Position numbers and translations under genes: made by a program. Below, piece after piece: positions 1-64,000 of a stretch of 64,000 bases of DNA. Below the pieces are notes generated by a model. That model worked only from the letters and a program-made list of their open reading frames with translations, ran no database searches and was not told the DNA's origin. Position 1 is the stretch's first letter. Each line of letters begins with the position of its first letter. This stretch comes from Methylophilus sp. 42 (lineage in GTDB: Bacteria > Pseudomonadota > Gammaproteobacteria > Burkholderiales > Methylophilaceae), in assembly GCF_000384155.1 (NCBI RefSeq), contig NZ_KB913031.1:2115092-2179091 (forward strand), in the 5' to 3' direction.

Positions 1-1869
1 AATCATATTTATAGACAATTTGAAGAGTCACTAACGTTAGCTACATCGAATAATGCAAACGCTTTTGACCCCTCCTTTCAAAACTATGCTCAAACCCGAG
101 CTAGATCAGCCTTAAACTCTATTTCAGATTTGATCAACATTTGCAAATCAGAAAAACACCTTCAAAAAAACTCTCTCACAGATTTAGGCAATCTTGCATT
201 TAACTTATTAACTCGCTACCAAGACATTAAACACAAAATCCCTCCATCAAGCTTATGGTTTCAGCAAGATACAAAGTTTGTAAAAATTTATCGCCAAAGT
301 GACTATGAAATACAAATGGCACATCAAACAGCCAATTATGGCTCAACTAATACAGAGTCTAACCATTGGTGGGTAGAGAGCTTTGTCTTTGAACAGCTGT
401 TTCAAGTATTAGATTTCAACTTAGATACTGAAAACACCCAAGGTTTAGAAAGTTTTGTTAGATATCTAGAAAGAGTATTAGGTGATATCTCTCGATCCGG
501 GGAAGCCGCTAAATCTATACTTATTTATTCACAAATACTCAACATTAGCATTCCCCACTTCAGTAAGATAAAAGATAAGCGACTCAAGTTAATTTTGTCC
601 GAATGCTTAGCTCGAATACCTGTAGTAATACTTTTAAAGTTTTTAAATTATTCAGACGAATTGACAAGCATAGATTGGAAGACATCGCTTGCCAAAATCG
701 CTTGGGAAGATAAAAGAGCAATTTATAAAATTGGAGCTCCTCAACATCTACTTCATACATTGCTTGATTTGAGTAATCGAATGAATTTCGAGATTGATAT
801 AGAGGGTAAAGTTGTTACGCCAGTTTGGTATTTACAAGAAATAGTTTTTAGAGAATTAGCTGAAAATCTTGCGAAAAATTTTGCAGAAATTTATAACCCT
901 GTAAAAGGGAAAATTGGAAAACTACTCACTACAATAAATGAGAAAGATGATCCCATTCAAGCAGCTTTGATCGTCAGTGTTTTTAATGAGTTTTTAAACA
1001 AACTAAAAACTCATCAGAAATCATTTGAAGAGTCTTACAGTAAATTAACTCTCCAAAAGAATATTGTCGGTCTACATTGGCCAACTTTGGCTTGTGAACC
1101 TGCCACACTTGCTATTAAAGATATGTCTCAATTAATTGCATTAAATACAGCAAGCTTAAGCGAATGCTTATCTCTCCAAGACTTTGATGAGACACTACCT
1201 GACTTTGCCGGAAGATTTTTACACGAAACAGGCGAAAATATTTTCGAAGCGATTCTGCATAATGATAGTGAATTGTTCGTTGAGTTATTCGAGAAGTATT
1301 TCATTGCCTGCATATTTATGTTTGAAGGGCTTAAACCTGACAACACAATCCCTGAGTTTCGCTTATCAAATGAAGTTAGAGTAGCATTAGGCCCAATAGC
1401 AGATTTAATTACTTTAAGCGGATATGCATTATTATTTTCAGAATTAACTCAAACAGAAATTTATAAGAATATTGTTCATAAAGTTTGGGATACTCACCTG
1501 AAAAAAGAGACGACTACCTCTGAAACATTACAAAATATAGTTCGTATAGCAATACAAATGGGGCTAAATATTACTAATGAACCCCATAGAGGAATGCTGC
1601 GCATGGAGTGGTCTAGAAGAGTTCAGCTACACACGAGAAGAAAATTCAATATCAAGGATAATCAATTTGAATTTTCATTTGAGAAATATTCCATTCCTCA
1701 TGAAAGCGCATTAATTCGAGTTTTCGCTCAGCCAAGAATAATAAATGAATTCACAGGGCTCCATGTTTTTGATGCTTTATATTTTTCCAAACTATTCCCT
1801 TCCGATAATAGTGATTTTTCTTATCAAAACAATCTTCTGGATGAAATAGATAAGGAAAATAAAAAATGA
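1..1869 (+). CDS. Unknown protein, 5'-truncated by the window edge
   Basis: I do not recognise this protein. The frame is open from the first base, so the gene starts upstream of the window; the TTG at 130 is only the first possible start inside it. About 622 residues are visible. They appear largely alpha-helical and Leu/Ile/Lys-rich, with no Walker motif, no cysteine cluster and no convincing membrane segment. The stop overlaps the start of the next gene (ATGATGA at 1866), so the two are translationally coupled and probably work together. The DNA is clearly AT-richer than everything after about 3.3 kb, with A/T-ending codons throughout, which suggests horizontal acquisition. A defence or mobile-element role is possible from context only. 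Confidence 0.75.
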   Translation, partial: NHIYRQFEESLTLATSNNANAFDPSFQNYAQTRARSALNSISDLINICKSEKHLQKNSLTDLGNLAFNLLTRYQDIKHKIPPSSLWFQQDTKFVKIYRQSDYEIQMAHQTANYGSTNTESNHWWVESFVFEQLFQVLDFNLDTENTQGLESFVRYLERVLGDISRSGEAAKSILIYSQILNISIPHFSKIKDKRLKLILSECLARIPVVILLKFLNYSDELTSIDWKTSLAKIAWEDKRAIYKIGAPQHLLHTLLDLSNRMNFEIDIEGKVVTPVWYLQEIVFRELAENLAKNFAEIYNPVKGKIGKLLTTINEKDDPIQAALIVSVFNEFLNKLKTHQKSFEESYSKLTLQKNIVGLHWPTLACEPATLAIKDMSQLIALNTASLSECLSLQDFDETLPDFAGRFLHETGENIFEAILHNDSELFVELFEKYFIACIFMFEGLKPDNTIPEFRLSNEVRVALGPIADLITLSGYALLFSELTQTEIYKNIVHKVWDTHLKKETTTSETLQNIVRIAIQMGLNITNEPHRGMLRMEWSRRVQLHTRRKFNIKDNQFEFSFEKYSIPHESALIRVFAQPRIINEFTGLHVFDALYFSKLFPSDNSDFSYQNNLLDEIDKENKK

Positions 1870-2840
1870 TGAAACGAAAAACATCTCAATCATTGAATTC
1901 TGTAGATTTTGAAAAAGCCAAATCAAAAAGGCCATACTCTACATCAGCATCTATATCCCCTAGTGGAATGTATGCCAATTTTTTAGCACAAGATTTAGGC
2001 GAACAAGTTATGCCATTGAATCAGAGATTTAGCAGTAAAAAAGAATTCAAAGCTTACTTCTGTGGTGAAGAGGCAGATTGCAATAGATTGAGACAGCTTC
2101 TTGTAGACATTCCTCAAGCAGTAGATTATGAGGACTGCGATTTCATTTGTGATGTAATTAATACTATTGCCAAGTCTATCTCTCGATATGGCTTTTCACG
2201 TTTTGAGATATTGCATTCAGTTGATAAAGACAAAAAACTTTTCAAACTCCATCCCATGTATATCAAAAATACTTACTCATTGAAGATTGGCACTGTCCAA
2301 ATTTACAGGGATATTATTTACAAAGATTTTGAGGAAACACCTGGAAAATACAAAATTAGCTGGTGGAGTAACTCCCAAACCTTAATAATTAACTCGCCAA
2401 AAACACTGTACTCAAAATCGAAGTATCAAACAATATTAAAGCTTTTGAATAAGTTTGGAGACACACCTAACACATCATTAATGTTCAACTCTACTGGTAA
2501 ATTCTCGAATATAGGATTCGACTTTAAGACTGCCCAAAAGAATATAGTTTTATTCAGAAATAAGCTAACTCGTAAATTAGGATATCACTTCAGAAATTCT
2601 GATAGCGATTACATTACAGAGTTCTATTTAGCTCATAAATATGTAACTTTTAAATTGGCAAAAACAATATTGCGGGAACATATAATTGCCCATCTAAATG
2701 GACTCGCAAAGAAGTTAGAGATCAATGCAGAAATAATTGTTAAAGGTCTTCCAACACAAACAGATCTTTCTACTATGCTTAATCAACTGCAGAACTCGGA
2801 AATTAGCTTTTCAGACTCGTTAAAAAAATCAGATTTTTAA
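1866..2840 (+). CDS. Unknown protein, partner of the preceding gene
   Basis: The 324-residue product begins at ATG 1866 (or ATG 1869) inside the stop region of the upstream gene, so translation is coupled. No family is recognised with confidence. The N-terminal 35 residues are Ser/Lys-rich and look disordered. Residues 75-130 (CDFICDVINTIAKSISRYGF and the following FEIL..LFKLHPMYI) recall the region of tailed-phage portal proteins that precedes the stem. That is a weak impression and could be chance. Base composition is as AT-rich as its partner. There is no signal peptide or membrane helix, so it is probably cytoplasmic. The gene ends 90 bases before the next feature, which lies on the opposite strand. 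Confidence 0.75.
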   Translation: MMKRKTSQSLNSVDFEKAKSKRPYSTSASISPSGMYANFLAQDLGEQVMPLNQRFSSKKEFKAYFCGEEADCNRLRQLLVDIPQAVDYEDCDFICDVINTIAKSISRYGFSRFEILHSVDKDKKLFKLHPMYIKNTYSLKIGTVQIYRDIIYKDFEETPGKYKISWWSNSQTLIINSPKTLYSKSKYQTILKLLNKFGDTPNTSLMFNSTGKFSNIGFDFKTAQKNIVLFRNKLTRKLGYHFRNSDSDYITEFYLAHKYVTFKLAKTILREHIIAHLNGLAKKLEINAEIIVKGLPTQTDLSTMLNQLQNSEISFSDSLKKSDF

Positions 2841-2875
2841 ATCTTCTTAGCGCTGAAATAGGAGTTAATTTATGC

Positions 2876-2904
2876 AAAAACCCCATTAATGCGTACTAAC
2901 GGGG
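2876..2904 (-). terminator. Rho-independent terminator of the antitoxin remnant
   Basis: Read on the minus strand, CCCCGTTA pairs with TAATGGGG across an 8-nt loop (one G-U pair) and is followed by TTTTT. It lies 27 bases past the stop of the small minus-strand gene at 2931-3092. It is too close to the 3' end of the plus-strand gene to exclude use in both directions, but the U-tract is on the minus strand. Confidence 0.5.
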
Positions 2905-2930
2905 TCAGGTCTTGCAAAACTACACAAGCA

Positions 2931-3092
2931 TTAATCTGCTGAGCCCCCTGACAATCCCATATGATTGCGCTCTGAGACAAAGTAAGAAACATCTACCTGA
3001 GTACTACATGCAATTTCTCCAGACTTTAGCTCTTTGACGGAGGCCAGCAAGTCCGCTTTGAACTGCTCAATCTCTTGGTCAAGTTTAGTCAT
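2931..3092 (-). pseudogene. Truncated NadS/HigA-type HTH antitoxin remnant
   Basis: This is a 53-residue frame with ATG at 3092 and a good ribosome site (GAAAGGGG, about 6 nt upstream). The product starts MTKLDQEIEQFKADLLASVK and continues with an acidic/basic stretch and VSYFVSERNHMGLS. This closely follows the N-terminal third of NadS/HigA-like antitoxins (pattern: FxxDLLxSVxEMKxG, then VxxVxEARxxxGLSQ). It then ends abruptly after GLSGGSAD, before the DNA-recognition helix and the LQxWEQGRR segment. No matching toxin of the RelE/HigB kind is next to it. I read it as a decayed antitoxin that still has its ribosome site and a terminator. A genuine short protein is possible but less likely. 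Confidence 0.55.
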
Positions 3093-3281
3093 CTAAATAC
3101 CCCTTTCAAGGCTTTAAACACCAGAGATTCTAATCTTTAAATCCGTAAAAGACGTGACTTAAAACGATGTTTTTAAATAGCTAAGTAGATAACTATTCGC
3201 TGAATAACGACTTTGTCACCGCACAAAAACTTTCCAAAGAAATGTTTTAATAATATAATTTCTAAAGAAAGGATAAAGACA

Positions 3282-3662
3282 ATGGCAACTGCAACCACAG
3301 AAACAGCGACTAAGCCCGATGCCGCGCATGTATTAAGCAAAGCGGTAGGCCGTGCTGCCGAGCGATTACAGCTTTCGCGCGCGATGTTGGCGACGATTCT
3401 TGGTTTGAGTCCGGCGACGATTACGCGGTTGTATGATGGCAAATACATTCTTGACCAGAAGCGTAAAGAGTGGGATTTTGCGTTGTTGTTTGTGCGCGTA
3501 TTCCGCTCACTGGATTCAATAGTGAGCAATGATGAAACGGCGCGAGTATGGTTGAACAACAATAACCTGGCGCTGAATGCGCGTCCGATTGAACTCATCA
3601 CACAAACAGAAGGTTTGGTGCGTGTCGTACACTACCTGGACACCTCACGCGGTCTCGTCTGA
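3282..3662 (+). CDS. Xre/ParS-type antitoxin of a RES-Xre module
   Basis: The product has 126 residues. ATG 3282 is chosen because AAAGGA lies just upstream; an earlier in-frame start at 3213 lacks a ribosome site. Residues about 20-60 form an Xre-like helix-turn-helix (RLQLSRAMLATILGLSPATI). Residues about 65-120 form the Xre/MbcA/ParS toxin-binding domain, with the typical WL...N..L...P..LI pattern followed by G...V..YLD. In this family the antitoxin neutralises the RES-domain toxin encoded immediately downstream and represses the shared promoter. The toxin start codon lies 40 bases upstream of this gene's stop, so the two are co-expressed. Confidence 0.88.
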   Translation: MATATTETATKPDAAHVLSKAVGRAAERLQLSRAMLATILGLSPATITRLYDGKYILDQKRKEWDFALLFVRVFRSLDSIVSNDETARVWLNNNNLALNARPIELITQTEGLVRVVHYLDTSRGLV

Positions 3663-4335
3663 GACCTTTGCCTGGCGCGGCTTAGCTTGGCGCATGGTGG
3701 AGGCGCAGCATGTGGCGTCTACCATGAAGCTGGTGGATACCGCCGCTGAGCAGAATATTCTTGAAGCATTGCTCGATCACAGCAAGCCAGCTTACCCTGA
3801 CACGACGGCAAAGCTGGACTATCTGCTGGCAACCCCATTTCGCTACCCAACGCGCAAAGGCGGCTCACGATTTAGGGGTGCAAATGACCCTGGTGTGTTT
3901 TATGGCGCGGAATCGGTAGCAACCGCAGCCGCTGAACTCGGTTACTGGCGCTGGAAGTTTTTAATGGATGCACCCGCCCTGACACATATTGAACCTGTGG
4001 CACATACCGCGTTTCAAGTAGCGCTCAAGGCGCAAGCGGTGGATTTACGCAAACCACCCTTTGATGCAGATGCGAGTTGGTTACATAAAACCGATTACGG
4101 CCCCACACAAGCCTTTGCACAAATAGCAAGAGAAGTTACGTTGGGTTGTATTGTTTATCAATCTGTACGTCACCCTGAAGCCGCGTGGTGTGTGGCGGTC
4201 TTAACACCGGAAGCATTTGCCGAGAATAAACCCAGGCCTGAAACACAAACCTGGTGGTTGGCAGTCGGCCAACATGAGGTCATCTGGCGCCGTGATCGTC
4301 AATCACTGACCTTCAATCCAACTATTTGGAAGTGA
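3622..4335 (+). CDS. RES-domain toxin (NAD+-consuming family)
   Basis: This is the RES-domain partner of the Xre antitoxin. Characterised RES toxins degrade or phosphorolyse NAD+ and halt growth. GTG 3622 is preferred as the start: AGAAGG lies 8 nt upstream and the resulting 237-residue protein has normal family length. ATG 3577 is also in frame but has no ribosome site. The characteristic early segment is present (WRMVEAQHVASTMKLVD...AEQ..LE..L...KP), followed by TPFRYP..KGGSRFRG....GVFYGAES and E..YWRW, which carry the conserved Arg/Tyr/Glu positions. The C-terminal half ends W......F. The gene overlaps the antitoxin by 41 bases in another frame. It appears intact. Confidence 0.85.
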   Translation: MSYTTWTPHAVSSETFAWRGLAWRMVEAQHVASTMKLVDTAAEQNILEALLDHSKPAYPDTTAKLDYLLATPFRYPTRKGGSRFRGANDPGVFYGAESVATAAAELGYWRWKFLMDAPALTHIEPVAHTAFQVALKAQAVDLRKPPFDADASWLHKTDYGPTQAFAQIAREVTLGCIVYQSVRHPEAAWCVAVLTPEAFAENKPRPETQTWWLAVGQHEVIWRRDRQSLTFNPTIWK

Positions 4336-4508
4336 ACTTAGCAGGTTAATTATAGGTGTTTTATGCAAAAAACCGCTTAAATTATTGAATTAACGATATA
4401 AATACTATCTTTACAATGTATACAACCCTAAAAAACTTTGATATGTTACCGATATATCATAATAAATATGATGCGTTTGCATCAAAAATCATCGGGGTGA
4501 CATTGAAA

Positions 4509-4730
4509 ATGATGGATATGTCTGGAAAATATTTATATACCATTCGCAGTGCGAATGGGGTGCTGGTTGAAAATTTGCAGATTTTTGGCAAGTCACGTAA
4601 TGAGGCTGACGCTAAAATTAGGCAGATGTATTGGCGCTGCGAGATTTTGAGTTGCAGCCTGGTGGCGGATTCGAGTGCGCGGGCACCGAACCTGAAAATG
4701 CAATGGTTGCGGCCTAACGCTGCGGCGTGA
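4509..4730 (+). CDS. Small hypothetical protein
   Basis: The product has 73 residues (MMDMSGKYLYTIRSANGVLV...), and I do not know its function. The frame is open from 4416, but the first 31 codons look non-coding and GGGGTG sits about 10 nt before ATG 4509, so I prefer that start. The protein is mixed alpha/beta with two Cys (RCEILSCS) and no membrane helix. It is followed 13 bases later by a strong bidirectional terminator, which supports it being a real transcription unit. Nothing in the neighbourhood points to a role. Confidence 0.5.
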   Translation: MMDMSGKYLYTIRSANGVLVENLQIFGKSRNEADAKIRQMYWRCEILSCSLVADSSARAPNLKMQWLRPNAAA

Positions 4731-4742
4731 ATTAAATATGTT

Positions 4743-4775
4743 AAAAAAGGCGCTTGGTTTCAAGCGCCTTTTTTA
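4743..4775. terminator. Bidirectional rho-independent terminator
   Basis: A perfect 8-bp stem (GGCGCTTG/CAAGCGCC, loop GTTT) is flanked by six A and six T. It serves the small plus-strand gene ending at 4730 and the minus-strand nrd operon ending at 4776. Confidence 0.9.
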
Positions 4776-5186
4776 TTAGAACAATGGCAGGTTGCTGGCC
4801 TGCACGTTGTTTCTAACCACTCTTCTTCTTAGCAGTTTTTTCACAGGCGTATCGGCAAATGGCAAGGCTTCATCAAACAACGATTGCTGTGCCGGGAACA
4901 TATCGTCTTGCAATTGCGAGCTTTGCAAATCGAACCTGAGTTCGCAGTCTAGCCACAAATCAGACTTGGGCACGCAGCAGCATGGCAGGATTTCATCGGC
5001 GGCAATAAACGCCAAGGGTAATTCAACGTAATCGACTTCGCCATCGAGCATGCGTACGCGGCAGGCACCACAATAACCACTCCGGCATTGGTACTCTACT
5101 TCGTGGCCGGTACGTTCCAGGCCTTCGAGCAGGGTTTCTTGCGGGAGAAGGCTAAAGCGGCTGTGCTGGCTGCGTACGCTAATCAT
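4776..5186 (-). CDS. 2Fe-2S ferredoxin of the NrdAB system (YfaE-like)
   Basis: This 136-residue plant-type [2Fe-2S] ferredoxin has cluster ligands C34-x4-C39-x2-C42 (CRSGYCGAC) and a later Cys in PCCC (69-71). It is encoded 8 bases after nrdB. In Escherichia coli the equivalent YfaE donates electrons to rebuild the diferric-tyrosyl cofactor of NrdB, and the same job is inferred here. YfaE-type proteins are usually about 85 residues. This one has about 45 extra C-terminal residues, including a basic KKLLRRRVVRN patch and a hydrophobic end (LPLF), of unknown use. The extension might be a docking tail for NrdB, but that is speculation. Confidence 0.85.
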   Translation of the reverse strand: MISVRSQHSRFSLLPQETLLEGLERTGHEVEYQCRSGYCGACRVRMLDGEVDYVELPLAFIAADEILPCCCVPKSDLWLDCELRFDLQSSQLQDDMFPAQQSLFDEALPFADTPVKKLLRRRVVRNNVQASNLPLF

Positions 5187-5194
5187 TGTTTCAT

Positions 5195-6328
5195 TTACAG
5201 TTCAAAACCATTCAGGTCGTCTGCTGATACTTCGGAGTCAATTTGACCAATCAGGTAAGAGCTTAATTCCACCTCTTGTGGCGCGACCTGCACCGTGTCC
5301 GATGCCAGCCAGGTGTTGATCCATGGAATCGGGTTGTTTTTGGCATTGGGGAATGCCGGCGGCAAGCCGACCGACGCCATGCGGCTATTGGTGATGTATT
5401 CCACGTATTGGCACAGGATGTCTTTATTGAGGCCAATCATGGAGCCATCTTTAAACAGATACTCTGCCCATTGCTTTTCTTGCTCGGCGGCGGTTTTAAA
5501 CATCTCGAAGCATTCTTGATGCAATTCAGTCGCAATCTCGGCGAATTCCGGATCGTCTTGCCCGGAGCGCATGATGTTAAGCATGTGCTGGGTGCCGGTG
5601 AGGTGCAAGGCTTCATCACGGGCAATCAGGCGGATGATTTTAGCGTTGCCTTCCATCACCTTGCGTTCGGCAAAGGCAAATGAGCAGGCAAAGCTGACGT
5701 AAAAACGAATCGCTTCAAGGATATTGACGCTCATCAGGCAACGGTAGAGCAATTTTTTCAACTCACGCCGTTTGACTGACTTGAGCTCGCCATTGATGAT
5801 GTGCTCGCCCTCACCCAGCTGTGAATACAGCATGGTCTGATGGATCAGCTCATCGTAATAGTGGGCAATATCGGTGGCGCGCGCGGTAATGTTTTCATTA
5901 CGCACGATGTCGTCAAACATCACGGAAGGGTCATTGACGATGTTACGGATGATATGGGTATACGAACGCGAGTGGATGGTCTCGGAAAACGCCCAGGTTT
6001 CAATCCAGGTTTCAATCTCGGGCAAGGACACCAGTGGTAACAGCGCGACGTTAGGGCTACGGCCCTGAATCGAATCGAGCAAGGTCTGGTATTTGAGGTT
6101 GCTGATAAAAATGTGCTTTTCGTGCTCAGGCAAACCTTGGTAATCGGCGCGATCCTGCGACACATCAACCTCTTCCGGACGCCAGAAGAAAGACAGTTGC
6201 TTCTCGATCAGCCGCTCGAATACCGGGTATTTCTGCTGGTCATAACGCGCCACGTTAACGGGCTGACCAAAGAACATGGGTTCTTTTAACTGTTCGTTGT
6301 CGATTTTGGTGAAGATGCTATAGGCCAT
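5195..6328 (-). CDS. nrdB: Ribonucleoside-diphosphate reductase class Ia, beta subunit
   Basis: The 377-residue small subunit carries the diferric-tyrosyl radical cofactor used by NrdA. Iron ligands D85, E116 and H119 and the radical tyrosine Y123 are visible, each one position later than in the E. coli protein. Further Glu/His ligands lie in the helices around residues 205-245 (for example ARDEALH). Full length; start ATG 6328. It is second in the nrdA-nrdB-ferredoxin operon, 212 bases after nrdA. Most of that gap is a long imperfect palindrome (6397-6541). Confidence 0.97.
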
Positions 6329-6396
6329 GGCCGTGTTCCTAATGTTTAAGTATTTATTCTCAAACTGTTTTTAAAATATATTCATTACCCCACTGC

Positions 6397-6541
6397 AAGA
6401 AATATTGAATCAGTGAGCGAGCGGGATAAAGTGCAAGGCGTACGGCACGCAGAAACCGGAATGTACACGTAAGTACATGAGGATTTCGAGTACCGCACAA
6501 CGCAGCAATTTACCCGCGCAGCCACTGAGTCAGTGTTTCTT
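6397..6541. repeat. Long imperfect palindrome between nrdA and nrdB
   Basis: About 145 bases whose two halves are reverse complements with mismatches. Outer arms are AAGAAATATTGAATCAGTG and CACTGAGTCAGTGTTTCTT (about 15 of 19 pair). Inner arms include GCGGGATAAA against AATTTACCCGC, CGTACGGCA against TACCGCA, and AATGTAC against GTACATG around a central CGTAA. One end touches the nrdA stop codon. It resembles a short intergenic repeat or MITE-like element. In RNA it would fold into one very long hairpin between the two subunit genes. No second copy is visible in this window. Confidence 0.65.
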
Positions 6542-8820
6542 TAAATTTTGCAGGCACCACTCGCGCATCCATCATCTTCTGCCTCTGTGCCACCTTCAGT
6601 CGCACCATCGCGCGTGTTATGGTAGTACAGCGTTTTGATGCCCAGTTTGTAGACTTGCAACAAGTCTTTCAACAATTGCTTCATCGGCACACGACCACCT
6701 TCAAAACGGGTTGGGTCGTAGTTGGTGTTGGCAGAAATAGACTGGTCAACAAACTTCTGCATGATGCCCACCAGCTTGAGGTAACCCTCGTTGTTCGGCA
6801 TTTTCCACAACAACTGGTACTGGTCACGCAGACGGTCAATCTCTGGCACTACCTGGCGCAGGATGCCGTCTTTGGATTGCTTCACAGACACCAGGCCACG
6901 TGGCGGCTCAATACCGTTAGTGGCGTTGGCAATCTGGCTGGAGGTTTCTGATGGCATCAACGCGGTCAGTGTTGAGTTGCGCAGGCCATCTTTCTGGATT
7001 TCTTGACGCAGGCTTTCCCAATCCAGCAACAGTGGCTCGCTGCATACGGCATCGAGGTCAGACTTGTAGCTATCAATCGGTAAAATACCTTTGGCGTAGG
7101 TGGTTTCATTAAACGCACCACATGGGCCAAATTCGCGCGCCAACTGCACAGAAGCTTTCAACAGGTAGAACTGAATCGCCTCGAAAGTACGGTGTGTCAG
7201 GCCTAGCGCAGTGTCGCTGGTGTAGTTCGTGCCATTTTTGGCCAGGTAATAGGCGTAGTTGATGACGCCCACGCCCAGTGAACGGCGCTTGTTAGTCGCA
7301 TTCAAGGCGGCTTTCACCGGGTAATCCTGGTATTCCAGCAAGGCATCCAGTGCGCGTACCACCAGGTCAGCCAGGCCTTCCAGCTCGTCCAGGGACTCCA
7401 ATGCACCCAGGTTAAACGCAGACAAGGTACACAGGGCGATTTCGCCTTCGGTGTCATTGATGTCGTTCAATGGATTAGTCGGCAGCGCGATTTCCATACA
7501 CAGGTTAGACTGGCGCACAGGCGCCACGGCCGGGTCAAACGGGCTATGCGTATTGCAATGGTCCACGTTCTGGATGTAGATACGGCCAGTACCGGCACGC
7601 TCTTGCATCATGAGTGAGAACAGGTCGACCGCTGGTATCGTGCGTTTGCGGATGCTGTCATCGGCTTCATATTGCGTATACAGGCGCTCGAATTCATCCT
7701 GGTCAGCAAAGAAGGCGTCGTACAGCCCTGGTGTGTCGTGCGGTGAGAACAGGGTGATGTTCTGGCTCTTGATCAGGCGCTGGTACATCAGGCGGTTCAG
7801 TTGCACGCCGTAGTCGAGGTGACGCACGCGGTTTTCTTCGACGCCACGGTTGTTTTTGAGTACCAGCAACGATTCAACTTCAAGGTGCCAGATCGGGTAG
7901 AACAAGGTCGCCGCGCCGCCGCGTACACCACCCTGTGAGCAGGACTTCACCGCAGACTGGAACAATTTGTAGAATGGCAGGCAGCCAGTATGCTGCGCTT
8001 CGCCGCCACGGATTTCACTGCCCAGGGCGCGGATACGGCCCGCATTGACGCCAATGCCGGCACGCTGCGATACATATTTCACAATCGCGCTGGTAGTCGC
8101 GTTGATGCTGTCCAGGCTGTCGCCACACTCAATCAGCACGCAAGAGCTGAACTGGCGGGTCGGCGTACGCACGCCGGACATAATCGGCGTAGGCAAGGAA
8201 ATTTTGAAGGTCGAGACCGCATCATAAAAGCGCTTGATGTAATCCAGACGCGCCTGGCCTTTGTAGTTGGCAAACAGGCACATGGCGACCAGGATGTACA
8301 AGAACTGTGGGCTCTCGTAGATCTTTTTGGTCACGCGGTTCTGGACCAAGTATTTACCTTCCAGCTGCTTGACCGCGGCATAGGAGAAGTTCATGTCGCG
8401 CCAGTGGTCAATCGTGGCATTCAGTACGTCGAACTCTTCGCGGCTGTAATCCTGCAACAGGTGCTGGTCATATTTACCCAGCGCCGTCAGGTTGGTCACA
8501 TGGTCAAACAAATGCGGTGGCTCAAACTGGCCATAGGCAATTTTGCGCAGGTGAAAAATAGACAAACGCGCCGCCAGGTACTGGTAATCCGGTGTTTCTT
8601 CAGAAATCAGGTCGGCTGCGGATTTGATGATCGTTTCATGAATGTCGTCAGTACGGATGCCATCATAAAACTGAATATGCGAACGTAGCTCCACCTGCGA
8701 GACCGACACATTATTCAGGCCTTGTGATGCCCAATCAATCACCCGATGAATTTTATCGAGATTGATAGGTTCCTTGCGGCCATCCCTTTTCGTGGCCTGC
8801 ATGGATTCGTATTTTGACAT
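6541..8820 (-). CDS. nrdA: Ribonucleoside-diphosphate reductase class Ia, alpha subunit
   Basis: The 759-residue catalytic subunit reduces ribonucleoside diphosphates to deoxy forms. An N-terminal ATP-cone (about residues 5-95) gives allosteric activity control. Active-site residues line up with E. coli at +2: C227 (SSCVLIECG), N439-C441-E443 (QSNLCMEIAL) and C464 (ALCTLSAFN). The C-terminal redox pair CASGAC is present, so it can be re-reduced by thioredoxin or glutaredoxin. Translation starts at ATG 8820, with GGGAG about 7 nt upstream. Its leader holds a cobalamin riboswitch, and candidate NrdR boxes overlap its promoter. First gene of the operon. Confidence 0.97.
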   Translation of the reverse strand: MSKYESMQATKRDGRKEPINLDKIHRVIDWASQGLNNVSVSQVELRSHIQFYDGIRTDDIHETIIKSAADLISEETPDYQYLAARLSIFHLRKIAYGQFEPPHLFDHVTNLTALGKYDQHLLQDYSREEFDVLNATIDHWRDMNFSYAAVKQLEGKYLVQNRVTKKIYESPQFLYILVAMCLFANYKGQARLDYIKRFYDAVSTFKISLPTPIMSGVRTPTRQFSSCVLIECGDSLDSINATTSAIVKYVSQRAGIGVNAGRIRALGSEIRGGEAQHTGCLPFYKLFQSAVKSCSQGGVRGGAATLFYPIWHLEVESLLVLKNNRGVEENRVRHLDYGVQLNRLMYQRLIKSQNITLFSPHDTPGLYDAFFADQDEFERLYTQYEADDSIRKRTIPAVDLFSLMMQERAGTGRIYIQNVDHCNTHSPFDPAVAPVRQSNLCMEIALPTNPLNDINDTEGEIALCTLSAFNLGALESLDELEGLADLVVRALDALLEYQDYPVKAALNATNKRRSLGVGVINYAYYLAKNGTNYTSDTALGLTHRTFEAIQFYLLKASVQLAREFGPCGAFNETTYAKGILPIDSYKSDLDAVCSEPLLLDWESLRQEIQKDGLRNSTLTALMPSETSSQIANATNGIEPPRGLVSVKQSKDGILRQVVPEIDRLRDQYQLLWKMPNNEGYLKLVGIMQKFVDQSISANTNYDPTRFEGGRVPMKQLLKDLLQVYKLGIKTLYYHNTRDGATEGGTEAEDDGCASGACKI

Positions 8821-9014
8821 TGATGGCTCCCAGTACAGGAAGCGAGGGGTCCCGAAACAGACACATTTAACCGGGCAATACCCGGACCATCATGACGATG
8901 AAAAATGTACCCGCTCAAAGGCCAGACTAGCAATCAGTATTGAACAATCAGTGTTGAACATGGACTAACTGCATCTGCCGAGGACACCCCGCCTCAAACG
9001 TTAACAAGAAAAAA

Positions 9015-9212
9015 TTTCACGGCAGGTCTCCTGGCTCTCAGGTCGTCATTATTTGCTTTCGCCTTCCCGAATCTCTTCAGTGGCTTAAATGGCAGCAAAC
9101 AACTCGCTAATCACAGTTGCGGGGGCAGCCCTGGCTTAATGACTCCTGCGCGGCTTCACGCACCAGGTTCCCTATTAAACGCAGAAGAAGAGTCTCTTCT
9201 GCATACCGTATG
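9015..9212 (-). promoter_or_regulatory. Adenosylcobalamin riboswitch upstream of nrdA
   Basis: Read on the minus strand, the leader contains in order: an 8-bp hairpin (GCAGAAGA/TCTTCTGC, 9181-9202), TAATAGGGAACCTGGTGC, a GGGCTGCCCCCGCAACTGT core and, at 9021-9036, the B12 box AGCCAGGAGACCTGCC. These are the conserved blocks of the cobalamin riboswitch in the right order. It sits between the promoter and nrdA. In other bacteria B12 riboswitches repress the B12-independent class Ia reductase when a B12-dependent NrdJ can take over; the same is inferred here. The remaining leader to the nrdA start (8821-9014) shows no clear intrinsic terminator, so control may act on ribosome access. Confidence 0.9.
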
Positions 9213-9218
9213 GATGCG

Positions 9219-9247
9219 ACTATAAAACAATATCTATGGCTTTTCAA
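9219..9247 (-). promoter_or_regulatory. Sigma-70 promoter of the nrd operon
   Basis: On the minus strand, TTGAAA (9247-9242) and TATAGT (9224-9219) are separated by exactly 17 bases. Transcription would begin near 9212, at the 5' end of the riboswitch. Confidence 0.7.
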
Positions 9248-9272
9248 TTATCCAAAACACAATATATTGATA
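9225..9272. promoter_or_regulatory. Two candidate NrdR boxes over the nrd promoter
   Basis: The known NrdR box is close to ACACWATATATWGTGT. The sequence at 9257-9272 (ACACAATATATTGATA) matches 13 of 16 positions. The sequence at 9225-9240 (AAACAATATCTATGGC) matches about 11 of 16. They start 32 bp apart, close to three helical turns, which is the usual arrangement of paired NrdR boxes. The second lies between the -35 and -10 elements. The region is AT-rich, so a chance match cannot be excluded. Confidence 0.5.
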
Positions 9273-9472
9273 TATTTTAATTGACAGGCAGCAACTGATT
9301 GTTTTTATTAAAGAATATTTTTACAACACATTGATCGATAATTTAGCTACCATGTGAATGTTTCTCGCATAGCTAAAAAGGCCGAAAAGCCATGTGATCG
9401 GAGCGCTGTTATCGCAACACAGAATTGTCGAATTATGCGACAGTAAGTCTAACGAACAAGAACAAACTTGCT

Positions 9473-10741
9473 ATGACTGCCTTAAATGTTTCTACCCTAC
9501 GTATTGCAACCGCCCTCGCCTTGGTAACCACCGGCAGCGCCGCGCATGCCACCAACGGCATCAACCTGATCGGCTTCGGTGCCGAATCGACTCTGATGGG
9601 CGGTGCTGACGTCGCAGTGGCGCGTGATACCAGTGCGCTGAATACCAATCCGGCCGGGCTGACGCAGATCAAAGCGCCGCTGCTGGATATGTTTGGCTCA
9701 GTGCTGCGTACCACTGACCTGGTGCACAAAGACCCCCGCAACGAAGAGCATGCGTCCAACCGCTACACCTTGCTTGGTGGTGGTGGCTATGCGCGGCCAC
9801 TGGAAAATACGCCCTGTACGGCCGGCATCGGTTTGTTCGCGCAAGGCGGCGCCGGTGGCGTGTTCGACAACCTGCGTACGCCATTTGGCAATCGCGATGA
9901 CTTGTCCTCGCTGTTTGGGATCGCCAAGATTATTCCTGGTATCGGCTGCGAGGTGACTGACAAACTCTCTCTAGGGGCCAGCCTGAATATTGTTTATGCG
10001 AGCATAGAACAGGACTTTTTTGCGAACACGTCAGTGAATGCTGTGCCCTTTGCTGGTTACAAATTAGAGGGTGCCTCTGCAGTGCGTACTGGCTTCAAGC
10101 TGGGCATGCAATATCGTGTGACCCCGGCGCTGACGCTAGCTGCCTCTTATACCGAAAAAACCGAGCTGCCGATGACTGGCGGTACACTGACAGCTGACTT
10201 CACAGACGCAGGCTTAGGCAAGGTGAAGTATGCCGACGCTTCAATCAAAGGCTTCGCCCTGCCACGCGAAGTGGCGGTAGGAATGGCGTTCAAGCCAACA
10301 GACGACTGGCTGCTGTCATTCAAACTCAACTGGCTTAACTGGGGCGATGCGATCAATGACGTGACCCTGCGCGCCACCAAACCAAACAATGCCTCAGCGC
10401 AATCTATATATGGCAGCTCGATGGGTGCCGACTGGAAAGACCAATGGGTGGTCGCGACAGGCGTCGCCTACAACTGGGATGACCGTACCACGCTTTATGC
10501 GGGCCACAATTACGGCAAAAACCCGATTCCGCGCCAGAACTCCAGTCCTTTATTGGCAGGGACCCTTGAACATCACCTCACCTTTGGTGCCGCACGTAAG
10601 ATCGACCCGCACTGGCTGATGACTGGCGGTGTCGAATGGATGCTACCTGTCAGCGTTAAATACAACAGCCAATTATTTGGCGAGTCTGAAATCCGCAATG
10701 AAGCAATTGTGCTTCACTTCATGCTGAGCCGCCGCTGGTAG
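9473..10741 (+). CDS. FadL/OmpP1-family outer-membrane transport protein
   Basis: The product has 422 residues. The signal peptide is about 1-26 (cleavage after AHA), followed by the family's mature N-terminus TNGINLIGFG and the NTNPAG motif. The rest is a beta-barrel with alternating polar and hydrophobic residues, ending in an aromatic (RRW). FadL-type channels carry long-chain fatty acids or other hydrophobic substrates, including aromatic compounds, across the outer membrane; the substrate here is unknown. ATG 9473 is chosen because it gives a clean signal peptide; a TTG at 9425 would add 16 residues. The gene stands alone on the plus strand, convergent with the remnant at 10744 and only 2 bases from it. 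Confidence 0.88.
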   Translation: MTALNVSTLRIATALALVTTGSAAHATNGINLIGFGAESTLMGGADVAVARDTSALNTNPAGLTQIKAPLLDMFGSVLRTTDLVHKDPRNEEHASNRYTLLGGGGYARPLENTPCTAGIGLFAQGGAGGVFDNLRTPFGNRDDLSSLFGIAKIIPGIGCEVTDKLSLGASLNIVYASIEQDFFANTSVNAVPFAGYKLEGASAVRTGFKLGMQYRVTPALTLAASYTEKTELPMTGGTLTADFTDAGLGKVKYADASIKGFALPREVAVGMAFKPTDDWLLSFKLNWLNWGDAINDVTLRATKPNNASAQSIYGSSMGADWKDQWVVATGVAYNWDDRTTLYAGHNYGKNPIPRQNSSPLLAGTLEHHLTFGAARKIDPHWLMTGGVEWMLPVSVKYNSQLFGESEIRNEAIVLHFMLSRRW

Positions 10742-10743
10742 GT

Positions 10744-11061
10744 TTAAATTGTGGCATCCTGATCAAGAGGCTTGCGTCGTGATTGAACAAAACGTCGACC
10801 CTGCCGTTTTTTCCACCATAGCACCACACCCGTGATACTGAGTATTGCCACGACAATGCCGATCATCACAATGAGCACCCGGCAAGCCAGACCGAAAACT
10901 GCACCGGTGTGCAACACTCTTAGCCATTTACTGATAATGTCTCCTGGCAAGCCATGCCCTGGATAATCTTCGCGCAAAACGTTACCGGTCATGCCATCAA
11001 TCCAGAGATTGGTTGCTGCAATAAAAAAGCCCCGCCAGACAGCGGGGCTTGATACAGGCAT
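10744..11061 (-). pseudogene. C-terminal remnant of a PepSY-type membrane protein
   Basis: The frame gives 105 residues. From NLWIDGMTGNVLRED onward they match the last fifth of PepSY-associated membrane proteins such as the one at 20423-21676: GD...W...LHTG...GL..R, then a membrane helix (VLIVMIGIVVAILSITGVVL) and WWKKRQGRR. Intact relatives here have about 380-420 residues, so roughly 75% of the N-terminus is missing. The apparent start codon and the next dozen codons lie within the terminator hairpin of the upstream receptor, so that part is not real coding sequence. It is best read as what remains after a deletion removed most of a PepSY gene behind this receptor. Confidence 0.7.
11021..11048 (-). 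terminator. Terminator of receptor 1
   Basis: On the minus strand, GCCCCGC pairs with GCGGGGC (loop TGTCTG), followed by TTTTTTAT. It starts 16 bases after the receptor stop at 11064 and overlaps the apparent 5' end of the PepSY remnant. Confidence 0.9.
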
Positions 11062-11063
11062 GG

Positions 11064-13535
11064 TTATAAAGTGCCACGTATGGTTAGCATAAAGTTTTGC
11101 GGATCACCGTAGAATGTCTGCAACGCATCAAGATAATAATGCTTGTCAAACACATTATTGATGTTTAATGCAGCCGTCCAGTGGTTATCAATTTTGTAGC
11201 TGGCTTGCGCACTCCAGATAGCATAGCCGCTCTGCTCGCGCTTAACGCTATCAGCCGTGGTATAAGCAGTGCCACTTTGCATGACAACGCCACCGCCTAT
11301 GGTGAAACGATCCAACTCACCAGACAACCGATAGGTATTCCAGGCACGCAGCAGGTGACGTGGATTATGATCACCATTCAGGCGCACCCCGTTCAGACTA
11401 GCATCTTCAGCTGTCACGTATTTGGCATCATTAAAGGTGTAGCCAGCGTATACTTGCCAACCTGGCAATACTTCACCACTGACCTCACCGTCGAAGCCTT
11501 TACTCTCCTGCTTGCCAGCGTTGATATAGCAAGACCCACCGGTAGGAGAACCAGAACATGTAAGAGAGTTCAGCGGATCGATGATGGCACCATTAGTCTG
11601 CTTAATGCTAAACACAGTCAGCGATGTATTGAGCTTGCCGCCATAAAACTCGCCCTTGAGACCAGCTTCGTAATTTTTACCGACTGCCGGATCTAGCGAA
11701 CCACCACTCGCAGTGAAGCTATTACTTTGCGGCTTGAAGATATCAGTATAACTGCCATAGAGTGACCAGTTGTCATTCAATCGATAGATTAATGCAGCAT
11801 ATGGTGTGACTTCATGCGCTTGCTTATAGGCACCGTTAAATGAACTTTCATAGTCGTACCAGCTTACCCGGCCACCCAGTATCAGCTTGAGTGGATCAGC
11901 CAGTTGCAACCTGACATTTCCATACAGACCTTGCCGGATTTCTTTGGAACTTAACGCTGCGCCATACACCCCTGGATACACCTGTGGCACCTGCGACAAA
12001 TCCAAATTGTTAAAGTCGATAGGATATTGTGGCGAATAAGCTGTCCGAGCAGTTCTGCTGGATGGCATTTCGGCCAGTTGCCAGTTAGCACCGACGAACA
12101 CCTCATGCGTCTGCCCCAGTGCATTGAATTGACCGGTTACTTGTGCATCCAGTGCGGAGGTTTCGTACAATACCCTGGAAAACTCGGCACGCATATAACT
12201 TGGACCGGTCATCGTTACCGGATTCACATTGGTAGCTGTCGGGCGGATGATCGCATCTTTTCTGTCGTTACGCTGATACATGGCACTGACCTTGAACTTC
12301 CAGTCGTCATTGAAGGCATGTGTGAGATCGGCGAACACTTCCTGCGTCTGACTCTGATAACCAGTCCAATCTGGGCCTAACGAGGTAGACCGCGGCAGAT
12401 GCAGGTTGCTACCATCGGTAGACATCGGCAAACCACCACGCCAGCGGCCACCATACTGACGGAAATCCTGATAGCGCATGCCAATTGCAGCCACGGTCTT
12501 CTCGCCCAGATCTGCTTCAATAATACCGTAAAGCAAGGGCAGCTTGCTTGCAGCCTCATCATAGAAGTACTGGCGGTCTTCATAACCGGCGATAATACGC
12601 CCACGCAAGGTGCCGGCTGCATTGAGTGCTCCAGTCAAATCGGCATCCATGCGATAGTAGTCCCAGCTACCTGCACGCCCGGTTAACTGTAACTGTTGCT
12701 CCGCCATAGGGCGCTTGCGTACCATATTCACAGTGCCGCCGGGGTCACCATTACCGATCAACAAGCCAGGTGCTCCACGCATGACCTCAACACGATCCAG
12801 CATGATGGTGTCCGGTGGAGTACCAATGCCCCCGTAATCTCCCATCGGCACGCCATCAACCATATAGTTACTGATTTCGAAACCGCGCGAGTAATAAGTC
12901 GAATGGCCGTAGCCACGTAGCTGTTTGGTCACCCCTGTGGTTTGCATCAACACACTGTCCAGCGTGGTCAGGTTCTGGTCATCCATACGCTGGCGTGTCA
13001 CCACACTCACTGATTGTGGAAGCTCCCTCAACGACTGAACCCCCTTACCTATCGTTACTGCACGTGCAGCGTAGGACTTTGTCCCTTCGCTAACGGAATG
13101 CATCTCGCGGTCTTTCTCCGCCGTGACTTTGACCTCAGGCAAAGTAGACTGGCTGGCATCATCCCGCGGTGCTGGTGACTTGCGCAACGAATAACCGGCC
13201 GCTGTTTTATCAGCACTGTAGCCAGTCTCTGCCAGCAGTTTGGCAAAGCCTTCTTCAACCGTATACGCCCCTTTTAAGCCTGCACTGCGCAGATGCTGGA
13301 TATCCGCAGCATCCAGGGAAATAGCCACCCCGGATTGCTGCGCAAACCGGGTGAGCGTGCTTGCCAGCGGCCCGGCAGGAATATCATAGGCTTTGCTCGC
13401 AACCGCAGGCTCTGCATAAGCGATTAACGGACTACTGGCCAGCAGTGGCAAACAGACCAGTTGCAAGGCCAGCACAACAGGTGCCAGCCTGAAGCCAGGT
13501 GTTTGCCCCTGGCATTGTTGTTTTAGTAATTGCAT
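11064..13535 (-). CDS. TonB-dependent siderophore receptor 1 (signalling type, FpvA/FhuE-like)
   Basis: 823 residues. The signal peptide is about 1-41 (AYA). The STN signalling domain (about 49-118, KAYDIPAGPLASTL...) contacts FecR. The TonB box is LPEVKVTA (132-139). The plug (about 150-280, ELPQSVSVVTRQRM, VEVMRGAPGLL, GGTVNMVRKRP) and a 22-strand barrel follow. The plug wording is closest to FpvA/FhuE-type receptors for pyoverdine or hydroxamates; the actual ligand is unknown. GGGAG precedes ATG 13535. It follows fecI-fecR (13627-15116) by 91 bases and is closed by its own terminator. Confidence 0.93.
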   Translation of the reverse strand: MQLLKQQCQGQTPGFRLAPVVLALQLVCLPLLASSPLIAYAEPAVASKAYDIPAGPLASTLTRFAQQSGVAISLDAADIQHLRSAGLKGAYTVEEGFAKLLAETGYSADKTAAGYSLRKSPAPRDDASQSTLPEVKVTAEKDREMHSVSEGTKSYAARAVTIGKGVQSLRELPQSVSVVTRQRMDDQNLTTLDSVLMQTTGVTKQLRGYGHSTYYSRGFEISNYMVDGVPMGDYGGIGTPPDTIMLDRVEVMRGAPGLLIGNGDPGGTVNMVRKRPMAEQQLQLTGRAGSWDYYRMDADLTGALNAAGTLRGRIIAGYEDRQYFYDEAASKLPLLYGIIEADLGEKTVAAIGMRYQDFRQYGGRWRGGLPMSTDGSNLHLPRSTSLGPDWTGYQSQTQEVFADLTHAFNDDWKFKVSAMYQRNDRKDAIIRPTATNVNPVTMTGPSYMRAEFSRVLYETSALDAQVTGQFNALGQTHEVFVGANWQLAEMPSSRTARTAYSPQYPIDFNNLDLSQVPQVYPGVYGAALSSKEIRQGLYGNVRLQLADPLKLILGGRVSWYDYESSFNGAYKQAHEVTPYAALIYRLNDNWSLYGSYTDIFKPQSNSFTASGGSLDPAVGKNYEAGLKGEFYGGKLNTSLTVFSIKQTNGAIIDPLNSLTCSGSPTGGSCYINAGKQESKGFDGEVSGEVLPGWQVYAGYTFNDAKYVTAEDASLNGVRLNGDHNPRHLLRAWNTYRLSGELDRFTIGGGVVMQSGTAYTTADSVKREQSGYAIWSAQASYKIDNHWTAALNINNVFDKHYYLDALQTFYGDPQNFMLTIRGTL

Positions 13536-13626
13536 GTAATGTGTTACTCCCTTAGTGAACGGTTACTATCACCAAGACAACCGGCCATCAAAAACCGGAA
13601 CCGGAAAGTAAACATTTAATGCATTT

Positions 13627-14592
13627 TTACGGTTTGAGATTCACTGACACCATCCAGGGCGTGAATTGTTGCACCTTAATCGGAAAACTCTCTGCCAGCA
13701 AAGCCAATGCTCGCTCAGGCTCGTCGAGTGGTAACACCGCACTGACCTGATATTGCGACAATGCAGCCTCGTCATAACGCAAATAGCCTTTATGGTGACG
13801 TGCCAACGTCGCCAGTACATCTGACAATGGCTGACTTTGCACCACCAGCTGATGCAGTTTCCAGGCATCATTAATGCTGTCAGGGTCAATGGCATGTAAG
13901 CCTTCAACGCCCTGTGAGGTCACATTGACGCCCTCGCCTTGTTTCACCACGGCTTGCCTATCGGACGGGGCTTCCGGTTTGATGTTTACTTTAGACTCAA
14001 GCATGAGGACTTCTGTCGAATGCCGATGGCGGCCCACCACAAAACGCGTACCCAGGGCAGTGATACTGCCATGCTCGGTCTTGACCACGAAAGGACGGCT
14101 GGCATCTTTGGCAACATCAATCAGGATTTCGCCCTGCAGCAAGGTGAGTACGCGGCGATGTGTGGTGAAATCGACATCTACCGCCGTATGACCATTCAGC
14201 GTAATTTGGCTTTGATCTGGCAATACCGACGACTGCCACTCGGCAGTCGCGGTGTGTATATCCGATAGCCAGTAAGAAAGTGGATACGCTTCCAGCATCA
14301 GCCTGGCTGGCAATGCCAGCACGAATAGCAAAGCCAAAAGACTGGCACCACGTTTAAACTGTTTACGACGCTTATCCTGCTGGATACCGGCCTGGATGGC
14401 CTGGTGTGCTACACCGGATTGCGGACGGAATCCCTCCAGGCTAGCAATCATCCCTTGCATTAGCTGCACCGCTTTTGCGTGGGCTGGATCAAGCGCCAGC
14501 CATTCCTGGAACTCAGCGTTGACAGCTGGATCTTGCGCATCCTCTTCAAGGCGCAGCAACCATTCAGCGGCCTGCTCGGCAACCGTCGTCAT
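13627..14592 (-). CDS. fecR: FecR-type anti-sigma regulator 1
   Basis: 321 residues. The N-terminal sigma-binding DUF4880 region is about 4-45 (AAEWLLRL...F..WL...P.H..A). One membrane helix lies at about 82-99. A periplasmic FecR domain follows (about 112-210, with GE...DVAKDASRPFVV and ALGTRF), then a C-terminal STN-contacting region (about 240-320). Basic residues RRKQFKR precede the helix, a weak twin-arginine-like signature. Start ATG 14592 overlaps the fecI stop by four bases. It relays occupancy of receptor 1 to the sigma factor. Confidence 0.93.
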   Translation of the reverse strand: MTTVAEQAAEWLLRLEEDAQDPAVNAEFQEWLALDPAHAKAVQLMQGMIASLEGFRPQSGVAHQAIQAGIQQDKRRKQFKRGASLLALLFVLALPARLMLEAYPLSYWLSDIHTATAEWQSSVLPDQSQITLNGHTAVDVDFTTHRRVLTLLQGEILIDVAKDASRPFVVKTEHGSITALGTRFVVGRHRHSTEVLMLESKVNIKPEAPSDRQAVVKQGEGVNVTSQGVEGLHAIDPDSINDAWKLHQLVVQSQPLSDVLATLARHHKGYLRYDEAALSQYQVSAVLPLDEPERALALLAESFPIKVQQFTPWMVSVNLKP

Positions 14593-15116
14593 GCCTGGCT
14601 CTCCGATTCACCAAGCACGGTATGGCAATGCACCAGCACACTCATCAGATACTTTTGTACCATCCTGACGGATACCTGCAGGTTGTCTGCAATTTCTGCA
14701 TGAGACATCCCATCCAGATAACGCATCAGAAAAGCCTCGCGTGGTTTATGCGCAAGACCTTGCAACATGTGGCTGATATGTTCCAGTGCCTCCACTGCCG
14801 ATGCTACCTGTTCGGCTGACGGTGCATATACCTCTCCCATCGCCATCACACCAGCAAGATAGGTTTCCTCAATGACGCGTCGCCTGGCCTGATTCAGCAG
14901 CAAGTGCTTGGCTGTCGTGGTCAGATACGCACGTGGCTCACGCATAGTCAGCAAGGCATCTCGGGACACCAGAATGCGGGTAAACGTATCTTGCATGAGG
15001 TCAGCGGCTGCATGCGGGCAGCCGAGTTTTTTTCTTAACCAGGAAAATAACCAACCGTGATGTTCGCTGTAAAGACTATGCAGGGTTTGTTGCAGTGCAC
15101 GCTCGTTTGCCGGCAT
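14589..15116 (-). CDS. fecI: FecI-type ECF sigma factor 1
   Basis: 175 residues from ATG 15116 (MPANERALQQ...). The frame stays open upstream, but that stretch runs through the Fur box. Region 2 is about 10-75 (LYSEHHGWLFSWLRKKLG, AADLMQDTFTRIL). Region 4 is about 120-170 with the helix-turn-helix MSHAEIADNLQVSVRMVQKY. It is expected to transcribe receptor 1. A near-perfect Fur box lies 28-48 bases upstream. Confidence 0.95.
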   Translation of the reverse strand: MPANERALQQTLHSLYSEHHGWLFSWLRKKLGCPHAAADLMQDTFTRILVSRDALLTMREPRAYLTTTAKHLLLNQARRRVIEETYLAGVMAMGEVYAPSAEQVASAVEALEHISHMLQGLAHKPREAFLMRYLDGMSHAEIADNLQVSVRMVQKYLMSVLVHCHTVLGESESQA

Positions 15117-15143
15117 GTGAAGACAAGTTCCAAAAAAACTACA

Positions 15144-15164
15144 AATGATAATGATTATCATTAT
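15144..15164 (-). promoter_or_regulatory. Fur box of fecI 1
   Basis: AATGATAATGATTATCATTAT is almost exactly the canonical palindromic Fur site GATAATGATAATCATTATC. It is the best site in the window and lies just upstream of fecI 1. Confidence 0.9.
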
Positions 15165-15199
15165 ATCACATTGCGTAATCTTGATGCCGGTCTTCAGGT

Positions 15200-16585
15200 T
15201 CAGGAAGCCGGGCGAGCCCAGCCTCCGCCCAATGCGCGATAGAGATCGATAGCAGCCTGCAATCGTTGCTGACGTATTTGCAGATTGACATCCTGCGCGG
15301 TGAACAGCGTACGTTCGGTATCCAGCAAATTCAGCATGGTGTCTGCTCCTGCCTGATAGCGTGACTGGGCAAAATTGAATGCTCGCTCTGCATTTTCCAG
15401 TGCTTCGGCCTGTGCCACAGCCTGCTGATCCAGTCCCTGGATACGGTTTAAGGCGGCTTCAACATCGGCAAAGGCGGCAATGATGGTCTGGCGATAATTT
15501 GCCAATAGCTCTTCCCTGCGGGCGATGGCTATATCACGTTGCGCAGCAAGCCGGCCTGCATTGAAGATAGGCGCCGTCAAGCCGGCTGCCAGGCTATAAA
15601 GCGGATGATCAAGCACACTGGCCAAATGATTGCTACTACTTAACATGCCACCATTCAGGGTAATGCTAGGCAACATGACGGCCCGCGCGACCTGGATATC
15701 TGCCTGCGCTGCCAATAATGCAGCTTCGGCACTGGCAATATCCGGCCTGCGTGTCAGCAAACTGCTTGGCAGGCTCACACTGGTTTGCGGTAGTTGCAAA
15801 TCCCTGAGCAGACTATTGCCGAATTGCAATTCAGCCAGCGGCTGAGACAGCAGTGTCGCCAACACCGCTTCAGTATTGCCTTGCTGTTGTTTGAGCAATA
15901 CCACAGTACGACGTTGCGTCGCGACCAGGCCTTGCTGTTGTGCCAATGCCAGCTGATTGGCTGCACCGGCGCGATAACGCGACTGCACTAACCGCAACAC
16001 TTTCTCAGCATTATCAAGATTTTGCTGCGCGATTAAGGCTCGCTCGCGTAAACCAGTCAATTCCATCCAGGTATTCGCCACACTGGCCGTGATCGACAAT
16101 CGCACACTGTCACGGTCAAACTGGCTAGCCTCAACGCGCGCCAATGCCCCCTGATACGCTGAGCGGTTCTTGCCCCAAAAATCGATCTCGTAACTCGCCA
16201 CCAAGCTTCCAGCATAATGATTGGCATTGGCCGCATCACTACCGCCGCCCAGCCTGTGTTGGCGGCCCACATTGGTCGTGGCCGAGACTTCCGGCAACAA
16301 TGGCGCACCGGCGACTACGGCTAACTTCTGCGCTTGTGTCACACGTGCCACAGCAGCGACAATATCGTAATTGGCCGCCTGCGCTCGCTGCACCAGGCTA
16401 TCCAGCTCGGGATTAGCAAATGCCTGCCACCAGTCGCGCTCTATTTGCACATCAGTGGAGTCAGCCTGATGACGCCATTGCGATGGCATGCCAGCCAGGC
16501 CGTCATCATGCTTGAGTTGCAGCGGTTTTAATGGGCTGCAAGCTGCCAGCAAGGCAATCAAGGGAATACACACAGTAGATTTCAT
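15200..16585 (-). CDS. NodT-family outer-membrane efflux lipoprotein
   Basis: 461 residues from ATG 16585, which starts one base after the macB stop. The lipobox LLAAC gives a lipidated Cys16. Two outer-membrane-efflux repeats follow, with the typical coiled-coil segments (A.ANYDIVAAVARVTQAQKL; SRYRAGAANQLALAQQQ; SRYQAGADTMLNLLDTERTL). It should form the TolC-like exit duct for the MacAB-type pump encoded directly upstream. The set resembles PvdRT-OpmQ of Pseudomonas, which secretes and recycles pyoverdine; that role here is inferred from the siderophore-receptor context. It is the last gene of the PepSY-DUF4198-macA-macB-nodT run. Confidence 0.9.
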   Translation of the reverse strand: MKSTVCIPLIALLAACSPLKPLQLKHDDGLAGMPSQWRHQADSTDVQIERDWWQAFANPELDSLVQRAQAANYDIVAAVARVTQAQKLAVVAGAPLLPEVSATTNVGRQHRLGGGSDAANANHYAGSLVASYEIDFWGKNRSAYQGALARVEASQFDRDSVRLSITASVANTWMELTGLRERALIAQQNLDNAEKVLRLVQSRYRAGAANQLALAQQQGLVATQRRTVVLLKQQQGNTEAVLATLLSQPLAELQFGNSLLRDLQLPQTSVSLPSSLLTRRPDIASAEAALLAAQADIQVARAVMLPSITLNGGMLSSSNHLASVLDHPLYSLAAGLTAPIFNAGRLAAQRDIAIARREELLANYRQTIIAAFADVEAALNRIQGLDQQAVAQAEALENAERAFNFAQSRYQAGADTMLNLLDTERTLFTAQDVNLQIRQQRLQAAIDLYRALGGGWARPAS

Positions 16586-16586
16586 A

Positions 16587-18542
16587 TTACTCATTGGCAA
16601 GCGCCACCACAGGATCCAGGCTGGCGGCCTTACGCGCAGGCATAAAGCCAAAGATCAGCCCGGTCACCACTGAACAGAAAAAAGCACCCAGGATGGCACT
16701 GAGTGAGAAAATGACCGGCATACCAAATAAAACCAGGGTAATGCCTATCGACAAACCGATGACGACCCCCGTCACGCCACCAACCGTCGTCACTAATACC
16801 GCCTCGGTCAAGAACTGTTGCAGGATGTCACGCTGACGGGCGCCAGTAGCCATACGGATACCGATCTCGCGCGTGCGCTCGCGCACGGTCATCAACATCA
16901 CATTCATCACGCCTATACCACCAACCCCCAGCGACACCACTGCAATCAGGGCGAGCATAAAACCCATACTGTCCTGGGTTTTGGCTTGTGCCGCGATCCA
17001 GGCAGCCGCATTTTCAATTTGAAAGTCACGCACGCTGTGACGGCTAAAAAGCAAAGCATCAATACTCTCTGCCGCTGCATCTATCGATGCCATGTCCTTC
17101 ACTTCCAGCGTGACATAGCTGGGCTCACGCTCACCAAACACACGCAAGCTAGCCGTAGAATATGGAATAACAACGATGTCATCATCACTCTGGTCACCAG
17201 TGACTGCCCCTTTGGAAGCCAGTACACCGATCACCTGAAAGGGCACATTGCCGATCAGGATCGTTTCGCCAATCGGGTTCCCGACATCCGGCATCAGGTT
17301 TTGCACCAGCCGCTGGCCGACGACCGCGACCGTAGTCATGCGCTCATCATCCTCTTCGGTAAAAAAAGAACCTTTGATCACCGGCCAGGACAGCATGCGT
17401 GACATGGCGGCACGCGATCCTTTAATACGGGTTTGTGCATCCTGATTACCAAATCGCACCACTTTACTACCGGAAAAATTTGGCAATACATAACTGATCT
17501 GCGGTAAATCGCCCAATGCCTCCATATCGGCTGCATTGATGCCGCGCCCCGGAATACTTGAGCTCTCGCGTTTAGGGTAAACATAGATATGGTTGGTACC
17601 AAACGCGCCCAACTCTGCAACCACCCGCTCTTTCGTCCCCATGCCGACAGCCAGCATAACAATCACCGAGGCAACACCAATAATGATGCCGAGTAACGTC
17701 AAGCCAGTACGAAAGCGGTTCACCCACATCACGCGCCAGGCGGCACGGCAAGCTTCCAGCATGTCACCACGCCATTGGATACCCGCATCACTGGCAGCAA
17801 ATTTCAGGGCAGGCATATGAGAAATTTTAGCCCTGTCGTCTGCAGCTGTATTGGCAAAACCGGTATCGCTGATCACATAACCATCACGTATCTCAATGAT
17901 ACGACGCGCGCGCGCCGCAACATTCCGGTCATGCGTGATCAGGATGATCGTATGCCCTGCGTCGGCAAGCTCATTCAGCAGGCGCATCACCTCTTCGCCG
18001 CTACGCGAGTCCAACGCGCCAGTCGGTTCATCCGCCAGGATAATATGACCGCCATTCATCAGGGCACGCGCGATGGAGACACGCTGCTGCTGACCACCGG
18101 ATAGTTGCTGCGGTCGGTATTGCAAGCGCTCGGCCAGTCCCAGCCGGGTCAGCAACGCCTTGGCACGTTCAGCCCGTGCAGATTCGCTCATGCCTGCATA
18201 CAAAGCAGGCATTTCAACGTTCTCTTGCGCAGTTTCAGTGGTAATCAGGTGATAGCCCTGAAACACGAAGCCAAACGCCTCGCGCCGTAACCACGCCAGT
18301 TCATCGGTGTCCATATAGGCAACATCGCGCCCGGCAAAGTTGTAATGTCCGCTACTGGGTTTATCCAGGCATCCCAGAATATTCATCAAAGTGGACTTAC
18401 CCGAGCCAGAGGCACCCACAATCGCGACAAATTCACCTGCATGAATATCCATGGAAATACCATGCAGGATTTCCACGCGCGGTTTGTCACCGCCACCGTA
18501 ATGCTTGCGAATATCACGCAACGAGATCAATGGCTGGTGCAT
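16587..18542 (-). CDS. macB: MacB-type ABC exporter, ATPase-permease fusion
   Basis: 651 residues from ATG 18542; the start lies 2 bases after the macA stop. The N-terminal ATPase has Walker [10 protein letters not shown] (about 43-51), signature LSGGQQQR (about 147-154) and Walker B ILADEP (about 168-173). The C-terminal half has the MacB plan: one helix (about 270-290), a large periplasmic domain, then three helices ending near residue 640. The length matches E. coli MacB. It uses ATP to drive substrates from the periplasm through the NodT duct. A PvdT-like siderophore-recycling role is the attractive reading; macrolide or peptide export is the alternative. Confidence 0.92.
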
Positions 18543-18544
18543 CG

Positions 18545-19714
18545 TCAAAACTGAAACTTCCACGCACTGGGCGGCGCTGCTTTATCAGCGATAATTAATT
18601 GCTCACCTTCTGCCAGGCCAGAAACAATCTCAGCGCGCAAGCGCGTACGTACGCCAGTCACGACCTCATGCCAGTCCACCTTACCCTCTTTGGTCAGCAC
18701 CCTTACTTTATATTGGCCGGGCTTGCCCTCTACCGCAGCCAGTGCATTCGTTGGTGCAAGAATGACCTGATTGGCCTGCGCGACCACGAATGAGACCTGT
18801 GCCGTCATTTGTGGCATTAACTCGCCATCAGGATTGTCGACATCAAACAACACCGTGTACAACACAACTTTGTTGTTGCTTGTTGCCTGAGTGGCGGCAG
18901 TGTTACTGGTGCTTTCAGGCTTGGGTGGTGCAGGTAATACCTGGCGAACTGTGCCAGCCCAGCGGCGCGCATCACCCCCCAGGGTTTTGAAATATACCGG
19001 CATGCCCGGTTTGACATAGCGCACGTCGGCTTCGGATACATCTGTCCACACCGTCATGGATGACAGATCGGCGATACGTAATAAGGTAGGCGTCTGGTAA
19101 GTCGCATTCAATGTCTGGCCTGCTTTCGCCTCGATAGACACCACTGTGCCTGACATCGGCGCATAAATCCGGGTGAAGCCCAACAGTGCTTCGTTGCCCT
19201 GCAGCGTCGATTGTGTTTGTACAATCTGCGCCTTGAGGTTTTTGATCCGCGCGGCGGCAGTCTTCATGGTCGCTTCAGCCTGTTGTACATCCTCGGCACG
19301 GGTCGAACCTTCTACATGCATGCGTTGCTGCCTTGCCTCCTGCTGCTGTGCAAAGGCGTATTGCGCCTCCTGCTCTTCGAGTTGTGCCTGCAGGCCGGCC
19401 AAGGCTGCCTGACCGGCATCAACCGTGGCCTGTGGCACGCGCGGGTCAATCTCTGACAATAGTTTGCCTTTTTCAACCACATCGCCCGGTTGCACATGCA
19501 AAGCCAGTATCTGCCCTGACACCTGCGCACCGACATCAACATAACTACGCGGCTGCAAGGTGCCGATCGCCGTCACGTTCTGTTCTATATCGCCACGCTG
19601 AACCATTTCTGTCTCAAACGGTAGTTGTGTCCGCGCCTGCCACCAGCGCCAAGCAAAGATCAAAAGAATCATCAGTACCAGCAACACTGGCCACTTGTAT
19701 CGACGGAATGTCAT
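18545..19714 (-). CDS. macA: MacA-type periplasmic adaptor
   Basis: 389 residues. An N-terminal anchor helix (about 8-25) is followed by the biotinyl-lipoyl barrel half ([26 protein letters not shown] split around the hairpin), a coiled-coil hairpin at about 85-185 (Gln/Ala/Glu-rich), the second lipoyl half ([20 protein letters not shown]) and the beta-barrel domain. It bridges MacB and the outer-membrane channel. ATG 19714 directly follows the stop of the DUF4198 gene, so the genes are co-transcribed. Confidence 0.92.
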
Positions 19715-20341
19715 TTATTGCGGAACCTCAAAACTCAATGTGGCCGTATGGCGTACATCTTCATATTTTTTTCCTTGATAAGTCGTGCTGCCATTGATGC
19801 GGGCAGTCACCTCAAGCACATACAGTCCCGGGAAGGATGTTTTCAAAGTCACCGTGCCATCTTCAGCCGGTTTGAGTGAGCGTATCCAGCCTTCGCTGGT
19901 ACTCACATTCACTTGTGAAGCGGCTACCGCACTCCCTTTCCATACAAGCTTAAAAGTATTGCCATTGGATGCTACAGGCACCAGCTCAAGGTCATTAACC
20001 GCTTTGGTCTCACTTCGCCCCAGTTTTGCCTGATAAAAATTGAGCACCTCTCCCTGAGTCACAGCCTGTGCGGTCAATCGGATATCCCCTTCTGCTGGCG
20101 CAATCACAAAATGATTGTTTTCTTTTTGCAATATCAGCTCTTTATCATCGTTCACAAAAGCACGGCTACTATTCAGCACGGCAATATCGGCCTTGATAGC
20201 CGCGTCATGCAATCCGAGAAAAGCATTTGCGCCATTCTGGCCTGGCTCCAGCCAGACATAGTCGGCCTTGACACCCAGACTCGCCGATAAGCATGCAAGC
20301 ATCATCACCTGCAAACAGGTACTGCGCATTAATCTATTCAT
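19715..20341 (-). CDS. Periplasmic DUF4198-type protein
   Basis: 208 residues with a signal peptide (about 1-26, cleavage after VKA) and a strong ribosome site (AAGGAG). The mature start DYVWLEPG is typical of DUF4198 proteins, formerly linked to nickel-uptake components. The C-terminal part is an Ig-like beta fold (TVTLKTSFPGLYVLEVTAR..., EVPQ end). Such proteins often sit beside TonB receptors and PepSY proteins and are presumed to handle metals or metal complexes in the periplasm. It sits between the PepSY gene and macA with zero spacing to macA. Confidence 0.8.
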   Translation of the reverse strand: MNRLMRSTCLQVMMLACLSASLGVKADYVWLEPGQNGANAFLGLHDAAIKADIAVLNSSRAFVNDDKELILQKENNHFVIAPAEGDIRLTAQAVTQGEVLNFYQAKLGRSETKAVNDLELVPVASNGNTFKLVWKGSAVAASQVNVSTSEGWIRSLKPAEDGTVTLKTSFPGLYVLEVTARINGSTTYQGKKYEDVRHTATLSFEVPQ

Positions 20342-20422
20342 GTGAAATAGCTCCTTAAAATTTTAATTATTGTCAGAAAAATGGACGATTCTCATGTCTG
20401 CATTTTTCAAGAAACGGCCTGT

Positions 20423-21676
20423 TTAGAGAAGCGATCGATTTGCAGAAAAGTGTGCTGCACGTTTATGCCTGGAATGACCATTTTTGGCAGCGGAGCGACG
20501 CTTCCTCCACCAGATAATGATGCCAGTGACGCTCAGTATGGCGACGACCAACCCCATGAGGGAAATGAGAATACGCCCCGTTAATCCTATAATGCGTCCA
20601 GAATGCAGCGGAAATTGTGCCTGCATAAAAATATCTCCCGCCGTACCGGTACCAGGCACTTCACTCCCCAGCAGATGACCTGTCCTGGCATCAAAGAAAA
20701 GCCATGGATTGCCTAGCCCACCATCGCCATGCGACTTTTCACTTTCAAAAAATCCGATTTGATAAGTCCCATATCGATCGGCATAGGCAATTCCTCCCGC
20801 GGGGATGTGCCAGCCTCGCTTGTCAGCCTCAATGCGTGCCAGTGCCAGTATCTCTTCACGACTAAATAGCGGGGTAATTGGCGCATTGTCGGGAGTCGGT
20901 TTTCGCGCATCAAACGGACTGGGAGTTAGCGGTGAAAATACCGACACCAAGGGCTGCATCACCGACTCACCCAGGTTCATGGAGACAGAGGTAATCGCCA
21001 GCATGAGTAGCAACAGCCAAGTCCAAACACCACCCGAGCGATGCAAATCAAAATTCATTTTGGGCCACCCCTGGCCAAGCCGGAATGCAAACGATTTGCG
21101 CCAGCTAGACACATTCGGAAAGGATATCCACAGCGCCAGGAAACAATCCAGTACCCAGACGATGGCAATCACGCCCATCACCCACAAGCCCAAATAAAAA
21201 TCCTCACCAATCTTGGGCAGGTGCAGGCTGTAATGCAGTTTGTACAGAAACGGCAACAGGTTTTCACGTGTCATGGACACAGCCCCCCATTGTCGTGTGC
21301 CCTGAATGGTCGCGGTTGCCGGATCAACGGCGACTTGATTGAAGCCGAGCTCAATGCGCTTGCCAGTCTCCTGATTGACACGACCACTTACCCCCATCAT
21401 TAAGGTATGGCCAGCGTCAATGGATAAAGGTAGATAACCAACCTGCAATTGCGGATTGGCCAATTCAACCTGGCGCGCCAGTGCTAGTGGTGTCAAAGTT
21501 TTTGAAGTCTCCCCGCTGCGGGCGGTAAATAATTGGGGATTAAGCAATGCATCTAATTCGTGATCCCATGAAATCACCGCACCTGTGAGGCCGGCAATGA
21601 ACAGAAATACTGCCATTAATAATCCCGCCCAGCGGTGCACAGTCACCAGCGCCAAACGTATATGAGATAACTTCAC
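20423..21676 (-). CDS. PepSY-associated inner-membrane protein A
   Basis: 417 residues with about four membrane helices: 13-36 (HRWAGLLMAVFLFIAGLTGA), a pair around 140-215, and the last near 370-395 (LISLMGLVVAILSVTGIIIW), followed by WWRKRR. The first periplasmic loop begins WDHELDALLNP, as is usual in this iron-regulated family. These proteins accompany TonB receptors and may reduce or release iron from siderophores in the periplasm; the biochemical function is not settled. It follows receptor 2 with a 248-base gap that includes an inverted repeat, and leads the DUF4198-efflux genes. Confidence 0.88.
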   Translation of the reverse strand: MKLSHIRLALVTVHRWAGLLMAVFLFIAGLTGAVISWDHELDALLNPQLFTARSGETSKTLTPLALARQVELANPQLQVGYLPLSIDAGHTLMMGVSGRVNQETGKRIELGFNQVAVDPATATIQGTRQWGAVSMTRENLLPFLYKLHYSLHLPKIGEDFYLGLWVMGVIAIVWVLDCFLALWISFPNVSSWRKSFAFRLGQGWPKMNFDLHRSGGVWTWLLLLMLAITSVSMNLGESVMQPLVSVFSPLTPSPFDARKPTPDNAPITPLFSREEILALARIEADKRGWHIPAGGIAYADRYGTYQIGFFESEKSHGDGGLGNPWLFFDARTGHLLGSEVPGTGTAGDIFMQAQFPLHSGRIIGLTGRILISLMGLVVAILSVTGIIIWWRKRRSAAKNGHSRHKRAAHFSANRSLL

Positions 21677-21831
21677 AAACTAACCTTTCAACCGTCACAT
21701 GCTTTATGTTGATATTCATCACCTTGAACAACACTATGCAATGAATAAAAAAGCCTCTTATTTGTAATGACACGCGAGAATGGAAAAAGGGCACCACAAT
21801 ATTGAAAAAAATAAATTGATTAAACGATGGA

Positions 21832-21869
21832 ATCAGTGACTTCAGCAAAAAACTGCCTGAGTCACTGAT
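21832..21869 (-). other. Perfect 10-bp inverted repeat after receptor 2
   Basis: ATCAGTGACT and AGTCACTGAT flank an 18-base loop containing AAAAAA. It lies 55 bases past the receptor 2 stop and before the PepSY gene. It has no U-tract after the stem. It may stabilise the receptor mRNA 3' end or reduce read-through into the PepSY-efflux genes. The rest of the 248-base gap shows nothing else clear. Confidence 0.5.
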
Positions 21870-21924
21870 ATGAAAGGCTGAAAATAGAGCGCGCTAGAAA
21901 ACTGCAGCAATGGCAATCTGTATG

Positions 21925-24405
21925 CTAAAAATCCATGGTCGCCGACAATGTCAACATACGCGGCTTGCCAAGGTAGAGCCAGCTGCCTGAACCACTCACC
22001 CAATAATCGCGTCCGAACAAGTTTTCCAGGCCAGCCCGAAAAATCACAGGCCGGTCCCAGGCTTGGGTTTTGTAGCGGCTACCAATATCCCAGCGCGTCC
22101 AGCCTGGAATACTGTGCATATTGGCACCGTCGACATATTGCTCACTGCTTGAAATCATGCGGGCAGTGACCGTTAAGCCAGACACGGTTTTAACGTCGTA
22201 CTCGCTACCCAGATTGACCTGCCAGCGGGACACATTAGGCGCATAGTTGCCATTATTGATCGCGTTTTCTGTGCTTGCCAGACGTGCATCAATATAGGCA
22301 AGGCCGCCTAGTAGCCTGACATCTGGTAACACTTCACCAAAGACGTTGAGCTCCACACCACGATTACGCTGCTCACCATCGACTTTATAGGTTTTCGTGC
22401 CATCTGGATTTACAACACTGAAACCGCTGGGTTTCTCAATCTGAAATAGGCTGATGGTAGTAGTAAAACGGCCAAAATCATACTTTGCCCCGACTTCGTA
22501 TTGCTTCGTTTTATATGGTGCAAAGATTTTTTCCTTATTGATTGTGTCCATTGGTGCGGTATCGCCTTTACTTAAGCCCTCAATGTAGTTGCCGTAAATA
22601 GAAAAATTTGCAAACGGTTTAAACAATACTGCCAACATGGGCGTCACGGCACTTTTATCGTAGTCTGTTTGACCGCTACCTGTGGCTGGATCATAGGTAA
22701 TGACTTTTACACGCTGGTGACGTACGCCCAGCGTAAACGCCACCTGATCATCAAAGAACGAAATGGTGTCGGAGACAGCGATCGAAGGTAGCTGCAAAGC
22801 ATCTGTTTTGGGCGGATTGGATGAAAACCCGGCCAATGATGGTGCGTTAATCGTTGGCGTATCATAAATATTTGTATTAAAACTGCTAAAACCATAGTAG
22901 TCATCGGTATAGCCATGCGTTTGCTTGACATAAGAAGCATTCAGGTTGAGTTGATGTTTGATCGCCCCGGTCCAAGCCATACCTCGTAAGCCTGCTTGCA
23001 TCGTTTTGTAGTTCCAGAAGTCAGGCCAGTAATACACCGTCGCTTGCGCATTACCCTGTGTATCTGTCACATAGATATCGGTCGATAAGTAGCAAAAGCG
23101 ATTATTACTTTCACCTATTGCACCGTAGACTGTCCAATCAGGCGTGATATCAAACTCCAGCTTGGAAAGCACATAGTCACTACGTGTTTTTGCATATTCC
23201 CAATCCTGGGCAATTTGTTTACGTGCACTGGGTGGACGTGGAATGCTGATGGCGTCGGAAATACCGAGACCTCCTGCGCCCTGCGGCGCCTCATTATTCA
23301 TGGACTGATATCCGGCATCCAGCGACCCACGTAATCTGCTGCCTCTATAATCAACACCAACGGTGGCAGCGCCTAACTCGATCGACTGCCCATCTGTCGC
23401 AGTGTTGCCATGATGGTAAATACCATTGAAGCGTAGCCCCCATTGCTTATCTTCGCCAAACCGACGACCGACATCCAGATGCCCGCCCAGCACGCCTTTC
23501 GACATATAAGTCGCCGTCAATCTGGTCAAAGGTGTATCACCCGCTCGTTTCGGTACCATATTGATCGCCCCGCCCGCGGCGTCATTAGGTGCCATGCCAT
23601 TCAGTAAGGCATTCGGGCCTTTCAGCACTTCTATACGCTCAGCTGTCTCAACAGGCAATGTACGACTGGGGGCGATGCCATAAATTCCATCAAACAGCAC
23701 AGCGCTCTGGATGGGAAAGCCGCGGATCATGAAAGAGTCGCCCGCTCCCGCCGCATTGGTTAAGCCATAGGAAATCGTGCGTACGGAAGGATCATTCGCC
23801 AGCACATCCGCCACTGTGATGGCCTGCTGGTTTTCTATAAGCTGTGACGTATAGCTGGTGATATTAAACGGTGTGTCTATCACCTCTTTGTTGCCCAGTA
23901 AGCCTACCCGGCTGCCGCGTGCCACCTGGTCACCCGCATAGGCAGGCATGAGTTCATTTTTATCCGACTCCGCGTGTGCCGTGACAGTGACTTCAGGCAA
24001 TGTATCGACCGCAGCACTTGGTGTTGAGCTGGCGACTATTTTTTTAAGTGTATATCTACCTGGTTGTACCTCTACCGCCTGCAAACCTGAGTTGTGTAAC
24101 AGACCATCAAAGCCTTGCTTAATGGTGTAGTTGCCTTTGAGGCCTTTACTGACTAGGTGCTTTGCCTGCTCGGCCTCAAATGAAAGCACGACACCTGCCT
24201 CAGCGGCAAAATGCCCTAAAGCGCTATCCAAAGCCCCGGCGGGGATATCGTAACTGCGTAGCAAGATATTTTCTGCCGCGATAGCAGATGACAGGCTAGC
24301 GGAAAAAGGTAATGCCGCCAGGCCTAAGGCTGCGGCGAGCAAACTGCCCAACGCGCGTTGCTGCAAATAGGTTCGGCCATGGCCGGTTTGTTTTTGGATG
24401 TTCAT
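21925..24405 (-). CDS. TonB-dependent siderophore receptor 2 (signalling type)
   Basis: 826 residues from ATG 24405, chosen because AGGGA lies about 8 nt upstream and a signal peptide (about 1-44) follows. The STN domain is about 51-121 and the TonB box LPEVTVTA is 136-143. The plug begins DTPFNITSYTSQLIENQQA and includes RIEVLKGPNALLNGM and GGAINMVPKRA. The barrel ends LSATMDF. Receptor 9 shares these plug signatures (PFN.T.YT.ELI, LLNGM, ...VPKRAGD), and both are followed by PepSY genes. The wording recalls FcuA/FiuA hydroxamate receptors, but I am not sure. Confidence 0.93.
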   Translation of the reverse strand: MNIQKQTGHGRTYLQQRALGSLLAAALGLAALPFSASLSSAIAAENILLRSYDIPAGALDSALGHFAAEAGVVLSFEAEQAKHLVSKGLKGNYTIKQGFDGLLHNSGLQAVEVQPGRYTLKKIVASSTPSAAVDTLPEVTVTAHAESDKNELMPAYAGDQVARGSRVGLLGNKEVIDTPFNITSYTSQLIENQQAITVADVLANDPSVRTISYGLTNAAGAGDSFMIRGFPIQSAVLFDGIYGIAPSRTLPVETAERIEVLKGPNALLNGMAPNDAAGGAINMVPKRAGDTPLTRLTATYMSKGVLGGHLDVGRRFGEDKQWGLRFNGIYHHGNTATDGQSIELGAATVGVDYRGSRLRGSLDAGYQSMNNEAPQGAGGLGISDAISIPRPPSARKQIAQDWEYAKTRSDYVLSKLEFDITPDWTVYGAIGESNNRFCYLSTDIYVTDTQGNAQATVYYWPDFWNYKTMQAGLRGMAWTGAIKHQLNLNASYVKQTHGYTDDYYGFSSFNTNIYDTPTINAPSLAGFSSNPPKTDALQLPSIAVSDTISFFDDQVAFTLGVRHQRVKVITYDPATGSGQTDYDKSAVTPMLAVLFKPFANFSIYGNYIEGLSKGDTAPMDTINKEKIFAPYKTKQYEVGAKYDFGRFTTTISLFQIEKPSGFSVVNPDGTKTYKVDGEQRNRGVELNVFGEVLPDVRLLGGLAYIDARLASTENAINNGNYAPNVSRWQVNLGSEYDVKTVSGLTVTARMISSSEQYVDGANMHSIPGWTRWDIGSRYKTQAWDRPVIFRAGLENLFGRDYWVSGSGSWLYLGKPRMLTLSATMDF

Positions 24406-24444
24406 TTCGTGTCCCTGTGCAATGAATGTTTTCATAGCATTGGT

Positions 24445-24467
24445 CGAACGAAATTTAAAAAGGGACA
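24445..24467 (-). promoter_or_regulatory. Candidate FecI-type promoter of receptor 2
   Basis: On the minus strand, TGTCCCTTTTT is followed 7 bases later by CGTTCG. This is very like the -10/downstream block of the E. coli fecA promoter as I remember it (TGTCCTTTTT, then CGTTCG). Related T-rich blocks lie upstream of receptors 7, 8 and 9. Confidence 0.5.
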
Positions 24468-24505
24468 ATGCAAACAGGCTTTTTTTATAATTTTGCCAAA
24501 AACAC

Positions 24506-25486
24506 CTACGTTGCAAGACGCAAACTGACCCAGTAGCGTGTGAAATAGTCGACATGTACTTGTGGCAACGCGGTTTGGATAGCGTCAATTGCAATATCCG
24601 GCTGGTCCAGCGGGAATGCCCCCGAGATGCGCTGGTTTGCCAGCTGCGGGTCGCAGCGCAAAACGCCTCGGCGATAACGGTTTAACTCCGTGACCAAGTC
24701 GGCCAACCGCCAATCGGTCACCACCAGCATGCCGCGAAGCCAGCTGGCTTCGTACCCAGTCAAGGCCTGACGCGAAGTAACGCCTTGCGCATTGAGTGTG
24801 CATTGTTGTCCGGCAGGCACCTGGAAGATGGGATGCCCCACGGCAGGCGTCACTTCGACTGCATGCTGTATCACGCCCAGCCAGGTGGAGGCGGCATATT
24901 GCCTGACAATAAACTGTGTGCCTAACGCGCGCCAACTGGCCTGGGCCGTATGTACGATCAATGGTCGCTGCTGAGGATCTGCATGACCGGTTTCAATATA
25001 AATTTCGCCCCTGATCAGATGCAGCGTACGTGCAGATGCATCGAAAGAGACATTCACCACACTGTTGGTATTCAACACCAGCCGCGTACCATCTGTCAGC
25101 ATCCACTCCCGCCGCTCACCCGTTGCCGTGCTGTAATCGGCCAGTATGGGTTGCCAGGGTTGCGTGCGCCAGCCCACCCAGGCCAATGGCATGGTGAATG
25201 CAAATATCCCCAGCCCTTTCAGCAGCGCACGGCGACGGGCATGCACGACCTCGCTACTTGCCTCTAATGCAGTGTGCGTGATTTGTGCAGGCGCCAGGGT
25301 CAGTTGTTGTTGAAGATGCTCGACCCGCGACCAGGCCCATTGCTGCTCCCAGCCTTGGGCCAGCCAAAGCTGCCAGGCAAGCTTATCCTCAGCACTGGCG
25401 ACGCCAGAACATAACTGGCTATACCAGCCTGCGGCTTCGCGAATCAAACGACGCGCCGTTCTCGGGTCTGGTGATATGTGATTCAT
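24506..25486 (-). CDS. fecR: FecR-type anti-sigma regulator 2
   Basis: 326 residues. DUF4880 region about 15-55 (REAAGWYSQL...W..WL). A twin-arginine-like ARRRALLKGLG (83-93) runs into a short hydrophobic segment (about 90-106). The FecR domain (about 118-225) includes NTNSVVNVSF, GEIYIETGHADPQQRPLIV and ALGTQF; a C-terminal STN-contacting region follows. The ATG overlaps the fecI 2 stop by four bases. The receptor starts 100 bases downstream. Confidence 0.93.
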   Translation of the reverse strand: MNHISPDPRTARRLIREAAGWYSQLCSGVASAEDKLAWQLWLAQGWEQQWAWSRVEHLQQQLTLAPAQITHTALEASSEVVHARRRALLKGLGIFAFTMPLAWVGWRTQPWQPILADYSTATGERREWMLTDGTRLVLNTNSVVNVSFDASARTLHLIRGEIYIETGHADPQQRPLIVHTAQASWRALGTQFIVRQYAASTWLGVIQHAVEVTPAVGHPIFQVPAGQQCTLNAQGVTSRQALTGYEASWLRGMLVVTDWRLADLVTELNRYRRGVLRCDPQLANQRISGAFPLDQPDIAIDAIQTALPQVHVDYFTRYWVSLRLAT

Positions 25487-25992
25487 GATAAAGAAAACAG
25501 CAGGCAGTGCTCAATCGCACGCGCCATATATTTTTTGATCGAACTGACCGAAAGATTCATCTGCTCGGCAATGTCAGGATAAGTCATGCCATCGAGTTGC
25601 GACAGCAAAAATACCTGGCGTGTTTTTTCACCTAATGCGTCCAGCATGGCGTCAATTTCACACAAGGTTTCAATGACGATGGCTCGCTCTTCAGCAGAAA
25701 TCTGTACAGGTTCCGGCATTGCGGCCAGCGCTTCCAGGTAAGCGCGCTCCAGGGTACTGCGGCGAAAATAATCGACCATCACCCGCCGCGCAATCGTTGC
25801 CAGATAAACACGAGGCTCTAATATCTGGCTTGCATTGCGTGCAGCAATCACGCGAATAAAAGTATCATGTGCCAAATCGGCAGCATTCTCACTGCAATAC
25901 AACTGTCGACGCAGCCAACTCTTCAACCAGGATTGATGATTCAGATAAAGACTCTCAACCGATTGCTGTAATGCAAACTCATTTGCTGACAT
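25483..25992 (-). CDS. fecI: FecI-type ECF sigma factor 2
   Basis: 169 residues. Region 2: LYLNHQSWLKSWLRRQL, AADLAHDTFIRVIAAR. Region 4: DGMTYPDIAEQMNLSVSSIK. Its presumed target is the receptor 2 promoter. A Fur box lies about 20 bases upstream of ATG 25992. Confidence 0.95.
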   Translation of the reverse strand: MSANEFALQQSVESLYLNHQSWLKSWLRRQLYCSENAADLAHDTFIRVIAARNASQILEPRVYLATIARRVMVDYFRRSTLERAYLEALAAMPEPVQISAEERAIVIETLCEIDAMLDALGEKTRQVFLLSQLDGMTYPDIAEQMNLSVSSIKKYMARAIEHCLLFSLS

Positions 25993-26011
25993 ACCAGCCT
26001 ATCACGCCCAT

Positions 26012-26030
26012 TAATGATAATGATTCTTAA
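26012..26030 (-). promoter_or_regulatory. Fur box of fecI 2
   Basis: TAATGATAATGATTCTTAA keeps the GATAATGAT half-site and a degenerate second half. Same position relative to fecI as in the other cassettes. Confidence 0.8.
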
Positions 26031-26153
26031 TTCTATCATGAGCCATTCACGCGGAAACAACGGCAGGAAGTCGGTTGATTAATAGTTTAAAAACAATTGT
26101 AAAGTTTTGACGATGATCGCGACACTGCCATGCTCACACATCTGAAACAAAGA

Positions 26154-26171
26154 AAGCCTGTACGCAGGCTT
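26154..26171 (-). terminator. Terminator of receptor 3
   Basis: AAGCCTG and CAGGCTT form a perfect 7-bp stem with a 4-base loop. On the minus strand it is followed by TCTTTG. It lies 87 bases after the receptor 3 stop. Confidence 0.55.
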
Positions 26172-26257
26172 GGTGAAAATATATTGATCGCACACACGGC
26201 ATGCATCAATGCGATACATGCCGTGAATGATGATGATAGAGAGTGAATAGCAGTTAC

Positions 26258-28654
26258 TTAGAAACTACCACTCAACGTCATCATGAAATTACGCGGCTCA
26301 CCAAAATAAGTCTGGCGCGACCAGCCTTCCAAACGAGAGTAATACTTCTTGTCGAACAGATTGCTGCCCGTCAGGCTCAGGTTCCATTTCGGGTTAATGC
26401 GGTAGCTCACTTGCGCCGAGGCCAGGGTGTACGCGCCTTGCTCCCATTTATTGGTCCCATCATAAGCGTATACACCGCTGCTCATATCCAGCCCACCCCC
26501 AATCGCCCATGCGTCTGACAAACGGTATTTGTTCCACAGTTTAAAACTGTGTTTGGGTGTGGAAGTTGCAAATACCAGGCCCTTCAAACTGTCCTCTGCC
26601 TTGAGGTATTTGGTTTCGGTGTACGCATAGCCGGCGATCAATTCCCACTGGTCATTCAAGCGGCCGCTGATCTCAGCCTCAGCGCCCTGGCTGCGCACCT
26701 CGCCCACCGCGATCGAATAAAGCGGATTCGCCGGATCGGTCATGGCGCGGTTCTCGTCATTGATACGGAACAAGGCGGCATGCATATTTAACTTGCCGCC
26801 TTCCAGTTCGCCCTTGACGCCCACTTCATACTGCCTGCCGGTACGCGGCTTGAGCATTTTATTATTAGCACTCAAGCTATATTGTTGCGGCTGGAAGATA
26901 TCACTATAACTGGCATACACCGCATAGGTGTCATTCAGGTTCTGCACCAGCCCGACATACGGGGTGAACTGGTTGGTAAATTCGTCACTACCGTCAGGAT
27001 TGCCTTTCACCGAAGTTTTCCAGTTGCTAAGACGCCCGCCCAATATCAATCTGGTATTTTCCAGCAGTTGCAATCGGGTCTGACCGTATAAACCATTTTG
27101 CCGGGTTTGATATTCGTCCGCCGGGTCATAAACAAAATCGGGCTTGGCAATGCTATGCACCGGTGAAAAAATATTTTGCGTCGCACCAAATACCTGGGCG
27201 TATGCGGTACTGGAGTTAAATACCCGCGTATTAAAACCCACCAGCAAATGATGCTGTTTATCAAAAGCATTAAACGGCTGGCTCAGGTAAGCATCTACGC
27301 CGTAATCACTGGTTTTGCCCTTACTACCCAGCAAAATGCGGTCAAAGTTACCTGCGGCATCGATATAGGAGTCGCCAAAAGCACTGCTTTCCAGGCCAAA
27401 TCTGCGTTCAATGGCACTGGCGCGTAATTTGAATTCGCCGCCCTGGTCAAGATGATGCTCCAGTTCAACAAAATATTGATTGTTATTTTCGTGTTTGTTA
27501 TCCCAGCCAGAGCCAATAAAGGTTGAACGCTTGATATCTGCCACCCTACCATCAGCATAGGTCGGTAAACCAAACGTTGGACGCGAGTCCATACTGGTAA
27601 TGGTTGCACCAACAGACAATGTGGTTTTGGAACTGACATCCACTTCCAGCGTACCGTACAGCAATGGCTTGCGCATGTAATCGCCATCAATAAAAGAGTT
27701 TTTATCCTGGTACATTGCGACTACCCGGCCACGCACTTTACCCTCACTATCAAGTGCGCCTGTCACATCCACTTCGCCACGGTAATTATCCCAGGAGCCA
27801 GTTTGCAGACGTGTCTTCACCGCAAAATCTGCCAGGGCGCGTTTTCTGACCAGATTGACCGTACCACCGGGCTCACCAGTGCCCTGCAATAAAGCAGCTG
27901 CTCCGCGTAGCACCTCAATGCGGTCATAGGTAGTCAGGTCCTGTGAGCTGGTACCCCATGCGCCCTGGCTATCCTGTACAGGAATGCCATCAATCTGAAT
28001 AGTATCCAGACCGTAACCACGCATGGAAATACCCGCTGTATTACTGCCATAACTCACTACCGTAATGCCGGTGGTCTGTTGCATTGCTTCGGCCACCGTG
28101 GTCAGGTTCTGGTCCTCAATGCGCTGGCGTGTCACAATCGAAATGGATTGCGGGATATCGCGTAATTTTTGTTCCCCTTTGCCGATAGTGACCGTATTCG
28201 AGGTATAAGAACCACTATTCTCAGTCACGGCCGTTTGCTCTTTTTTGGCACGAACAAAGACTTCAGGTAACACATCGACCACTGAAGACTCACTACCAAC
28301 GACTAACTTTTTCAAAGTATAGCCACCATCATCGGCCAGAACTGCCTGTAAGCCGGTATCGCGCAACAAGGCATCAAAGCCCTGTTTCAGGGTATGCCGC
28401 CCTTTGAGGCCAGCACTTTGTTTGCCCGAGGCCAAGGCAGGATCAAAGGAAAGGATGACATTTGCCGTGCGCGCAAAGCTATTCAACGCACTGGTGAGCG
28501 AGCCGGCAGGCACATCGTAAACATGTGTACTTTCAGCCTGGCTTCCGCTGTCAGCATGGGCAGAGGGTGATTGCAGTAATGTGAACGCTGAGCAAGTTAG
28601 CAATAAGTGCAACGCCACTGCAAGTGGCTTTTGCTTGAGATGAAGCAACTGCAT
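26258..28654 (-). CDS. TonB-dependent siderophore receptor 3 (signalling type, FpvA/FhuE-like)
   Basis: 798 residues. Signal peptide about 1-34 (AHA), STN 45-117, TonB box VLPEVFV (128-134). The plug carries DIPQSISIVTRQRIEDQNLT, RIEVLRGAAALLQGTGEPGG and NLVRKRAL; the barrel ends MTLSGSF. It belongs to the same subgroup as receptors 1 and 10 (a TVTIGKG/KLRDIPQS-type linker is shared with receptor 1). AGGGAG precedes the start. Unlike receptors 2, 5 and 9 it has no accessory gene behind it, only a terminator. Confidence 0.93.
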   Translation of the reverse strand: MQLLHLKQKPLAVALHLLLTCSAFTLLQSPSAHADSGSQAESTHVYDVPAGSLTSALNSFARTANVILSFDPALASGKQSAGLKGRHTLKQGFDALLRDTGLQAVLADDGGYTLKKLVVGSESSVVDVLPEVFVRAKKEQTAVTENSGSYTSNTVTIGKGEQKLRDIPQSISIVTRQRIEDQNLTTVAEAMQQTTGITVVSYGSNTAGISMRGYGLDTIQIDGIPVQDSQGAWGTSSQDLTTYDRIEVLRGAAALLQGTGEPGGTVNLVRKRALADFAVKTRLQTGSWDNYRGEVDVTGALDSEGKVRGRVVAMYQDKNSFIDGDYMRKPLLYGTLEVDVSSKTTLSVGATITSMDSRPTFGLPTYADGRVADIKRSTFIGSGWDNKHENNNQYFVELEHHLDQGGEFKLRASAIERRFGLESSAFGDSYIDAAGNFDRILLGSKGKTSDYGVDAYLSQPFNAFDKQHHLLVGFNTRVFNSSTAYAQVFGATQNIFSPVHSIAKPDFVYDPADEYQTRQNGLYGQTRLQLLENTRLILGGRLSNWKTSVKGNPDGSDEFTNQFTPYVGLVQNLNDTYAVYASYSDIFQPQQYSLSANNKMLKPRTGRQYEVGVKGELEGGKLNMHAALFRINDENRAMTDPANPLYSIAVGEVRSQGAEAEISGRLNDQWELIAGYAYTETKYLKAEDSLKGLVFATSTPKHSFKLWNKYRLSDAWAIGGGLDMSSGVYAYDGTNKWEQGAYTLASAQVSYRINPKWNLSLTGSNLFDKKYYSRLEGWSRQTYFGEPRNFMMTLSGSF

Positions 28655-28750
28655 AGAAATAAAACTCCCTGATTATTTGTTGTATGTACTATTGATGACG
28701 TACAACCCAGAGAGGTGGACAGTGGAATGCAATATTTTTTAATTGGCCGG

Positions 28751-29713
28751 TTAATGTGCTGGCTGAATCGACGTCAGCCAGGGCGTGTAATGCGTCATGG
28801 CGACTGGCGTCGTATCGGCCAACACCTTCAATGTACGGGCCGTATCATTCAGCGCGAACACGCCTGACACATGTACATGCTCTAACGCAGCGGCATCATA
28901 GTAAAGATGCCCCTGGTGATAGCGTTGTAATTCACTGAGCAGCAAGGAGAGTGGCAGATCATCTGCCACCAGCCTGGATGATATCCAGGCAGTTTCATTC
29001 TGGATATCGGCATTGGTTTTACTGGCTGGCAGATCATTTTGCAGCAGCGTAGCCTCGCCGGGAGATAAAGTCACACACGAGCGCTGTATAGTACAAGCTT
29101 CGACGCTAGACTCAATCACCATGACCTGCGTGACGTGATGCTGGCGCCCCACCGTGTATTGCGTGCCTAGCGCACGCGCCGTCCCTTCGGCAGTCTCGAC
29201 CACAAATGGCCGCTGCGCATCTTTGGCCACCTGCAGCAGGATCTTGCCTTGCAGCAACTCGACGCGGCGCTGGCCTCCATTAAAGTGGATGTTCACGGCA
29301 CTATGCGTATCCAGGGTCATCTGGCTATGATCAGCCAACTCAATCGTGCGCTGCTCACCAATGCCGGTATGGTAATCCGCCAGCATGACACGGGCAGGCA
29401 GGCTATTGGCAACCACGCCGCCAACCAGCATGACGGCCAGTAAACACAACCCGGTCGTGAACACTTTGTTCCGTTTGTGTTTGGACGGCTTCAGCACCGC
29501 ATTCAGGACACGTTTGCTCGAAGTCTCCTGTGCCGCATCAAAACGGCTCCACAGTTTTTCCATTTGTGTAAATGCGGTGGCATGACGTGCATCCGACGCT
29601 AACCACTGCGCAAATGCCATCCGGTCAGCCTCACTGACATGGTCGGCATGCAAATGTGTATGCCATTCTGCGGCCTGTAAAATAATATCGGGAGAAGATG
29701 TGGTGTGTTGCAT
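28751..29713 (-). CDS. fecR: FecR-type anti-sigma regulator 3
   Basis: 320 residues from ATG 29713, four bases after the fecI 3 stop; earlier in-frame starts would overlap fecI deeply. DUF4880 region about 10-50 (AAEWHTHL...F.QWL), membrane helix about 84-103. The FecR domain includes DTHSAVNIHFNGG, QVAKDAQRPFVVET and ALGTQY. The stretch before the helix is basic (KPSKHKRNK) but has no Arg-Arg pair, unlike most FecR proteins here. Confidence 0.92.
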   Translation of the reverse strand: MQHTTSSPDIILQAAEWHTHLHADHVSEADRMAFAQWLASDARHATAFTQMEKLWSRFDAAQETSSKRVLNAVLKPSKHKRNKVFTTGLCLLAVMLVGGVVANSLPARVMLADYHTGIGEQRTIELADHSQMTLDTHSAVNIHFNGGQRRVELLQGKILLQVAKDAQRPFVVETAEGTARALGTQYTVGRQHHVTQVMVIESSVEACTIQRSCVTLSPGEATLLQNDLPASKTNADIQNETAWISSRLVADDLPLSLLLSELQRYHQGHLYYDAAALEHVHVSGVFALNDTARTLKVLADTTPVAMTHYTPWLTSIQPAH

Positions 29714-29717
29714 CAGG

Positions 29718-30245
29718 CTAAACCACTTCACCATAAACAATACGATGGCAATGCACCATGGCTTTGGCAATATATTGTTTGACCATACTGACAGAAACAC
29801 CCAGCACTACGCCGATTTCGGCATACGTCATGTTTTCAAGCCGGCTCAACATAAAAGCTTGCCGCGGCTTATCCGCCATACTGTCCAGCATGGCGGCAAT
29901 CAAGGTCAGTGTTTCGATCACTTCCAGATGCTGCTCGGGCGAACTCACATAGTTTTCTGCATGTGTCAGTGCCAATGCTTCCAGATAGGCCTGCTCTATT
30001 TTCTGCCGCCGCGCCTGATCAATCAGCAAGCGTGTGGCAGTGGTCGTCAGATAAGCGCGCGGGGTCTGCAATGCTTTAAGATCGGCATCGGAAAGCGATA
30101 GCAAACGGCAGAATGTTTCCTGCACCATATCTGCCGCCTGCTCACGGCATCCCAATTTACGCCTTAGCCAATGTTGCAACCAGCTGCGATGGTCACTATA
30201 CAAGCTATGTAGTGTGTGTTGGAATGCATGCTCGTTTGCAGACAT
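29718..30245 (-). CDS. fecI: FecI-type ECF sigma factor 3
   Basis: 175 residues. Region 2: LYSDHRSWLQHWLRRKLG, AADMVQETFCRLL. Region 4: ENMTYAEIGVVLGVSVSMVK. It is most similar by eye to FecI 1 (same N-terminal ANE.A.Q.TLHSLYS and same length), matching the similarity of receptors 1 and 3. Confidence 0.95.
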   Translation of the reverse strand: MSANEHAFQHTLHSLYSDHRSWLQHWLRRKLGCREQAADMVQETFCRLLSLSDADLKALQTPRAYLTTTATRLLIDQARRQKIEQAYLEALALTHAENYVSSPEQHLEVIETLTLIAAMLDSMADKPRQAFMLSRLENMTYAEIGVVLGVSVSMVKQYIAKAMVHCHRIVYGEVV

Positions 30246-30270
30246 AGTGACGGTCGAACTTCATGATTCA

Positions 30271-30289
30271 AATGATAATAATTCTCATT
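30271..30289 (-). promoter_or_regulatory. Fur box of fecI 3
   Basis: AATGATAATAATTCTCATT: a strong first half and a good second half, 25 bases upstream of fecI 3. Confidence 0.8.
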
Positions 30290-30388
30290 CTATCATGTAA
30301 AATTCATTTTGCACGCCCGCTTAAGACGCTGACTGGCAAATACCCCCATCCGCTCACTGTGGCAGCAATGCCTGCCTGTGCTAGTCGC

Positions 30389-30427
30389 GAATATTGTTTG
30401 GCATGATATGTCTGCCAAACAATATTC
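30389..30427 (-). terminator. 14-bp perfect inverted repeat after receptor 4
   Basis: GAATATTGTTTGGC and GCCAAACAATATTC flank an 11-base loop. It lies 31 bases after the receptor 4 stop. The stem is strong, but no U-run follows, so it may act as a 3' stabiliser or as a weak terminator. Confidence 0.55.
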
Positions 30428-30458
30428 ACTCATCAAACCAGCAATTACTAGTTGGTAG

Positions 30459-32888
30459 TTACCAGCTATAAGTTGCACTGGCAATGGCCGCACGGCGAGC
30501 ACCAATCCAGCAATCGCCACGCGTAATACAAGTAGACACATACTCTTTATCTGCAAGATTGCTGGCATTCAGTGCATAGCGCCAATTGCCATAATCCAGG
30601 CCTATCATGGCGTCAAACAAAGTCACGTCTGGCGTTTTAACAATATGGGTAGAGTTCCAGGACTCACCAATATAGCGCACCCCAAAACCGGCACGGAACC
30701 CACTCACATCCCCGATAGAAAAGCGTTTTGTCAGCCAGCCGGAAGCCAGGTATTTAGGAATGGTTTCAACCTGCTGCCCTTTTTCTGCTGGATTATCAGT
30801 GATGTCATACTTGGCATCTGTGTAGCTCCAGGAAGCCAGGACGTCCCAACGGTCACCAAAGCTGGTTGCGCCTTCCATTTCGATACCGCGCGACACAATC
30901 CTGCCCTTTTGCGTGTAGAGATTACTCATGACATAAATCGGGCGGTTCTCGTCAGCCAAATGATAGGCGGCAATAGTGAAACGCGTCGGCGAGTTTGCAG
31001 GCATGTATTTCAAGCCGGCCTCCCACTGTTTGCCTTCCTGTGGTTTTAAATAACCGCCATTCACTGACAAATTAGTCAGTGGCAGGAAGGACTCAGCATA
31101 ACTCACATAAGGCGACCAGCCATTATCAAACAGGTAGTTCAGGCCATAACGCTGCGTGGTTTTGTAGCTTTCCTGCGGGACAGAACCTTCACTGCGGTTT
31201 TCAGCTTTGTCACGACGGATACCGGCCGTCAGCACCCAGTGCTGGTCAAACTTGATTTGATCCTGCAAATACAGGCCTGTTTGCATCACACGTGTTTCTG
31301 GTAATGCCGACAATGTCGCCACCGAATCAATATTGCCGTAGACAGGGTTGTAAATATCAATCAGATTACCGGTACCATCGTCATAGCCTGCCACGCCCGT
31401 TTTGCGGAATCGCGCATAATCCAGGCCAATTAACACGGTATGCAGCGTACTCCCCAGATCAAAGTGCGCTTTGGCATTGGTATCGACATTCAATGTAAAG
31501 GAATGCGTTTTTGATACATCGTAATAGCGAGGCAAAACATTCTGGCCTGCTGTTGGGAATGGATTCACACTTGGATCAAACGTAAATGAATTCACATACA
31601 GTGAGCTGTAATTATTACGGCTTTTGGTCCAACGGAAGTTCTGCCGCACCGACCAGGTATCATTCAACTGATGATCAAAAATCCAGCCAAGATGGGTAGA
31701 TTCACTGATGTACTTGTCGAAACCAGGCTCCCCCAGGTAGTTATCGTAAGGAATGCGGCCATTGGGGTTAGGTTTGAGGACGCCATACACAGGCAGGAAC
31801 TGCGGCGTGGGCAGTGAGTCATCCAGCTGATAGCGGGCAATTAAAGTCAGGCTCGTTTTATCGCTAGGCTTCCAGGTCAAAGATGGCGCAAACAATGTAC
31901 GTTTTTGATAAGCATGATCGACTTGCGTATCCGTGTCCTTGCCAACCATGACCAAGCGGTAAAACAGCGTATCGCTATCGGCAACCGGCCCAGTAAAATC
32001 TGCCTGGATTTGCTTGAAATCATAGTTACCCAAAGAGACGCCAATTTCGCGGCGCGCTTCAGTCAGTGGCCGTTTACTGACCAGGTTGACAATGCCGCCG
32101 ACACCGCCTTGACCGTATAAAGTTGATGCCGGACCGCGCAACACCTCAATGCGCTCCATCATGAACGGGTCTGGCCGGATCGTTTCTGAATAATAAGTAT
32201 TAATCTGGCGCAGGCCATCCAGGTACTGCACAGCCTCCATCCCACGAATGGCATATCCATCCGAGCGCGAATCCATCCCGTACTGATCGGCAGCAACACC
32301 GGTGCTATAGCGCAGGGCTTCCTGAATGGACATCACTTTTTGATCAGTGATTTGGTCCGCAGTAATCACTGAGATAGACTGCGGCGTTTCGATAATAGGA
32401 GTATCGGTTTTGGTCGCCGTGGCCGTACGTTTGGCCACATACCCGTTCACGGGTCCATATGCATTTTCTTTATAGCCCAGCGCTGTCACATTAACTTCAG
32501 GCAAGACATCCGTCTCTTCTTTGACCACAGGTGAGGCCGCCGGTGTCGCACGTAAAACATAGCCATTACCCAGTTGCACCGCCTGCAGGCCAGTGCCTGA
32601 CAATATTTTTTCCAGCGCATGGCTCAGTGTCATGCTTCCTTTGAGTGCGGAAATCTTTTTACCATTGGTCAACGCAGCATTGGCTGTCAGATTTGCCCCG
32701 GTTTGCAACGCAATTTGGGTCAATGCCGTAGACAGCGGGCCTGCCGCGATATCAAAATTGTATTGCGCTTCTAGCGTTTGGGCGTGTGCCACAGGCGTAG
32801 CAATAGTGAGGCTGCCAGCCGTCGCCAGCAATGCAAAGTGCACTGCCGTGATCATCATGCGACGCGGAAATAAAAGGGGGTTCTGCAT
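30459..32888 (-). CDS. TonB-dependent siderophore receptor 4 (hydroxamate-type)
   Basis: 809 residues from ATG 32888 (GGAG 9 nt upstream; an ATG 21 bases earlier is less likely). Signal peptide about 1-36 (AHA), STN 43-113, TonB box DVLPEVNV (127-134). A linker GPVNGYVAKRTATATKTDTP is typical of FhuA/FoxA/FhuE-like siderophore receptors and is shared with receptors 5 and 6. The plug has ETPQSISVITADQI and RIEVLRGPASTLYGQGGVGG. The barrel ends SATYSW. The ligand is probably a hydroxamate, by resemblance only. Confidence 0.92.
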   Translation of the reverse strand: MQNPLLFPRRMMITAVHFALLATAGSLTIATPVAHAQTLEAQYNFDIAAGPLSTALTQIALQTGANLTANAALTNGKKISALKGSMTLSHALEKILSGTGLQAVQLGNGYVLRATPAASPVVKEETDVLPEVNVTALGYKENAYGPVNGYVAKRTATATKTDTPIIETPQSISVITADQITDQKVMSIQEALRYSTGVAADQYGMDSRSDGYAIRGMEAVQYLDGLRQINTYYSETIRPDPFMMERIEVLRGPASTLYGQGGVGGIVNLVSKRPLTEARREIGVSLGNYDFKQIQADFTGPVADSDTLFYRLVMVGKDTDTQVDHAYQKRTLFAPSLTWKPSDKTSLTLIARYQLDDSLPTPQFLPVYGVLKPNPNGRIPYDNYLGEPGFDKYISESTHLGWIFDHQLNDTWSVRQNFRWTKSRNNYSSLYVNSFTFDPSVNPFPTAGQNVLPRYYDVSKTHSFTLNVDTNAKAHFDLGSTLHTVLIGLDYARFRKTGVAGYDDGTGNLIDIYNPVYGNIDSVATLSALPETRVMQTGLYLQDQIKFDQHWVLTAGIRRDKAENRSEGSVPQESYKTTQRYGLNYLFDNGWSPYVSYAESFLPLTNLSVNGGYLKPQEGKQWEAGLKYMPANSPTRFTIAAYHLADENRPIYVMSNLYTQKGRIVSRGIEMEGATSFGDRWDVLASWSYTDAKYDITDNPAEKGQQVETIPKYLASGWLTKRFSIGDVSGFRAGFGVRYIGESWNSTHIVKTPDVTLFDAMIGLDYGNWRYALNASNLADKEYVSTCITRGDCWIGARRAAIASATYSW

Positions 32889-32967
32889 AAAATCAGGCTC
32901 CAGATTCAAGTCATATCAGATAGTTTCAACTGGTATGCCGAACAACTTGCAAAAAGGGGAACTGTTT

Positions 32968-33972
32968 TTAACGAGAAATAATGATCATGTTTGCGCCTGT
33001 GGTCTGCTGCACACGTACAGGCAGTGCATTTTCAAGATTAGCCAGAATCAGGGGGATATCGCGCGCAGGCGTGGTTATCGAGTACACACCCACCAGCCGC
33101 AAAGCAGCGACCTGCGGACTCACACTGATGTTTACGGTGGTATAACGCACCAGTTCATTGACAAAATCACTCAGCGCAATATTATCGGCAACAATCTTGC
33201 CTTGTGACCAGGCTTCACGTGCCATGTCAGCAGCACCATCTGCCACCACGGTATTGGCATTAAACCGAGCTTGCTGGCCCGCTGCAACGCGTACGGCCAC
33301 TGCGGCATGTGGCGTTACCTGCACCGCGCCTTCAAACACGGCCACGTGTCCGCCGTGTAAATCACTGCGGACAGTAAATCGTGTGCCCAGTGCCGTTACG
33401 CGAGCCGTTGAAGTATCCACCACCAATGGCCGGGCGTATTGATCATGGGCAGATGTCACCAGAATCTCCCCCCGATGCAGGACGATGCGGCGTAACTGCT
33501 GTCCATACACAACATCGACAGCGGTATTGGTATTCAGGATCAGTACGGTCCCATCGGCGAGAGTAAACCGTTGACGTTGCCCGACCCCGGTGCGGTAACC
33601 GGCATGTGCAATGGCATATTCATATTGCCAAGCCTGCCACGGCAACATCTGCCGTAACAGCCCGCCAGCCCCAACCAACACGGCACCCATGCCCAGCAGG
33701 CGCAACGCCCGGCGCCGGCTGGCTAAGCGTGCTTGCGCTAGCGTGTCATGACCAGCCTGGACAGGCAGTGATTCCACCAGTTGCCGGAATGGCTGGCTAA
33801 TCGCCTCCACCCGCTGCCATACCCGTGCGTGCACAGGATGTGCCGCCAGCCAGACCTGCCAGCGCTGACGATCCTGCTCGTTGCTGTGTTCATCTTGCAA
33901 CAGCGCAAACCATTCCGCGGCCTCCGCAATAACGGCTTGTTCATCCTGCGATTCGGGTGCCAGACTACTCAT
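32968..33972 (-). CDS. fecR: FecR-type anti-sigma regulator 4
   Basis: 334 residues. DUF4880 region about 12-55 (AEAAEWFALL...W.VWL). An Arg triplet in ASRRRALRLLG (84-94) precedes the hydrophobic stretch (about 90-107), a twin-arginine-like signal. The FecR domain includes NTNTAVDVVYG, GEILVTSAHDQYARPLVVDT and ALGTRF. The ATG overlaps the fecI 4 stop by eight bases. Confidence 0.93.
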   Translation of the reverse strand: MSSLAPESQDEQAVIAEAAEWFALLQDEHSNEQDRQRWQVWLAAHPVHARVWQRVEAISQPFRQLVESLPVQAGHDTLAQARLASRRRALRLLGMGAVLVGAGGLLRQMLPWQAWQYEYAIAHAGYRTGVGQRQRFTLADGTVLILNTNTAVDVVYGQQLRRIVLHRGEILVTSAHDQYARPLVVDTSTARVTALGTRFTVRSDLHGGHVAVFEGAVQVTPHAAVAVRVAAGQQARFNANTVVADGAADMAREAWSQGKIVADNIALSDFVNELVRYTTVNISVSPQVAALRLVGVYSITTPARDIPLILANLENALPVRVQQTTGANMIIISR

Positions 33973-34477
33973 ACTCTACCTGCAGACACGCCACCATGGC
34001 CTGTGCCATATATTTTTTAACCATACGCTCGCCGACGCCCAATTGTTCACCAATCTGGCAATAAGTCAGTCCATCCAGTTGCGACAGCAGAAAAGCTTCA
34101 CGTACCTTGGGCTTGAGTTTGTCCAGTAACAGATCCACCCGGAACAGGGCTTCCAATACCAGGACATGCTCTTCGGGAGAAGGCACGTAAGACTCGGGCA
34201 AGGTGGACAGTGTTTCCAGCCAGGCACGTTCAATATCTTGCCGGCGCCAGTGGTCAATCAGCAAATGCTTGGCAATGGAGGTCAGATAGGCTCTGGGTTG
34301 TTCCAGCGCGCTCAGGGCACGGCGAGCAGCCAGGATACGTAGAAAGGTATCCTGTGCCAGATCCGCCGCTTTCTCGCTGCAACCCAACTTACCCCGCAGC
34401 CAGCCGCGTAACCAGGAATGGTGTTCTGTATACAGTGCAGTCAATGTTTGTTGCAAAGGATATTCGTTTGCCGACAT
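33965..34477 (-). CDS. fecI: FecI-type ECF sigma factor 4
   Basis: 170 residues. Region 2: LYTEHHSWLRGWLRGKLG, AADLAQDTFLRILAAR. Region 4: DGLTYCQIGEQLGVGERMVK. Its target is presumably the receptor 4 promoter. ATG 34477 lies about 20 bases after its Fur box. Confidence 0.95.
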   Translation of the reverse strand: MSANEYPLQQTLTALYTEHHSWLRGWLRGKLGCSEKAADLAQDTFLRILAARRALSALEQPRAYLTSIAKHLLIDHWRRQDIERAWLETLSTLPESYVPSPEEHVLVLEALFRVDLLLDKLKPKVREAFLLSQLDGLTYCQIGEQLGVGERMVKKYMAQAMVACLQVEYE

Positions 34478-34498
34478 ACAGGCCAGACTCTAGATTTT

Positions 34499-34517
34499 TA
34501 ATGATAATGATTCTTAT
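34499..34517 (-). promoter_or_regulatory. Fur box of fecI 4
   Basis: TAATGATAATGATTCTTAT is nearly identical to the site of fecI 2. Confidence 0.82.
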
Positions 34518-34593
34518 TTTACCATTAACAATGTGTTTGCATAAGCCTCTGCGCCGGAGACAAAAAACAACCGGTATGAAACTGAGTCATTTG

Positions 34594-35823
34594 CTAGCGA
34601 CGGGAACCCTTAAGCTGATGAGCAAGTTTGCGGGAGCGTCGTTTTTTCAGCCAAATGAGCACTCCCGTCACGGTTAAACCAACCACGCCCAAGCCCATGG
34701 CACAGACAAATATCTGCATGGGCAGTCCCCATACTTGGGCAGTATGCAACGCCAGCAGCCATTGCGTGATGGTATCGCCCGCTGCTTCACCAGTCGGTAG
34801 ATAGATAGCCAATTGCTGGCCACTGTTGGCGTTGAATATCACTGCGGTATCTGCGGTTTTTTCAGAAATATCCCGGCTTGAATTCACGACATAGGTATAA
34901 GTGCCTTTGCTCGCATCATAATAAATTTTGGCTTCATGATGAATCGTGAATGCATCATCGTGACTGGCTTGTTGTATCAACTGGCGGCCTGTACCCAAGG
35001 CGGCACTCACATCCAACTGAGGGCTGGTCAAAGGTTGAGTCAGTGTAGGGATTTTTTCATCAAAACTTTGCCGGGCAAACAGAGTGTCCATCACCGGCGT
35101 GTACACCTCACGTAAATTAAACGCCACGCTGGACCAGGCAAAGACAAACAACATGGCCCATACCCATAAGCCACCTGCCCTGTGCAGGTCAAAATTCCGC
35201 TTGGCTGAGCCGCCATGCCAGCGAATTTTCCATGCTTTCCACCAGCGTCTGAGCCAATGCTGCTCTTTAGGCTTATTCCTGATGTTTGACGTGCGCTGTG
35301 GTGCCGGAAACGTTAAGTACGCGCCGACAAAACAATCCAGCGTCCACAATAACGCCACAATCCCAAATAGATAATCGCCCACACTGCCTAACGCCAGTGA
35401 AAAATGCAGGCGGTAAATAAAAGGCAATAAATTAATCGTGCCCTGCGTAATATCGCCCCATTTACGTTCACCGAGGATTTGACCGGTATAAGGATTCACG
35501 AATACTTCGTTGTTGATCACAGCGCTCTCAGGCAGACCGGGGCGTGGCTGTAAACGGAAACGCCTGGATTTATCCGCGACCTGATTTAAATCTATCCTGG
35601 TAATCATTGCGTCAGGATATTGCCTGAGCACTAATGCCGTTAATGCGACCGGGCTTAGCATGGCCTGGTTGGCGGGCGGTACGACGCGCATCACCTCCGG
35701 GTGAATACACGCATCCAGTTCATCGTAAAAAGCGATAAACATGCCGGTAAAGCCAGCCACAACCAAGAACAGCGCCATCACCAAGCCAACATAACGATGC
35801 AGCACAACAAATGTTTGACGCAT
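34594..35823 (-). CDS. PepSY-associated inner-membrane protein B
   Basis: 409 residues from ATG 35823. First helix about 8-32 (HRYVGLVMALFLVVAGFTGM), then FYDELDACIHP, the same signature as protein A. Central helices include DYLFGIVALLWTLDCFVGAY, and the C-terminal helix (GLGVVGLTVTGVLIWL) ends KKRRSRK. It follows receptor 5 by 92 bases across a hairpin and is the last gene of that cassette. A role in releasing or reducing imported iron is presumed for the family, not shown. Confidence 0.88.
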   Translation of the reverse strand: MRQTFVVLHRYVGLVMALFLVVAGFTGMFIAFYDELDACIHPEVMRVVPPANQAMLSPVALTALVLRQYPDAMITRIDLNQVADKSRRFRLQPRPGLPESAVINNEVFVNPYTGQILGERKWGDITQGTINLLPFIYRLHFSLALGSVGDYLFGIVALLWTLDCFVGAYLTFPAPQRTSNIRNKPKEQHWLRRWWKAWKIRWHGGSAKRNFDLHRAGGLWVWAMLFVFAWSSVAFNLREVYTPVMDTLFARQSFDEKIPTLTQPLTSPQLDVSAALGTGRQLIQQASHDDAFTIHHEAKIYYDASKGTYTYVVNSSRDISEKTADTAVIFNANSGQQLAIYLPTGEAAGDTITQWLLALHTAQVWGLPMQIFVCAMGLGVVGLTVTGVLIWLKKRRSRKLAHQLKGSRR

Positions 35824-35865
35824 TAAGCACGCCCCATCAAGCATATCCAGTTCACAAAAACAGGT

Positions 35866-35893
35866 ACCATGCCACTTACCTGAGTGGCATGGT
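35866..35893 (-). terminator. Hairpin with U-tract between receptor 5 and PepSY B
   Basis: ACCATGCCACT and AGTGGCATGGT form a perfect 11-bp stem (6-base loop). On the minus strand it is followed after ACCTG by TTTTTG. It sits 22 bases after the receptor stop and 42 bases before the PepSY start, so it may attenuate PepSY expression relative to the receptor. Confidence 0.65.
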
Positions 35894-35915
35894 GTGCAGT
35901 TCAAGAAGCCATCAA

Positions 35916-38354
35916 TTACCAGCGGTAAGTCATCGTTCCCAATACCGTCCTGCGTGAACCGTATTCACAAGAAGTGATGTCATCACAGATGGCATAACGC
36001 TTATCCATTAAGTTTTTGGCGCTCACAGCCAGCTCTGCCCCCTTGAGCGAAGCGTTCGCTTTAGACAAGTCATAACGTGCACTCATATCGACCAAGGTGT
36101 AGCCAGGCACTTTGAACGACTCGACATAATCACCGTAGGTTTCACCCAGCATACGCAAACCACCGGCCAGTTTCAGGCCTGAGAACGCCCCAGTCATTTT
36201 GTAATCCGCCCAGACAGAAGCCATATTTCTTGGCACGCCAGGGATATGCATGCCACGGTCAGCATCATTACTCTTGGTCACTTTAATATCAGTATAGGTA
36301 TAGCTGGCGATCAGGTTGAGATTTGAAGTAATACCTGCCCTGGCTTCCAGTTCCAGTCCGCGTGATGCAATTTCACCACGCGCAATACTGAAATCTGGAT
36401 GCGCAACATCCGTCGTCGGCACATTGGACTTCTTCAAGTCATACACGGCAGCGGTAAATAACGCGTTATAGCCTTTGGGTTCATATTTCACACCGACTTC
36501 AACCTGCTTGCCTTCTTGTGGCTTAAATAACTCACCGGCAAAATTAGCGCCGCCTTCAGGGGCGAATGACTCGGCATAACTCACATACGGTGCCACGCCC
36601 ATATCGGTGAGATACAACAAACCTGCGGAGCCTGTCGTCGCATGATATTGATTAGATTGCGAGGTGTCTGCCAGATAATCCTTGCTACTCACTTTTGCGT
36701 GGTCACGGCGTATGCCTGCAGAGGCAATCCATTTCGGTGTGATTTTGATACTGTCCTGCAAGTAAATACCGGTCTGGCTATCCGTATCTTTAGTCACACC
36801 GGTATATGGGCCCACCGCCAGAGAACCGTACACAGGATCATATAAATCCAGGTCTGTGGTGGTGCTGTTTAAACGTTTAATGGTGGCATTGCCCGTGTGG
36901 TAGTCTGTGCCCAGCAACAAGGTATGTTCCATCCCAGCCAGGGCAAACTTGCCATGTACCTGATTATCCATCGTGAACAGGCTGCCAGTGATGACTGGAA
37001 TCTGCCATTGGCGACGCTCAATTACACGTAACTGCCCGGGCACATAACCATCCACGCGGATCGAGTATCTGGAACCATCAAAGTCGGTATAGCGCGTATT
37101 CTGGCGGAAGCCCCAGTTATCCGCGAGTTGTTGATCCCAGATATAACCAATGGAGGTACTTTCATAACTTTCGTGGTTTTGCTTGAGATTGCCTGAGTTA
37201 CGGCTGACGGGGATATTGCCGTTCGGGTTGTTAAACACCGTCCCAACCGCGGGCAGTGTGTTATTAGATAAACCCTCATTTTTTTGATATTTGCTTAAGA
37301 GGGTGACCTTGGTCTTGTCCGATGGCTGCCAGGTCAGTGCCGGGGCAATATACGTACGATTATCCTGAGCATGCTCTACCTGCGAGTCACTTTTACGCTC
37401 AAGTGCCGTAAGGCGATAACTCCACACCCCTTCATCGTCAATCCTGTCGCTAAGGTCAAGCGCGAATTGCTTGCGGTCAAAGCTACCAGCTTGCACCTGT
37501 ACTTCATGTATCGGCGTCACTGAAGGCATCTTGCTAACCAGATTCACCATGCCACCAGGTTCGTTTCTACCATAGGTAACAGAGGCTGGGCCACGCAACA
37601 CTTCAATACGCTCCAGACCATAGGGCTCCGCCGCAGTTCTGTTGTAGTTAGACCGTGAACCCATCAGCGAACCATCGGCATAAATCGTACCGTTGGTATA
37701 TAGCGAAAAACCGCGCAGGAAAATATTGGCGTCTGTCACAGAAAAGGCCGAACCTGGCGTGGTGACACCTGCGGTATAGGATAGCGCTTCAGTAATCGAA
37801 CGTGGTTGCTGTGCTTCCACCTGATCTGAAGTCACCACGGAAATCGACCTCGCCGTTTCAAGGATAGGCAAATCCATTTTCGAACTGGTCGCACTACGTT
37901 TTGCCACATAGCCATTCACATGGCTGGTAGCGGTTTCTTTTTCCGTTTCCGACATGACCACGACTTCTGGCAACGTCTGTTCCGGCGACACTTGCGTTTT
38001 GACTTCGGGCGCTTTCACAATGATAAATGTGCCATCCGCCTGCTCTTTAGCCACCAGATTGGTGCCTTCCAGCATCTGACTCAATGCCTGTTTTGCACTC
38101 AGGTTGCCTTTCAACGCGGTGGATTGATGATTGGCCACCACATCACTGGCGAACAATATTTGTACGCCAGCCTGGCTCGCCAGGCTATTCAGCGCTTTGT
38201 CTAGCGGTGCACGTTTGATCTCTATTGCGCGTTTGGATTCTGCTTGTGCTGAGAACGCCAGGCACATGCAGGCAATCAGTGCGGGAATGCGTAAACGCTT
38301 AAGCGTCGATAATGTTGGATGTTCTTGTGGACGATGTAATAACGCGGTGTTCAA
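35916..38354 (-). CDS. TonB-dependent siderophore receptor 5 (hydroxamate-type)
   Basis: 812 residues from TTG 38354, accepted because AAAGAGAG is correctly spaced and no in-frame ATG precedes the signal peptide (about 1-38, AQA). STN 42-113, TonB box TLPEVVVM (127-134). Linker NGYVAKRSATSSKMDLP, plug RIEVLRGPASVTYGRNEPGG, end GTMTYRW. Its STN is of the AIEIKRAPLDKALNSLA type shared with receptors 6 and 10. That goes with the divergent FecI/FecR class of this cassette. Confidence 0.92.
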   Translation of the reverse strand: MNTALLHRPQEHPTLSTLKRLRIPALIACMCLAFSAQAESKRAIEIKRAPLDKALNSLASQAGVQILFASDVVANHQSTALKGNLSAKQALSQMLEGTNLVAKEQADGTFIIVKAPEVKTQVSPEQTLPEVVVMSETEKETATSHVNGYVAKRSATSSKMDLPILETARSISVVTSDQVEAQQPRSITEALSYTAGVTTPGSAFSVTDANIFLRGFSLYTNGTIYADGSLMGSRSNYNRTAAEPYGLERIEVLRGPASVTYGRNEPGGMVNLVSKMPSVTPIHEVQVQAGSFDRKQFALDLSDRIDDEGVWSYRLTALERKSDSQVEHAQDNRTYIAPALTWQPSDKTKVTLLSKYQKNEGLSNNTLPAVGTVFNNPNGNIPVSRNSGNLKQNHESYESTSIGYIWDQQLADNWGFRQNTRYTDFDGSRYSIRVDGYVPGQLRVIERRQWQIPVITGSLFTMDNQVHGKFALAGMEHTLLLGTDYHTGNATIKRLNSTTTDLDLYDPVYGSLAVGPYTGVTKDTDSQTGIYLQDSIKITPKWIASAGIRRDHAKVSSKDYLADTSQSNQYHATTGSAGLLYLTDMGVAPYVSYAESFAPEGGANFAGELFKPQEGKQVEVGVKYEPKGYNALFTAAVYDLKKSNVPTTDVAHPDFSIARGEIASRGLELEARAGITSNLNLIASYTYTDIKVTKSNDADRGMHIPGVPRNMASVWADYKMTGAFSGLKLAGGLRMLGETYGDYVESFKVPGYTLVDMSARYDLSKANASLKGAELAVSAKNLMDKRYAICDDITSCEYGSRRTVLGTMTYRW

Positions 38355-38458
38355 TTTAGCTCTCTTTTAGAAAAATATTTCAGTATGAAATTGCTTCAAA
38401 GAGTAGCCGTATCAGCAGGGCTCCAACCCTACCTTCATTTTCAAAAATAAATTAAAAA

Positions 38459-39328
38459 TTATTTCGTATGAATATAAATGGCGCCATCGGCATGGTGAAT
38501 AACCTTCACCGGCAAGATCTGCGGCAGCAGCTTGATCACATCATCGGTAGACTTTGTATTAAACGTACCAGAGATTTTCAAATTGGCTAATTGCGCATCC
38601 GCCAGTACCACCGGCCTGGTTTCATAGCGCTGCATTTCTGCCAGCGCCTGACGCAATGGCGTGCGTTCAAATATGATTTTTCCGTCTTTCCAGGCTGTCT
38701 GCGTTTTAGTATCCACCGTTTGGACAGACAGAGGACGGGCTGGGTAAGATTGCGTTTGCTGGTCTTTTGTCAGATAGACTTCCTGATATTGCGTGTAGGC
38801 ATTGTGATATCTGCGCACCTGCACCTTACCGCGCAACACCGTCACGGTCGCCTGGTCGCCTTGCAGTAATACATCAAAAATAGTGCCGATCACCTTGATG
38901 CGTGTCACACCAGCCTTAACGTAAAAAGGGCGATACACCTGATGCGCCACATGAAACATCACGCGACCAGACGTTAAAACAACTTGTCTTGACCGCAAAT
39001 GCCAATGCACTTGCAATTGCGTATTGGTATCCAGCGTTAAATGGCTATGGTCCGCCAATGTCAGCGTTTTTTGCTCGCCAATGGCAGAGGCGATTGTTTC
39101 AGTTTTATAGGCAGGGTTTAGCCAGAGCAGTAAAGAGAATACCGCGAAGACAAAGCCGAACACTGGCAAGGCCTTTTTCACGTTGCGCTTGAGGGCCGAG
39201 GTGTTTTTCTCGGCCTGATAAAGGGCCTCGTCGGGCAACGGGAATAACTGCTGCAACTGCGCACGATTGGCTGCAATCGCGTCATCTTCATTCAAAAACT
39301 CTGCAGGTGTGGACGTTTTCTTTTGCAT
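38459..39328 (-). CDS. fecR: FecR-type anti-sigma regulator 5 (short class)
   Basis: 289 residues, shorter than most here. The recognisable DUF4880 pattern (AAEW...F..WL) is missing; the first 50 residues are unrelated. Membrane helix about 53-71 (PVFGFVFAVFSLLLWL), without an Arg-Arg pair. The FecR domain keeps DTNTQLQVHW, HVAHQVYRPFYVKAG and VIGTIF. The C-terminal STN-contacting part ends with TKSTDDVIKLLPQILPVKVI. It lies 11 bases after fecI 5. FecR 7 is its closest relative here. Confidence 0.9.
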   Translation of the reverse strand: MQKKTSTPAEFLNEDDAIAANRAQLQQLFPLPDEALYQAEKNTSALKRNVKKALPVFGFVFAVFSLLLWLNPAYKTETIASAIGEQKTLTLADHSHLTLDTNTQLQVHWHLRSRQVVLTSGRVMFHVAHQVYRPFYVKAGVTRIKVIGTIFDVLLQGDQATVTVLRGKVQVRRYHNAYTQYQEVYLTKDQQTQSYPARPLSVQTVDTKTQTAWKDGKIIFERTPLRQALAEMQRYETRPVVLADAQLANLKISGTFNTKSTDDVIKLLPQILPVKVIHHADGAIYIHTK

Positions 39329-39339
39329 GCGGTTGAGCC

Positions 39340-39912
39340 TTACAAAGCGTTGAAGCGACTAAGCCTGGTGCGGCAGGCAAGCATACCCGCACGTAAATGC
39401 TTCTCAACCATTTTAGTGGAAATATTGAGCCGGCTTGCAACTTCAGCTTGCGGCAATTCGTGAATCTTATGCATGATAAACACCAGTCTACAGCGTTCTG
39501 GCAAGGCATTGATCGCCTCCGCCAGTAGTTGCAGCTCTTGCTTTGCACTTAAAATACGTGAGGCACAGGGCGCATTTGAAGCAACCTCTGGCAGCACCTC
39601 TTGCGATTGCACATAAGCATGGCGGGAGTCTTCTGCACGGCAACGATCAACGGCAATGTCGTGCGAAATACGTTTTAATAACGCCAAGGGAATACGCACC
39701 GGCTCTTTTGGCGTGCGTTCCATCACATGTACACATACATCCTGTACCACATCTTGGGCAAAACCATGGTTGCCAAAACGGCGGCGTACATACTCAACCA
39801 AATGGTCGTAATGCTTGACTAATGCCAACGTCAGCAAAGACTGATTTGGCACATCGCCCGTTGGCGCGCTCAGTAAATGCGTATTTGAATTTTGACCAGA
39901 AACAGGCGCCAT
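39340..39912 (-). CDS. fecI: FecI-type ECF sigma factor 5 (divergent class)
   Basis: 190 residues from ATG 39912; TTG 39924 is also in frame, and neither has a clear ribosome site. The first 25 residues look like a disordered extension. Region 2 differs from the main class: KHYDHLVEYVRRRFGNHGFA, QDVVQDVCVHVMER in place of WLR.KLG...DTF.R. Region 4: HELPQAEVASRLNISTKMVE. FecI 7 shares these features, and both pair with short FecR proteins. Confidence 0.92.
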   Translation of the reverse strand: MAPVSGQNSNTHLLSAPTGDVPNQSLLTLALVKHYDHLVEYVRRRFGNHGFAQDVVQDVCVHVMERTPKEPVRIPLALLKRISHDIAVDRCRAEDSRHAYVQSQEVLPEVASNAPCASRILSAKQELQLLAEAINALPERCRLVFIMHKIHELPQAEVASRLNISTKMVEKHLRAGMLACRTRLSRFNAL

Positions 39913-39937
39913 TGGAGGTGACAAATTGCAATAAGGT

Positions 39938-39956
39938 AATGATAACTATTCTCATC
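39938..39956 (-). promoter_or_regulatory. Fur box of fecI 5
   Basis: AATGATAACTATTCTCATC, 25 bases upstream of fecI 5. Somewhat weaker than the others. Confidence 0.7.
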
Positions 39957-40023
39957 TTAACATTTATCACTTTATTCACGCAACTCAGCGTGCGGCGGAT
40001 GCGGGACTTCAATAGCCGCGGAC

Positions 40024-40054
40024 GAGTGAAAGTGGCACTTGCCCGCTTTCACTC
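40024..40054 (-). other. Perfect 9-bp inverted repeat after receptor 6
   Basis: GAGTGAAAG and CTTTCACTC flank a 13-base loop, 9 bases after the receptor 6 stop. No U-tract; a probable 3' stem-loop. Confidence 0.45.
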
Positions 40055-40063
40055 ATGCATCGG

Positions 40064-42385
40064 CTACCAGGTATAGCCCAGGGTGCCAATGACCGTCCGT
40101 GGTTGTGCCAGATAGCAATAGCCCTGGGTACAAATCGTATAGCGGTTATCTGCCAGGTTGGTGGCATTGACTGCTAAGCGCCAGTGCTCGTCAATTTGGT
40201 AGTGCGTGGTCATATCAAACACGGTCGCACTATTATTGCTAAAGCTGTTGGCATCATCCCCATAGCTACCCCCCATATGACGCACACCTGCGCCAATACC
40301 TAAGCCCTGCAGGCTACCCGAAGGCAAGGTATAGTCCGCCCACAATGACAGGTTATTTTTAGGCTGACCAGACAGCAGGTTGTCATAGTTCTCGTCCTGG
40401 CGGCTGGTCAGTTTAGGCATCAAATAGGTATAAGCAGCTGTCACGTTGACACCAGAATCCAGGCTGGCTTTCGCTTCCACTTCAAAGCCGCGTGAACGTA
40501 CTTCTCCCGCCTGGGTCTGGCTGGCTGGCCCGCTGGCAATCACCACATTTTGCTGGGTAATTTGAAACACCGATGCCGTCAACATCAGGTTGAGGTCTTC
40601 TGGCTTGAACTTCACCCCGGCCTCGACCTGCTTGCCCGTCGTTGGCTTGAAAAAGCCCCCGGCAGCGTTGCGGCCCACCACTGGTACAAAAGAGGTCGCA
40701 TAACTGATATACGGCATCACGCCATGCTCCAGCTGATAGCTCAGGCCAACCCGGCCGGTAAACTTCTTAAAGTTGCCATCATCATCGTCTGTCAGTGTTT
40801 TCTGTGCGGTTTCTGCCCAGTCGCGGCGACCACCTATGGTCAGTATCCATTGCTGCCACTTGAGTTGTTCCTGAGCGTATATGCCGGTCTGGTGCATGCC
40901 ATATTCATAAGGCTGATCCAGCACTGGGCTACTGATAGGCTGTGTACCATAGTTGTGTGTGCTTACATCAAGATCAGGTGCTGCACCAAACCCCATCTTG
41001 CCGTTGTTGAGAGACTTGGTCCAATCCAGGCCAAACAAGACCGTATGCTGCACACTGCCGGTATTGCCTTGCCACTGTGCCTGGTTATCAATGGCATAAG
41101 TATGCAAGCGCTCGACCAACCGCCCGGTACTGCGGCTGGCGATATTGCCACTGACACTGTCAATCTGCGTATAGCGGGCATCCGCATCCACCCGCCCGGT
41201 ACGCACATTCTGGCGCAAGGTCCAATGTTCATTCAGCAAGTGCTCAAATAAATAGCCTATCTGGTATTGTTCCTGAGTGAAATCCTGAAACGCCGGATCG
41301 CCGCTTGGCAAGCTTCTCACCACACGCCCGTTAGTGTCATTAAAATAGGACGAGTTACCAACCGTCGTATCTTTCTGGTAATGCGTCAATACCGTCAATG
41401 TAGTTTTTTCATTGGGCTGCCAGGTGAAAGCCGGTGCGATATACGTCCGGTCATCATGCCCGCCTTTGACCGGGCTATCGCTATCACGATACAAACCGGT
41501 CAGGCGATAAGCCAGGGTATTGTCAGCATCCAACGCGCCAGTCGTATCAAAGCGCACCTGTTGCCTGTCATAGTTGCCTAACTGGATATCAGCCTGGTGC
41601 CTGGCTTCAAACTGCGGACGTTTGCTCACAATATTCACCAGCCCGCTGGGCTCGGCCTGGCCGTATAACACCGAGCTCGGGCCTTTCAGGATATCAATCC
41701 GCTCCGCAGAATAAGGTTCTTCTTTATACAGCGCAAAATTGCTGCTGAGCTGACGCAGCCCGTCGCGATAAACCCCGGTATAAGTCATATCAAAACCGCG
41801 AATACTAAAGGAATCAAAGCGCGGGTCAAAACCAAACGCACCGACCCGCACACCCGGGGTATATGCCACAGCCTCGGTTAAAGTCTGCACGTTTCTGGCA
41901 TTCATCTCATCGCGGGTGACCACTGAGATCGATTGCGGCACCTCGGCCAATGGCGTGTCCGTTTTGCTACCTGTCGCACTGCGTTTAGCCACATAGCCCT
42001 TGACTGGTCCATAGGCGGTTTCCTCAACACGCTGGCTTGACACATTCACTTCAGGCAACGTTTGTGGGTCCACTTTACTTTCGGACTTTGGCGGCACCTC
42101 GGTAATGGCATAGCCGCCAGTGGAGGTTGGCTTGATCATCAACCCACTGCCGGCCAGCAATTTTTCCAATGCCTGGCGCGTGGTGTAATCCCCTTTCAGG
42201 GTCGATGAGGTTTTCTTATCGGTAATACCGGTCGAAAAAATAATACGTTCCCCGGTCTGGTGCGCAAGTGCATTAAGTGCTTTATCGAGGGGCTGGGATG
42301 GAATATTCAGCTCAACAGCCAGAGCAGGGAAAGTCAGTTGCGCGAGCAACAACGCCATAAAAGCAGAACAACGGGAACGAGGCAT
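40064..42385 (-). CDS. TonB-dependent siderophore receptor 6 (hydroxamate-type)
   Basis: 773 residues. Signal peptide about 1-23 (ALA). STN 24-95 (VELNIPSQPLDKALNALA). TonB box TLPEVNVS (109-116). Linker GPVKGYVAKRSATGSKTDTP, plug EVPQSISVVTRDEM and RIDILKGPSSVLYGQAEPSG, end GTLGYTW. No fecI-fecR pair lies directly upstream: the preceding gene is receptor 7, which ends in a strong terminator. Its STN type matches receptors 5 and 10. By that logic its regulators are FecI 7 and FecR 7, now 4.1 kb away. Confidence 0.92.
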   Translation of the reverse strand: MPRSRCSAFMALLLAQLTFPALAVELNIPSQPLDKALNALAHQTGERIIFSTGITDKKTSSTLKGDYTTRQALEKLLAGSGLMIKPTSTGGYAITEVPPKSESKVDPQTLPEVNVSSQRVEETAYGPVKGYVAKRSATGSKTDTPLAEVPQSISVVTRDEMNARNVQTLTEAVAYTPGVRVGAFGFDPRFDSFSIRGFDMTYTGVYRDGLRQLSSNFALYKEEPYSAERIDILKGPSSVLYGQAEPSGLVNIVSKRPQFEARHQADIQLGNYDRQQVRFDTTGALDADNTLAYRLTGLYRDSDSPVKGGHDDRTYIAPAFTWQPNEKTTLTVLTHYQKDTTVGNSSYFNDTNGRVVRSLPSGDPAFQDFTQEQYQIGYLFEHLLNEHWTLRQNVRTGRVDADARYTQIDSVSGNIASRSTGRLVERLHTYAIDNQAQWQGNTGSVQHTVLFGLDWTKSLNNGKMGFGAAPDLDVSTHNYGTQPISSPVLDQPYEYGMHQTGIYAQEQLKWQQWILTIGGRRDWAETAQKTLTDDDDGNFKKFTGRVGLSYQLEHGVMPYISYATSFVPVVGRNAAGGFFKPTTGKQVEAGVKFKPEDLNLMLTASVFQITQQNVVIASGPASQTQAGEVRSRGFEVEAKASLDSGVNVTAAYTYLMPKLTSRQDENYDNLLSGQPKNNLSLWADYTLPSGSLQGLGIGAGVRHMGGSYGDDANSFSNNSATVFDMTTHYQIDEHWRLAVNATNLADNRYTICTQGYCYLAQPRTVIGTLGYTW

Positions 42386-42494
42386 GTGTAATCCAGTACA
42401 GTTAAATTAATCAGTAATACTGGTATGTCGTTTGAGCGATGAAAGATGTTGAGGTCTGTTTTAATATTTTTCTAAAAAATAATAAGTCCCCGAT

Positions 42495-42526
42495 AAAAAA
42501 GCACCGGCGTATGCGAGCCGGTGCTT
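42495..42526 (-). terminator. Strong terminator of receptor 7
   Basis: AAGCACCGGC and GCCGGTGCTT form a perfect 10-bp stem with an 8-base loop, followed on the minus strand by TTTTAT. It lies 19 bases after the receptor 7 stop and isolates receptor 6 from upstream transcription. Confidence 0.92.
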
Positions 42527-42545
42527 GAAGATCAGATAGGGATCA

Positions 42546-44921
42546 TTAAATCTCTAGCTTGAGCGCCACACCGAACAAACGTGGTGCGCCGACATCAATG
42601 ACATCGCCACTACTATTATTGGTGATATATTCGCGACCAAACAAGTTACGTACAAAGGCATTGACTGTGGTACGCGGGTTCAGGCGATAGGAGGCATTGG
42701 CATTGACCAGCACCACACTGTCGTTACGCCGGGTTTCCGTCAGCAGGTAGACCGACGGACTGCTGTCCTGGTATACCGTATCGACATTGAACAACCACTG
42801 ATTGCCCAAATGGTAATTCAGCCCAAGATTCACTTTGGTTCTCGGCGCCATAATGAACTGCTTGCCGCGCATATTGAGGCCATCACTGTTGATAAAGTCC
42901 AGGTACTCAGTGTGGTTGTAGGCGGCGCCAGCAATCATTTGCCAGTCACTATTAATCGCATACTCAGCGGAGACCTCCAGGCCGCGCATACGGCTTCTGG
43001 CAGCATTAGAAATATACAAACGATTCAATGCATCGCGCTGACGCACCTGCTGGTCCTTCCAATCGGTGTAATACACGTTGGCAAACGTTTTCAGGCCGTA
43101 TTCAGGCCAGCTACCCCGATAAGAAAATTCATAGGTGGTAGTAAATTCGGCATCATATGGCCGGTGATCGGATGGCACCCGCATATTAATACCACCGCCC
43201 CGATAGCCACGTTGCACCATAAACCCGGTTCGCTGGGTAGGCGACCAGATGTAGTTGATGCCCGCTTTTGGCAGTAAGGCGCCAAAAGTCTTTTTGTCAT
43301 CGGCTTCTGTGACGGGTGATAGCGAGAAGGTATCTAGCACATAATCTACCTTGGCCTCATTCTTCTCACGGTCATAACGCAAACCGGCGATGGCTTGCCA
43401 GTGCGGGTCAAAATCCCAGTTGACCTCGCCAAAAATGGCCTTATTACGTATCTGGCTTCTGCCATCTGCCATCAATACTGATCCCAAGCCCACAATACCC
43501 AAGGTATCATTAAACTTGATTCTGGAAGAACCGTAATAGAAACCTGCATGAGCCTTCAGTGTTTCCCCTTGGTAAGTGGCACGGAACTCCTGGCTAAATA
43601 ACCTGGTTTGATGGTGACGATTGGCTTCTTCACTGTCTACTGCGCCCTGATCAAAGTCCAGCAAGCTTTGATAATTGGCATTGGTACCTGAGGTGATGCT
43701 GGTCAATAGCCATGGCTGGCTTAACTGGTAAGTCAGCTTCAGGGTTGCCTCATTTTGCTGTATAGCATCAAACGCATCTGTATTCTGAACCAGCCGGTAG
43801 TACTGTGGCTGGTTATTGACTTGCGTTACGCCATTGCTACCGGCGTGATAATCCGTATGCGATAGCGTCAACAACGCTTCTGTTTTTTCACCCGCCAGTA
43901 ACAGCAATTTGCCACGGGCATTGATAGACCGGCGCGGGTCGGCGTTGTTATCCAGCACACGGTTTTTGATATAGCCATCTTCATTTTGCACATTCAATGT
44001 AAAACGGCCCGCCAGCACATCCGGCACCAGCTCGGCGTTCGCCGTCAACGCCCCACCCTGCTGGTAGTAATTGCCAAGATTGCCCTGCAATGTCAGTGCA
44101 TTTTTAAACTCGGGATCATTGGTTTGCATAATCACGGCGCCCGCCAATGCGTTGCGGCCTTGCACGGTGGATTGTGCGCCACGGTACACCTCGACCTGCT
44201 TCATATCCCAGGTCGAGAGCGGGCTCATGGTCACCATACTGCTGGTTTGCAAGGCACCATCGACAAACACCGATACCGCATTATTAAGCGAGAGCGGCCC
44301 CTGGTCATCAAAACCGGTCACCGGCACCCCACGGATGCCCCAGGTTTCATTACGCGATTGCGTATACACCCCAGGCGTACGCGCCATGATATCTGCCAAT
44401 GACTGATCAGAATGAGTGCGTATATCTTGCGCGGTTGCCACGGCCACGCTAGAGAATGTTTCGCTCAGTTTGCGTTCGATTTTTTCACCTTTGACCACCA
44501 CCTCACTTAAGGTATCGATCGATGCTGTGTTGGTGGTGGTTGGCGCTGTTCGGCCACTGACTTTAGCCATTCTTTTCAACGAATATTGCTGGCCGCCCTT
44601 GTCCTCCAGCGTAAACTCGCTGCCCTTCAGCAAGGCATCAAAGCCTTCATTCACGCTGTAATAGCCTTGCAGGCCGTCACTTTTGATATTGGCTACCAGT
44701 GCCGGGTCAAAAGATAAACGGGTGCCAGTCAATGCGGCAAACTCTGCCAGCACATGTCCCAATGGGCCTGGCGCCAGTTGATAGCGTTGTTTTTCCGAAG
44801 TCACTTTAGCGTTGTCTGCCAGGGCCGGCGTCGGGCTGGCGGCAAGCATAAGGCTCCAGCCACAGAGCGCAATACGCAGCGCACGCTGAAGTGGAGTGAA
44901 TTGAAATGTTGAGGATGACAT
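42546..44921 (-). CDS. TonB-dependent receptor 7 (signalling type, FyuA-like plug)
   Basis: 791 residues. Signal peptide about 1-35 (ALA), STN 46-116, TonB box DTLSEVVVKG (136-145). The plug is unlike the other nine: ADIMARTPGVYTQSRNETWG, then NAVSVFVDGALQTSS and QVEVYRGAQSTVQGRNALAG. It lacks the PQS.SV/PF...S motif and recalls FyuA/pesticin-type or general catecholate receptors. The barrel ends GVALKLEI, with no aromatic last residue. It lies 104 bases after FecR 6, its likely regulator. Confidence 0.92.
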   Translation of the reverse strand: MSSSTFQFTPLQRALRIALCGWSLMLAASPTPALADNAKVTSEKQRYQLAPGPLGHVLAEFAALTGTRLSFDPALVANIKSDGLQGYYSVNEGFDALLKGSEFTLEDKGGQQYSLKRMAKVSGRTAPTTTNTASIDTLSEVVVKGEKIERKLSETFSSVAVATAQDIRTHSDQSLADIMARTPGVYTQSRNETWGIRGVPVTGFDDQGPLSLNNAVSVFVDGALQTSSMVTMSPLSTWDMKQVEVYRGAQSTVQGRNALAGAVIMQTNDPEFKNALTLQGNLGNYYQQGGALTANAELVPDVLAGRFTLNVQNEDGYIKNRVLDNNADPRRSINARGKLLLLAGEKTEALLTLSHTDYHAGSNGVTQVNNQPQYYRLVQNTDAFDAIQQNEATLKLTYQLSQPWLLTSITSGTNANYQSLLDFDQGAVDSEEANRHHQTRLFSQEFRATYQGETLKAHAGFYYGSSRIKFNDTLGIVGLGSVLMADGRSQIRNKAIFGEVNWDFDPHWQAIAGLRYDREKNEAKVDYVLDTFSLSPVTEADDKKTFGALLPKAGINYIWSPTQRTGFMVQRGYRGGGINMRVPSDHRPYDAEFTTTYEFSYRGSWPEYGLKTFANVYYTDWKDQQVRQRDALNRLYISNAARSRMRGLEVSAEYAINSDWQMIAGAAYNHTEYLDFINSDGLNMRGKQFIMAPRTKVNLGLNYHLGNQWLFNVDTVYQDSSPSVYLLTETRRNDSVVLVNANASYRLNPRTTVNAFVRNLFGREYITNNSSGDVIDVGAPRLFGVALKLEI

Positions 44922-44984
44922 GATCCTGATTGCTCCCTAAGTATAAATAACGAAATGGCCAGGTCATGGCCTTCATCATGTACA

Positions 44985-45009
44985 CCGGATGAAGACTAAA
45001 AAAGTATCA
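44985..45009 (-). promoter_or_regulatory. Candidate FecI-type promoter of receptor 7
   Basis: On the minus strand, TGATACTTTTTTAGTCTTCA is followed by TCCGG. It has the same T-rich block plus TTC(A/G)T(T/C)CG arrangement as the leaders of receptors 2 and 9. Confidence 0.4.
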
Positions 45010-45025
45010 GGGTGAGCAACATTTT

Positions 45026-45991
45026 TTATCCTGCCGTATTGGCAGGCTCAACCATGATCCAGTAACGGCTGGGGATAAGCACGCGTACCGGTAAGGTTTT
45101 TTGTAATAAATCGAGCGCAGCATCAGTATCGTTTAAAGGAAACGCACCAGACACAACCATTTGCCTGAGGTCAGGGTGACAACGAATGACGCCATGACGA
45201 TAACGTGCCAGTTCTTTGAGCAACGTTTCTAACGGCATTTCCTGTGCCAGCAACATGCCCTGCTGCCAATAACCTACATGTTGCTCAGCACGACGTGTTT
45301 GCTCTAAGCCATGGCGATTAAATGCACGTTGCTGCCCGGCCTGTACCACGCTGCTCTGGCCATTGTCGAGTTGAATACGCACCTCGCCTTCGGTCACCGC
45401 CAATATGGTACGCTCAGCAGTCAACTTGACATTAAAGCGTGTGCCCAATGGCACCAGCTCACCATGCGGCGTGATGACGACCAATTTGCGCTTGTCCTGA
45501 TGCCCGGTTTCCAACCAAACCTCACCTTGATGCAACACAATCTGCCGTTGCTCGCGATACTGAATATCCACGGCAGAGTCTGTATTCAATACCAGATGCG
45601 TGCCATCGCCCAAATGCAGGTGCTTTTGTTCACCGACAGCCGTCTGATATTCAGCCTGCCAGCGTGTTAAAGGCAAGGCGCGATATCCCAGCCAGGCACT
45701 GGGTAATATCAGCCCCAGCGTGCCCAGCTTTTTGAGTGCATGCCTGCGTGACGCATGGTCCATGCGCGTGAGCACCTGTTTGGCCAGAGCTTTGCGCTGC
45801 ACTTGTCCAAATGTGTGCTCTATCTGCGTGAGTCGTGACCAGGCTTCTGCATGCTGTGGATGGCTGCTTTGCCAATGTTCAAACGCCGCCTGTGTCGCCG
45901 GATTTGCCGCCTCCGTCTGTAATTTAAGCAGCCAGTCCACGGCCTGGGTCAGCACCTGTGGATCCAGCGTTTGGGTGGTGTTTGAAATCAT
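45026..45991 (-). CDS. fecR: FecR-type anti-sigma regulator 6
   Basis: 321 residues from ATG 45991, which overlaps the fecI 6 stop by four bases. DUF4880 region about 12-55 (QAVDWLLKL...F.HW). Twin-arginine-like ASRRHALKKLG (80-90) before a hydrophobic stretch (about 88-103). The FecR domain includes NTDSAVDIQYREQR, GEVWLETGHQDKRKLVV and PLGTRF. The C-terminal region keeps HPDLRQMVVSGAFPLNDTDA. Confidence 0.93.
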   Translation of the reverse strand: MISNTTQTLDPQVLTQAVDWLLKLQTEAANPATQAAFEHWQSSHPQHAEAWSRLTQIEHTFGQVQRKALAKQVLTRMDHASRRHALKKLGTLGLILPSAWLGYRALPLTRWQAEYQTAVGEQKHLHLGDGTHLVLNTDSAVDIQYREQRQIVLHQGEVWLETGHQDKRKLVVITPHGELVPLGTRFNVKLTAERTILAVTEGEVRIQLDNGQSSVVQAGQQRAFNRHGLEQTRRAEQHVGYWQQGMLLAQEMPLETLLKELARYRHGVIRCHPDLRQMVVSGAFPLNDTDAALDLLQKTLPVRVLIPSRYWIMVEPANTAG

Positions 45992-46488
45992 AGGCTTAAA
46001 CACGCCAGATAGGCTTTACGCATATGCCGTTTGACAGTGATGAGTGACATATCCAGTTGATCCGCAATTTGCTGGTAAGTCAGCCCATCCAGTTGCGCCA
46101 GCAGGAAGATAGCGCGCGTTTGCGCGGGCATGGTTTGCAGCAGGCGATCAATTTGCCGCAGCGACTCCAGAATCAGGTGCTGCTCTTCAGCCGACGGCCA
46201 CGAACCGGGAGGCAATTGTGCCAGCGTTTCCTGATACGCGCGTTCGACTTGCTGGTGGCGCCAGTGGTCAATCACCAGCCCTTTGGCGATATGCACCAGC
46301 AAGGCCCTGGGCTCTGTACCGAGCTGGGCCAGCTTGTTGTGGTGCATGATGCGCACAAACGTGTCGTGCGCAATATCTGCCGCATCCCAGCTATTGCCGG
46401 TTTTTTTGCGTAACCAGCCCTGCAGCCAGTCATGATGCTGGCGATAAACATCGTGCAATTGCTGCCAGCGTATATTCAGCAAGGCCAT
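45988..46488 (-). CDS. fecI: FecI-type ECF sigma factor 6
   Basis: 166 residues from ATG 46488; GTG 46497 is a weaker alternative. Region 2: VYRQHHDWLQGWLRKKTG, AADIAHDTFVRIM. Region 4: DGLTYQQIADQLDMSLITVK. It is the only sigma gene here with no Fur box. Just 43 bases separate it from fecR 7, so it probably depends on the fecI 7 promoter. Confidence 0.94.
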   Translation of the reverse strand: MALLNIRWQQLHDVYRQHHDWLQGWLRKKTGNSWDAADIAHDTFVRIMHHNKLAQLGTEPRALLVHIAKGLVIDHWRHQQVERAYQETLAQLPPGSWPSAEEQHLILESLRQIDRLLQTMPAQTRAIFLLAQLDGLTYQQIADQLDMSLITVKRHMRKAYLACLSL

Positions 46489-46531
46489 GGCAGGCACTTT
46501 CTGGTAGAAATGGCAAATGATTCAACCATGA

Positions 46532-47383
46532 TTAGCGCTGCCGGATCACGATGGTTCCACCCTCGTGCCGTGCGATGCGTACCGGTAAAATTTCTGGCAA
46601 GGTATCGATCAATGCATCGATGCCATTGATATCGTACTCGCCTGACATACGGTAATGGGCAATGCGTGCATCTGCAATTTCAATCTGCCCGTGATGGTAA
46701 CGCTGCAACTCGCTGACAACCTCTGCCAGGGTATCGCCGTCAAACATCAGCCGCCCTTGCTGCCAAACAGTCGCAGCAGCCGCTGAAGCATGGCGTGTTG
46801 TCGACATGTCAGCCGCATGCGTGCTCACAGACTGGTTCTGGAAAATCTGGCGTTGCGCGGAGGCCGTACGTACGTCTACCGCACCCTCAACCACCGTCAC
46901 CACGGCACCTTGTCCATGATGACGCACATTAAACACCGTGCCAATATCCCGGATAGCGGTCTGATGTGCATAGACAGTGAAAGGTCGCCATGCATGCGCG
47001 ACACTGAACAAAGCCTCCCCTTGCTGCAAACGTAATTGCCGGGAGTAAAGACGCTGCTCAACCAGCAATACACTATTGGTGTTAAGCGTGACACGGCTGC
47101 CATCTTTCAACATATAACTGGCTTGCTGCCCGACCATGGTATGCAGGTCTTCTCGCTGCAATACCGGGTCTACATACCAGCTGAGTGCAATGACGCTGAT
47201 GGCGGCAATACCAGCAGTGATTTTTTTCAAACGGCGCTGTTGCCGGGTCTGCTGTTGGGCTGCGCGCAGAATGTCTTCCCGCGAAGGAAAGTGCTTACGT
47301 AATGCCTGCGTATAAGGGCTGAGCACATCCGGTACATTCCCCTGCTCCGGCAACGGACGGGCTTCATGGCGACTGATCTTCAT
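46532..47383 (-). CDS. fecR: FecR-type anti-sigma regulator 7 (short class)
   Basis: 283 residues from ATG 47383, overlapping the fecI 7 stop by four bases. Like FecR 5 it has no recognisable DUF4880 pattern. Basic QQRRLKK (48-54) precedes the helix (about 55-70). The FecR domain includes NTNSVLLVEQRLYSRQ, FSVAHAWRPFTVYA and DIGTVF. The C-terminal region ends INGIDALIDTLPEILPVRI, very like FecR 5. It probably serves receptor 6, not the nearer receptor 7. Confidence 0.9.
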   Translation of the reverse strand: MKISRHEARPLPEQGNVPDVLSPYTQALRKHFPSREDILRAAQQQTRQQRRLKKITAGIAAISVIALSWYVDPVLQREDLHTMVGQQASYMLKDGSRVTLNTNSVLLVEQRLYSRQLRLQQGEALFSVAHAWRPFTVYAHQTAIRDIGTVFNVRHHGQGAVVTVVEGAVDVRTASAQRQIFQNQSVSTHAADMSTTRHASAAAATVWQQGRLMFDGDTLAEVVSELQRYHHGQIEIADARIAHYRMSGEYDINGIDALIDTLPEILPVRIARHEGGTIVIRQR

Positions 47384-47892
47384 GCCTGCGCTCCCCACGC
47401 CCGCTGGATGGTCGCCATCGCCTTGGTGAAATGCTGTGTCACCATATTGCGCGAAATACCCAGTGCATCCGCAATTTCCTGCTGTGGCATTTCATGCAAT
47501 CGGTGCAGTAGAAACACCTGCTGCTGACGCGGCGGTAATGCTTCGATAATGCGTTTTAACGCCTCTAATCGCTGCACAAAGTGCAATACCCGCTCGCCAT
47601 CCACCTCATGTGTCTGCGCCAGCGTGTCCTGCATGCTGTGCACGTGAGACTGCTGCGTCTGCTGCTGGCGGTAACGGTCTATGGCCCGGTTTCTGGAAAG
47701 CCGACGCAAAAAGGCCATGGGGGTATTCACCGGCTGGCCCAGTGGCCGCTCCATGATCTCTATGCAGACGTCATGCACCACATCCTGTGCGAAATGCTGG
47801 TCACCAAAGTGACGCTTCACATAATTGACCAATTCATCGTAGTGATACACCAGGGTCACCACAAGTTTGGAGTTTTCGGGATGGAGCAACAC
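47380..47892 (-). CDS. fecI: FecI-type ECF sigma factor 7 (divergent class)
   Basis: 170 residues. Region 2: YHYDELVNYVKRHFGDQHFA, QDVVHDVCIEIMER. Region 4: HEMPQQEIADALGISRNMVT. It is a clear sister of FecI 5. It heads a run fecI-fecR-fecI-fecR in which two regulator pairs lie in series. A Fur box lies 59-77 bases upstream. Confidence 0.94.
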   Translation of the reverse strand: MLLHPENSKLVVTLVYHYDELVNYVKRHFGDQHFAQDVVHDVCIEIMERPLGQPVNTPMAFLRRLSRNRAIDRYRQQQTQQSHVHSMQDTLAQTHEVDGERVLHFVQRLEALKRIIEALPPRQQQVFLLHRLHEMPQQEIADALGISRNMVTQHFTKAMATIQRAWGAQA

Positions 47893-47950
47893 AGCAATGA
47901 GGCAGACAATTATTTAAACGGACATCTTAACGGCCTCGATGAAAAAATAC

Positions 47951-47969
47951 AAATGAAAATCATTATCAA
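47951..47969 (-). promoter_or_regulatory. Fur box of fecI 7
   Basis: AAATGAAAATCATTATCAA: a good second half (ATCATTATC) and a weaker first half. It may control both sigma/anti-sigma pairs downstream. Confidence 0.75.
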
Positions 47970-48001
47970 CTAGATTAAAAAACGCAAAGAGAAGGCAAGA
48001 T

Positions 48002-48031
48002 TTGCTGGCACCCGACACCAGATGCCAGCAA
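48002..48031 (-). terminator. Stem-loop after metE
   Basis: TTGCTGGCA and TGCCAGCAA form a perfect 9-bp stem (12-base loop), 14 bases after the metE stop. The following minus-strand sequence is only moderately T-rich. Confidence 0.55.
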
Positions 48032-48044
48032 GCTGTATCGCGAC

Positions 48045-50336
48045 CTAAGCCTGGGCGCGCAAGGTTTTTGCTGCCGCGACCATATTGGTCAACGCGGGCA
48101 ACACTTCAGCCCATTGCCGGGTTTTCAGGCCACAATCCGGGTTCACCCACAAACGCTCGGCAGGGATACGCTCGGCAGCCTTTTGCATCAACTGCACAAT
48201 ATGCGCCTGGGTCGGGATATTCGGCGAGTGAATGTCATAGACGCCCGGCCCGATCTCGTTCGGGTAGTTGAAATCATCAAATGCATCCAGCAACTCCATG
48301 TCTGAACGTGAGGTTTCAATGGTAATCACGTCAGCATCCATGTCAGCAATCGAAGCGATGATGTCATTAAACTCCGAATAGCACATATGCGTATGAATCT
48401 GCGTTTCATCGGCCACACCATTGGCGGTGATGCGGAATGACTCTACTGCCCACTGCAAATACTCTTTCCACTGTGACTTGCGCAATGGCAAGCCCTCACG
48501 CAAGGCGGCTTCATCAATCTGGATCACATTGATACCGGCTTTTTCCAGGTCCAGCACTTCTTCACGAATCGCCAGTGCCAACTGGTAGCAGCTGACTGAA
48601 CGTGGCTGGTCATCACGCACAAAAGACCAGTTGAGTATCGTCACCGGGCCGGTCAACATGCCTTTCATCGGCTTGCTGGTCAGTGATTGCGCGTACTTGA
48701 TCCACTCTACCGTCATGGCTTGTGGACGACTGATATCCCCAAATAGGATAGGCGGTTTGACACAACGCGAGCCATACGACTGCACCCAGCCAAACTGGCT
48801 GAAGGCATACCCCTCCAACTGCTCGCCAAAATATTCCACCATGTCGTTACGCTCGGCTTCACCGTGCACCAGCACATCTAGCCCTAAGGCTTCCTGTTCA
48901 CGTACGCTACGCTCAATTTCGGCTTTCATCGCCTGCTGGTAAGCTGCCTGATTCAACGCCCCGGCCTTGAACTGGCTGCGGGCATGGCGGATTTCTGCCG
49001 TCTGCGGGAAAGAGCCGATGGTGGTGGTCGGATACTTGGGCAAACCAAGCAAGGCGGCCTGTTTGATGGCACGTTGTACATAATGATTTTGCCGCTGACC
49101 CAGTTGCGGTGTCAGTGTTTCCAGCGCGGCTTTCACCTGCGGCTGATGGACGCGCTTCGAGGTACGGCGTGCATCAATCGCCACCTGATTTACAGCCAAA
49201 GCCACTTTCACCGCGGCACGACCATGATTCAATGCCGTCGCCAACACCTGTAACTCATCCAGTTTCTGCTTGGCAAATGCCAGCCAGGACTTGACCTCAC
49301 TATCCAATTTCACCTCATTATCGAGGTCCACCGGCACATGCAACAGTGAGCAAGAAGGCGCCAGCCATAAACGCTCTCCCAGGCGTTCGGCGATTGGCTC
49401 CAGCCAGTCCAGGGTGCCATTCAAATCAGTTTTCCAGATATTGCGGCCATTAATCACGCCCAATGAAAGCACTTTGTGCGCAGGCAACATCGCCAGCAAA
49501 GGCACAATCTCGTGGCGCGCGTTGATGGCATCGATATGCAAGCCAGCCACCGGCAAATTCGCCACCAGATACTGGTTATCAACCAACGGGCCAAAATAAG
49601 TCGCGAGCAGAATCTTGACGCGACTACTTTTGAGTTGGTGATAGGCCAGGTTGAATGCATGCTGCCATTCAGCCTCCAGTTCAGTCACCAGAATAGGCTC
49701 GTCTATTTGTACCCACGCCACGCCCTGCGCCGCCAACGCCTCGAGCAACTCGCTATACACCACCAGCAATTGCGGCAGCAAGGCCAGGCGGTCTGAAGCA
49801 TCTTTAGCCTTACCAATCGCCAGGTAAGTCACCGGCCCGACAATCACCGGCTTGGCTTTAACATTCTGCGCCTGCGCTTCTGCCAATTGCGCCAGCAAGC
49901 GTGTCGCATCCAGCTTGAACTGTGTCTCGGCGGTGAATTCCGGCACGATATAGTGGTAGTTGGTATCAAACCATTTGGTCATCTCCCCTGCCGCCACGCC
50001 ACCACAACACTGCGCATGCTCTTCGCCAGATTCTGCAGAACGTCCACGGGCCACACGGAAATAATTATCCAGTGGGTCGCCATGAAAACCCTGTATACGG
50101 GCAGGCAAGTGACCGAGCGTAAAGCTCATATCCAGCACCTGGTCATAAAATGCAAAGTCACCCACCGGCGCCAGGTCCAGATGCGATTGCAACGCCCAGT
50201 TGCCCTGGCGCAAGTCTTTGCCTACTTGCTTTAATGCGTCTAATGAAGACTGTCCTTTCCAATAAGCCTCTAAAGCAAATTTCAGTTCGCGTTTTGCGCC
50301 TATGCGCGGAAATCCAAGATTGTGTGTGGTGACCAT
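48045..50336 (-). CDS. metE: Cobalamin-independent methionine synthase
   Basis: 763 residues. It transfers the methyl group of 5-methyltetrahydropteroyl-triglutamate to homocysteine. Zinc ligands H650, C652 ([10 protein letters not shown]), E674 and C735 (NPDCGLKTR) are present, each nine positions later than in E. coli. The N-terminal [20 protein letters not shown] and the active-site region [20 protein letters not shown] are intact. It diverges from its regulator metR. No cobalamin riboswitch precedes it, unlike nrdA. Confidence 0.97.
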
Positions 50337-50444
50337 GCTAGCCTCGTCAATAATCGTTTGAGAACACGCATTCTAAAAAAGGCAAACCATGAAGTAAAAT
50401 GGTATTATTTCAATAATCAATTAATTTTATTCATACATTAAAAC
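50337..50444. promoter_or_regulatory. metE-metR divergent control region
   Basis: 108 AT-rich bases between the divergent starts. MetR sites usually have TGAA...TTCA halves with a short spacer. TGAA (50390) and TTCA (50409) occur here, but 15 bases apart, so this is only a possible operator. Confidence 0.3.
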
Positions 50445-51332
50445 ATGATTGAACGTATCCATTTAGCGATTATTCGCGAAGTCGAACGGCAAGGCTCACT
50501 GACCGCCGCCGCTGAACATTTATTTCTCACGCAGTCGGCGCTGAGTCACTCGATAAAAAAGCTGGAACAGCAACTAGGCACTGATATCTGGTTACGTGAA
50601 GGCCGCAGCCTGCGCCTGACCCAGGCCGGACAATACTTGCTGGCAGTGGCCAACCGGCTGTTACCGCAACTCTCGTTAGCAGAAGAACGCTTGCGCCAGT
50701 TTGCGCAAGGCGAGCGTGGCACCTTGCGCATCGGCATGGAGTGTCACCCGTGCTACCAGTGGCTACTCAAAGTGGTGTCACCCTACCTGGCCGCGTGGCC
50801 GGATGTCGATGTAGACGTAAAACAGAAGTTCCAGTTTGGCGGCATAGGCGCTTTATTTGGCTATGAGATCGATATGCTGGTCACGCCTGACCCGCTATAT
50901 AAACCCGGCCTGCTGTTTCAACCCGTATTTGATTACGAACAGGTGCTGGTGGTGCATCACCAGCATGCACTGGCCCAACTGGCGTATGTGCGCCCCGAAC
51001 AACTCAGCAGTGAAACCTTGATCACCTACCCGGTGGATATTGATCGGCTCGATATTTACAACCAGTTTCTTCAACCAGCAGGCATCAGCCCACAGGTGCA
51101 CAAACCGATAGAAACCACTGACATCATGCTGCAAATGGTCGCCAGTGGCCGCGGTGTCGCGGCCTTACCGCGCTGGCTGGTGGAAGAATATCAAAGTCGC
51201 TTCGATGTGGTGCCGGTCAAGTTAGGCGAGCAAGGCATTGCCAAGCAGATTTACCTGGGTATCCGCGAAACAGATGTAGAAATTGATTATGTACAAGCAT
51301 TTATTACACTGGCACAAGCAAGTGATCTTTAG
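50445..51332 (+). CDS. metR: LysR-type regulator MetR
   Basis: 295 residues. N-terminal winged HTH (about 3-62: REVERQGSLTAAAEHLFLTQ, SALSHSIKKLEQQLG). The effector domain begins at about 90 with GTLRIGMECHPCYQWL, typical of MetR, which senses homocysteine. It is divergent from metE, the classical MetR target. No clear ribosome site lies before ATG 50445, but that start gives the standard N-terminus. A bidirectional terminator follows. Confidence 0.93.
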   Translation: MIERIHLAIIREVERQGSLTAAAEHLFLTQSALSHSIKKLEQQLGTDIWLREGRSLRLTQAGQYLLAVANRLLPQLSLAEERLRQFAQGERGTLRIGMECHPCYQWLLKVVSPYLAAWPDVDVDVKQKFQFGGIGALFGYEIDMLVTPDPLYKPGLLFQPVFDYEQVLVVHHQHALAQLAYVRPEQLSSETLITYPVDIDRLDIYNQFLQPAGISPQVHKPIETTDIMLQMVASGRGVAALPRWLVEEYQSRFDVVPVKLGEQGIAKQIYLGIRETDVEIDYVQAFITLAQASDL

Positions 51333-51379
51333 CATGCTAATACGCATCAAATGCCAGGGCGTCGGTTGATCATACCAAT

Positions 51380-51411
51380 AAAAAAAGACGCGCCATCAAC
51401 GCGTCTTTTTT
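51380..51411. terminator. Bidirectional terminator between metR and receptor 8
   Basis: GACGCG and CGCGTC form the stem core, extended by A6/T6 on each side (AAAAAAGACGCG/CGCGTCTTTTTT, loop CCATCAA). It ends metR on plus and probably receptor 8 on minus. Confidence 0.9.
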
Positions 51412-51534
51412 CAAACAATCATGTGCATGCCGAAGCTATAGCAATTAGCCCATGACTGCCATGATTCAGAAGCAATCCAGGCAGCTAGCCAACCGTTCTA
51501 CAGCCACAAGCACTGCCACATAATCAACAGCAAG

Positions 51535-53997
51535 TTAGAACTGCATTTGCGCCGAGAATGCAACGCTACGCGGTGCGCCCACATAGTATGCATTTAGCCA
51601 ATAGTCTTTATCCATGAGATTATTGATGTTGAGGCGTAAGGTCAGTGGACGCTGTGACAGGGTAGTTCGGTAACGCATGCCAATATCAGCAGTCACGTAA
51701 GCGGGTAAGGTATCCGTATTGGCATCATTTGCCTGTTGCTTACCGGTATATTGTAGGCCTCCAGTTAAACTAAGCCCGGCCATGGCCCCGAAAAGATCGT
51801 ACTCAGCATAAATTTTTGCATATTGCCTAGCGACATTCATCGGCTCCTTGCCATCTAACTCTGAATGACTGACTTTCGCATCCAACAAGGTCAACCCACT
51901 CACAATCGTTAACCGCTCAGTAGCCCTGCCGGTAGCACTAAACTCTATGCCCTTATGATTCTGGCGGCCATTTTGTTTATAGATATTATCAGCATCCTTA
52001 TATTCGTAAGCCTTTTCTATCTCAAACAATGCAGACGTCAGCAACATACCGCCTACAGTCGCTTTCATGCCTATTTCTTTTTGTGTACTCACCATGGGCG
52101 GCATGATCTGATCGAAGTTAGTCGCATCAGTTCCAGCCCGCCCGCCCATCTCCAGACCTTCAATGTAGCTGGCATAAGTAGTCAGCCAGGACACAGGTTT
52201 GAACAGGAGCGAAGCGGAAGGTGAGTTGCGACTTTTATTGTAATCCGATTGGCTTTTTGCACCAGACTGCTCGTAACTTTGGCTGAGTATTCTGCTGTGA
52301 TTAATCCCGACTAACACCGACCATTGCTCATTCAGCTTAATGGCATCACCTATCAGATAATTCTCATTCAGGTCGTAGCCGGCATAATAGGTTGAGCTAT
52401 CTCCGGCAAAGCCAGGATTTGCAACATACGTCGGATTATCCAGGGGATATGGGCCTAACCAGCCGGTATTACTATTAGATGGCGTTTGATAAAACTTATC
52501 CGAAAACATGTAATAACCCAGCGTGAGCTTGTGCTCAACAGCGCCCGTATCGAAACGAATATCGGCCATGGCTTGTGCTGCATCATAGATATCTTTTGTT
52601 TTACCTGAGAAGGTACGTATCTGTTCGTATGCCGTACTCGAACTCACACTATTTAAGGTATGTACGGTCAACGGACGATCAACATAATCGCGCATATATG
52701 CGCCACGCAGAGTAATGTTGTCATTCAGACGGTAAGTCAGCTTACCCATCAACTTGGTATTTTCAAACTCGTCGCGTGCCCAAGGCTGCGACCACAATTT
52801 GCTGGCATCAGGCGCCTTGCCACGATTAACACTGTAGAACCAATACGCAGAAGTACCCTTTGTTTTGTAGTCGTTATAACTGGCATTCAGCTCAAGCAAC
52901 AACTTGTCTGACACCTGCCAATCGACAGCGCCACTGACTAATACACGATCTATACTCTGGTGATCGATGGCGGTATCACCGTCCTGCCTGACAATGTTCA
53001 GACGATAACCGGCACGCCCGTCCTCATCAATACGCCCGCCGAAATCGCCGTGCGCGTAATATTGACTCCCGCCGTAATTACCAACCGTGACACTGTTCAA
53101 ACGCTCCATAGTCGGACGTTTATAAACAGAATTGATCATACCGCCTGGTGCAGCCGCGCCATATAAAAAGCCAGCTGGCCCGTTAAATATCTCTACACGC
53201 TCTTTGTCTTCAATCACGGCTGCATGATTATATGGGCGCCGCAAACCATCCTCCGCAGTATTGTAGGCAGTAAAGCCACGGATGGTCGTTGCTGGTGACC
53301 AGCTTGTAATTTGTGGCGTTGCAGTGCGCGAAAACGGGTTGATTTTGTAAATATCATCCGGTGATTGCGCCTGGATATTTTGGATGAGTTCTTGTGGCAC
53401 CACGCTCATTGAAAATGGTGTATCTTGCAGATTAGTCGCGCCCAAAGCGCCGAGTGAAGAAACTGTTTTAACCAGGTAACCTGCTTCGGCCTTACCTTCT
53501 TGCTGAATAAGCTGCGTGAGCGGTTTCTCTGCCACTGAGTACACCTGCACCTCGGGCAAAGTTTGATCAGCCGCGGCTTTTGCTGGTGTTGCTGGCGTGA
53601 TCTTCTGCAACACAAAGGCACCCTTTCCTTGATCGCTCACACCCAACCCAGACCCACTGAGTAACTTATCAAAACCTTGTTGTATGCTATAGCTGCCATT
53701 GAGGCCTTCCGAGACTTTCCCTTGCACCAAGTCTGGTGGCACCACAAGGCTGACGCCGGAGGCACTCGCAAATTCAACCAGTGCCTCATACAGGGCGCCT
53801 GCTGGTATACGGTAATTTTTTTGGCTAGCGATCGAGGTGGCACTATCTGCAGCAAACACTGCTACAGCAGCCATTCCGTTTATAGACAAGGTTGCCATCA
53901 TCACTAGTGCGCCGTGCACGGCACGCGCTAAACGCCTGCTAGAACAGCTAACATCAATCATCTTTTTCTGGGGAGGCGAGTAATACGGTTGTGTCAT
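51535..53997 (-). CDS. TonB-dependent siderophore receptor 8 (signalling type)
   Basis: 820 residues. Long signal region (about 1-50, FAA), STN 61-132, TonB box TLPEVQVY (146-153). The plug starts DTPFSMSVVPQELIQNIQAQ and includes RVEIFNGPAGFLYGAAAPGG and NSVYKRPT. The barrel ends AFSAQMQF. It is distantly like receptors 2 and 9 in plug style and in the KQYV/Y.K.EIG barrel motifs, but it has no PepSY gene. AAGGAAG precedes ATG 53997. It follows fecR 8 by 157 bases, the longest leader of the set. Confidence 0.92.
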   Translation of the reverse strand: MTQPYYSPPQKKMIDVSCSSRRLARAVHGALVMMATLSINGMAAVAVFAADSATSIASQKNYRIPAGALYEALVEFASASGVSLVVPPDLVQGKVSEGLNGSYSIQQGFDKLLSGSGLGVSDQGKGAFVLQKITPATPAKAAADQTLPEVQVYSVAEKPLTQLIQQEGKAEAGYLVKTVSSLGALGATNLQDTPFSMSVVPQELIQNIQAQSPDDIYKINPFSRTATPQITSWSPATTIRGFTAYNTAEDGLRRPYNHAAVIEDKERVEIFNGPAGFLYGAAAPGGMINSVYKRPTMERLNSVTVGNYGGSQYYAHGDFGGRIDEDGRAGYRLNIVRQDGDTAIDHQSIDRVLVSGAVDWQVSDKLLLELNASYNDYKTKGTSAYWFYSVNRGKAPDASKLWSQPWARDEFENTKLMGKLTYRLNDNITLRGAYMRDYVDRPLTVHTLNSVSSSTAYEQIRTFSGKTKDIYDAAQAMADIRFDTGAVEHKLTLGYYMFSDKFYQTPSNSNTGWLGPYPLDNPTYVANPGFAGDSSTYYAGYDLNENYLIGDAIKLNEQWSVLVGINHSRILSQSYEQSGAKSQSDYNKSRNSPSASLLFKPVSWLTTYASYIEGLEMGGRAGTDATNFDQIMPPMVSTQKEIGMKATVGGMLLTSALFEIEKAYEYKDADNIYKQNGRQNHKGIEFSATGRATERLTIVSGLTLLDAKVSHSELDGKEPMNVARQYAKIYAEYDLFGAMAGLSLTGGLQYTGKQQANDANTDTLPAYVTADIGMRYRTTLSQRPLTLRLNINNLMDKDYWLNAYYVGAPRSVAFSAQMQF

Positions 53998-54043
53998 TTA
54001 ACTTCCTTTGCTTGAATGTAAAAAATGCGGTCTACACTCACTT

Positions 54044-54070
54044 CACACGCAAGAAAATAAAAAGTGACAC
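54044..54070 (-). promoter_or_regulatory. Candidate FecI-type promoter of receptor 8
   Basis: On the minus strand, GTGTCACTTTTTATTTTCTT is followed by GCGTGTG. It shares the T-rich block with the leaders of receptors 2, 7 and 9 but has the least similar downstream part. Confidence 0.4.
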
Positions 54071-54154
54071 AAATTTGGAATTTTTTTATTGCATATCAAC
54101 AGACGGATTGATTACAACGCTTACAGCATCTCATTCGTTAAAATCACGGCGAAT

Positions 54155-55186
54155 TTAATTGGCCAAAATAGTGACCCAGTAACGCGTGCGGTAAATAAGC
54201 CTGACCGGTAGTGCCTCAGAGAGACTATTGAGCACCGGGTCAGTGTTATCTAACTGGAACACACCTGAAATGCGTAGGTCAGCCACAGCCGAATCACAAC
54301 GTAATATGCCCGGACGATAACGGCCGAGTTCAGCAATGAATTGGTCAAGACGCATAGCATTGGCATACAGCACACCGTGCGACCAACCATCAACATGGCG
54401 ATCCAGCACATCTACCTGAGCGGCACGCCCACTGGTAAAGCGCGTTTGCCATCCGGCCTGAACGATAAAGGGTGACTCGGCTGCGCTGGATGGACGCACT
54501 TCGACGGCACCCTCCAATACTGCCAGGCGTGTGTGTTCGCTCTCCTGCCGCACCACGAAGCGCGTGCCTAATGCACGCAATACGCCTTGGGCGGTTTCCA
54601 CCATAAATGGACGATAGGCAGCATGATCGCTACGAACCGCATCAGGTGCTGTCTCAATAAGAATCTCACCTGCCTGCAGTTTTAGCAGCCTTTTCTTATC
54701 ATCAAACACAATATCAATGGCACTCGCGGTATTTAGCTGAACACGTGTACCGTCTGCCAATATAATGCTGCGCCGTTCGCCAGTAGCCGTGTGGTATGCG
54801 GCCATGACGCGCCGCACCGGCTCACTACGCCATGTCTGCAACCCGGCAGATCCACTCACGATCAATAAGGCGAGCGTCTTCAGTGCCAGGCGGCGATTTG
54901 CATCAGGATGACGTGTGAGCGTCGTGATGGCCAACTGCGACGGCAAACTATCCAACTTGGCGCCAATGCGCATGGCACGTTGCCAGGCGAGTGCATGCCT
55001 GGTATCAGCCGCACACCAGTGTTCCCAATCTTTACGCTCCATTGGAGACACATCTGGCGCTTGCAAGCGGAAAAACCATTCAGCCGCCTGCTGAGCAATG
55101 CTACCAGTCACCAAATCGGCTTCAGCACTTAGAGACAACTGTTCTGCACTCGTACTTGTTTGGTTGCTGATCTTGAGCTTAGACAT
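54155..55186 (-). CDS. fecR: FecR-type anti-sigma regulator 8
   Basis: 343 residues, the longest FecR here, with about 28 extra Ser/Glu-rich residues before the DUF4880 region (about 30-72, AQQAAEWFFRL...W.HW). ANRRLALKTLA (96-106) is twin-arginine-like and runs into the hydrophobic segment (about 101-117). The FecR domain includes NTASAIDIVFDDKK, AAYRPFMVETAQG and ALGTRF. Its ATG directly abuts the fecI 8 stop. Confidence 0.93.
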   Translation of the reverse strand: MSKLKISNQTSTSAEQLSLSAEADLVTGSIAQQAAEWFFRLQAPDVSPMERKDWEHWCAADTRHALAWQRAMRIGAKLDSLPSQLAITTLTRHPDANRRLALKTLALLIVSGSAGLQTWRSEPVRRVMAAYHTATGERRSIILADGTRVQLNTASAIDIVFDDKKRLLKLQAGEILIETAPDAVRSDHAAYRPFMVETAQGVLRALGTRFVVRQESEHTRLAVLEGAVEVRPSSAAESPFIVQAGWQTRFTSGRAAQVDVLDRHVDGWSHGVLYANAMRLDQFIAELGRYRPGILRCDSAVADLRISGVFQLDNTDPVLNSLSEALPVRLIYRTRYWVTILAN

Positions 55187-55714
55187 TTAAAGCGCAACCA
55201 GAATACAACGTGCCATGGCTTGTACCATATAGCGCTTAATGGTGCGCTCACTCAGGGAGAGCCGCATAGCGATTTCGGCATAACTTAGCCCTTCAAGTTG
55301 TGCCAGTAAAAAGGTCATACGCACTTTGGCTGGCAAACCATCCAGCATGGCATCCAGTTCATGCAAAGTTTCTAAAATTAATAGCCGTTGCTCTAGTGAC
55401 GGCGTCAGGGATTCCGGGAGTGATGCCAGCGAATCTAAATAAGCCTGCTCCAATGATCGTCGCCGATACAGGTTAGCCAATAGCCGCTTGGCAATCACAG
55501 TCAGGTAAGCACGTGGCTCATGCAATTGCCAATTGGTCTGTTTTTCCGCCAAATGATCTGGCGCGGCGAGAATACGCACAAAGGTATCCTGCGCAATGTC
55601 TGCCGCATCGAAACTATTGCCTAGTTTGCGCCGTAACCAAGCACTCAGCCAATGATGGTGGTCGCGATAGAGCCGGGTAACAGTATGATCTAGCGTGGCG
55701 TCGAAAGGCAGCAT
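55187..55714 (-). CDS. fecI: FecI-type ECF sigma factor 8
   Basis: 175 residues. Region 2: LYRDHHHWLSAWLRRKLG, AADIAQDTFVRILAAP. Region 4: EGLSYAEIAMRLSLSERTIK. Its target is presumably receptor 8. The next gene upstream on this strand is the small protein at 55882, which belongs to cassette 9. Confidence 0.95.
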   Translation of the reverse strand: MLPFDATLDHTVTRLYRDHHHWLSAWLRRKLGNSFDAADIAQDTFVRILAAPDHLAEKQTNWQLHEPRAYLTVIAKRLLANLYRRRSLEQAYLDSLASLPESLTPSLEQRLLILETLHELDAMLDGLPAKVRMTFLLAQLEGLSYAEIAMRLSLSERTIKRYMVQAMARCILVAL

Positions 55715-55737
55715 AAGAGATGCTTGTAAAATATTAA

Positions 55738-55756
55738 TTGATAATCATTCTCATAT
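55738..55756 (-). promoter_or_regulatory. Fur box of fecI 8
   Basis: TTGATAATCATTCTCATAT: GATAATCATT core with a partial second half, 23 bases before fecI 8. Confidence 0.78.
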
Positions 55757-55881
55757 TAAACGGTACAAGCACTCCCTTGCAATAGATTCATGCATGCTTA
55801 AAAGCACGATGCTTAAAGTCGCGGTGAGATTACGCCAAAGCGATCAACAAAAATGTATCATTCTCAACGCTAAACAAGCAC

Positions 55882-56079
55882 TCATCGCCGCCTTGACGAT
55901 GACTCCATCACCTTGGCTTTTCGCCAATAACATCCCATCACTACAAGTGGCAGAGCCATGGCGACCCATGATAGCCAATGCCAGATGCCTGTTCCAAGCA
56001 GGGCTGACAACAAACCAAAGACCGTCAGTAACGAAAGCACAATAGGCCAGCCCCAGATATCGATAAACCGTTTATTCAT
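55882..56079 (-). CDS. Small two-helix membrane protein
   Basis: 65 residues with two hydrophobic segments (about 12-30 and 34-52) and a basic tail (SSSRRR). I do not recognise a named family. Its ATG overlaps the stop of PepSY protein C by four bases, so translation is coupled and the gene is likely real. It is the last gene of the receptor 9-PepSY C run. It may be a small partner of the PepSY protein. Confidence 0.7.
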   Translation of the reverse strand: MNKRFIDIWGWPIVLSLLTVFGLLSALLGTGIWHWLSWVAMALPLVVMGCYWRKAKVMESSSRRR

Positions 56080-57224
56080 CGCACACCTCCTCTCGCCGTT
56101 GCTGCATGCTTATGCTCAAGATCGGCAATACGCTGCTCGGTATGCTGACGACGCTTGATCCAGAGATACAAGCCGCTCACCAGCACCACAATCGTCACTA
56201 AATCCAGCAAGGCCCAAATAATCTTTAGCGGCAACCCGCCATAATCGCCAAAATGCAGCGGTTGTGATAACAAGAGCGTTTTGACATACCAGGGCATCTC
56301 ACGTGTATCGGTTAACTTTGCAGTCTGCGCATCAATCAAGGCCGGGCGCAACAAACGGGAAGTGACCGGCGTATTGCCTTTCAGAAATACCGTGTAATGG
56401 TGCGGGCTGGAGAACATACTGCCCGGAAAGGCCACAAAGCTTACATGCATATCCGGCACGGCCTGCTTGGCAGTGTCAATCGAGTCTTGCAAAGAGCCCA
56501 GCTTGACCGGTGGTGGCAAGCCTTTATACGGCGCAATCATCTCCGCCATTTGATCGGCTTGCCAGACCATAATCACAATCTGGCTCAAGGTGTTGATGGT
56601 ACCGGTGATGCCGACAACCAACGCCCAGACCAGCGTCGCCACACCCAGCAAGTTATGGATATCCAGCCACTTTAACCTGGCCTGCTTCTCGCGCCTGACG
56701 GTGCCGAAATCCAGTCGCCGCATAAAGGGGTGATACAGCACAATGCCCGAAATGATGGCCACAGCGAACAGCAAACCCATCAAGCCAAGAAACAGCATGC
56801 CGGGCAAGCCGGCAAACATATCAATATGCAACTTGAGCATGACATACATAAAGCCATGGTCTGGCGGCGGTTCATCCAGAACTTTGGCAGTGCGTGAGTC
56901 AATCAGCACGATATTCGAATCATCCGGCGACGCATCCATAGACTTTGCCATCGAAACCAGCGTGACATTCGGGTGCTCGTCTTGCTCCCAGAACATAAAG
57001 CGAATCACATCTTGGGGCCGCTGTTGACGGGCAGCCTCAGCGACGGCATCCATACTGGCATTGGGCGTTCCCTCTGCCATGGCAGGCGCTTCGACCACGC
57101 CGGACAACTGCTCGATTTCCTCATGAAAGATCAATGGCAAACCGGTGATGCACAGCATCAGCAAAAAAGCTGTGCAAACCAGGCTGCTCCATTTATGTGT
57201 CAAATACCACGTACGAATGCTCAT
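56076..57224 (-). CDS. PepSY-associated inner-membrane protein C
   Basis: 382 residues with four predicted helices: about 13-33 (SLVCTAFLLMLCITGLPLIF), 140-165, 190-212 and 335-358 (LLDLVTIVVLVSGLYLW). The opening HKWSSLVCTAF and the FHEEIEQL loop place it in a different PepSY subfamily from proteins A and B. It starts 28 bases after the receptor 9 stop, so it is co-transcribed with it. It probably helps process the imported metal complex, by family context only. Confidence 0.88.
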   Translation of the reverse strand: MSIRTWYLTHKWSSLVCTAFLLMLCITGLPLIFHEEIEQLSGVVEAPAMAEGTPNASMDAVAEAARQQRPQDVIRFMFWEQDEHPNVTLVSMAKSMDASPDDSNIVLIDSRTAKVLDEPPPDHGFMYVMLKLHIDMFAGLPGMLFLGLMGLLFAVAIISGIVLYHPFMRRLDFGTVRREKQARLKWLDIHNLLGVATLVWALVVGITGTINTLSQIVIMVWQADQMAEMIAPYKGLPPPVKLGSLQDSIDTAKQAVPDMHVSFVAFPGSMFSSPHHYTVFLKGNTPVTSRLLRPALIDAQTAKLTDTREMPWYVKTLLLSQPLHFGDYGGLPLKIIWALLDLVTIVVLVSGLYLWIKRRQHTEQRIADLEHKHAATARGGVR

Positions 57225-57252
57225 GTCGCCTTAACCCTCACCCTTTGCCAGC

Positions 57253-59700
57253 TTAAAAATCAGCGGTTGCTGATAATAACAGGGTACGCGGCATGCCCAG
57301 GTAGATATAGCCTTCGTTAGAGGTATTCCAATAGTCGCGGTTAAACAGGTTTTCGATATTGGCGCGCAAAGTGACAGGGGTCGCATTCAATACGGTTTTG
57401 TAACGGGCGCCGATGTCAAAGCGGGTAATGCTTGGAATAGACAGGTTATTGGCCTGATCTACGTATTGCTTGCTGGTGTATATCACTCTGGAGGTCAATG
57501 TCAGGCCGGGCACAGGCACCGGATCCCACTCACCACCCATGCTGACTTGCCAGTCGGGCACGCCCACTGCGGTATTGCCGTTAAATTCACCATCATCACC
57601 GCTTTTTACCAGTTTACCTTGTGTATAAGCTCCTCCACCAAGCAGTCGAACGCCTTCGGCGACTTCACCAAATACATTAAATTCCACACCACGGTTACGC
57701 TGCTCACCGCTCACACGGTAGATGCCATTGGTCGTTAAAGCACTGGGGCGCTCGATTTCAAACACGCTCACCGTGGTGGCAATTTTGCCCCAATCCACTT
57801 TAACACCGGCTTCTTTTTGTTTGGTTTTATAAGGTGAGAACATTTGCCCTGAGTTACTGGTACCTGCTGGTGCCTGCTGCCCCTGGCTTAAACCTTCAAT
57901 ATAGTTGGCATACAAGGAGATATTTTCTTGCGCCTTGAACACCACACCAGCCACCGGCGTGAGAGCGCCTTTATCATATCCCGGCCCCGATTTTGCACCC
58001 GTCACAAAGTTATAGGCCTGCTGTTCCACACTCTGGTGTCTAGCGCCTAAAGTAAGCTGTAATTTGTCATCCAAGAATGACAGCGTATCGGCCAGTGCAT
58101 AACTGGTCAGTGTCATCGCGCCATACTTCACCTTATTATCAGATAGCCCTGCTGTACTTGGCGTATCAATATACACTGGCGCAAAAATGTTACCGTTAAT
58201 CGTGCCCGACACAGCAACAAAGTGAATATCGGTATTCTGGCTGACTTTGGTCGCGCCCAGGCTCACCTGATGACCAACCGGGCCCGTGTTGAACTTAATA
58301 CGGCTACCCGCTTCAAATGACTCCGACTTGACTTCAAACAGCTGCCACATGGCCATAGAACTATAATCACCATTGGCACTGGTCAAACTCGGGTTACCTG
58401 CCACCGCATCCATCTGGCTGTTACGGCTACCAACACCTGCATACACCATGACGGCATCGGTCACGTCATATTCGCCACGCAATACCATGGAGCGGTCTTT
58501 CATTTGCGAGTGACCATAACCGGGATAATTAAGCTGACTGTCTGGTGCGCCAGGCATTTTGGTGAGACCTGCGCCCACGGTAAATTGGCGGACCACTTTA
58601 TTAATGGTTTCTTGCTGGTTGATGAAATCAGCCGTCACCCGTAAACGCTCACCACGATAATCTAGCGCCAGGCTACCCATAAACTCTTCCAGCTTTTGTT
58701 GGTCGAGCGCGGTATCCCCTTTGCGATACATGCCATTGAGGCGCACACCAAACTCGTTATTTTCACCAAACCGGCGACCCAGATCTGCCGTGCCGCCATA
58801 TACGGAATCACTCATATAAGTGACGCCAAATCGGCTTAATGCCTGGTCACCTGCACGCTTGGGCACAATATTGATACTGCCACCGACATTACCGCTGGGC
58901 GGCATGCCGTTGAGCAATGCGCTCGGGCCTTTAAGGACTTCCACACGCTCGGCCATTTCTACCGGCACGCGAAAATATGGCATCAAGCCATACATGCCAT
59001 TTAAGGCAATATCCTGGCTGGCAACAGTAAAGCCACGAATCGAAAAGTCTTCGTTAATGTTGGTGCGAGCACTGGTTTGTCGTACCGATGGATCATTTTG
59101 CAATACATCGCCAATACTGCGCGCCTGCTGATTTGTGATCAGCTCAGCGGTATAGTTGGTCGCATTGAACGGAATATCCATAAAATTACGCTGTCCCAGA
59201 ATACCGGCGCGACCAGCGCGCGCGACCTGAGAACCCGCATATGCCGGGCTGGATTCTGTCAGCTTCACATCTGAAACAACCACTTCCGGCAAAGTATCAA
59301 CCGCATCAGAACTGGCAGGCAGCGGCTGGGATGACCTCTGCAATTTATAGCTACCATTATCTTGTATCACTGCCTGTAAGCCACTACCGGACAGAATGGC
59401 ATTCAACCCCGGCAACACATCATACTGCCCACGTAGACCACGACTTTGCTTGCCCTGAGTCAGATTGGCATCAATGACCAGCAAGATCCCGGTTTGCCTG
59501 GCGTATGCATTGAGCACCTGATCCATAGCGCCAGCAGCAATATTGAATGCAGGCAAAGAGGCATTACTCTCTTGCACAGCGTCTGCATAGGCACGCGGCA
59601 TATAAGCCATTGAGCTAATACCCGCGAGTAATAACAAGCCGGCGAGTTGATTGATACGGAATGCTGGCAATATTGCCTGGGCATGAACGGGGTGTGACAT
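57253..59700 (-). CDS. TonB-dependent siderophore receptor 9 (signalling type)
   Basis: 815 residues. Signal peptide about 1-39 (AYA), STN 50-121, TonB box TLPEVVVS (136-143). The plug has DIPFNATNYTAELITNQQAR, RVEVLKGPSALLNGMPPSGN and NIVPKRAGD; the barrel ends LLSATADF. It is a close sister of receptor 2, sharing the AYAGSQVARAGR linker, the KQKEAGVK barrel motif and the YW.. end region. GAGGAAAT precedes ATG 59700. It heads a run with PepSY protein C and the small membrane protein. Confidence 0.93.
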   Translation of the reverse strand: MSHPVHAQAILPAFRINQLAGLLLLAGISSMAYMPRAYADAVQESNASLPAFNIAAGAMDQVLNAYARQTGILLVIDANLTQGKQSRGLRGQYDVLPGLNAILSGSGLQAVIQDNGSYKLQRSSQPLPASSDAVDTLPEVVVSDVKLTESSPAYAGSQVARAGRAGILGQRNFMDIPFNATNYTAELITNQQARSIGDVLQNDPSVRQTSARTNINEDFSIRGFTVASQDIALNGMYGLMPYFRVPVEMAERVEVLKGPSALLNGMPPSGNVGGSINIVPKRAGDQALSRFGVTYMSDSVYGGTADLGRRFGENNEFGVRLNGMYRKGDTALDQQKLEEFMGSLALDYRGERLRVTADFINQQETINKVVRQFTVGAGLTKMPGAPDSQLNYPGYGHSQMKDRSMVLRGEYDVTDAVMVYAGVGSRNSQMDAVAGNPSLTSANGDYSSMAMWQLFEVKSESFEAGSRIKFNTGPVGHQVSLGATKVSQNTDIHFVAVSGTINGNIFAPVYIDTPSTAGLSDNKVKYGAMTLTSYALADTLSFLDDKLQLTLGARHQSVEQQAYNFVTGAKSGPGYDKGALTPVAGVVFKAQENISLYANYIEGLSQGQQAPAGTSNSGQMFSPYKTKQKEAGVKVDWGKIATTVSVFEIERPSALTTNGIYRVSGEQRNRGVEFNVFGEVAEGVRLLGGGAYTQGKLVKSGDDGEFNGNTAVGVPDWQVSMGGEWDPVPVPGLTLTSRVIYTSKQYVDQANNLSIPSITRFDIGARYKTVLNATPVTLRANIENLFNRDYWNTSNEGYIYLGMPRTLLLSATADF

Positions 59701-59736
59701 GATTATTTCCTCATTGAAAAGTAGTCTTCACTCCTA

Positions 59737-59763
59737 TCCCGAATGAAAAAATAAAAGTGCTAC
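59737..59763 (-). promoter_or_regulatory. Candidate FecI-type promoter of receptor 9
   Basis: On the minus strand, GTAGCACTTTTATTTTTTCA is followed by TTCGGGA. It aligns with the block before receptors 2 and 7. Confidence 0.4.
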
Positions 59764-59796
59764 GCTTAAAGCATTTTTTACCTAATCTCACACTCA

Positions 59797-60765
59797 TCAG
59801 GAAGCATGCACAGTCACCCAATATTTTGAAAAGTAATCAATGCGCAAAGGCAGCGCCTGTAATAAGGACTGCAACACTCGATCAGTATCCAGTAACGGGA
59901 AAACACCTGACACCAGCATATTGGCAACCGTTTGGTCGTAGCGGATCACCCCCATGCGGTAGCGGCTGAGTTCATCCAGAAAGTCGCCCAGACGCAATTG
60001 CTCTGCCACTAACTTGCCATCTAGCCAGGCATTTTCACTGCCATTGGCCGTCACTTTTGACAGGGCTCCAGTCAACAAGCCGGCCTGCATTCCACTGGCA
60101 ATAGTGAGGTCATGTAAGCCATTGCTTGAGCGCAATTTGACGGCCCCCTCATCAACGGACACTCTGGTTTCATGATGCTTTAAACGCACATTGAATTTTG
60201 TGCCTAAGGCTGTGGCGGTACCGTGTCGTGTTTGCACTAGCAATGGCCGGTTAGATCCATGATCAGCTACCGTGCTGATATAAATCTCTCCCTCATGCAA
60301 AACGAGCCTACGTTCACGCGCGCTGTAGGCAATATCAACCGACGTCGAAGTATTCATGATTAACTCGCTGCCATCAGCCAGCACAACCTTTTCCTGCTGC
60401 CCTGTATGGGTGCGATAATCTGCAGCCAGCGCTTGCCAACCATCACTTTGACGCACAACAGGCACGGCGCCACCAGTCACGGCAGCCAGCCCCAGCATTT
60501 GTAATACGCGCCGCCGTTTGGCAGACGGCAATCTATTTTTTACCAGGCCGATGGTCGCATGCGGGACCAGTTGTAACTTCTGCTGCATGACTTCTACTTC
60601 AGACCATGCCTGTTGATGCGCATCACTGCGGCTCAGCCAGACCTCAAATGCATGCTGCTGATCGGCAGTGACCTCACCTGACCATAACATCACCTGCCAC
60701 TCTAATGCTTCCTGCTGTAGTCGGCTATAGTCTGTAACTACGTTGATGGTTGAATGCTGGTTCAT
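59797..60765 (-). CDS. fecR: FecR-type anti-sigma regulator 9
   Basis: 322 residues. DUF4880 region about 14-55 (QQEALEWQVMLWSG...F.VWL). An Arg triplet in SAKRRRVLQMLG (81-92) precedes a Gly/Ala-rich hydrophobic stretch (about 88-104), a good twin-arginine-like signal. The FecR domain includes NTSTSVDIAYSARER, GEIYISTVADHGSNRPLLV and ALGTKF. The ATG overlaps the fecI 9 stop by four bases. It is a close relative of FecR 2, as their receptors are of each other. Confidence 0.93.
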   Translation of the reverse strand: MNQHSTINVVTDYSRLQQEALEWQVMLWSGEVTADQQHAFEVWLSRSDAHQQAWSEVEVMQQKLQLVPHATIGLVKNRLPSAKRRRVLQMLGLAAVTGGAVPVVRQSDGWQALAADYRTHTGQQEKVVLADGSELIMNTSTSVDIAYSARERRLVLHEGEIYISTVADHGSNRPLLVQTRHGTATALGTKFNVRLKHHETRVSVDEGAVKLRSSNGLHDLTIASGMQAGLLTGALSKVTANGSENAWLDGKLVAEQLRLGDFLDELSRYRMGVIRYDQTVANMLVSGVFPLLDTDRVLQSLLQALPLRIDYFSKYWVTVHAS

Positions 60766-61265
60766 AACAACTCCATGCAGGCTTGCGTGGCTTTGAGCAT
60801 ATACTTGCGCACCGCCGCCACAGAAATACCAAGCTGGTCGGCAATTTGGCTATAAGTCAGTTGCTCAAACCGTGACAGGATAAATGTCTCGCGAACTTTG
60901 GCAGGTAATTGGTCCAATACCTTGTCGAGCTGTATCAGGCTTTGCAATGCGATAGCCTGCTGCTCGGGCGAAGGTGTCTCGACCGGCGGCAATTGCAACA
61001 GCCATTCCTGATAAGCTAGCTCCAGGCGTTGACGTCGATACAGATCAATCATCAAACCTTTGGCAATTTGCGTTAAATAAGCGCGTGATTGTTCCGGCAA
61101 TGGCTTTTTGTCCGAAACGATCAGCCGCACAAACGTGTCTTGTGCCAAATCAGCCGCGGTGTGCTGACAAGAGAGCTTTTTTCGTAACCAGGCTTTCAAC
61201 CAGCCATAATGATGGCTGTATAAATGATGCAATTGCTGTTGCACCCCGGGGTCAGGCATTGACAT
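60762..61265 (-). CDS. fecI: FecI-type ECF sigma factor 9
   Basis: 167 residues. Region 2: LYSHHYGWLKAWLRKKLSCQ, AADLAQDTFVRLI. Region 4: EQLTYSQIADQLGISVAAVR. Its target is presumably the receptor 9 promoter. A Fur box lies 13-31 bases upstream of ATG 61265. Confidence 0.95.
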   Translation of the reverse strand: MSMPDPGVQQQLHHLYSHHYGWLKAWLRKKLSCQHTAADLAQDTFVRLIVSDKKPLPEQSRAYLTQIAKGLMIDLYRRQRLELAYQEWLLQLPPVETPSPEQQAIALQSLIQLDKVLDQLPAKVRETFILSRFEQLTYSQIADQLGISVAAVRKYMLKATQACMELL

Positions 61266-61277
61266 AATTTATTTGCT

Positions 61278-61296
61278 AATAAGAATCATTATCAAT
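61278..61296 (-). promoter_or_regulatory. Fur box of fecI 9
   Basis: AATAAGAATCATTATCAAT, with ATGATA continuing beyond it: a strong site with several overlapping GATAAT units. Confidence 0.82.
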
Positions 61297-61481
61297 GATA
61301 CCCAACACTTGTTGCGCAAAGCAATACTTATCTTGTTTCTAGTCGAGGCGATGAACCATCACATGAATTCTCATCCTCAGAGCGATCACTCAATACCTGG
61401 CAGCCCCCTACCATCGGTAAAGAATATCCAAACCGGCAAAAAATTACACTTCACTGAAATGATTGATTGGTCATCTTCAAT

Positions 61482-61515
61482 AAAAATGCCTTCCCGATTG
61501 CATCCAGGAAGGCAC
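61482..61515 (-). terminator. Terminator of receptor 10
   Basis: On the minus strand, TGCCTTCC pairs with GGAAGGCA (12-base loop), followed by TTTTTAT. It lies 18 bases past the receptor 10 stop. Confidence 0.85.
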
Positions 61516-61532
61516 ACTACATACAGATGCGA

Positions 61533-63947
61533 CTAAAAAGTATACTTGGCTGTGATTCTGGCACTTCTAGGTTCACCGTAGCTTTCCCAAGCCCAATTGG
61601 CAGAGGAAACACCCCGATAATAGGTTTTATCCAGCAGGTTATTGATATTGAGCTGTAAATCGAGATTCTTGCTGGCTTTGTAGCCGACGATCATATCCAC
61701 CAGCGTATAAGCTTTCTGTTCAACATCATCTGTCGTCCCGGCCTCTGAAGCTGTCATGTAAATCCGGCTTTGACGATATACGTTCGCACCCACTCTCCAG
61801 TTCGACCAATCGCCAAGTAAGCGATACACCGTTGTCAACTTGAACATGTGCTCAGGCGATAAGGTATTAAAACGGTCACCTTTATCATAGCTGTCATCCT
61901 TGATGTACTCTGTATTGGTATACGTATAGCCAGCCCCAACCTGCCAGTTTGGCTGCAATGCACCCTGCATTTCCATATCTACCCCACGGCTACGCACTTC
62001 GCCCGAAGCTTCGGCACAACTGGTACCTACCGTGCACTGGCTGACATCCCTGACGGCGCGCGACCGGTTATTCTGATTGACCTGAAACACGGCAATACTA
62101 GTATTCAGCGCACCATTCAGATATTCACTCTTCAATCCAAATTCGTAGTTCTCACCATCAATCGGGTGGATCACATTGCCATCGCGCCCGATACTGCTTT
62201 GCGGGCTGAAAATATCAGTAAAGCTGGCATAGAGTGAGTGATGATCATTAAGATCGTAAATCAACCCGGCATAACGCGTCACATTGCGCACGACCTCATA
62301 ATCCGAGTTATTACGATAATTATCGTAGTCATACCAGTCCAGTCGACCACCCAATATCAATTTCCATTGATCTGCGAGATTCAGGCGGGAAGTCACATAA
62401 ACACCATCCTGGCGTGTGCGTGTATGACCTGTGCTTGTATAAGGCAACACTGGTTTGGCCAATGCACTGCCACTCCAGTTGTAGATATCGGTATTCGCGC
62501 CGATGTATGTCGTCCGGTAATTATGGGGACTGGCGTCAAACTGGTTACGATTAGCGCCAAACGCCAATTCATGCTGACGTCCAAACAGTTCGTATTTGCC
62601 ATTTACAACCAGGTCATAGCTGGATGCCTTGTTTTCCTGATCGCCGCGCCAGGCCATTAAATCACGACTGACGGTGCCGCCAGTGATTGTGCTACGCATA
62701 AAAGTACCCAGGCCATCGGTATGGTTCCACATATACGTAGTGCTCAACTTCAGCTTCCAGTCTTGATTAAAGCTGTGCTCAAGAATGGCAAAAAGACTTT
62801 TATTGTCCTGATCCAGATACTCCCAGTTATTTGCCAGGCTGACAGAACGATTCAGTTTGACATGGCTACCATCCGGATTAACTGGCAGGCCACCCCACCA
62901 TGACCCGTTTGTACTGTCTTTCTGGGTAAAGGCACCCACTGTCAGTGTGGTTCTATCAGCAAGGTCTATCTCGCTAATGCCATAAAGCAGATGATTTTCA
63001 TAACCTTGACCATCACGGAAACTGCCTGAGTCTTGTACAGAAGCGACCACACGCCCGCGTACCGACGCGGCCTCATTCATCGCACCACCCAGATCAAGGA
63101 TGCTGCCATAATTATCCCAGCTGCCGGCATAGGCCGTGACAGAGCCCTTAAATTCGCTGGTTGGTCGCTTACGCACCAAGTTAATGGCAGCGGAAGGATT
63201 GCCTGCCCCTTGCATCAAACCGGTCGCACCACGCACTACTTCTACCCGGTCATACATCGCAAGGTTGGCCTGGGCACTGGGGATATAAGAAGACCATGGC
63301 ACCAGTGAACCGTCATACATAATATTACTGACACCAAACCCGCGCGCCTCAAAATTGGGACGCCCGGTACCATCGGCATTACTGAGAAAAACCCCAGGCG
63401 TACTTTTGACCACATCCGTAATATTCAGCATGCCCTGATCATCCATGCGCTGGCGTGTAATGACTGTGACAGCCTGTGGCGTCTCACGGATGGAAAGTGG
63501 CAGGCGGGTCGCCGTACTCATGGACTGCGTCGTGTAGGACTGCGTCCCTTCAGTTAAGGATTCATTCTGGGCAATATCTTGCACCAACACTTCTGGCAAG
63601 GTGCTGACTTGCTGGTCAGTGGCCCCGACGACAGTAAAACTGTTGTTACCGGTGTCTTTGAGTATCAGACCAGAACCTTCCAGCAACTTTTCCAACGCCC
63701 GGCGCAATTCATATTTTCCCTTAAGCGCAGGCGCCGTGTGCTTTTCAGTCAGGTCAGTAGAGAAAGAAATTCTTTCTCCTGATTTTAATGCCAGTGCATT
63801 GAGGGCTTGATCCAGTGACTGGCTCGGGATGTCTAACTCCAGAGGTGCTGCCTGGGTATGCATGGCCGCCGACAGAAGCAGGCTTGCCAAGGTTAATTTG
63901 AATCCGGCCAGATTGTTTTGCCGGACATGTTGATGCATAGAAAACAT
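61533..63947 (-). CDS. TonB-dependent siderophore receptor 10 (signalling type, FpvA/FhuE-like)
   Basis: 804 residues. Signal peptide about 1-33, STN 36-107 (LELDIPSQSLDQALNALA), TonB box TLPEVLVQ (117-124). The plug has ETPQAVTVITRQRMDDQGML and RVEVVRGATGLMQGAGNPSA; the barrel ends ITAKYTF. The plug resembles receptors 1 and 3, but the STN resembles receptors 5 and 6. Its fecI-fecR must lie beyond the window if they exist; only 53 leader bases are visible. GGGGAG precedes ATG 63947. Confidence 0.92.
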   Translation of the reverse strand: MFSMHQHVRQNNLAGFKLTLASLLLSAAMHTQAAPLELDIPSQSLDQALNALALKSGERISFSTDLTEKHTAPALKGKYELRRALEKLLEGSGLILKDTGNNSFTVVGATDQQVSTLPEVLVQDIAQNESLTEGTQSYTTQSMSTATRLPLSIRETPQAVTVITRQRMDDQGMLNITDVVKSTPGVFLSNADGTGRPNFEARGFGVSNIMYDGSLVPWSSYIPSAQANLAMYDRVEVVRGATGLMQGAGNPSAAINLVRKRPTSEFKGSVTAYAGSWDNYGSILDLGGAMNEAASVRGRVVASVQDSGSFRDGQGYENHLLYGISEIDLADRTTLTVGAFTQKDSTNGSWWGGLPVNPDGSHVKLNRSVSLANNWEYLDQDNKSLFAILEHSFNQDWKLKLSTTYMWNHTDGLGTFMRSTITGGTVSRDLMAWRGDQENKASSYDLVVNGKYELFGRQHELAFGANRNQFDASPHNYRTTYIGANTDIYNWSGSALAKPVLPYTSTGHTRTRQDGVYVTSRLNLADQWKLILGGRLDWYDYDNYRNNSDYEVVRNVTRYAGLIYDLNDHHSLYASFTDIFSPQSSIGRDGNVIHPIDGENYEFGLKSEYLNGALNTSIAVFQVNQNNRSRAVRDVSQCTVGTSCAEASGEVRSRGVDMEMQGALQPNWQVGAGYTYTNTEYIKDDSYDKGDRFNTLSPEHMFKLTTVYRLLGDWSNWRVGANVYRQSRIYMTASEAGTTDDVEQKAYTLVDMIVGYKASKNLDLQLNINNLLDKTYYRGVSSANWAWESYGEPRSARITAKYTF

Positions 63948-64000
63948 GAAACTCCCCTATTAATTCACCTTCTAAATGAAGGTTTCATTAGGGTTGGCAC

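Follow-up and report, generated by a model that had tools for sequence, protein, structure and literature searches.

Two Fec-type signalling systems very probably share one locus in Methylophilus sp. 42, a complete FecI6-FecR6-rec7 set lying between fecR7 and the promoter of the receptor gene rec6, with the two receptors separately inducible. The window analysed is a stretch of 64,000 nucleotides, in which open reading frame coordinates and Pfam assignments agree with the minus-strand gene order given in a preliminary description of this DNA, fecI7-fecR7-fecI6-fecR6-rec7-terminator-rec6 (Table 1). The locus belongs to Fec-type cell-surface signalling, with sigma factors, FecR regulators and STN-bearing receptors all present: FecI6 and FecI7 both score above the Pfam cut-offs for sigma regions 2 and 4 (Sigma70_r2 and r4_2), FecR6 and FecR7 are likewise above cut-off, and each fecR gene overlaps its own fecI. 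The STN of rec6 is above the Pfam cut-off; that of rec7 is under it (20.6 vs 28.4 bits), yet residues 48-116 align with FecA signalling-domain structures. Elsewhere in the window, at 6541-8820, a flanking gene encodes the large chain of ribonucleotide reductase.

Table 1. Features of the locus, in window coordinates.
Feature	Position	Strand	Basis or remark
Fur box 5' of fecI7, GATAATGATTTTCATTTGT	47949..47967	-	14/19 against a Fur consensus; putative
fecI7, ECF sigma factor, host cassette	47380..47892	-	Pfam Sigma70_r2/r4_2
fecR7, sigma regulator, host cassette	46532..47398	-	FecR + FecR_C, DUF4880 hit absent; overlaps fecI7
Gap from fecR7 stop to probable fecI6 ATG, 43 nt	46489..46531	-	Without good Fur-box match or conserved block
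fecI6, ECF sigma factor, cassette proposed as inserted	45988..46497	-	Probable start is the conserved ATG at 46488; Pfam Sigma70_r2/r4_2
fecR6, sigma regulator, cassette proposed as inserted	45026..46003	-	Pfam DUF4880 + FecR
FecI6-type promoter element 5' of rec7	44972..45011	-	Pattern match; predicted
rec7, TonB-dependent transducer, FecR6-type STN	42546..44921	-	Pfam plug/barrel and STN comparison
Terminator-like hairpin between rec7 and rec6	42499..42526	-	10 pairs, 7 G-C, T-tail
FecI7-type promoter element 5' of rec6, GACCTCAACAT..CGACATACCA	42421..42456	-	Pattern match; predicted
rec6, TonB-dependent transducer, FecR7-type STN (aa 24-100)	40064..42385	-	Pfam and STN comparison

That a complete unit lies between fecR7 and the receptor belonging to it had been proposed in the preliminary description, and this is supported by uninterrupted loci in relatives and by a cassette with promoter and STN types of its own. 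The uninterrupted order fecI7-fecR7-receptor is present at 6 of the 12 loci compared, four in Methylophilus (G060, G061, G067 and G079, whose contig starts within fecR7) and two in other genera (G173 and G053); the nested loci are those of G000, G059, G064, G065, G073 and G074. The E-value cut for FecR7 was passed by 14 of 187 genomes; two of these, G063 and G068, were excluded from the 12, their match being 33-35% identical and part of a different cassette that G067 and G064 also carry elsewhere. In a search of distant relatives the nested order was found in Methylophilus only (4 loci among the best 80 of 89 named loci having rec7 relatives; 399 genomes of the order including some of the family), a search in which more diverged nested loci could escape notice.

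These loci bear on the alternative that fecI7-fecR7-fecI6-fecR6-rec7 is an original paired system, the contiguous loci having since lost fecI6-fecR6-rec7 by deletion. It would be consistent with this that the block is intact in six Methylophilus genomes that do not form one rpoB clade (the tree holds 20 of 24 genomes, three being without a match and G056, in two pieces, being omitted), and that the most diverged copy of the insert, in G059, comes from a species whose rpoB branch is among the longer ones. However, the FecR7-type loci of the other genera are contiguous; outside the family none of the seven genomes with FecR7-like proteins is nested, a receptor following fecR directly in six and the contig ending in one; and the trees of insert and host disagree. 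We consider an ancestral pair improbable, and a few outgroup loci suggest that the contiguous state is ancestral. Since the nested species are not a single clade, later loss or spread by recombination must be invoked. G073 groups with G067 in the host tree, with G065 in the insert-sigma tree and with G074 in the rec7 tree (all starred), and windowed DNA identity is consistent with these placements; from this conflict between insert and host it follows that recombination, too, has moved the insert.

The FecI7-type element in front of rec6 is the sole match in the 2.97-Mb genome, and a shorter FecI7-type motif has one site in each of 10 genomes of the genus with the locus and none in 12 without it; the promoters of the G173 and G053 receptors are without the CGACA half. 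The FecI6-type pattern has one site each in the six nested genomes and G057, and none in the other 23 of 30. As both patterns were derived from loci that they match, only this singleness and the absence elsewhere are informative. The STN of rec6 is 64-74% identical to those of nine other Methylophilus receptors of the locus, and a comparison with seven Methylophilus same-locus receptors having other barrels gives 64-70% for the STN and 20-41% for plug and barrel. By STN and promoter, rec6 would pair with FecR7. Alternatively, rec6 could be an unrelated orphan that arrived behind rec7, the receptor of FecI7/FecR7 having been lost; its barrel is only about 40% identical to that of recX, the receptor of the uninterrupted Methylophilus loci, which has the promoter and STN of rec6, and G064 and G065 each bear a further cassette between rec7 and rec6. 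But rec6 carries a FecR7-type STN and the only FecI7-type promoter site in its genome, and the G074 receptor, with an unrelated barrel, likewise combines this promoter and STN type, all of which makes an orphan origin very unlikely.

The preliminary description had likened rec6 to rec5 in STN type and FecI7/FecR7 to FecI5/FecR5 in class, and each likeness holds in part. An LDKALN core and a GYVAKRSAT linker are common to the two receptors, but their STNs are just 36% identical and not of the same type; both FecRs have FecR_C and give no DUF4880 hit, but identity is only ~43% for FecI and ~33% for FecR. The nearest paralogue of FecR7 is FecR10, encoded just beyond the window (41%). As a candidate for the original partner of FecR7, rec5 was ruled out, promoter and STN assigning rec6 to FecI7/FecR7. 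As a whole protein recX is about equally identical to rec5 and rec6 (39-42%), and a PepSY_TM gene follows rec5, as it does recX in relatives; the STN and promoter region of rec5 match the FecR5-paired receptor of G173 (STN 78%, barrel 20%).

In its barrel rec6 resembles receptors such as those for enantio-pyochelin, FoxA and FhuA, and the protein aligns with FoxA over residues 26-772. It is a relative of the ferrioxamine/ferrichrome (FoxA/FhuA) receptors that falls short of full-length family membership, scoring below the curated cut-offs (NF010650, 668.6 bits vs 904; FhuA NF007465, 543 vs 803; FoxA NF047944, 403 vs 1300). Because regulators, promoter and STN are constant at the locus while plug and barrel vary, the present barrel was probably acquired separately and is not the one that stood there at insertion. 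The G060 and G061 loci, considered as a clean barrel swap just past the STN, were rejected as such on a finer profile: identity falls from 92-100% to 54-92% within the 3' end of fecR4 (~13650), remains at that level across the promoter and the STN, and is lost past the STN. Since the drop begins in fecR, the replaced tract takes in the fecR end, the promoter and the STN.

The fecI6-fecR6-rec7 unit is self-consistent, with a promoter type and an STN type of its own. In G057, fecI6/fecR6-like genes occur together with this promoter and STN type but with a different barrel, and its receptor, paired with the FecR6-like protein, is 57% identical to rec7 in the STN; the FecR7-paired receptor of G067 is 32% identical there. 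The barrel of rec7 is weakly like the FyuA/pesticin receptor, and rec7-like barrels elsewhere stand with other FecI/FecR genes or with none (best 80 of 89 loci). No stand-alone fecI6-fecR6-rec7 donor was found either at these loci or in the 399 genomes of the order. It could also be that the interleaved pairs are cross-wired and share receptors, rec7 for example addressing FecR7 as well, with which adjacency and probable co-transcription would accord; but the STN identities of rec7 (32% vs 57%) and the two promoter elements, which differ and are each class-specific, make this very unlikely.

STN identity is correlated with FecR identity (r 0.66, p 0.0002), a correlation that barrel identity lacks (r 0.05, p 0.17), in a Mantel test on 25 of 41 FecR/receptor pairs, non-redundant, with FecRs <60% identical and drawn from loci fetched for likeness to the fecI7-fecR7 locus; but the nearest-STN rule ranks the nearest FecR first in just 13 of 25. 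Seven of the 13 receptor-labelled reading frames without an adjacent FecR were used in the STN analysis, five labelled rec0 and G059 2670-4769 being omitted.

Scored against a 19-position Fur consensus, fecI6 is, in line with the preliminary description, the only sigma gene of the window without a good Fur-box match: 8 of 9 fecI genes match at 13-18/19 near the start and fecI6 at 11/19, a score equalled or exceeded at 515 of 127,964 positions. The match of fecI10, just beyond the window, is also within 13-18/19 near its start. Before fecI7 the match is 14-15/19 in eight other genomes of the genus (register shifted in two), 13/19 in G053 and only 11/19 in G173. Before fecI6, a good Fur match or a conserved block is absent in all six nested genomes, where the fecR7-fecI6 gap has a mean pairwise identity of 42% (minimum 23%); fecI6 is intact in G059. 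Junctions were viewed by eye, and the fecR7-side gaps are too diverged for target-site duplications to be read. The inserted regulators probably borrow the promoter of the fecI7/fecR7 pair, and fecI7-fecR7-fecI6-fecR6 would be co-transcribed from this single promoter with its putative Fur box. Promoter-like and terminator-like sites occur in the scans in chance numbers, one promoter-like site lying inside fecR7 (46944-46916, minus strand).

The earlier suggestion of one transcript for both systems is unlikely to extend to rec6, because a terminator-like hairpin and a FecI7-type promoter motif of its own precede that gene. The hairpin has the longest stem among 8 listed terminator-like sites (shuffles yield a mean of 8.7 sites); a hairpin with T-run also stands behind rec7 in G074 and G059, and one without T-run in G073. 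One shared mRNA would cover the four regulator genes only, perhaps with rec7 by read-through.

We propose that FecI7-FecR7-rec6 is the host system, in which rec6 would be a siderophore receptor of the outer membrane, its STN would address FecR7, and FecI7 would switch rec6 on from its own promoter. The second system, FecI6-FecR6-rec7, would have entered between fecR7 and the rec6 promoter, bringing a FecI6-type promoter and a different barrel. As this entry point spares the FecI7-dependent promoter and the receptor STN, FecI7 could still act on rec6 in trans; and since the separated rec6 keeps a promoter and signalling domain fitting FecI7/FecR7, both signalling systems probably still work. 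The four regulator genes would form one Fur-repressed operon off the fecI7 promoter, so that iron would set the supply of both sigma/regulator pairs together, whereas induction of each receptor would be separate and depend on the ligand of that receptor. Among relatives, fecI-fecR with promoter, signal peptide and STN are constant, and plug and barrel vary by species. A wider reading, which we put forward tentatively, is that the fecI7-fecR7 locus is a genomic socket, with fecI, fecR, promoter and STN fixed, barrels exchanged and foreign cassettes entering between fecR and the promoter of the receptor; three different cassettes occupy this gap, the first shared by the six nested genomes and one more each in G064 and G065.

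No title or abstract retrieved describes such a nested cassette, and none treats Methylophilus with TonB-dependent and FecI. In E. coli fecIR-fecA, as outlined in PMC9249621, fecIR is under Fur and sigma-70 and the receptor gene has its own sigma(FecI) promoter. The ECF sigma factor, FecR regulator and STN-bearing receptor are common to both; unlike in E. coli, a second complete cassette here parts fecIR from the receptor promoter, and two sigma/regulator pairs probably depend on a single promoter with a Fur box. In FoxI-FoxR-FoxA of Pseudomonas aeruginosa the receptor STN is described as contacting the regulator's periplasmic STN-like domain (PMC11637429); here gene order differs and there is a nested partner. 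In Pseudomonas, exchange of the N-terminal signalling domain in PupB/PupA chimeras re-assigns signalling, while transport follows the barrel (Koster et al. 1994, cited in PMC9249621). Those chimeras were made in the laboratory, whereas here one STN type occurs with unrelated barrels in nature, at one locus.

The locus therefore looks like a natural counterpart of the chimeras, one signalling cap (regulators, promoter and STN) being found with several unrelated barrels in related species. Promoter motif and STN together offer a way to assign receptors that do not adjoin a FecR, and the locus is a predicted case of two sigma pathways on one iron-controlled promoter. If the socket reading is true, tandem signalling operons would arise in nature, with the iron-controlled promoter of the host driving an inserted sigma/regulator pair.

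The minus-strand gene order of the preliminary description, metE-fecI7-fecR7-fecI6-fecR6-rec7-hairpin-rec6-fecI5-fecR5-rec5, was confirmed in the genome of Methylophilus sp. 42 (G000; 2.97 Mb, one contig). The window encodes ten TonB-dependent receptors, rec1-rec10, with a Pfam match to the N-terminal signalling domain, STN; the scores of rec1, rec2 and rec7 are at or under the Pfam cut-off. A FecR gene lies directly upstream of nine of them, that of rec10 just outside the window; rec6 is the only one without, and FecR7 is the sole FecR of the window with no receptor behind it. PepSY_TM proteins, which we take to be possible ferric-siderophore reductases or exporters, adjoin window receptors in three places (see table); a protein of similar kind also follows the receptor in several relatives.

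It had been proposed that a complete unit, fecI6-fecR6-rec7, landed between fecR7 and rec6. A search for FecR7-like proteins (E <= 1e-40) in 187 genomes of the family gave matches in 14; G063 and G068, which hold a different cassette, were left out, and 12 loci were kept, ten of them from Methylophilus. Six are contiguous, with the receptor straight behind fecR7 (G060, G061, G067, G079 and, from other genera, G173 and G053), and six are nested (G000, M. aquaticus VKM B-3159 (G059), M. rhizosphaerae CBMB127 (G064), G065, Methylophilus sp. 14 (G073) and Methylophilus sp. QUAN (G074)). The uninterrupted loci, together with the insert's own promoter and STN type, support the proposal. The G079 contig begins inside fecR7, and its receptor gene changes frame close to the 3' end, either a draft-assembly error or a real frameshift. 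metE is directly upstream of fecI7 in 7/10 Methylophilus loci; the distance is 3.7 kb in G064 and 4.9 kb in G059, and the G079 contig stops short of metE. Where the retrieved sequence extends far enough, in G059, G060, G061, G067, G073, G074 and G079, a ribonucleotide reductase gene is found downstream.

The same gene order in distant relatives would argue against an insertion. Outside the family, FecR7-profile matches (E <= 1e-45) were found in 7 of 399 genomes drawn from the order, part of these FecRs being closer to FecR5 than to FecR7; none of the seven loci is nested, six having the receptor straight behind fecR and one being cut by a contig end. Among the best 80 of 89 named loci with rec7 relatives only four are nested, all Methylophilus; in at least six (L130, L131, L133, L134, L166, L177) the relative follows a FecI/FecR pair of a different class, and the majority of the remainder align only from about residue 130 onward, so that STN is not covered. 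G173 shows the window's order minus the insert: fecI7-fecR7-receptor-fecI5-fecR5-receptor-PepSY_TM gene. This speaks for insertion rather than loss, with the reservation that FecI5/FecR5 may have been transferred, as close FecR5 proteins occur within the genus only in G000.

Although separated from them, rec6 appears still to belong to FecI7/FecR7. The element GACMTCAACA-N-CGACA precedes the last receptor in the ten Methylophilus genomes with the locus, as the only site in each, and has no site in the other 12 genomes of the genus; its reversed control matched twice across all 22. Since the pattern was written from its own sites, the informative part is its singleness and its absence elsewhere. 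A longer form of the FecI7-type promoter pattern has one match in the genome, a shorter form one in the window against 0.24 expected, and G173 and G053 retain only the ATCAACAT half. In STN, rec6 shares 70% identity with the G067 receptor, 64% with those of G060 and G074, 58% with G053, 57% with rec10 and 48% with G173; its identity to rec5 is only 36%, so the earlier assignment of both to one STN type was not upheld. The plug+barrel of the G074 last receptor is 20% identical to that of rec6. The partner of FecI7/FecR7 would thus be marked by STN and promoter, not by barrel.

The insert, for its part, appears to be a complete cassette in its own right. A different element, CCTGATAC-T-run-CCGGTGTASATGATGAA, precedes rec7; this pattern, likewise written from the sites it matches, occurs once in each of the six nested genomes and once in G057, and was absent from the other 23 of 30 searched. 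G057, of another genus, has fecI6 and fecR6 genes 66% and 45% identical to those of the window and a receptor whose STN is 57% identical to that of rec7, with an unrelated barrel (17%). The rec7 barrel resembles the pesticin receptor only weakly. That of rec6 is closest, among solved structures, to the enantio-pyochelin receptor, FoxA and FhuA, and rec6 comes closest to ferrioxamine and ferrichrome receptor models, below their cut-offs. These barrel matches suggest that the ligands of the two receptors differ.

Fur boxes were scored against a 19-base consensus. Before fecI7 the score is 14-15/19 in the nine Methylophilus genomes covering its upstream region, 13/19 in G053 and only 11/19 in G173. 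The claim that fecI6 is the only sigma gene lacking a Fur box stands in so far as it scores 11/19 (10-12/19 in the other five nested genomes) against 13-18/19 for the other eight fecI genes of the window; however, the stand-alone fecI6-like gene of G057 also scores only 12/19, and so the value cannot be read as loss of a box on entry. Between fecR7 and fecI6 the nested genomes have a gap of 31-44 nt, whose mean pairwise identity is 42% (minimum 23%) and which has no conserved core, unlike the 100 nt before rec7 (77/67%), the last receptor (54/42%) and fecI7 (56/43%). The terminator scan found no site in this gap and one between rec7 and rec6; one promoter-like site lies inside fecR7, and both kinds of site are about as numerous here as expected by chance. 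The best reading is that a single Fur-controlled promoter would serve fecI7-fecR7-fecI6-fecR6 as one operon, with each receptor gene transcribed from its own start.

After its arrival the insert has moved among species by recombination, as conflicting trees and a mosaic of identities indicate. In the rpoB tree the nested G000, G073, G074 and G065 form one group (88/98), while G064 and G059 fall outside it, among contiguous genomes where the backbone is unresolved. With starred support, G073 groups with the contiguous G067 for FecI7+FecR7, with G065 for FecI6+FecR6 and with G074 for rec7. Windowed DNA identity of G073 to G065 is up to 94% in fecI6 and 81-91% in fecR6 (metE 87-90%), to G074 90-96% over most of rec7 (metE 85-86%), and to G067 78-86% in the last receptor. 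The rec7-rec6 gap seems to take up cassettes repeatedly, because two genomes hold a second complete one there, of different kinds and orientations: fecI4/fecR4/rec4-like in G064 (L095) and inverted, with a rec8-like receptor, in G065 (L096).

Across 25 non-redundant FecR/receptor pairs, from loci fetched for similarity to the window locus, STN identity correlates with FecR identity (r = 0.66, Mantel p = 0.0002), but there is no such correlation for plug+barrel identity (r = 0.05, p = 0.17). The nearest STN is that of the nearest FecR in 13/25, so the rule holds within classes rather than everywhere. G060 and G061 provide a recent case. Their DNA is on average 95.5% identical over 14.3 kb, but in the neighbouring fecI4-like cassette identity drops to 54-92% near the 3' end of fecR4 and stays low across promoter and STN. 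The two STNs remain similar (85% in their central part), and the barrels are unrelated (~20%), that of G061 being ~98% identical to G067's. Thus the tract from the fecR end to the receptor-gene end was replaced, with STN type kept and barrel changed. The G074 receptor joins a FecR7-type promoter and STN to a barrel otherwise known from a FecR4-paired receptor (78% identical in plug+barrel to that of G060; barrel DNA 74%), the two alignments meeting at about position 14411 of L099, inside the final third of the sequence that encodes STN. Both rec5 and one receptor of G173 have FecR5-class regulators, very similar promoter regions and STNs 78% identical, with unrelated barrels (20%).

Coordinates of features discussed in the text
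Feature	Sequence	Positions
Ribonucleotide reductase gene	window	6541-8820
PepSY_TM protein	window	20423-21676
PepSY_TM protein	window	34594-35904
PepSY_TM protein	window	56076-57224
rec5 with FecR5-class regulators	window	35916-39924
Divergent fecI4-like cassette	L093 (G060)	3559-6250
Divergent fecI4-like cassette	L094 (G061)	14137-16721
Last receptor	L099 (G074)	14077-16506
Receptor split over two frames	L100 (G079)	661-3065
Receptor compared with rec5, with FecR5-class regulators	L101 (G173)	2691-6715

Judged by sequence, the parts of the locus are those of ordinary Fec-type cell-surface signalling, in which receptor and fecIR have separate promoters and signalling specificity is set by STN (PMC9249621, PMC11637429). 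Titles and abstracts of the open-licence PMC papers found by the searches yielded no description of a nested cassette, a shared promoter or barrel variety behind one cap (regulators, promoter and STN). What sets the Methylophilus locus apart is its nested arrangement, the shared promoter that this would imply, and the range of barrels that occur naturally with a single cap.
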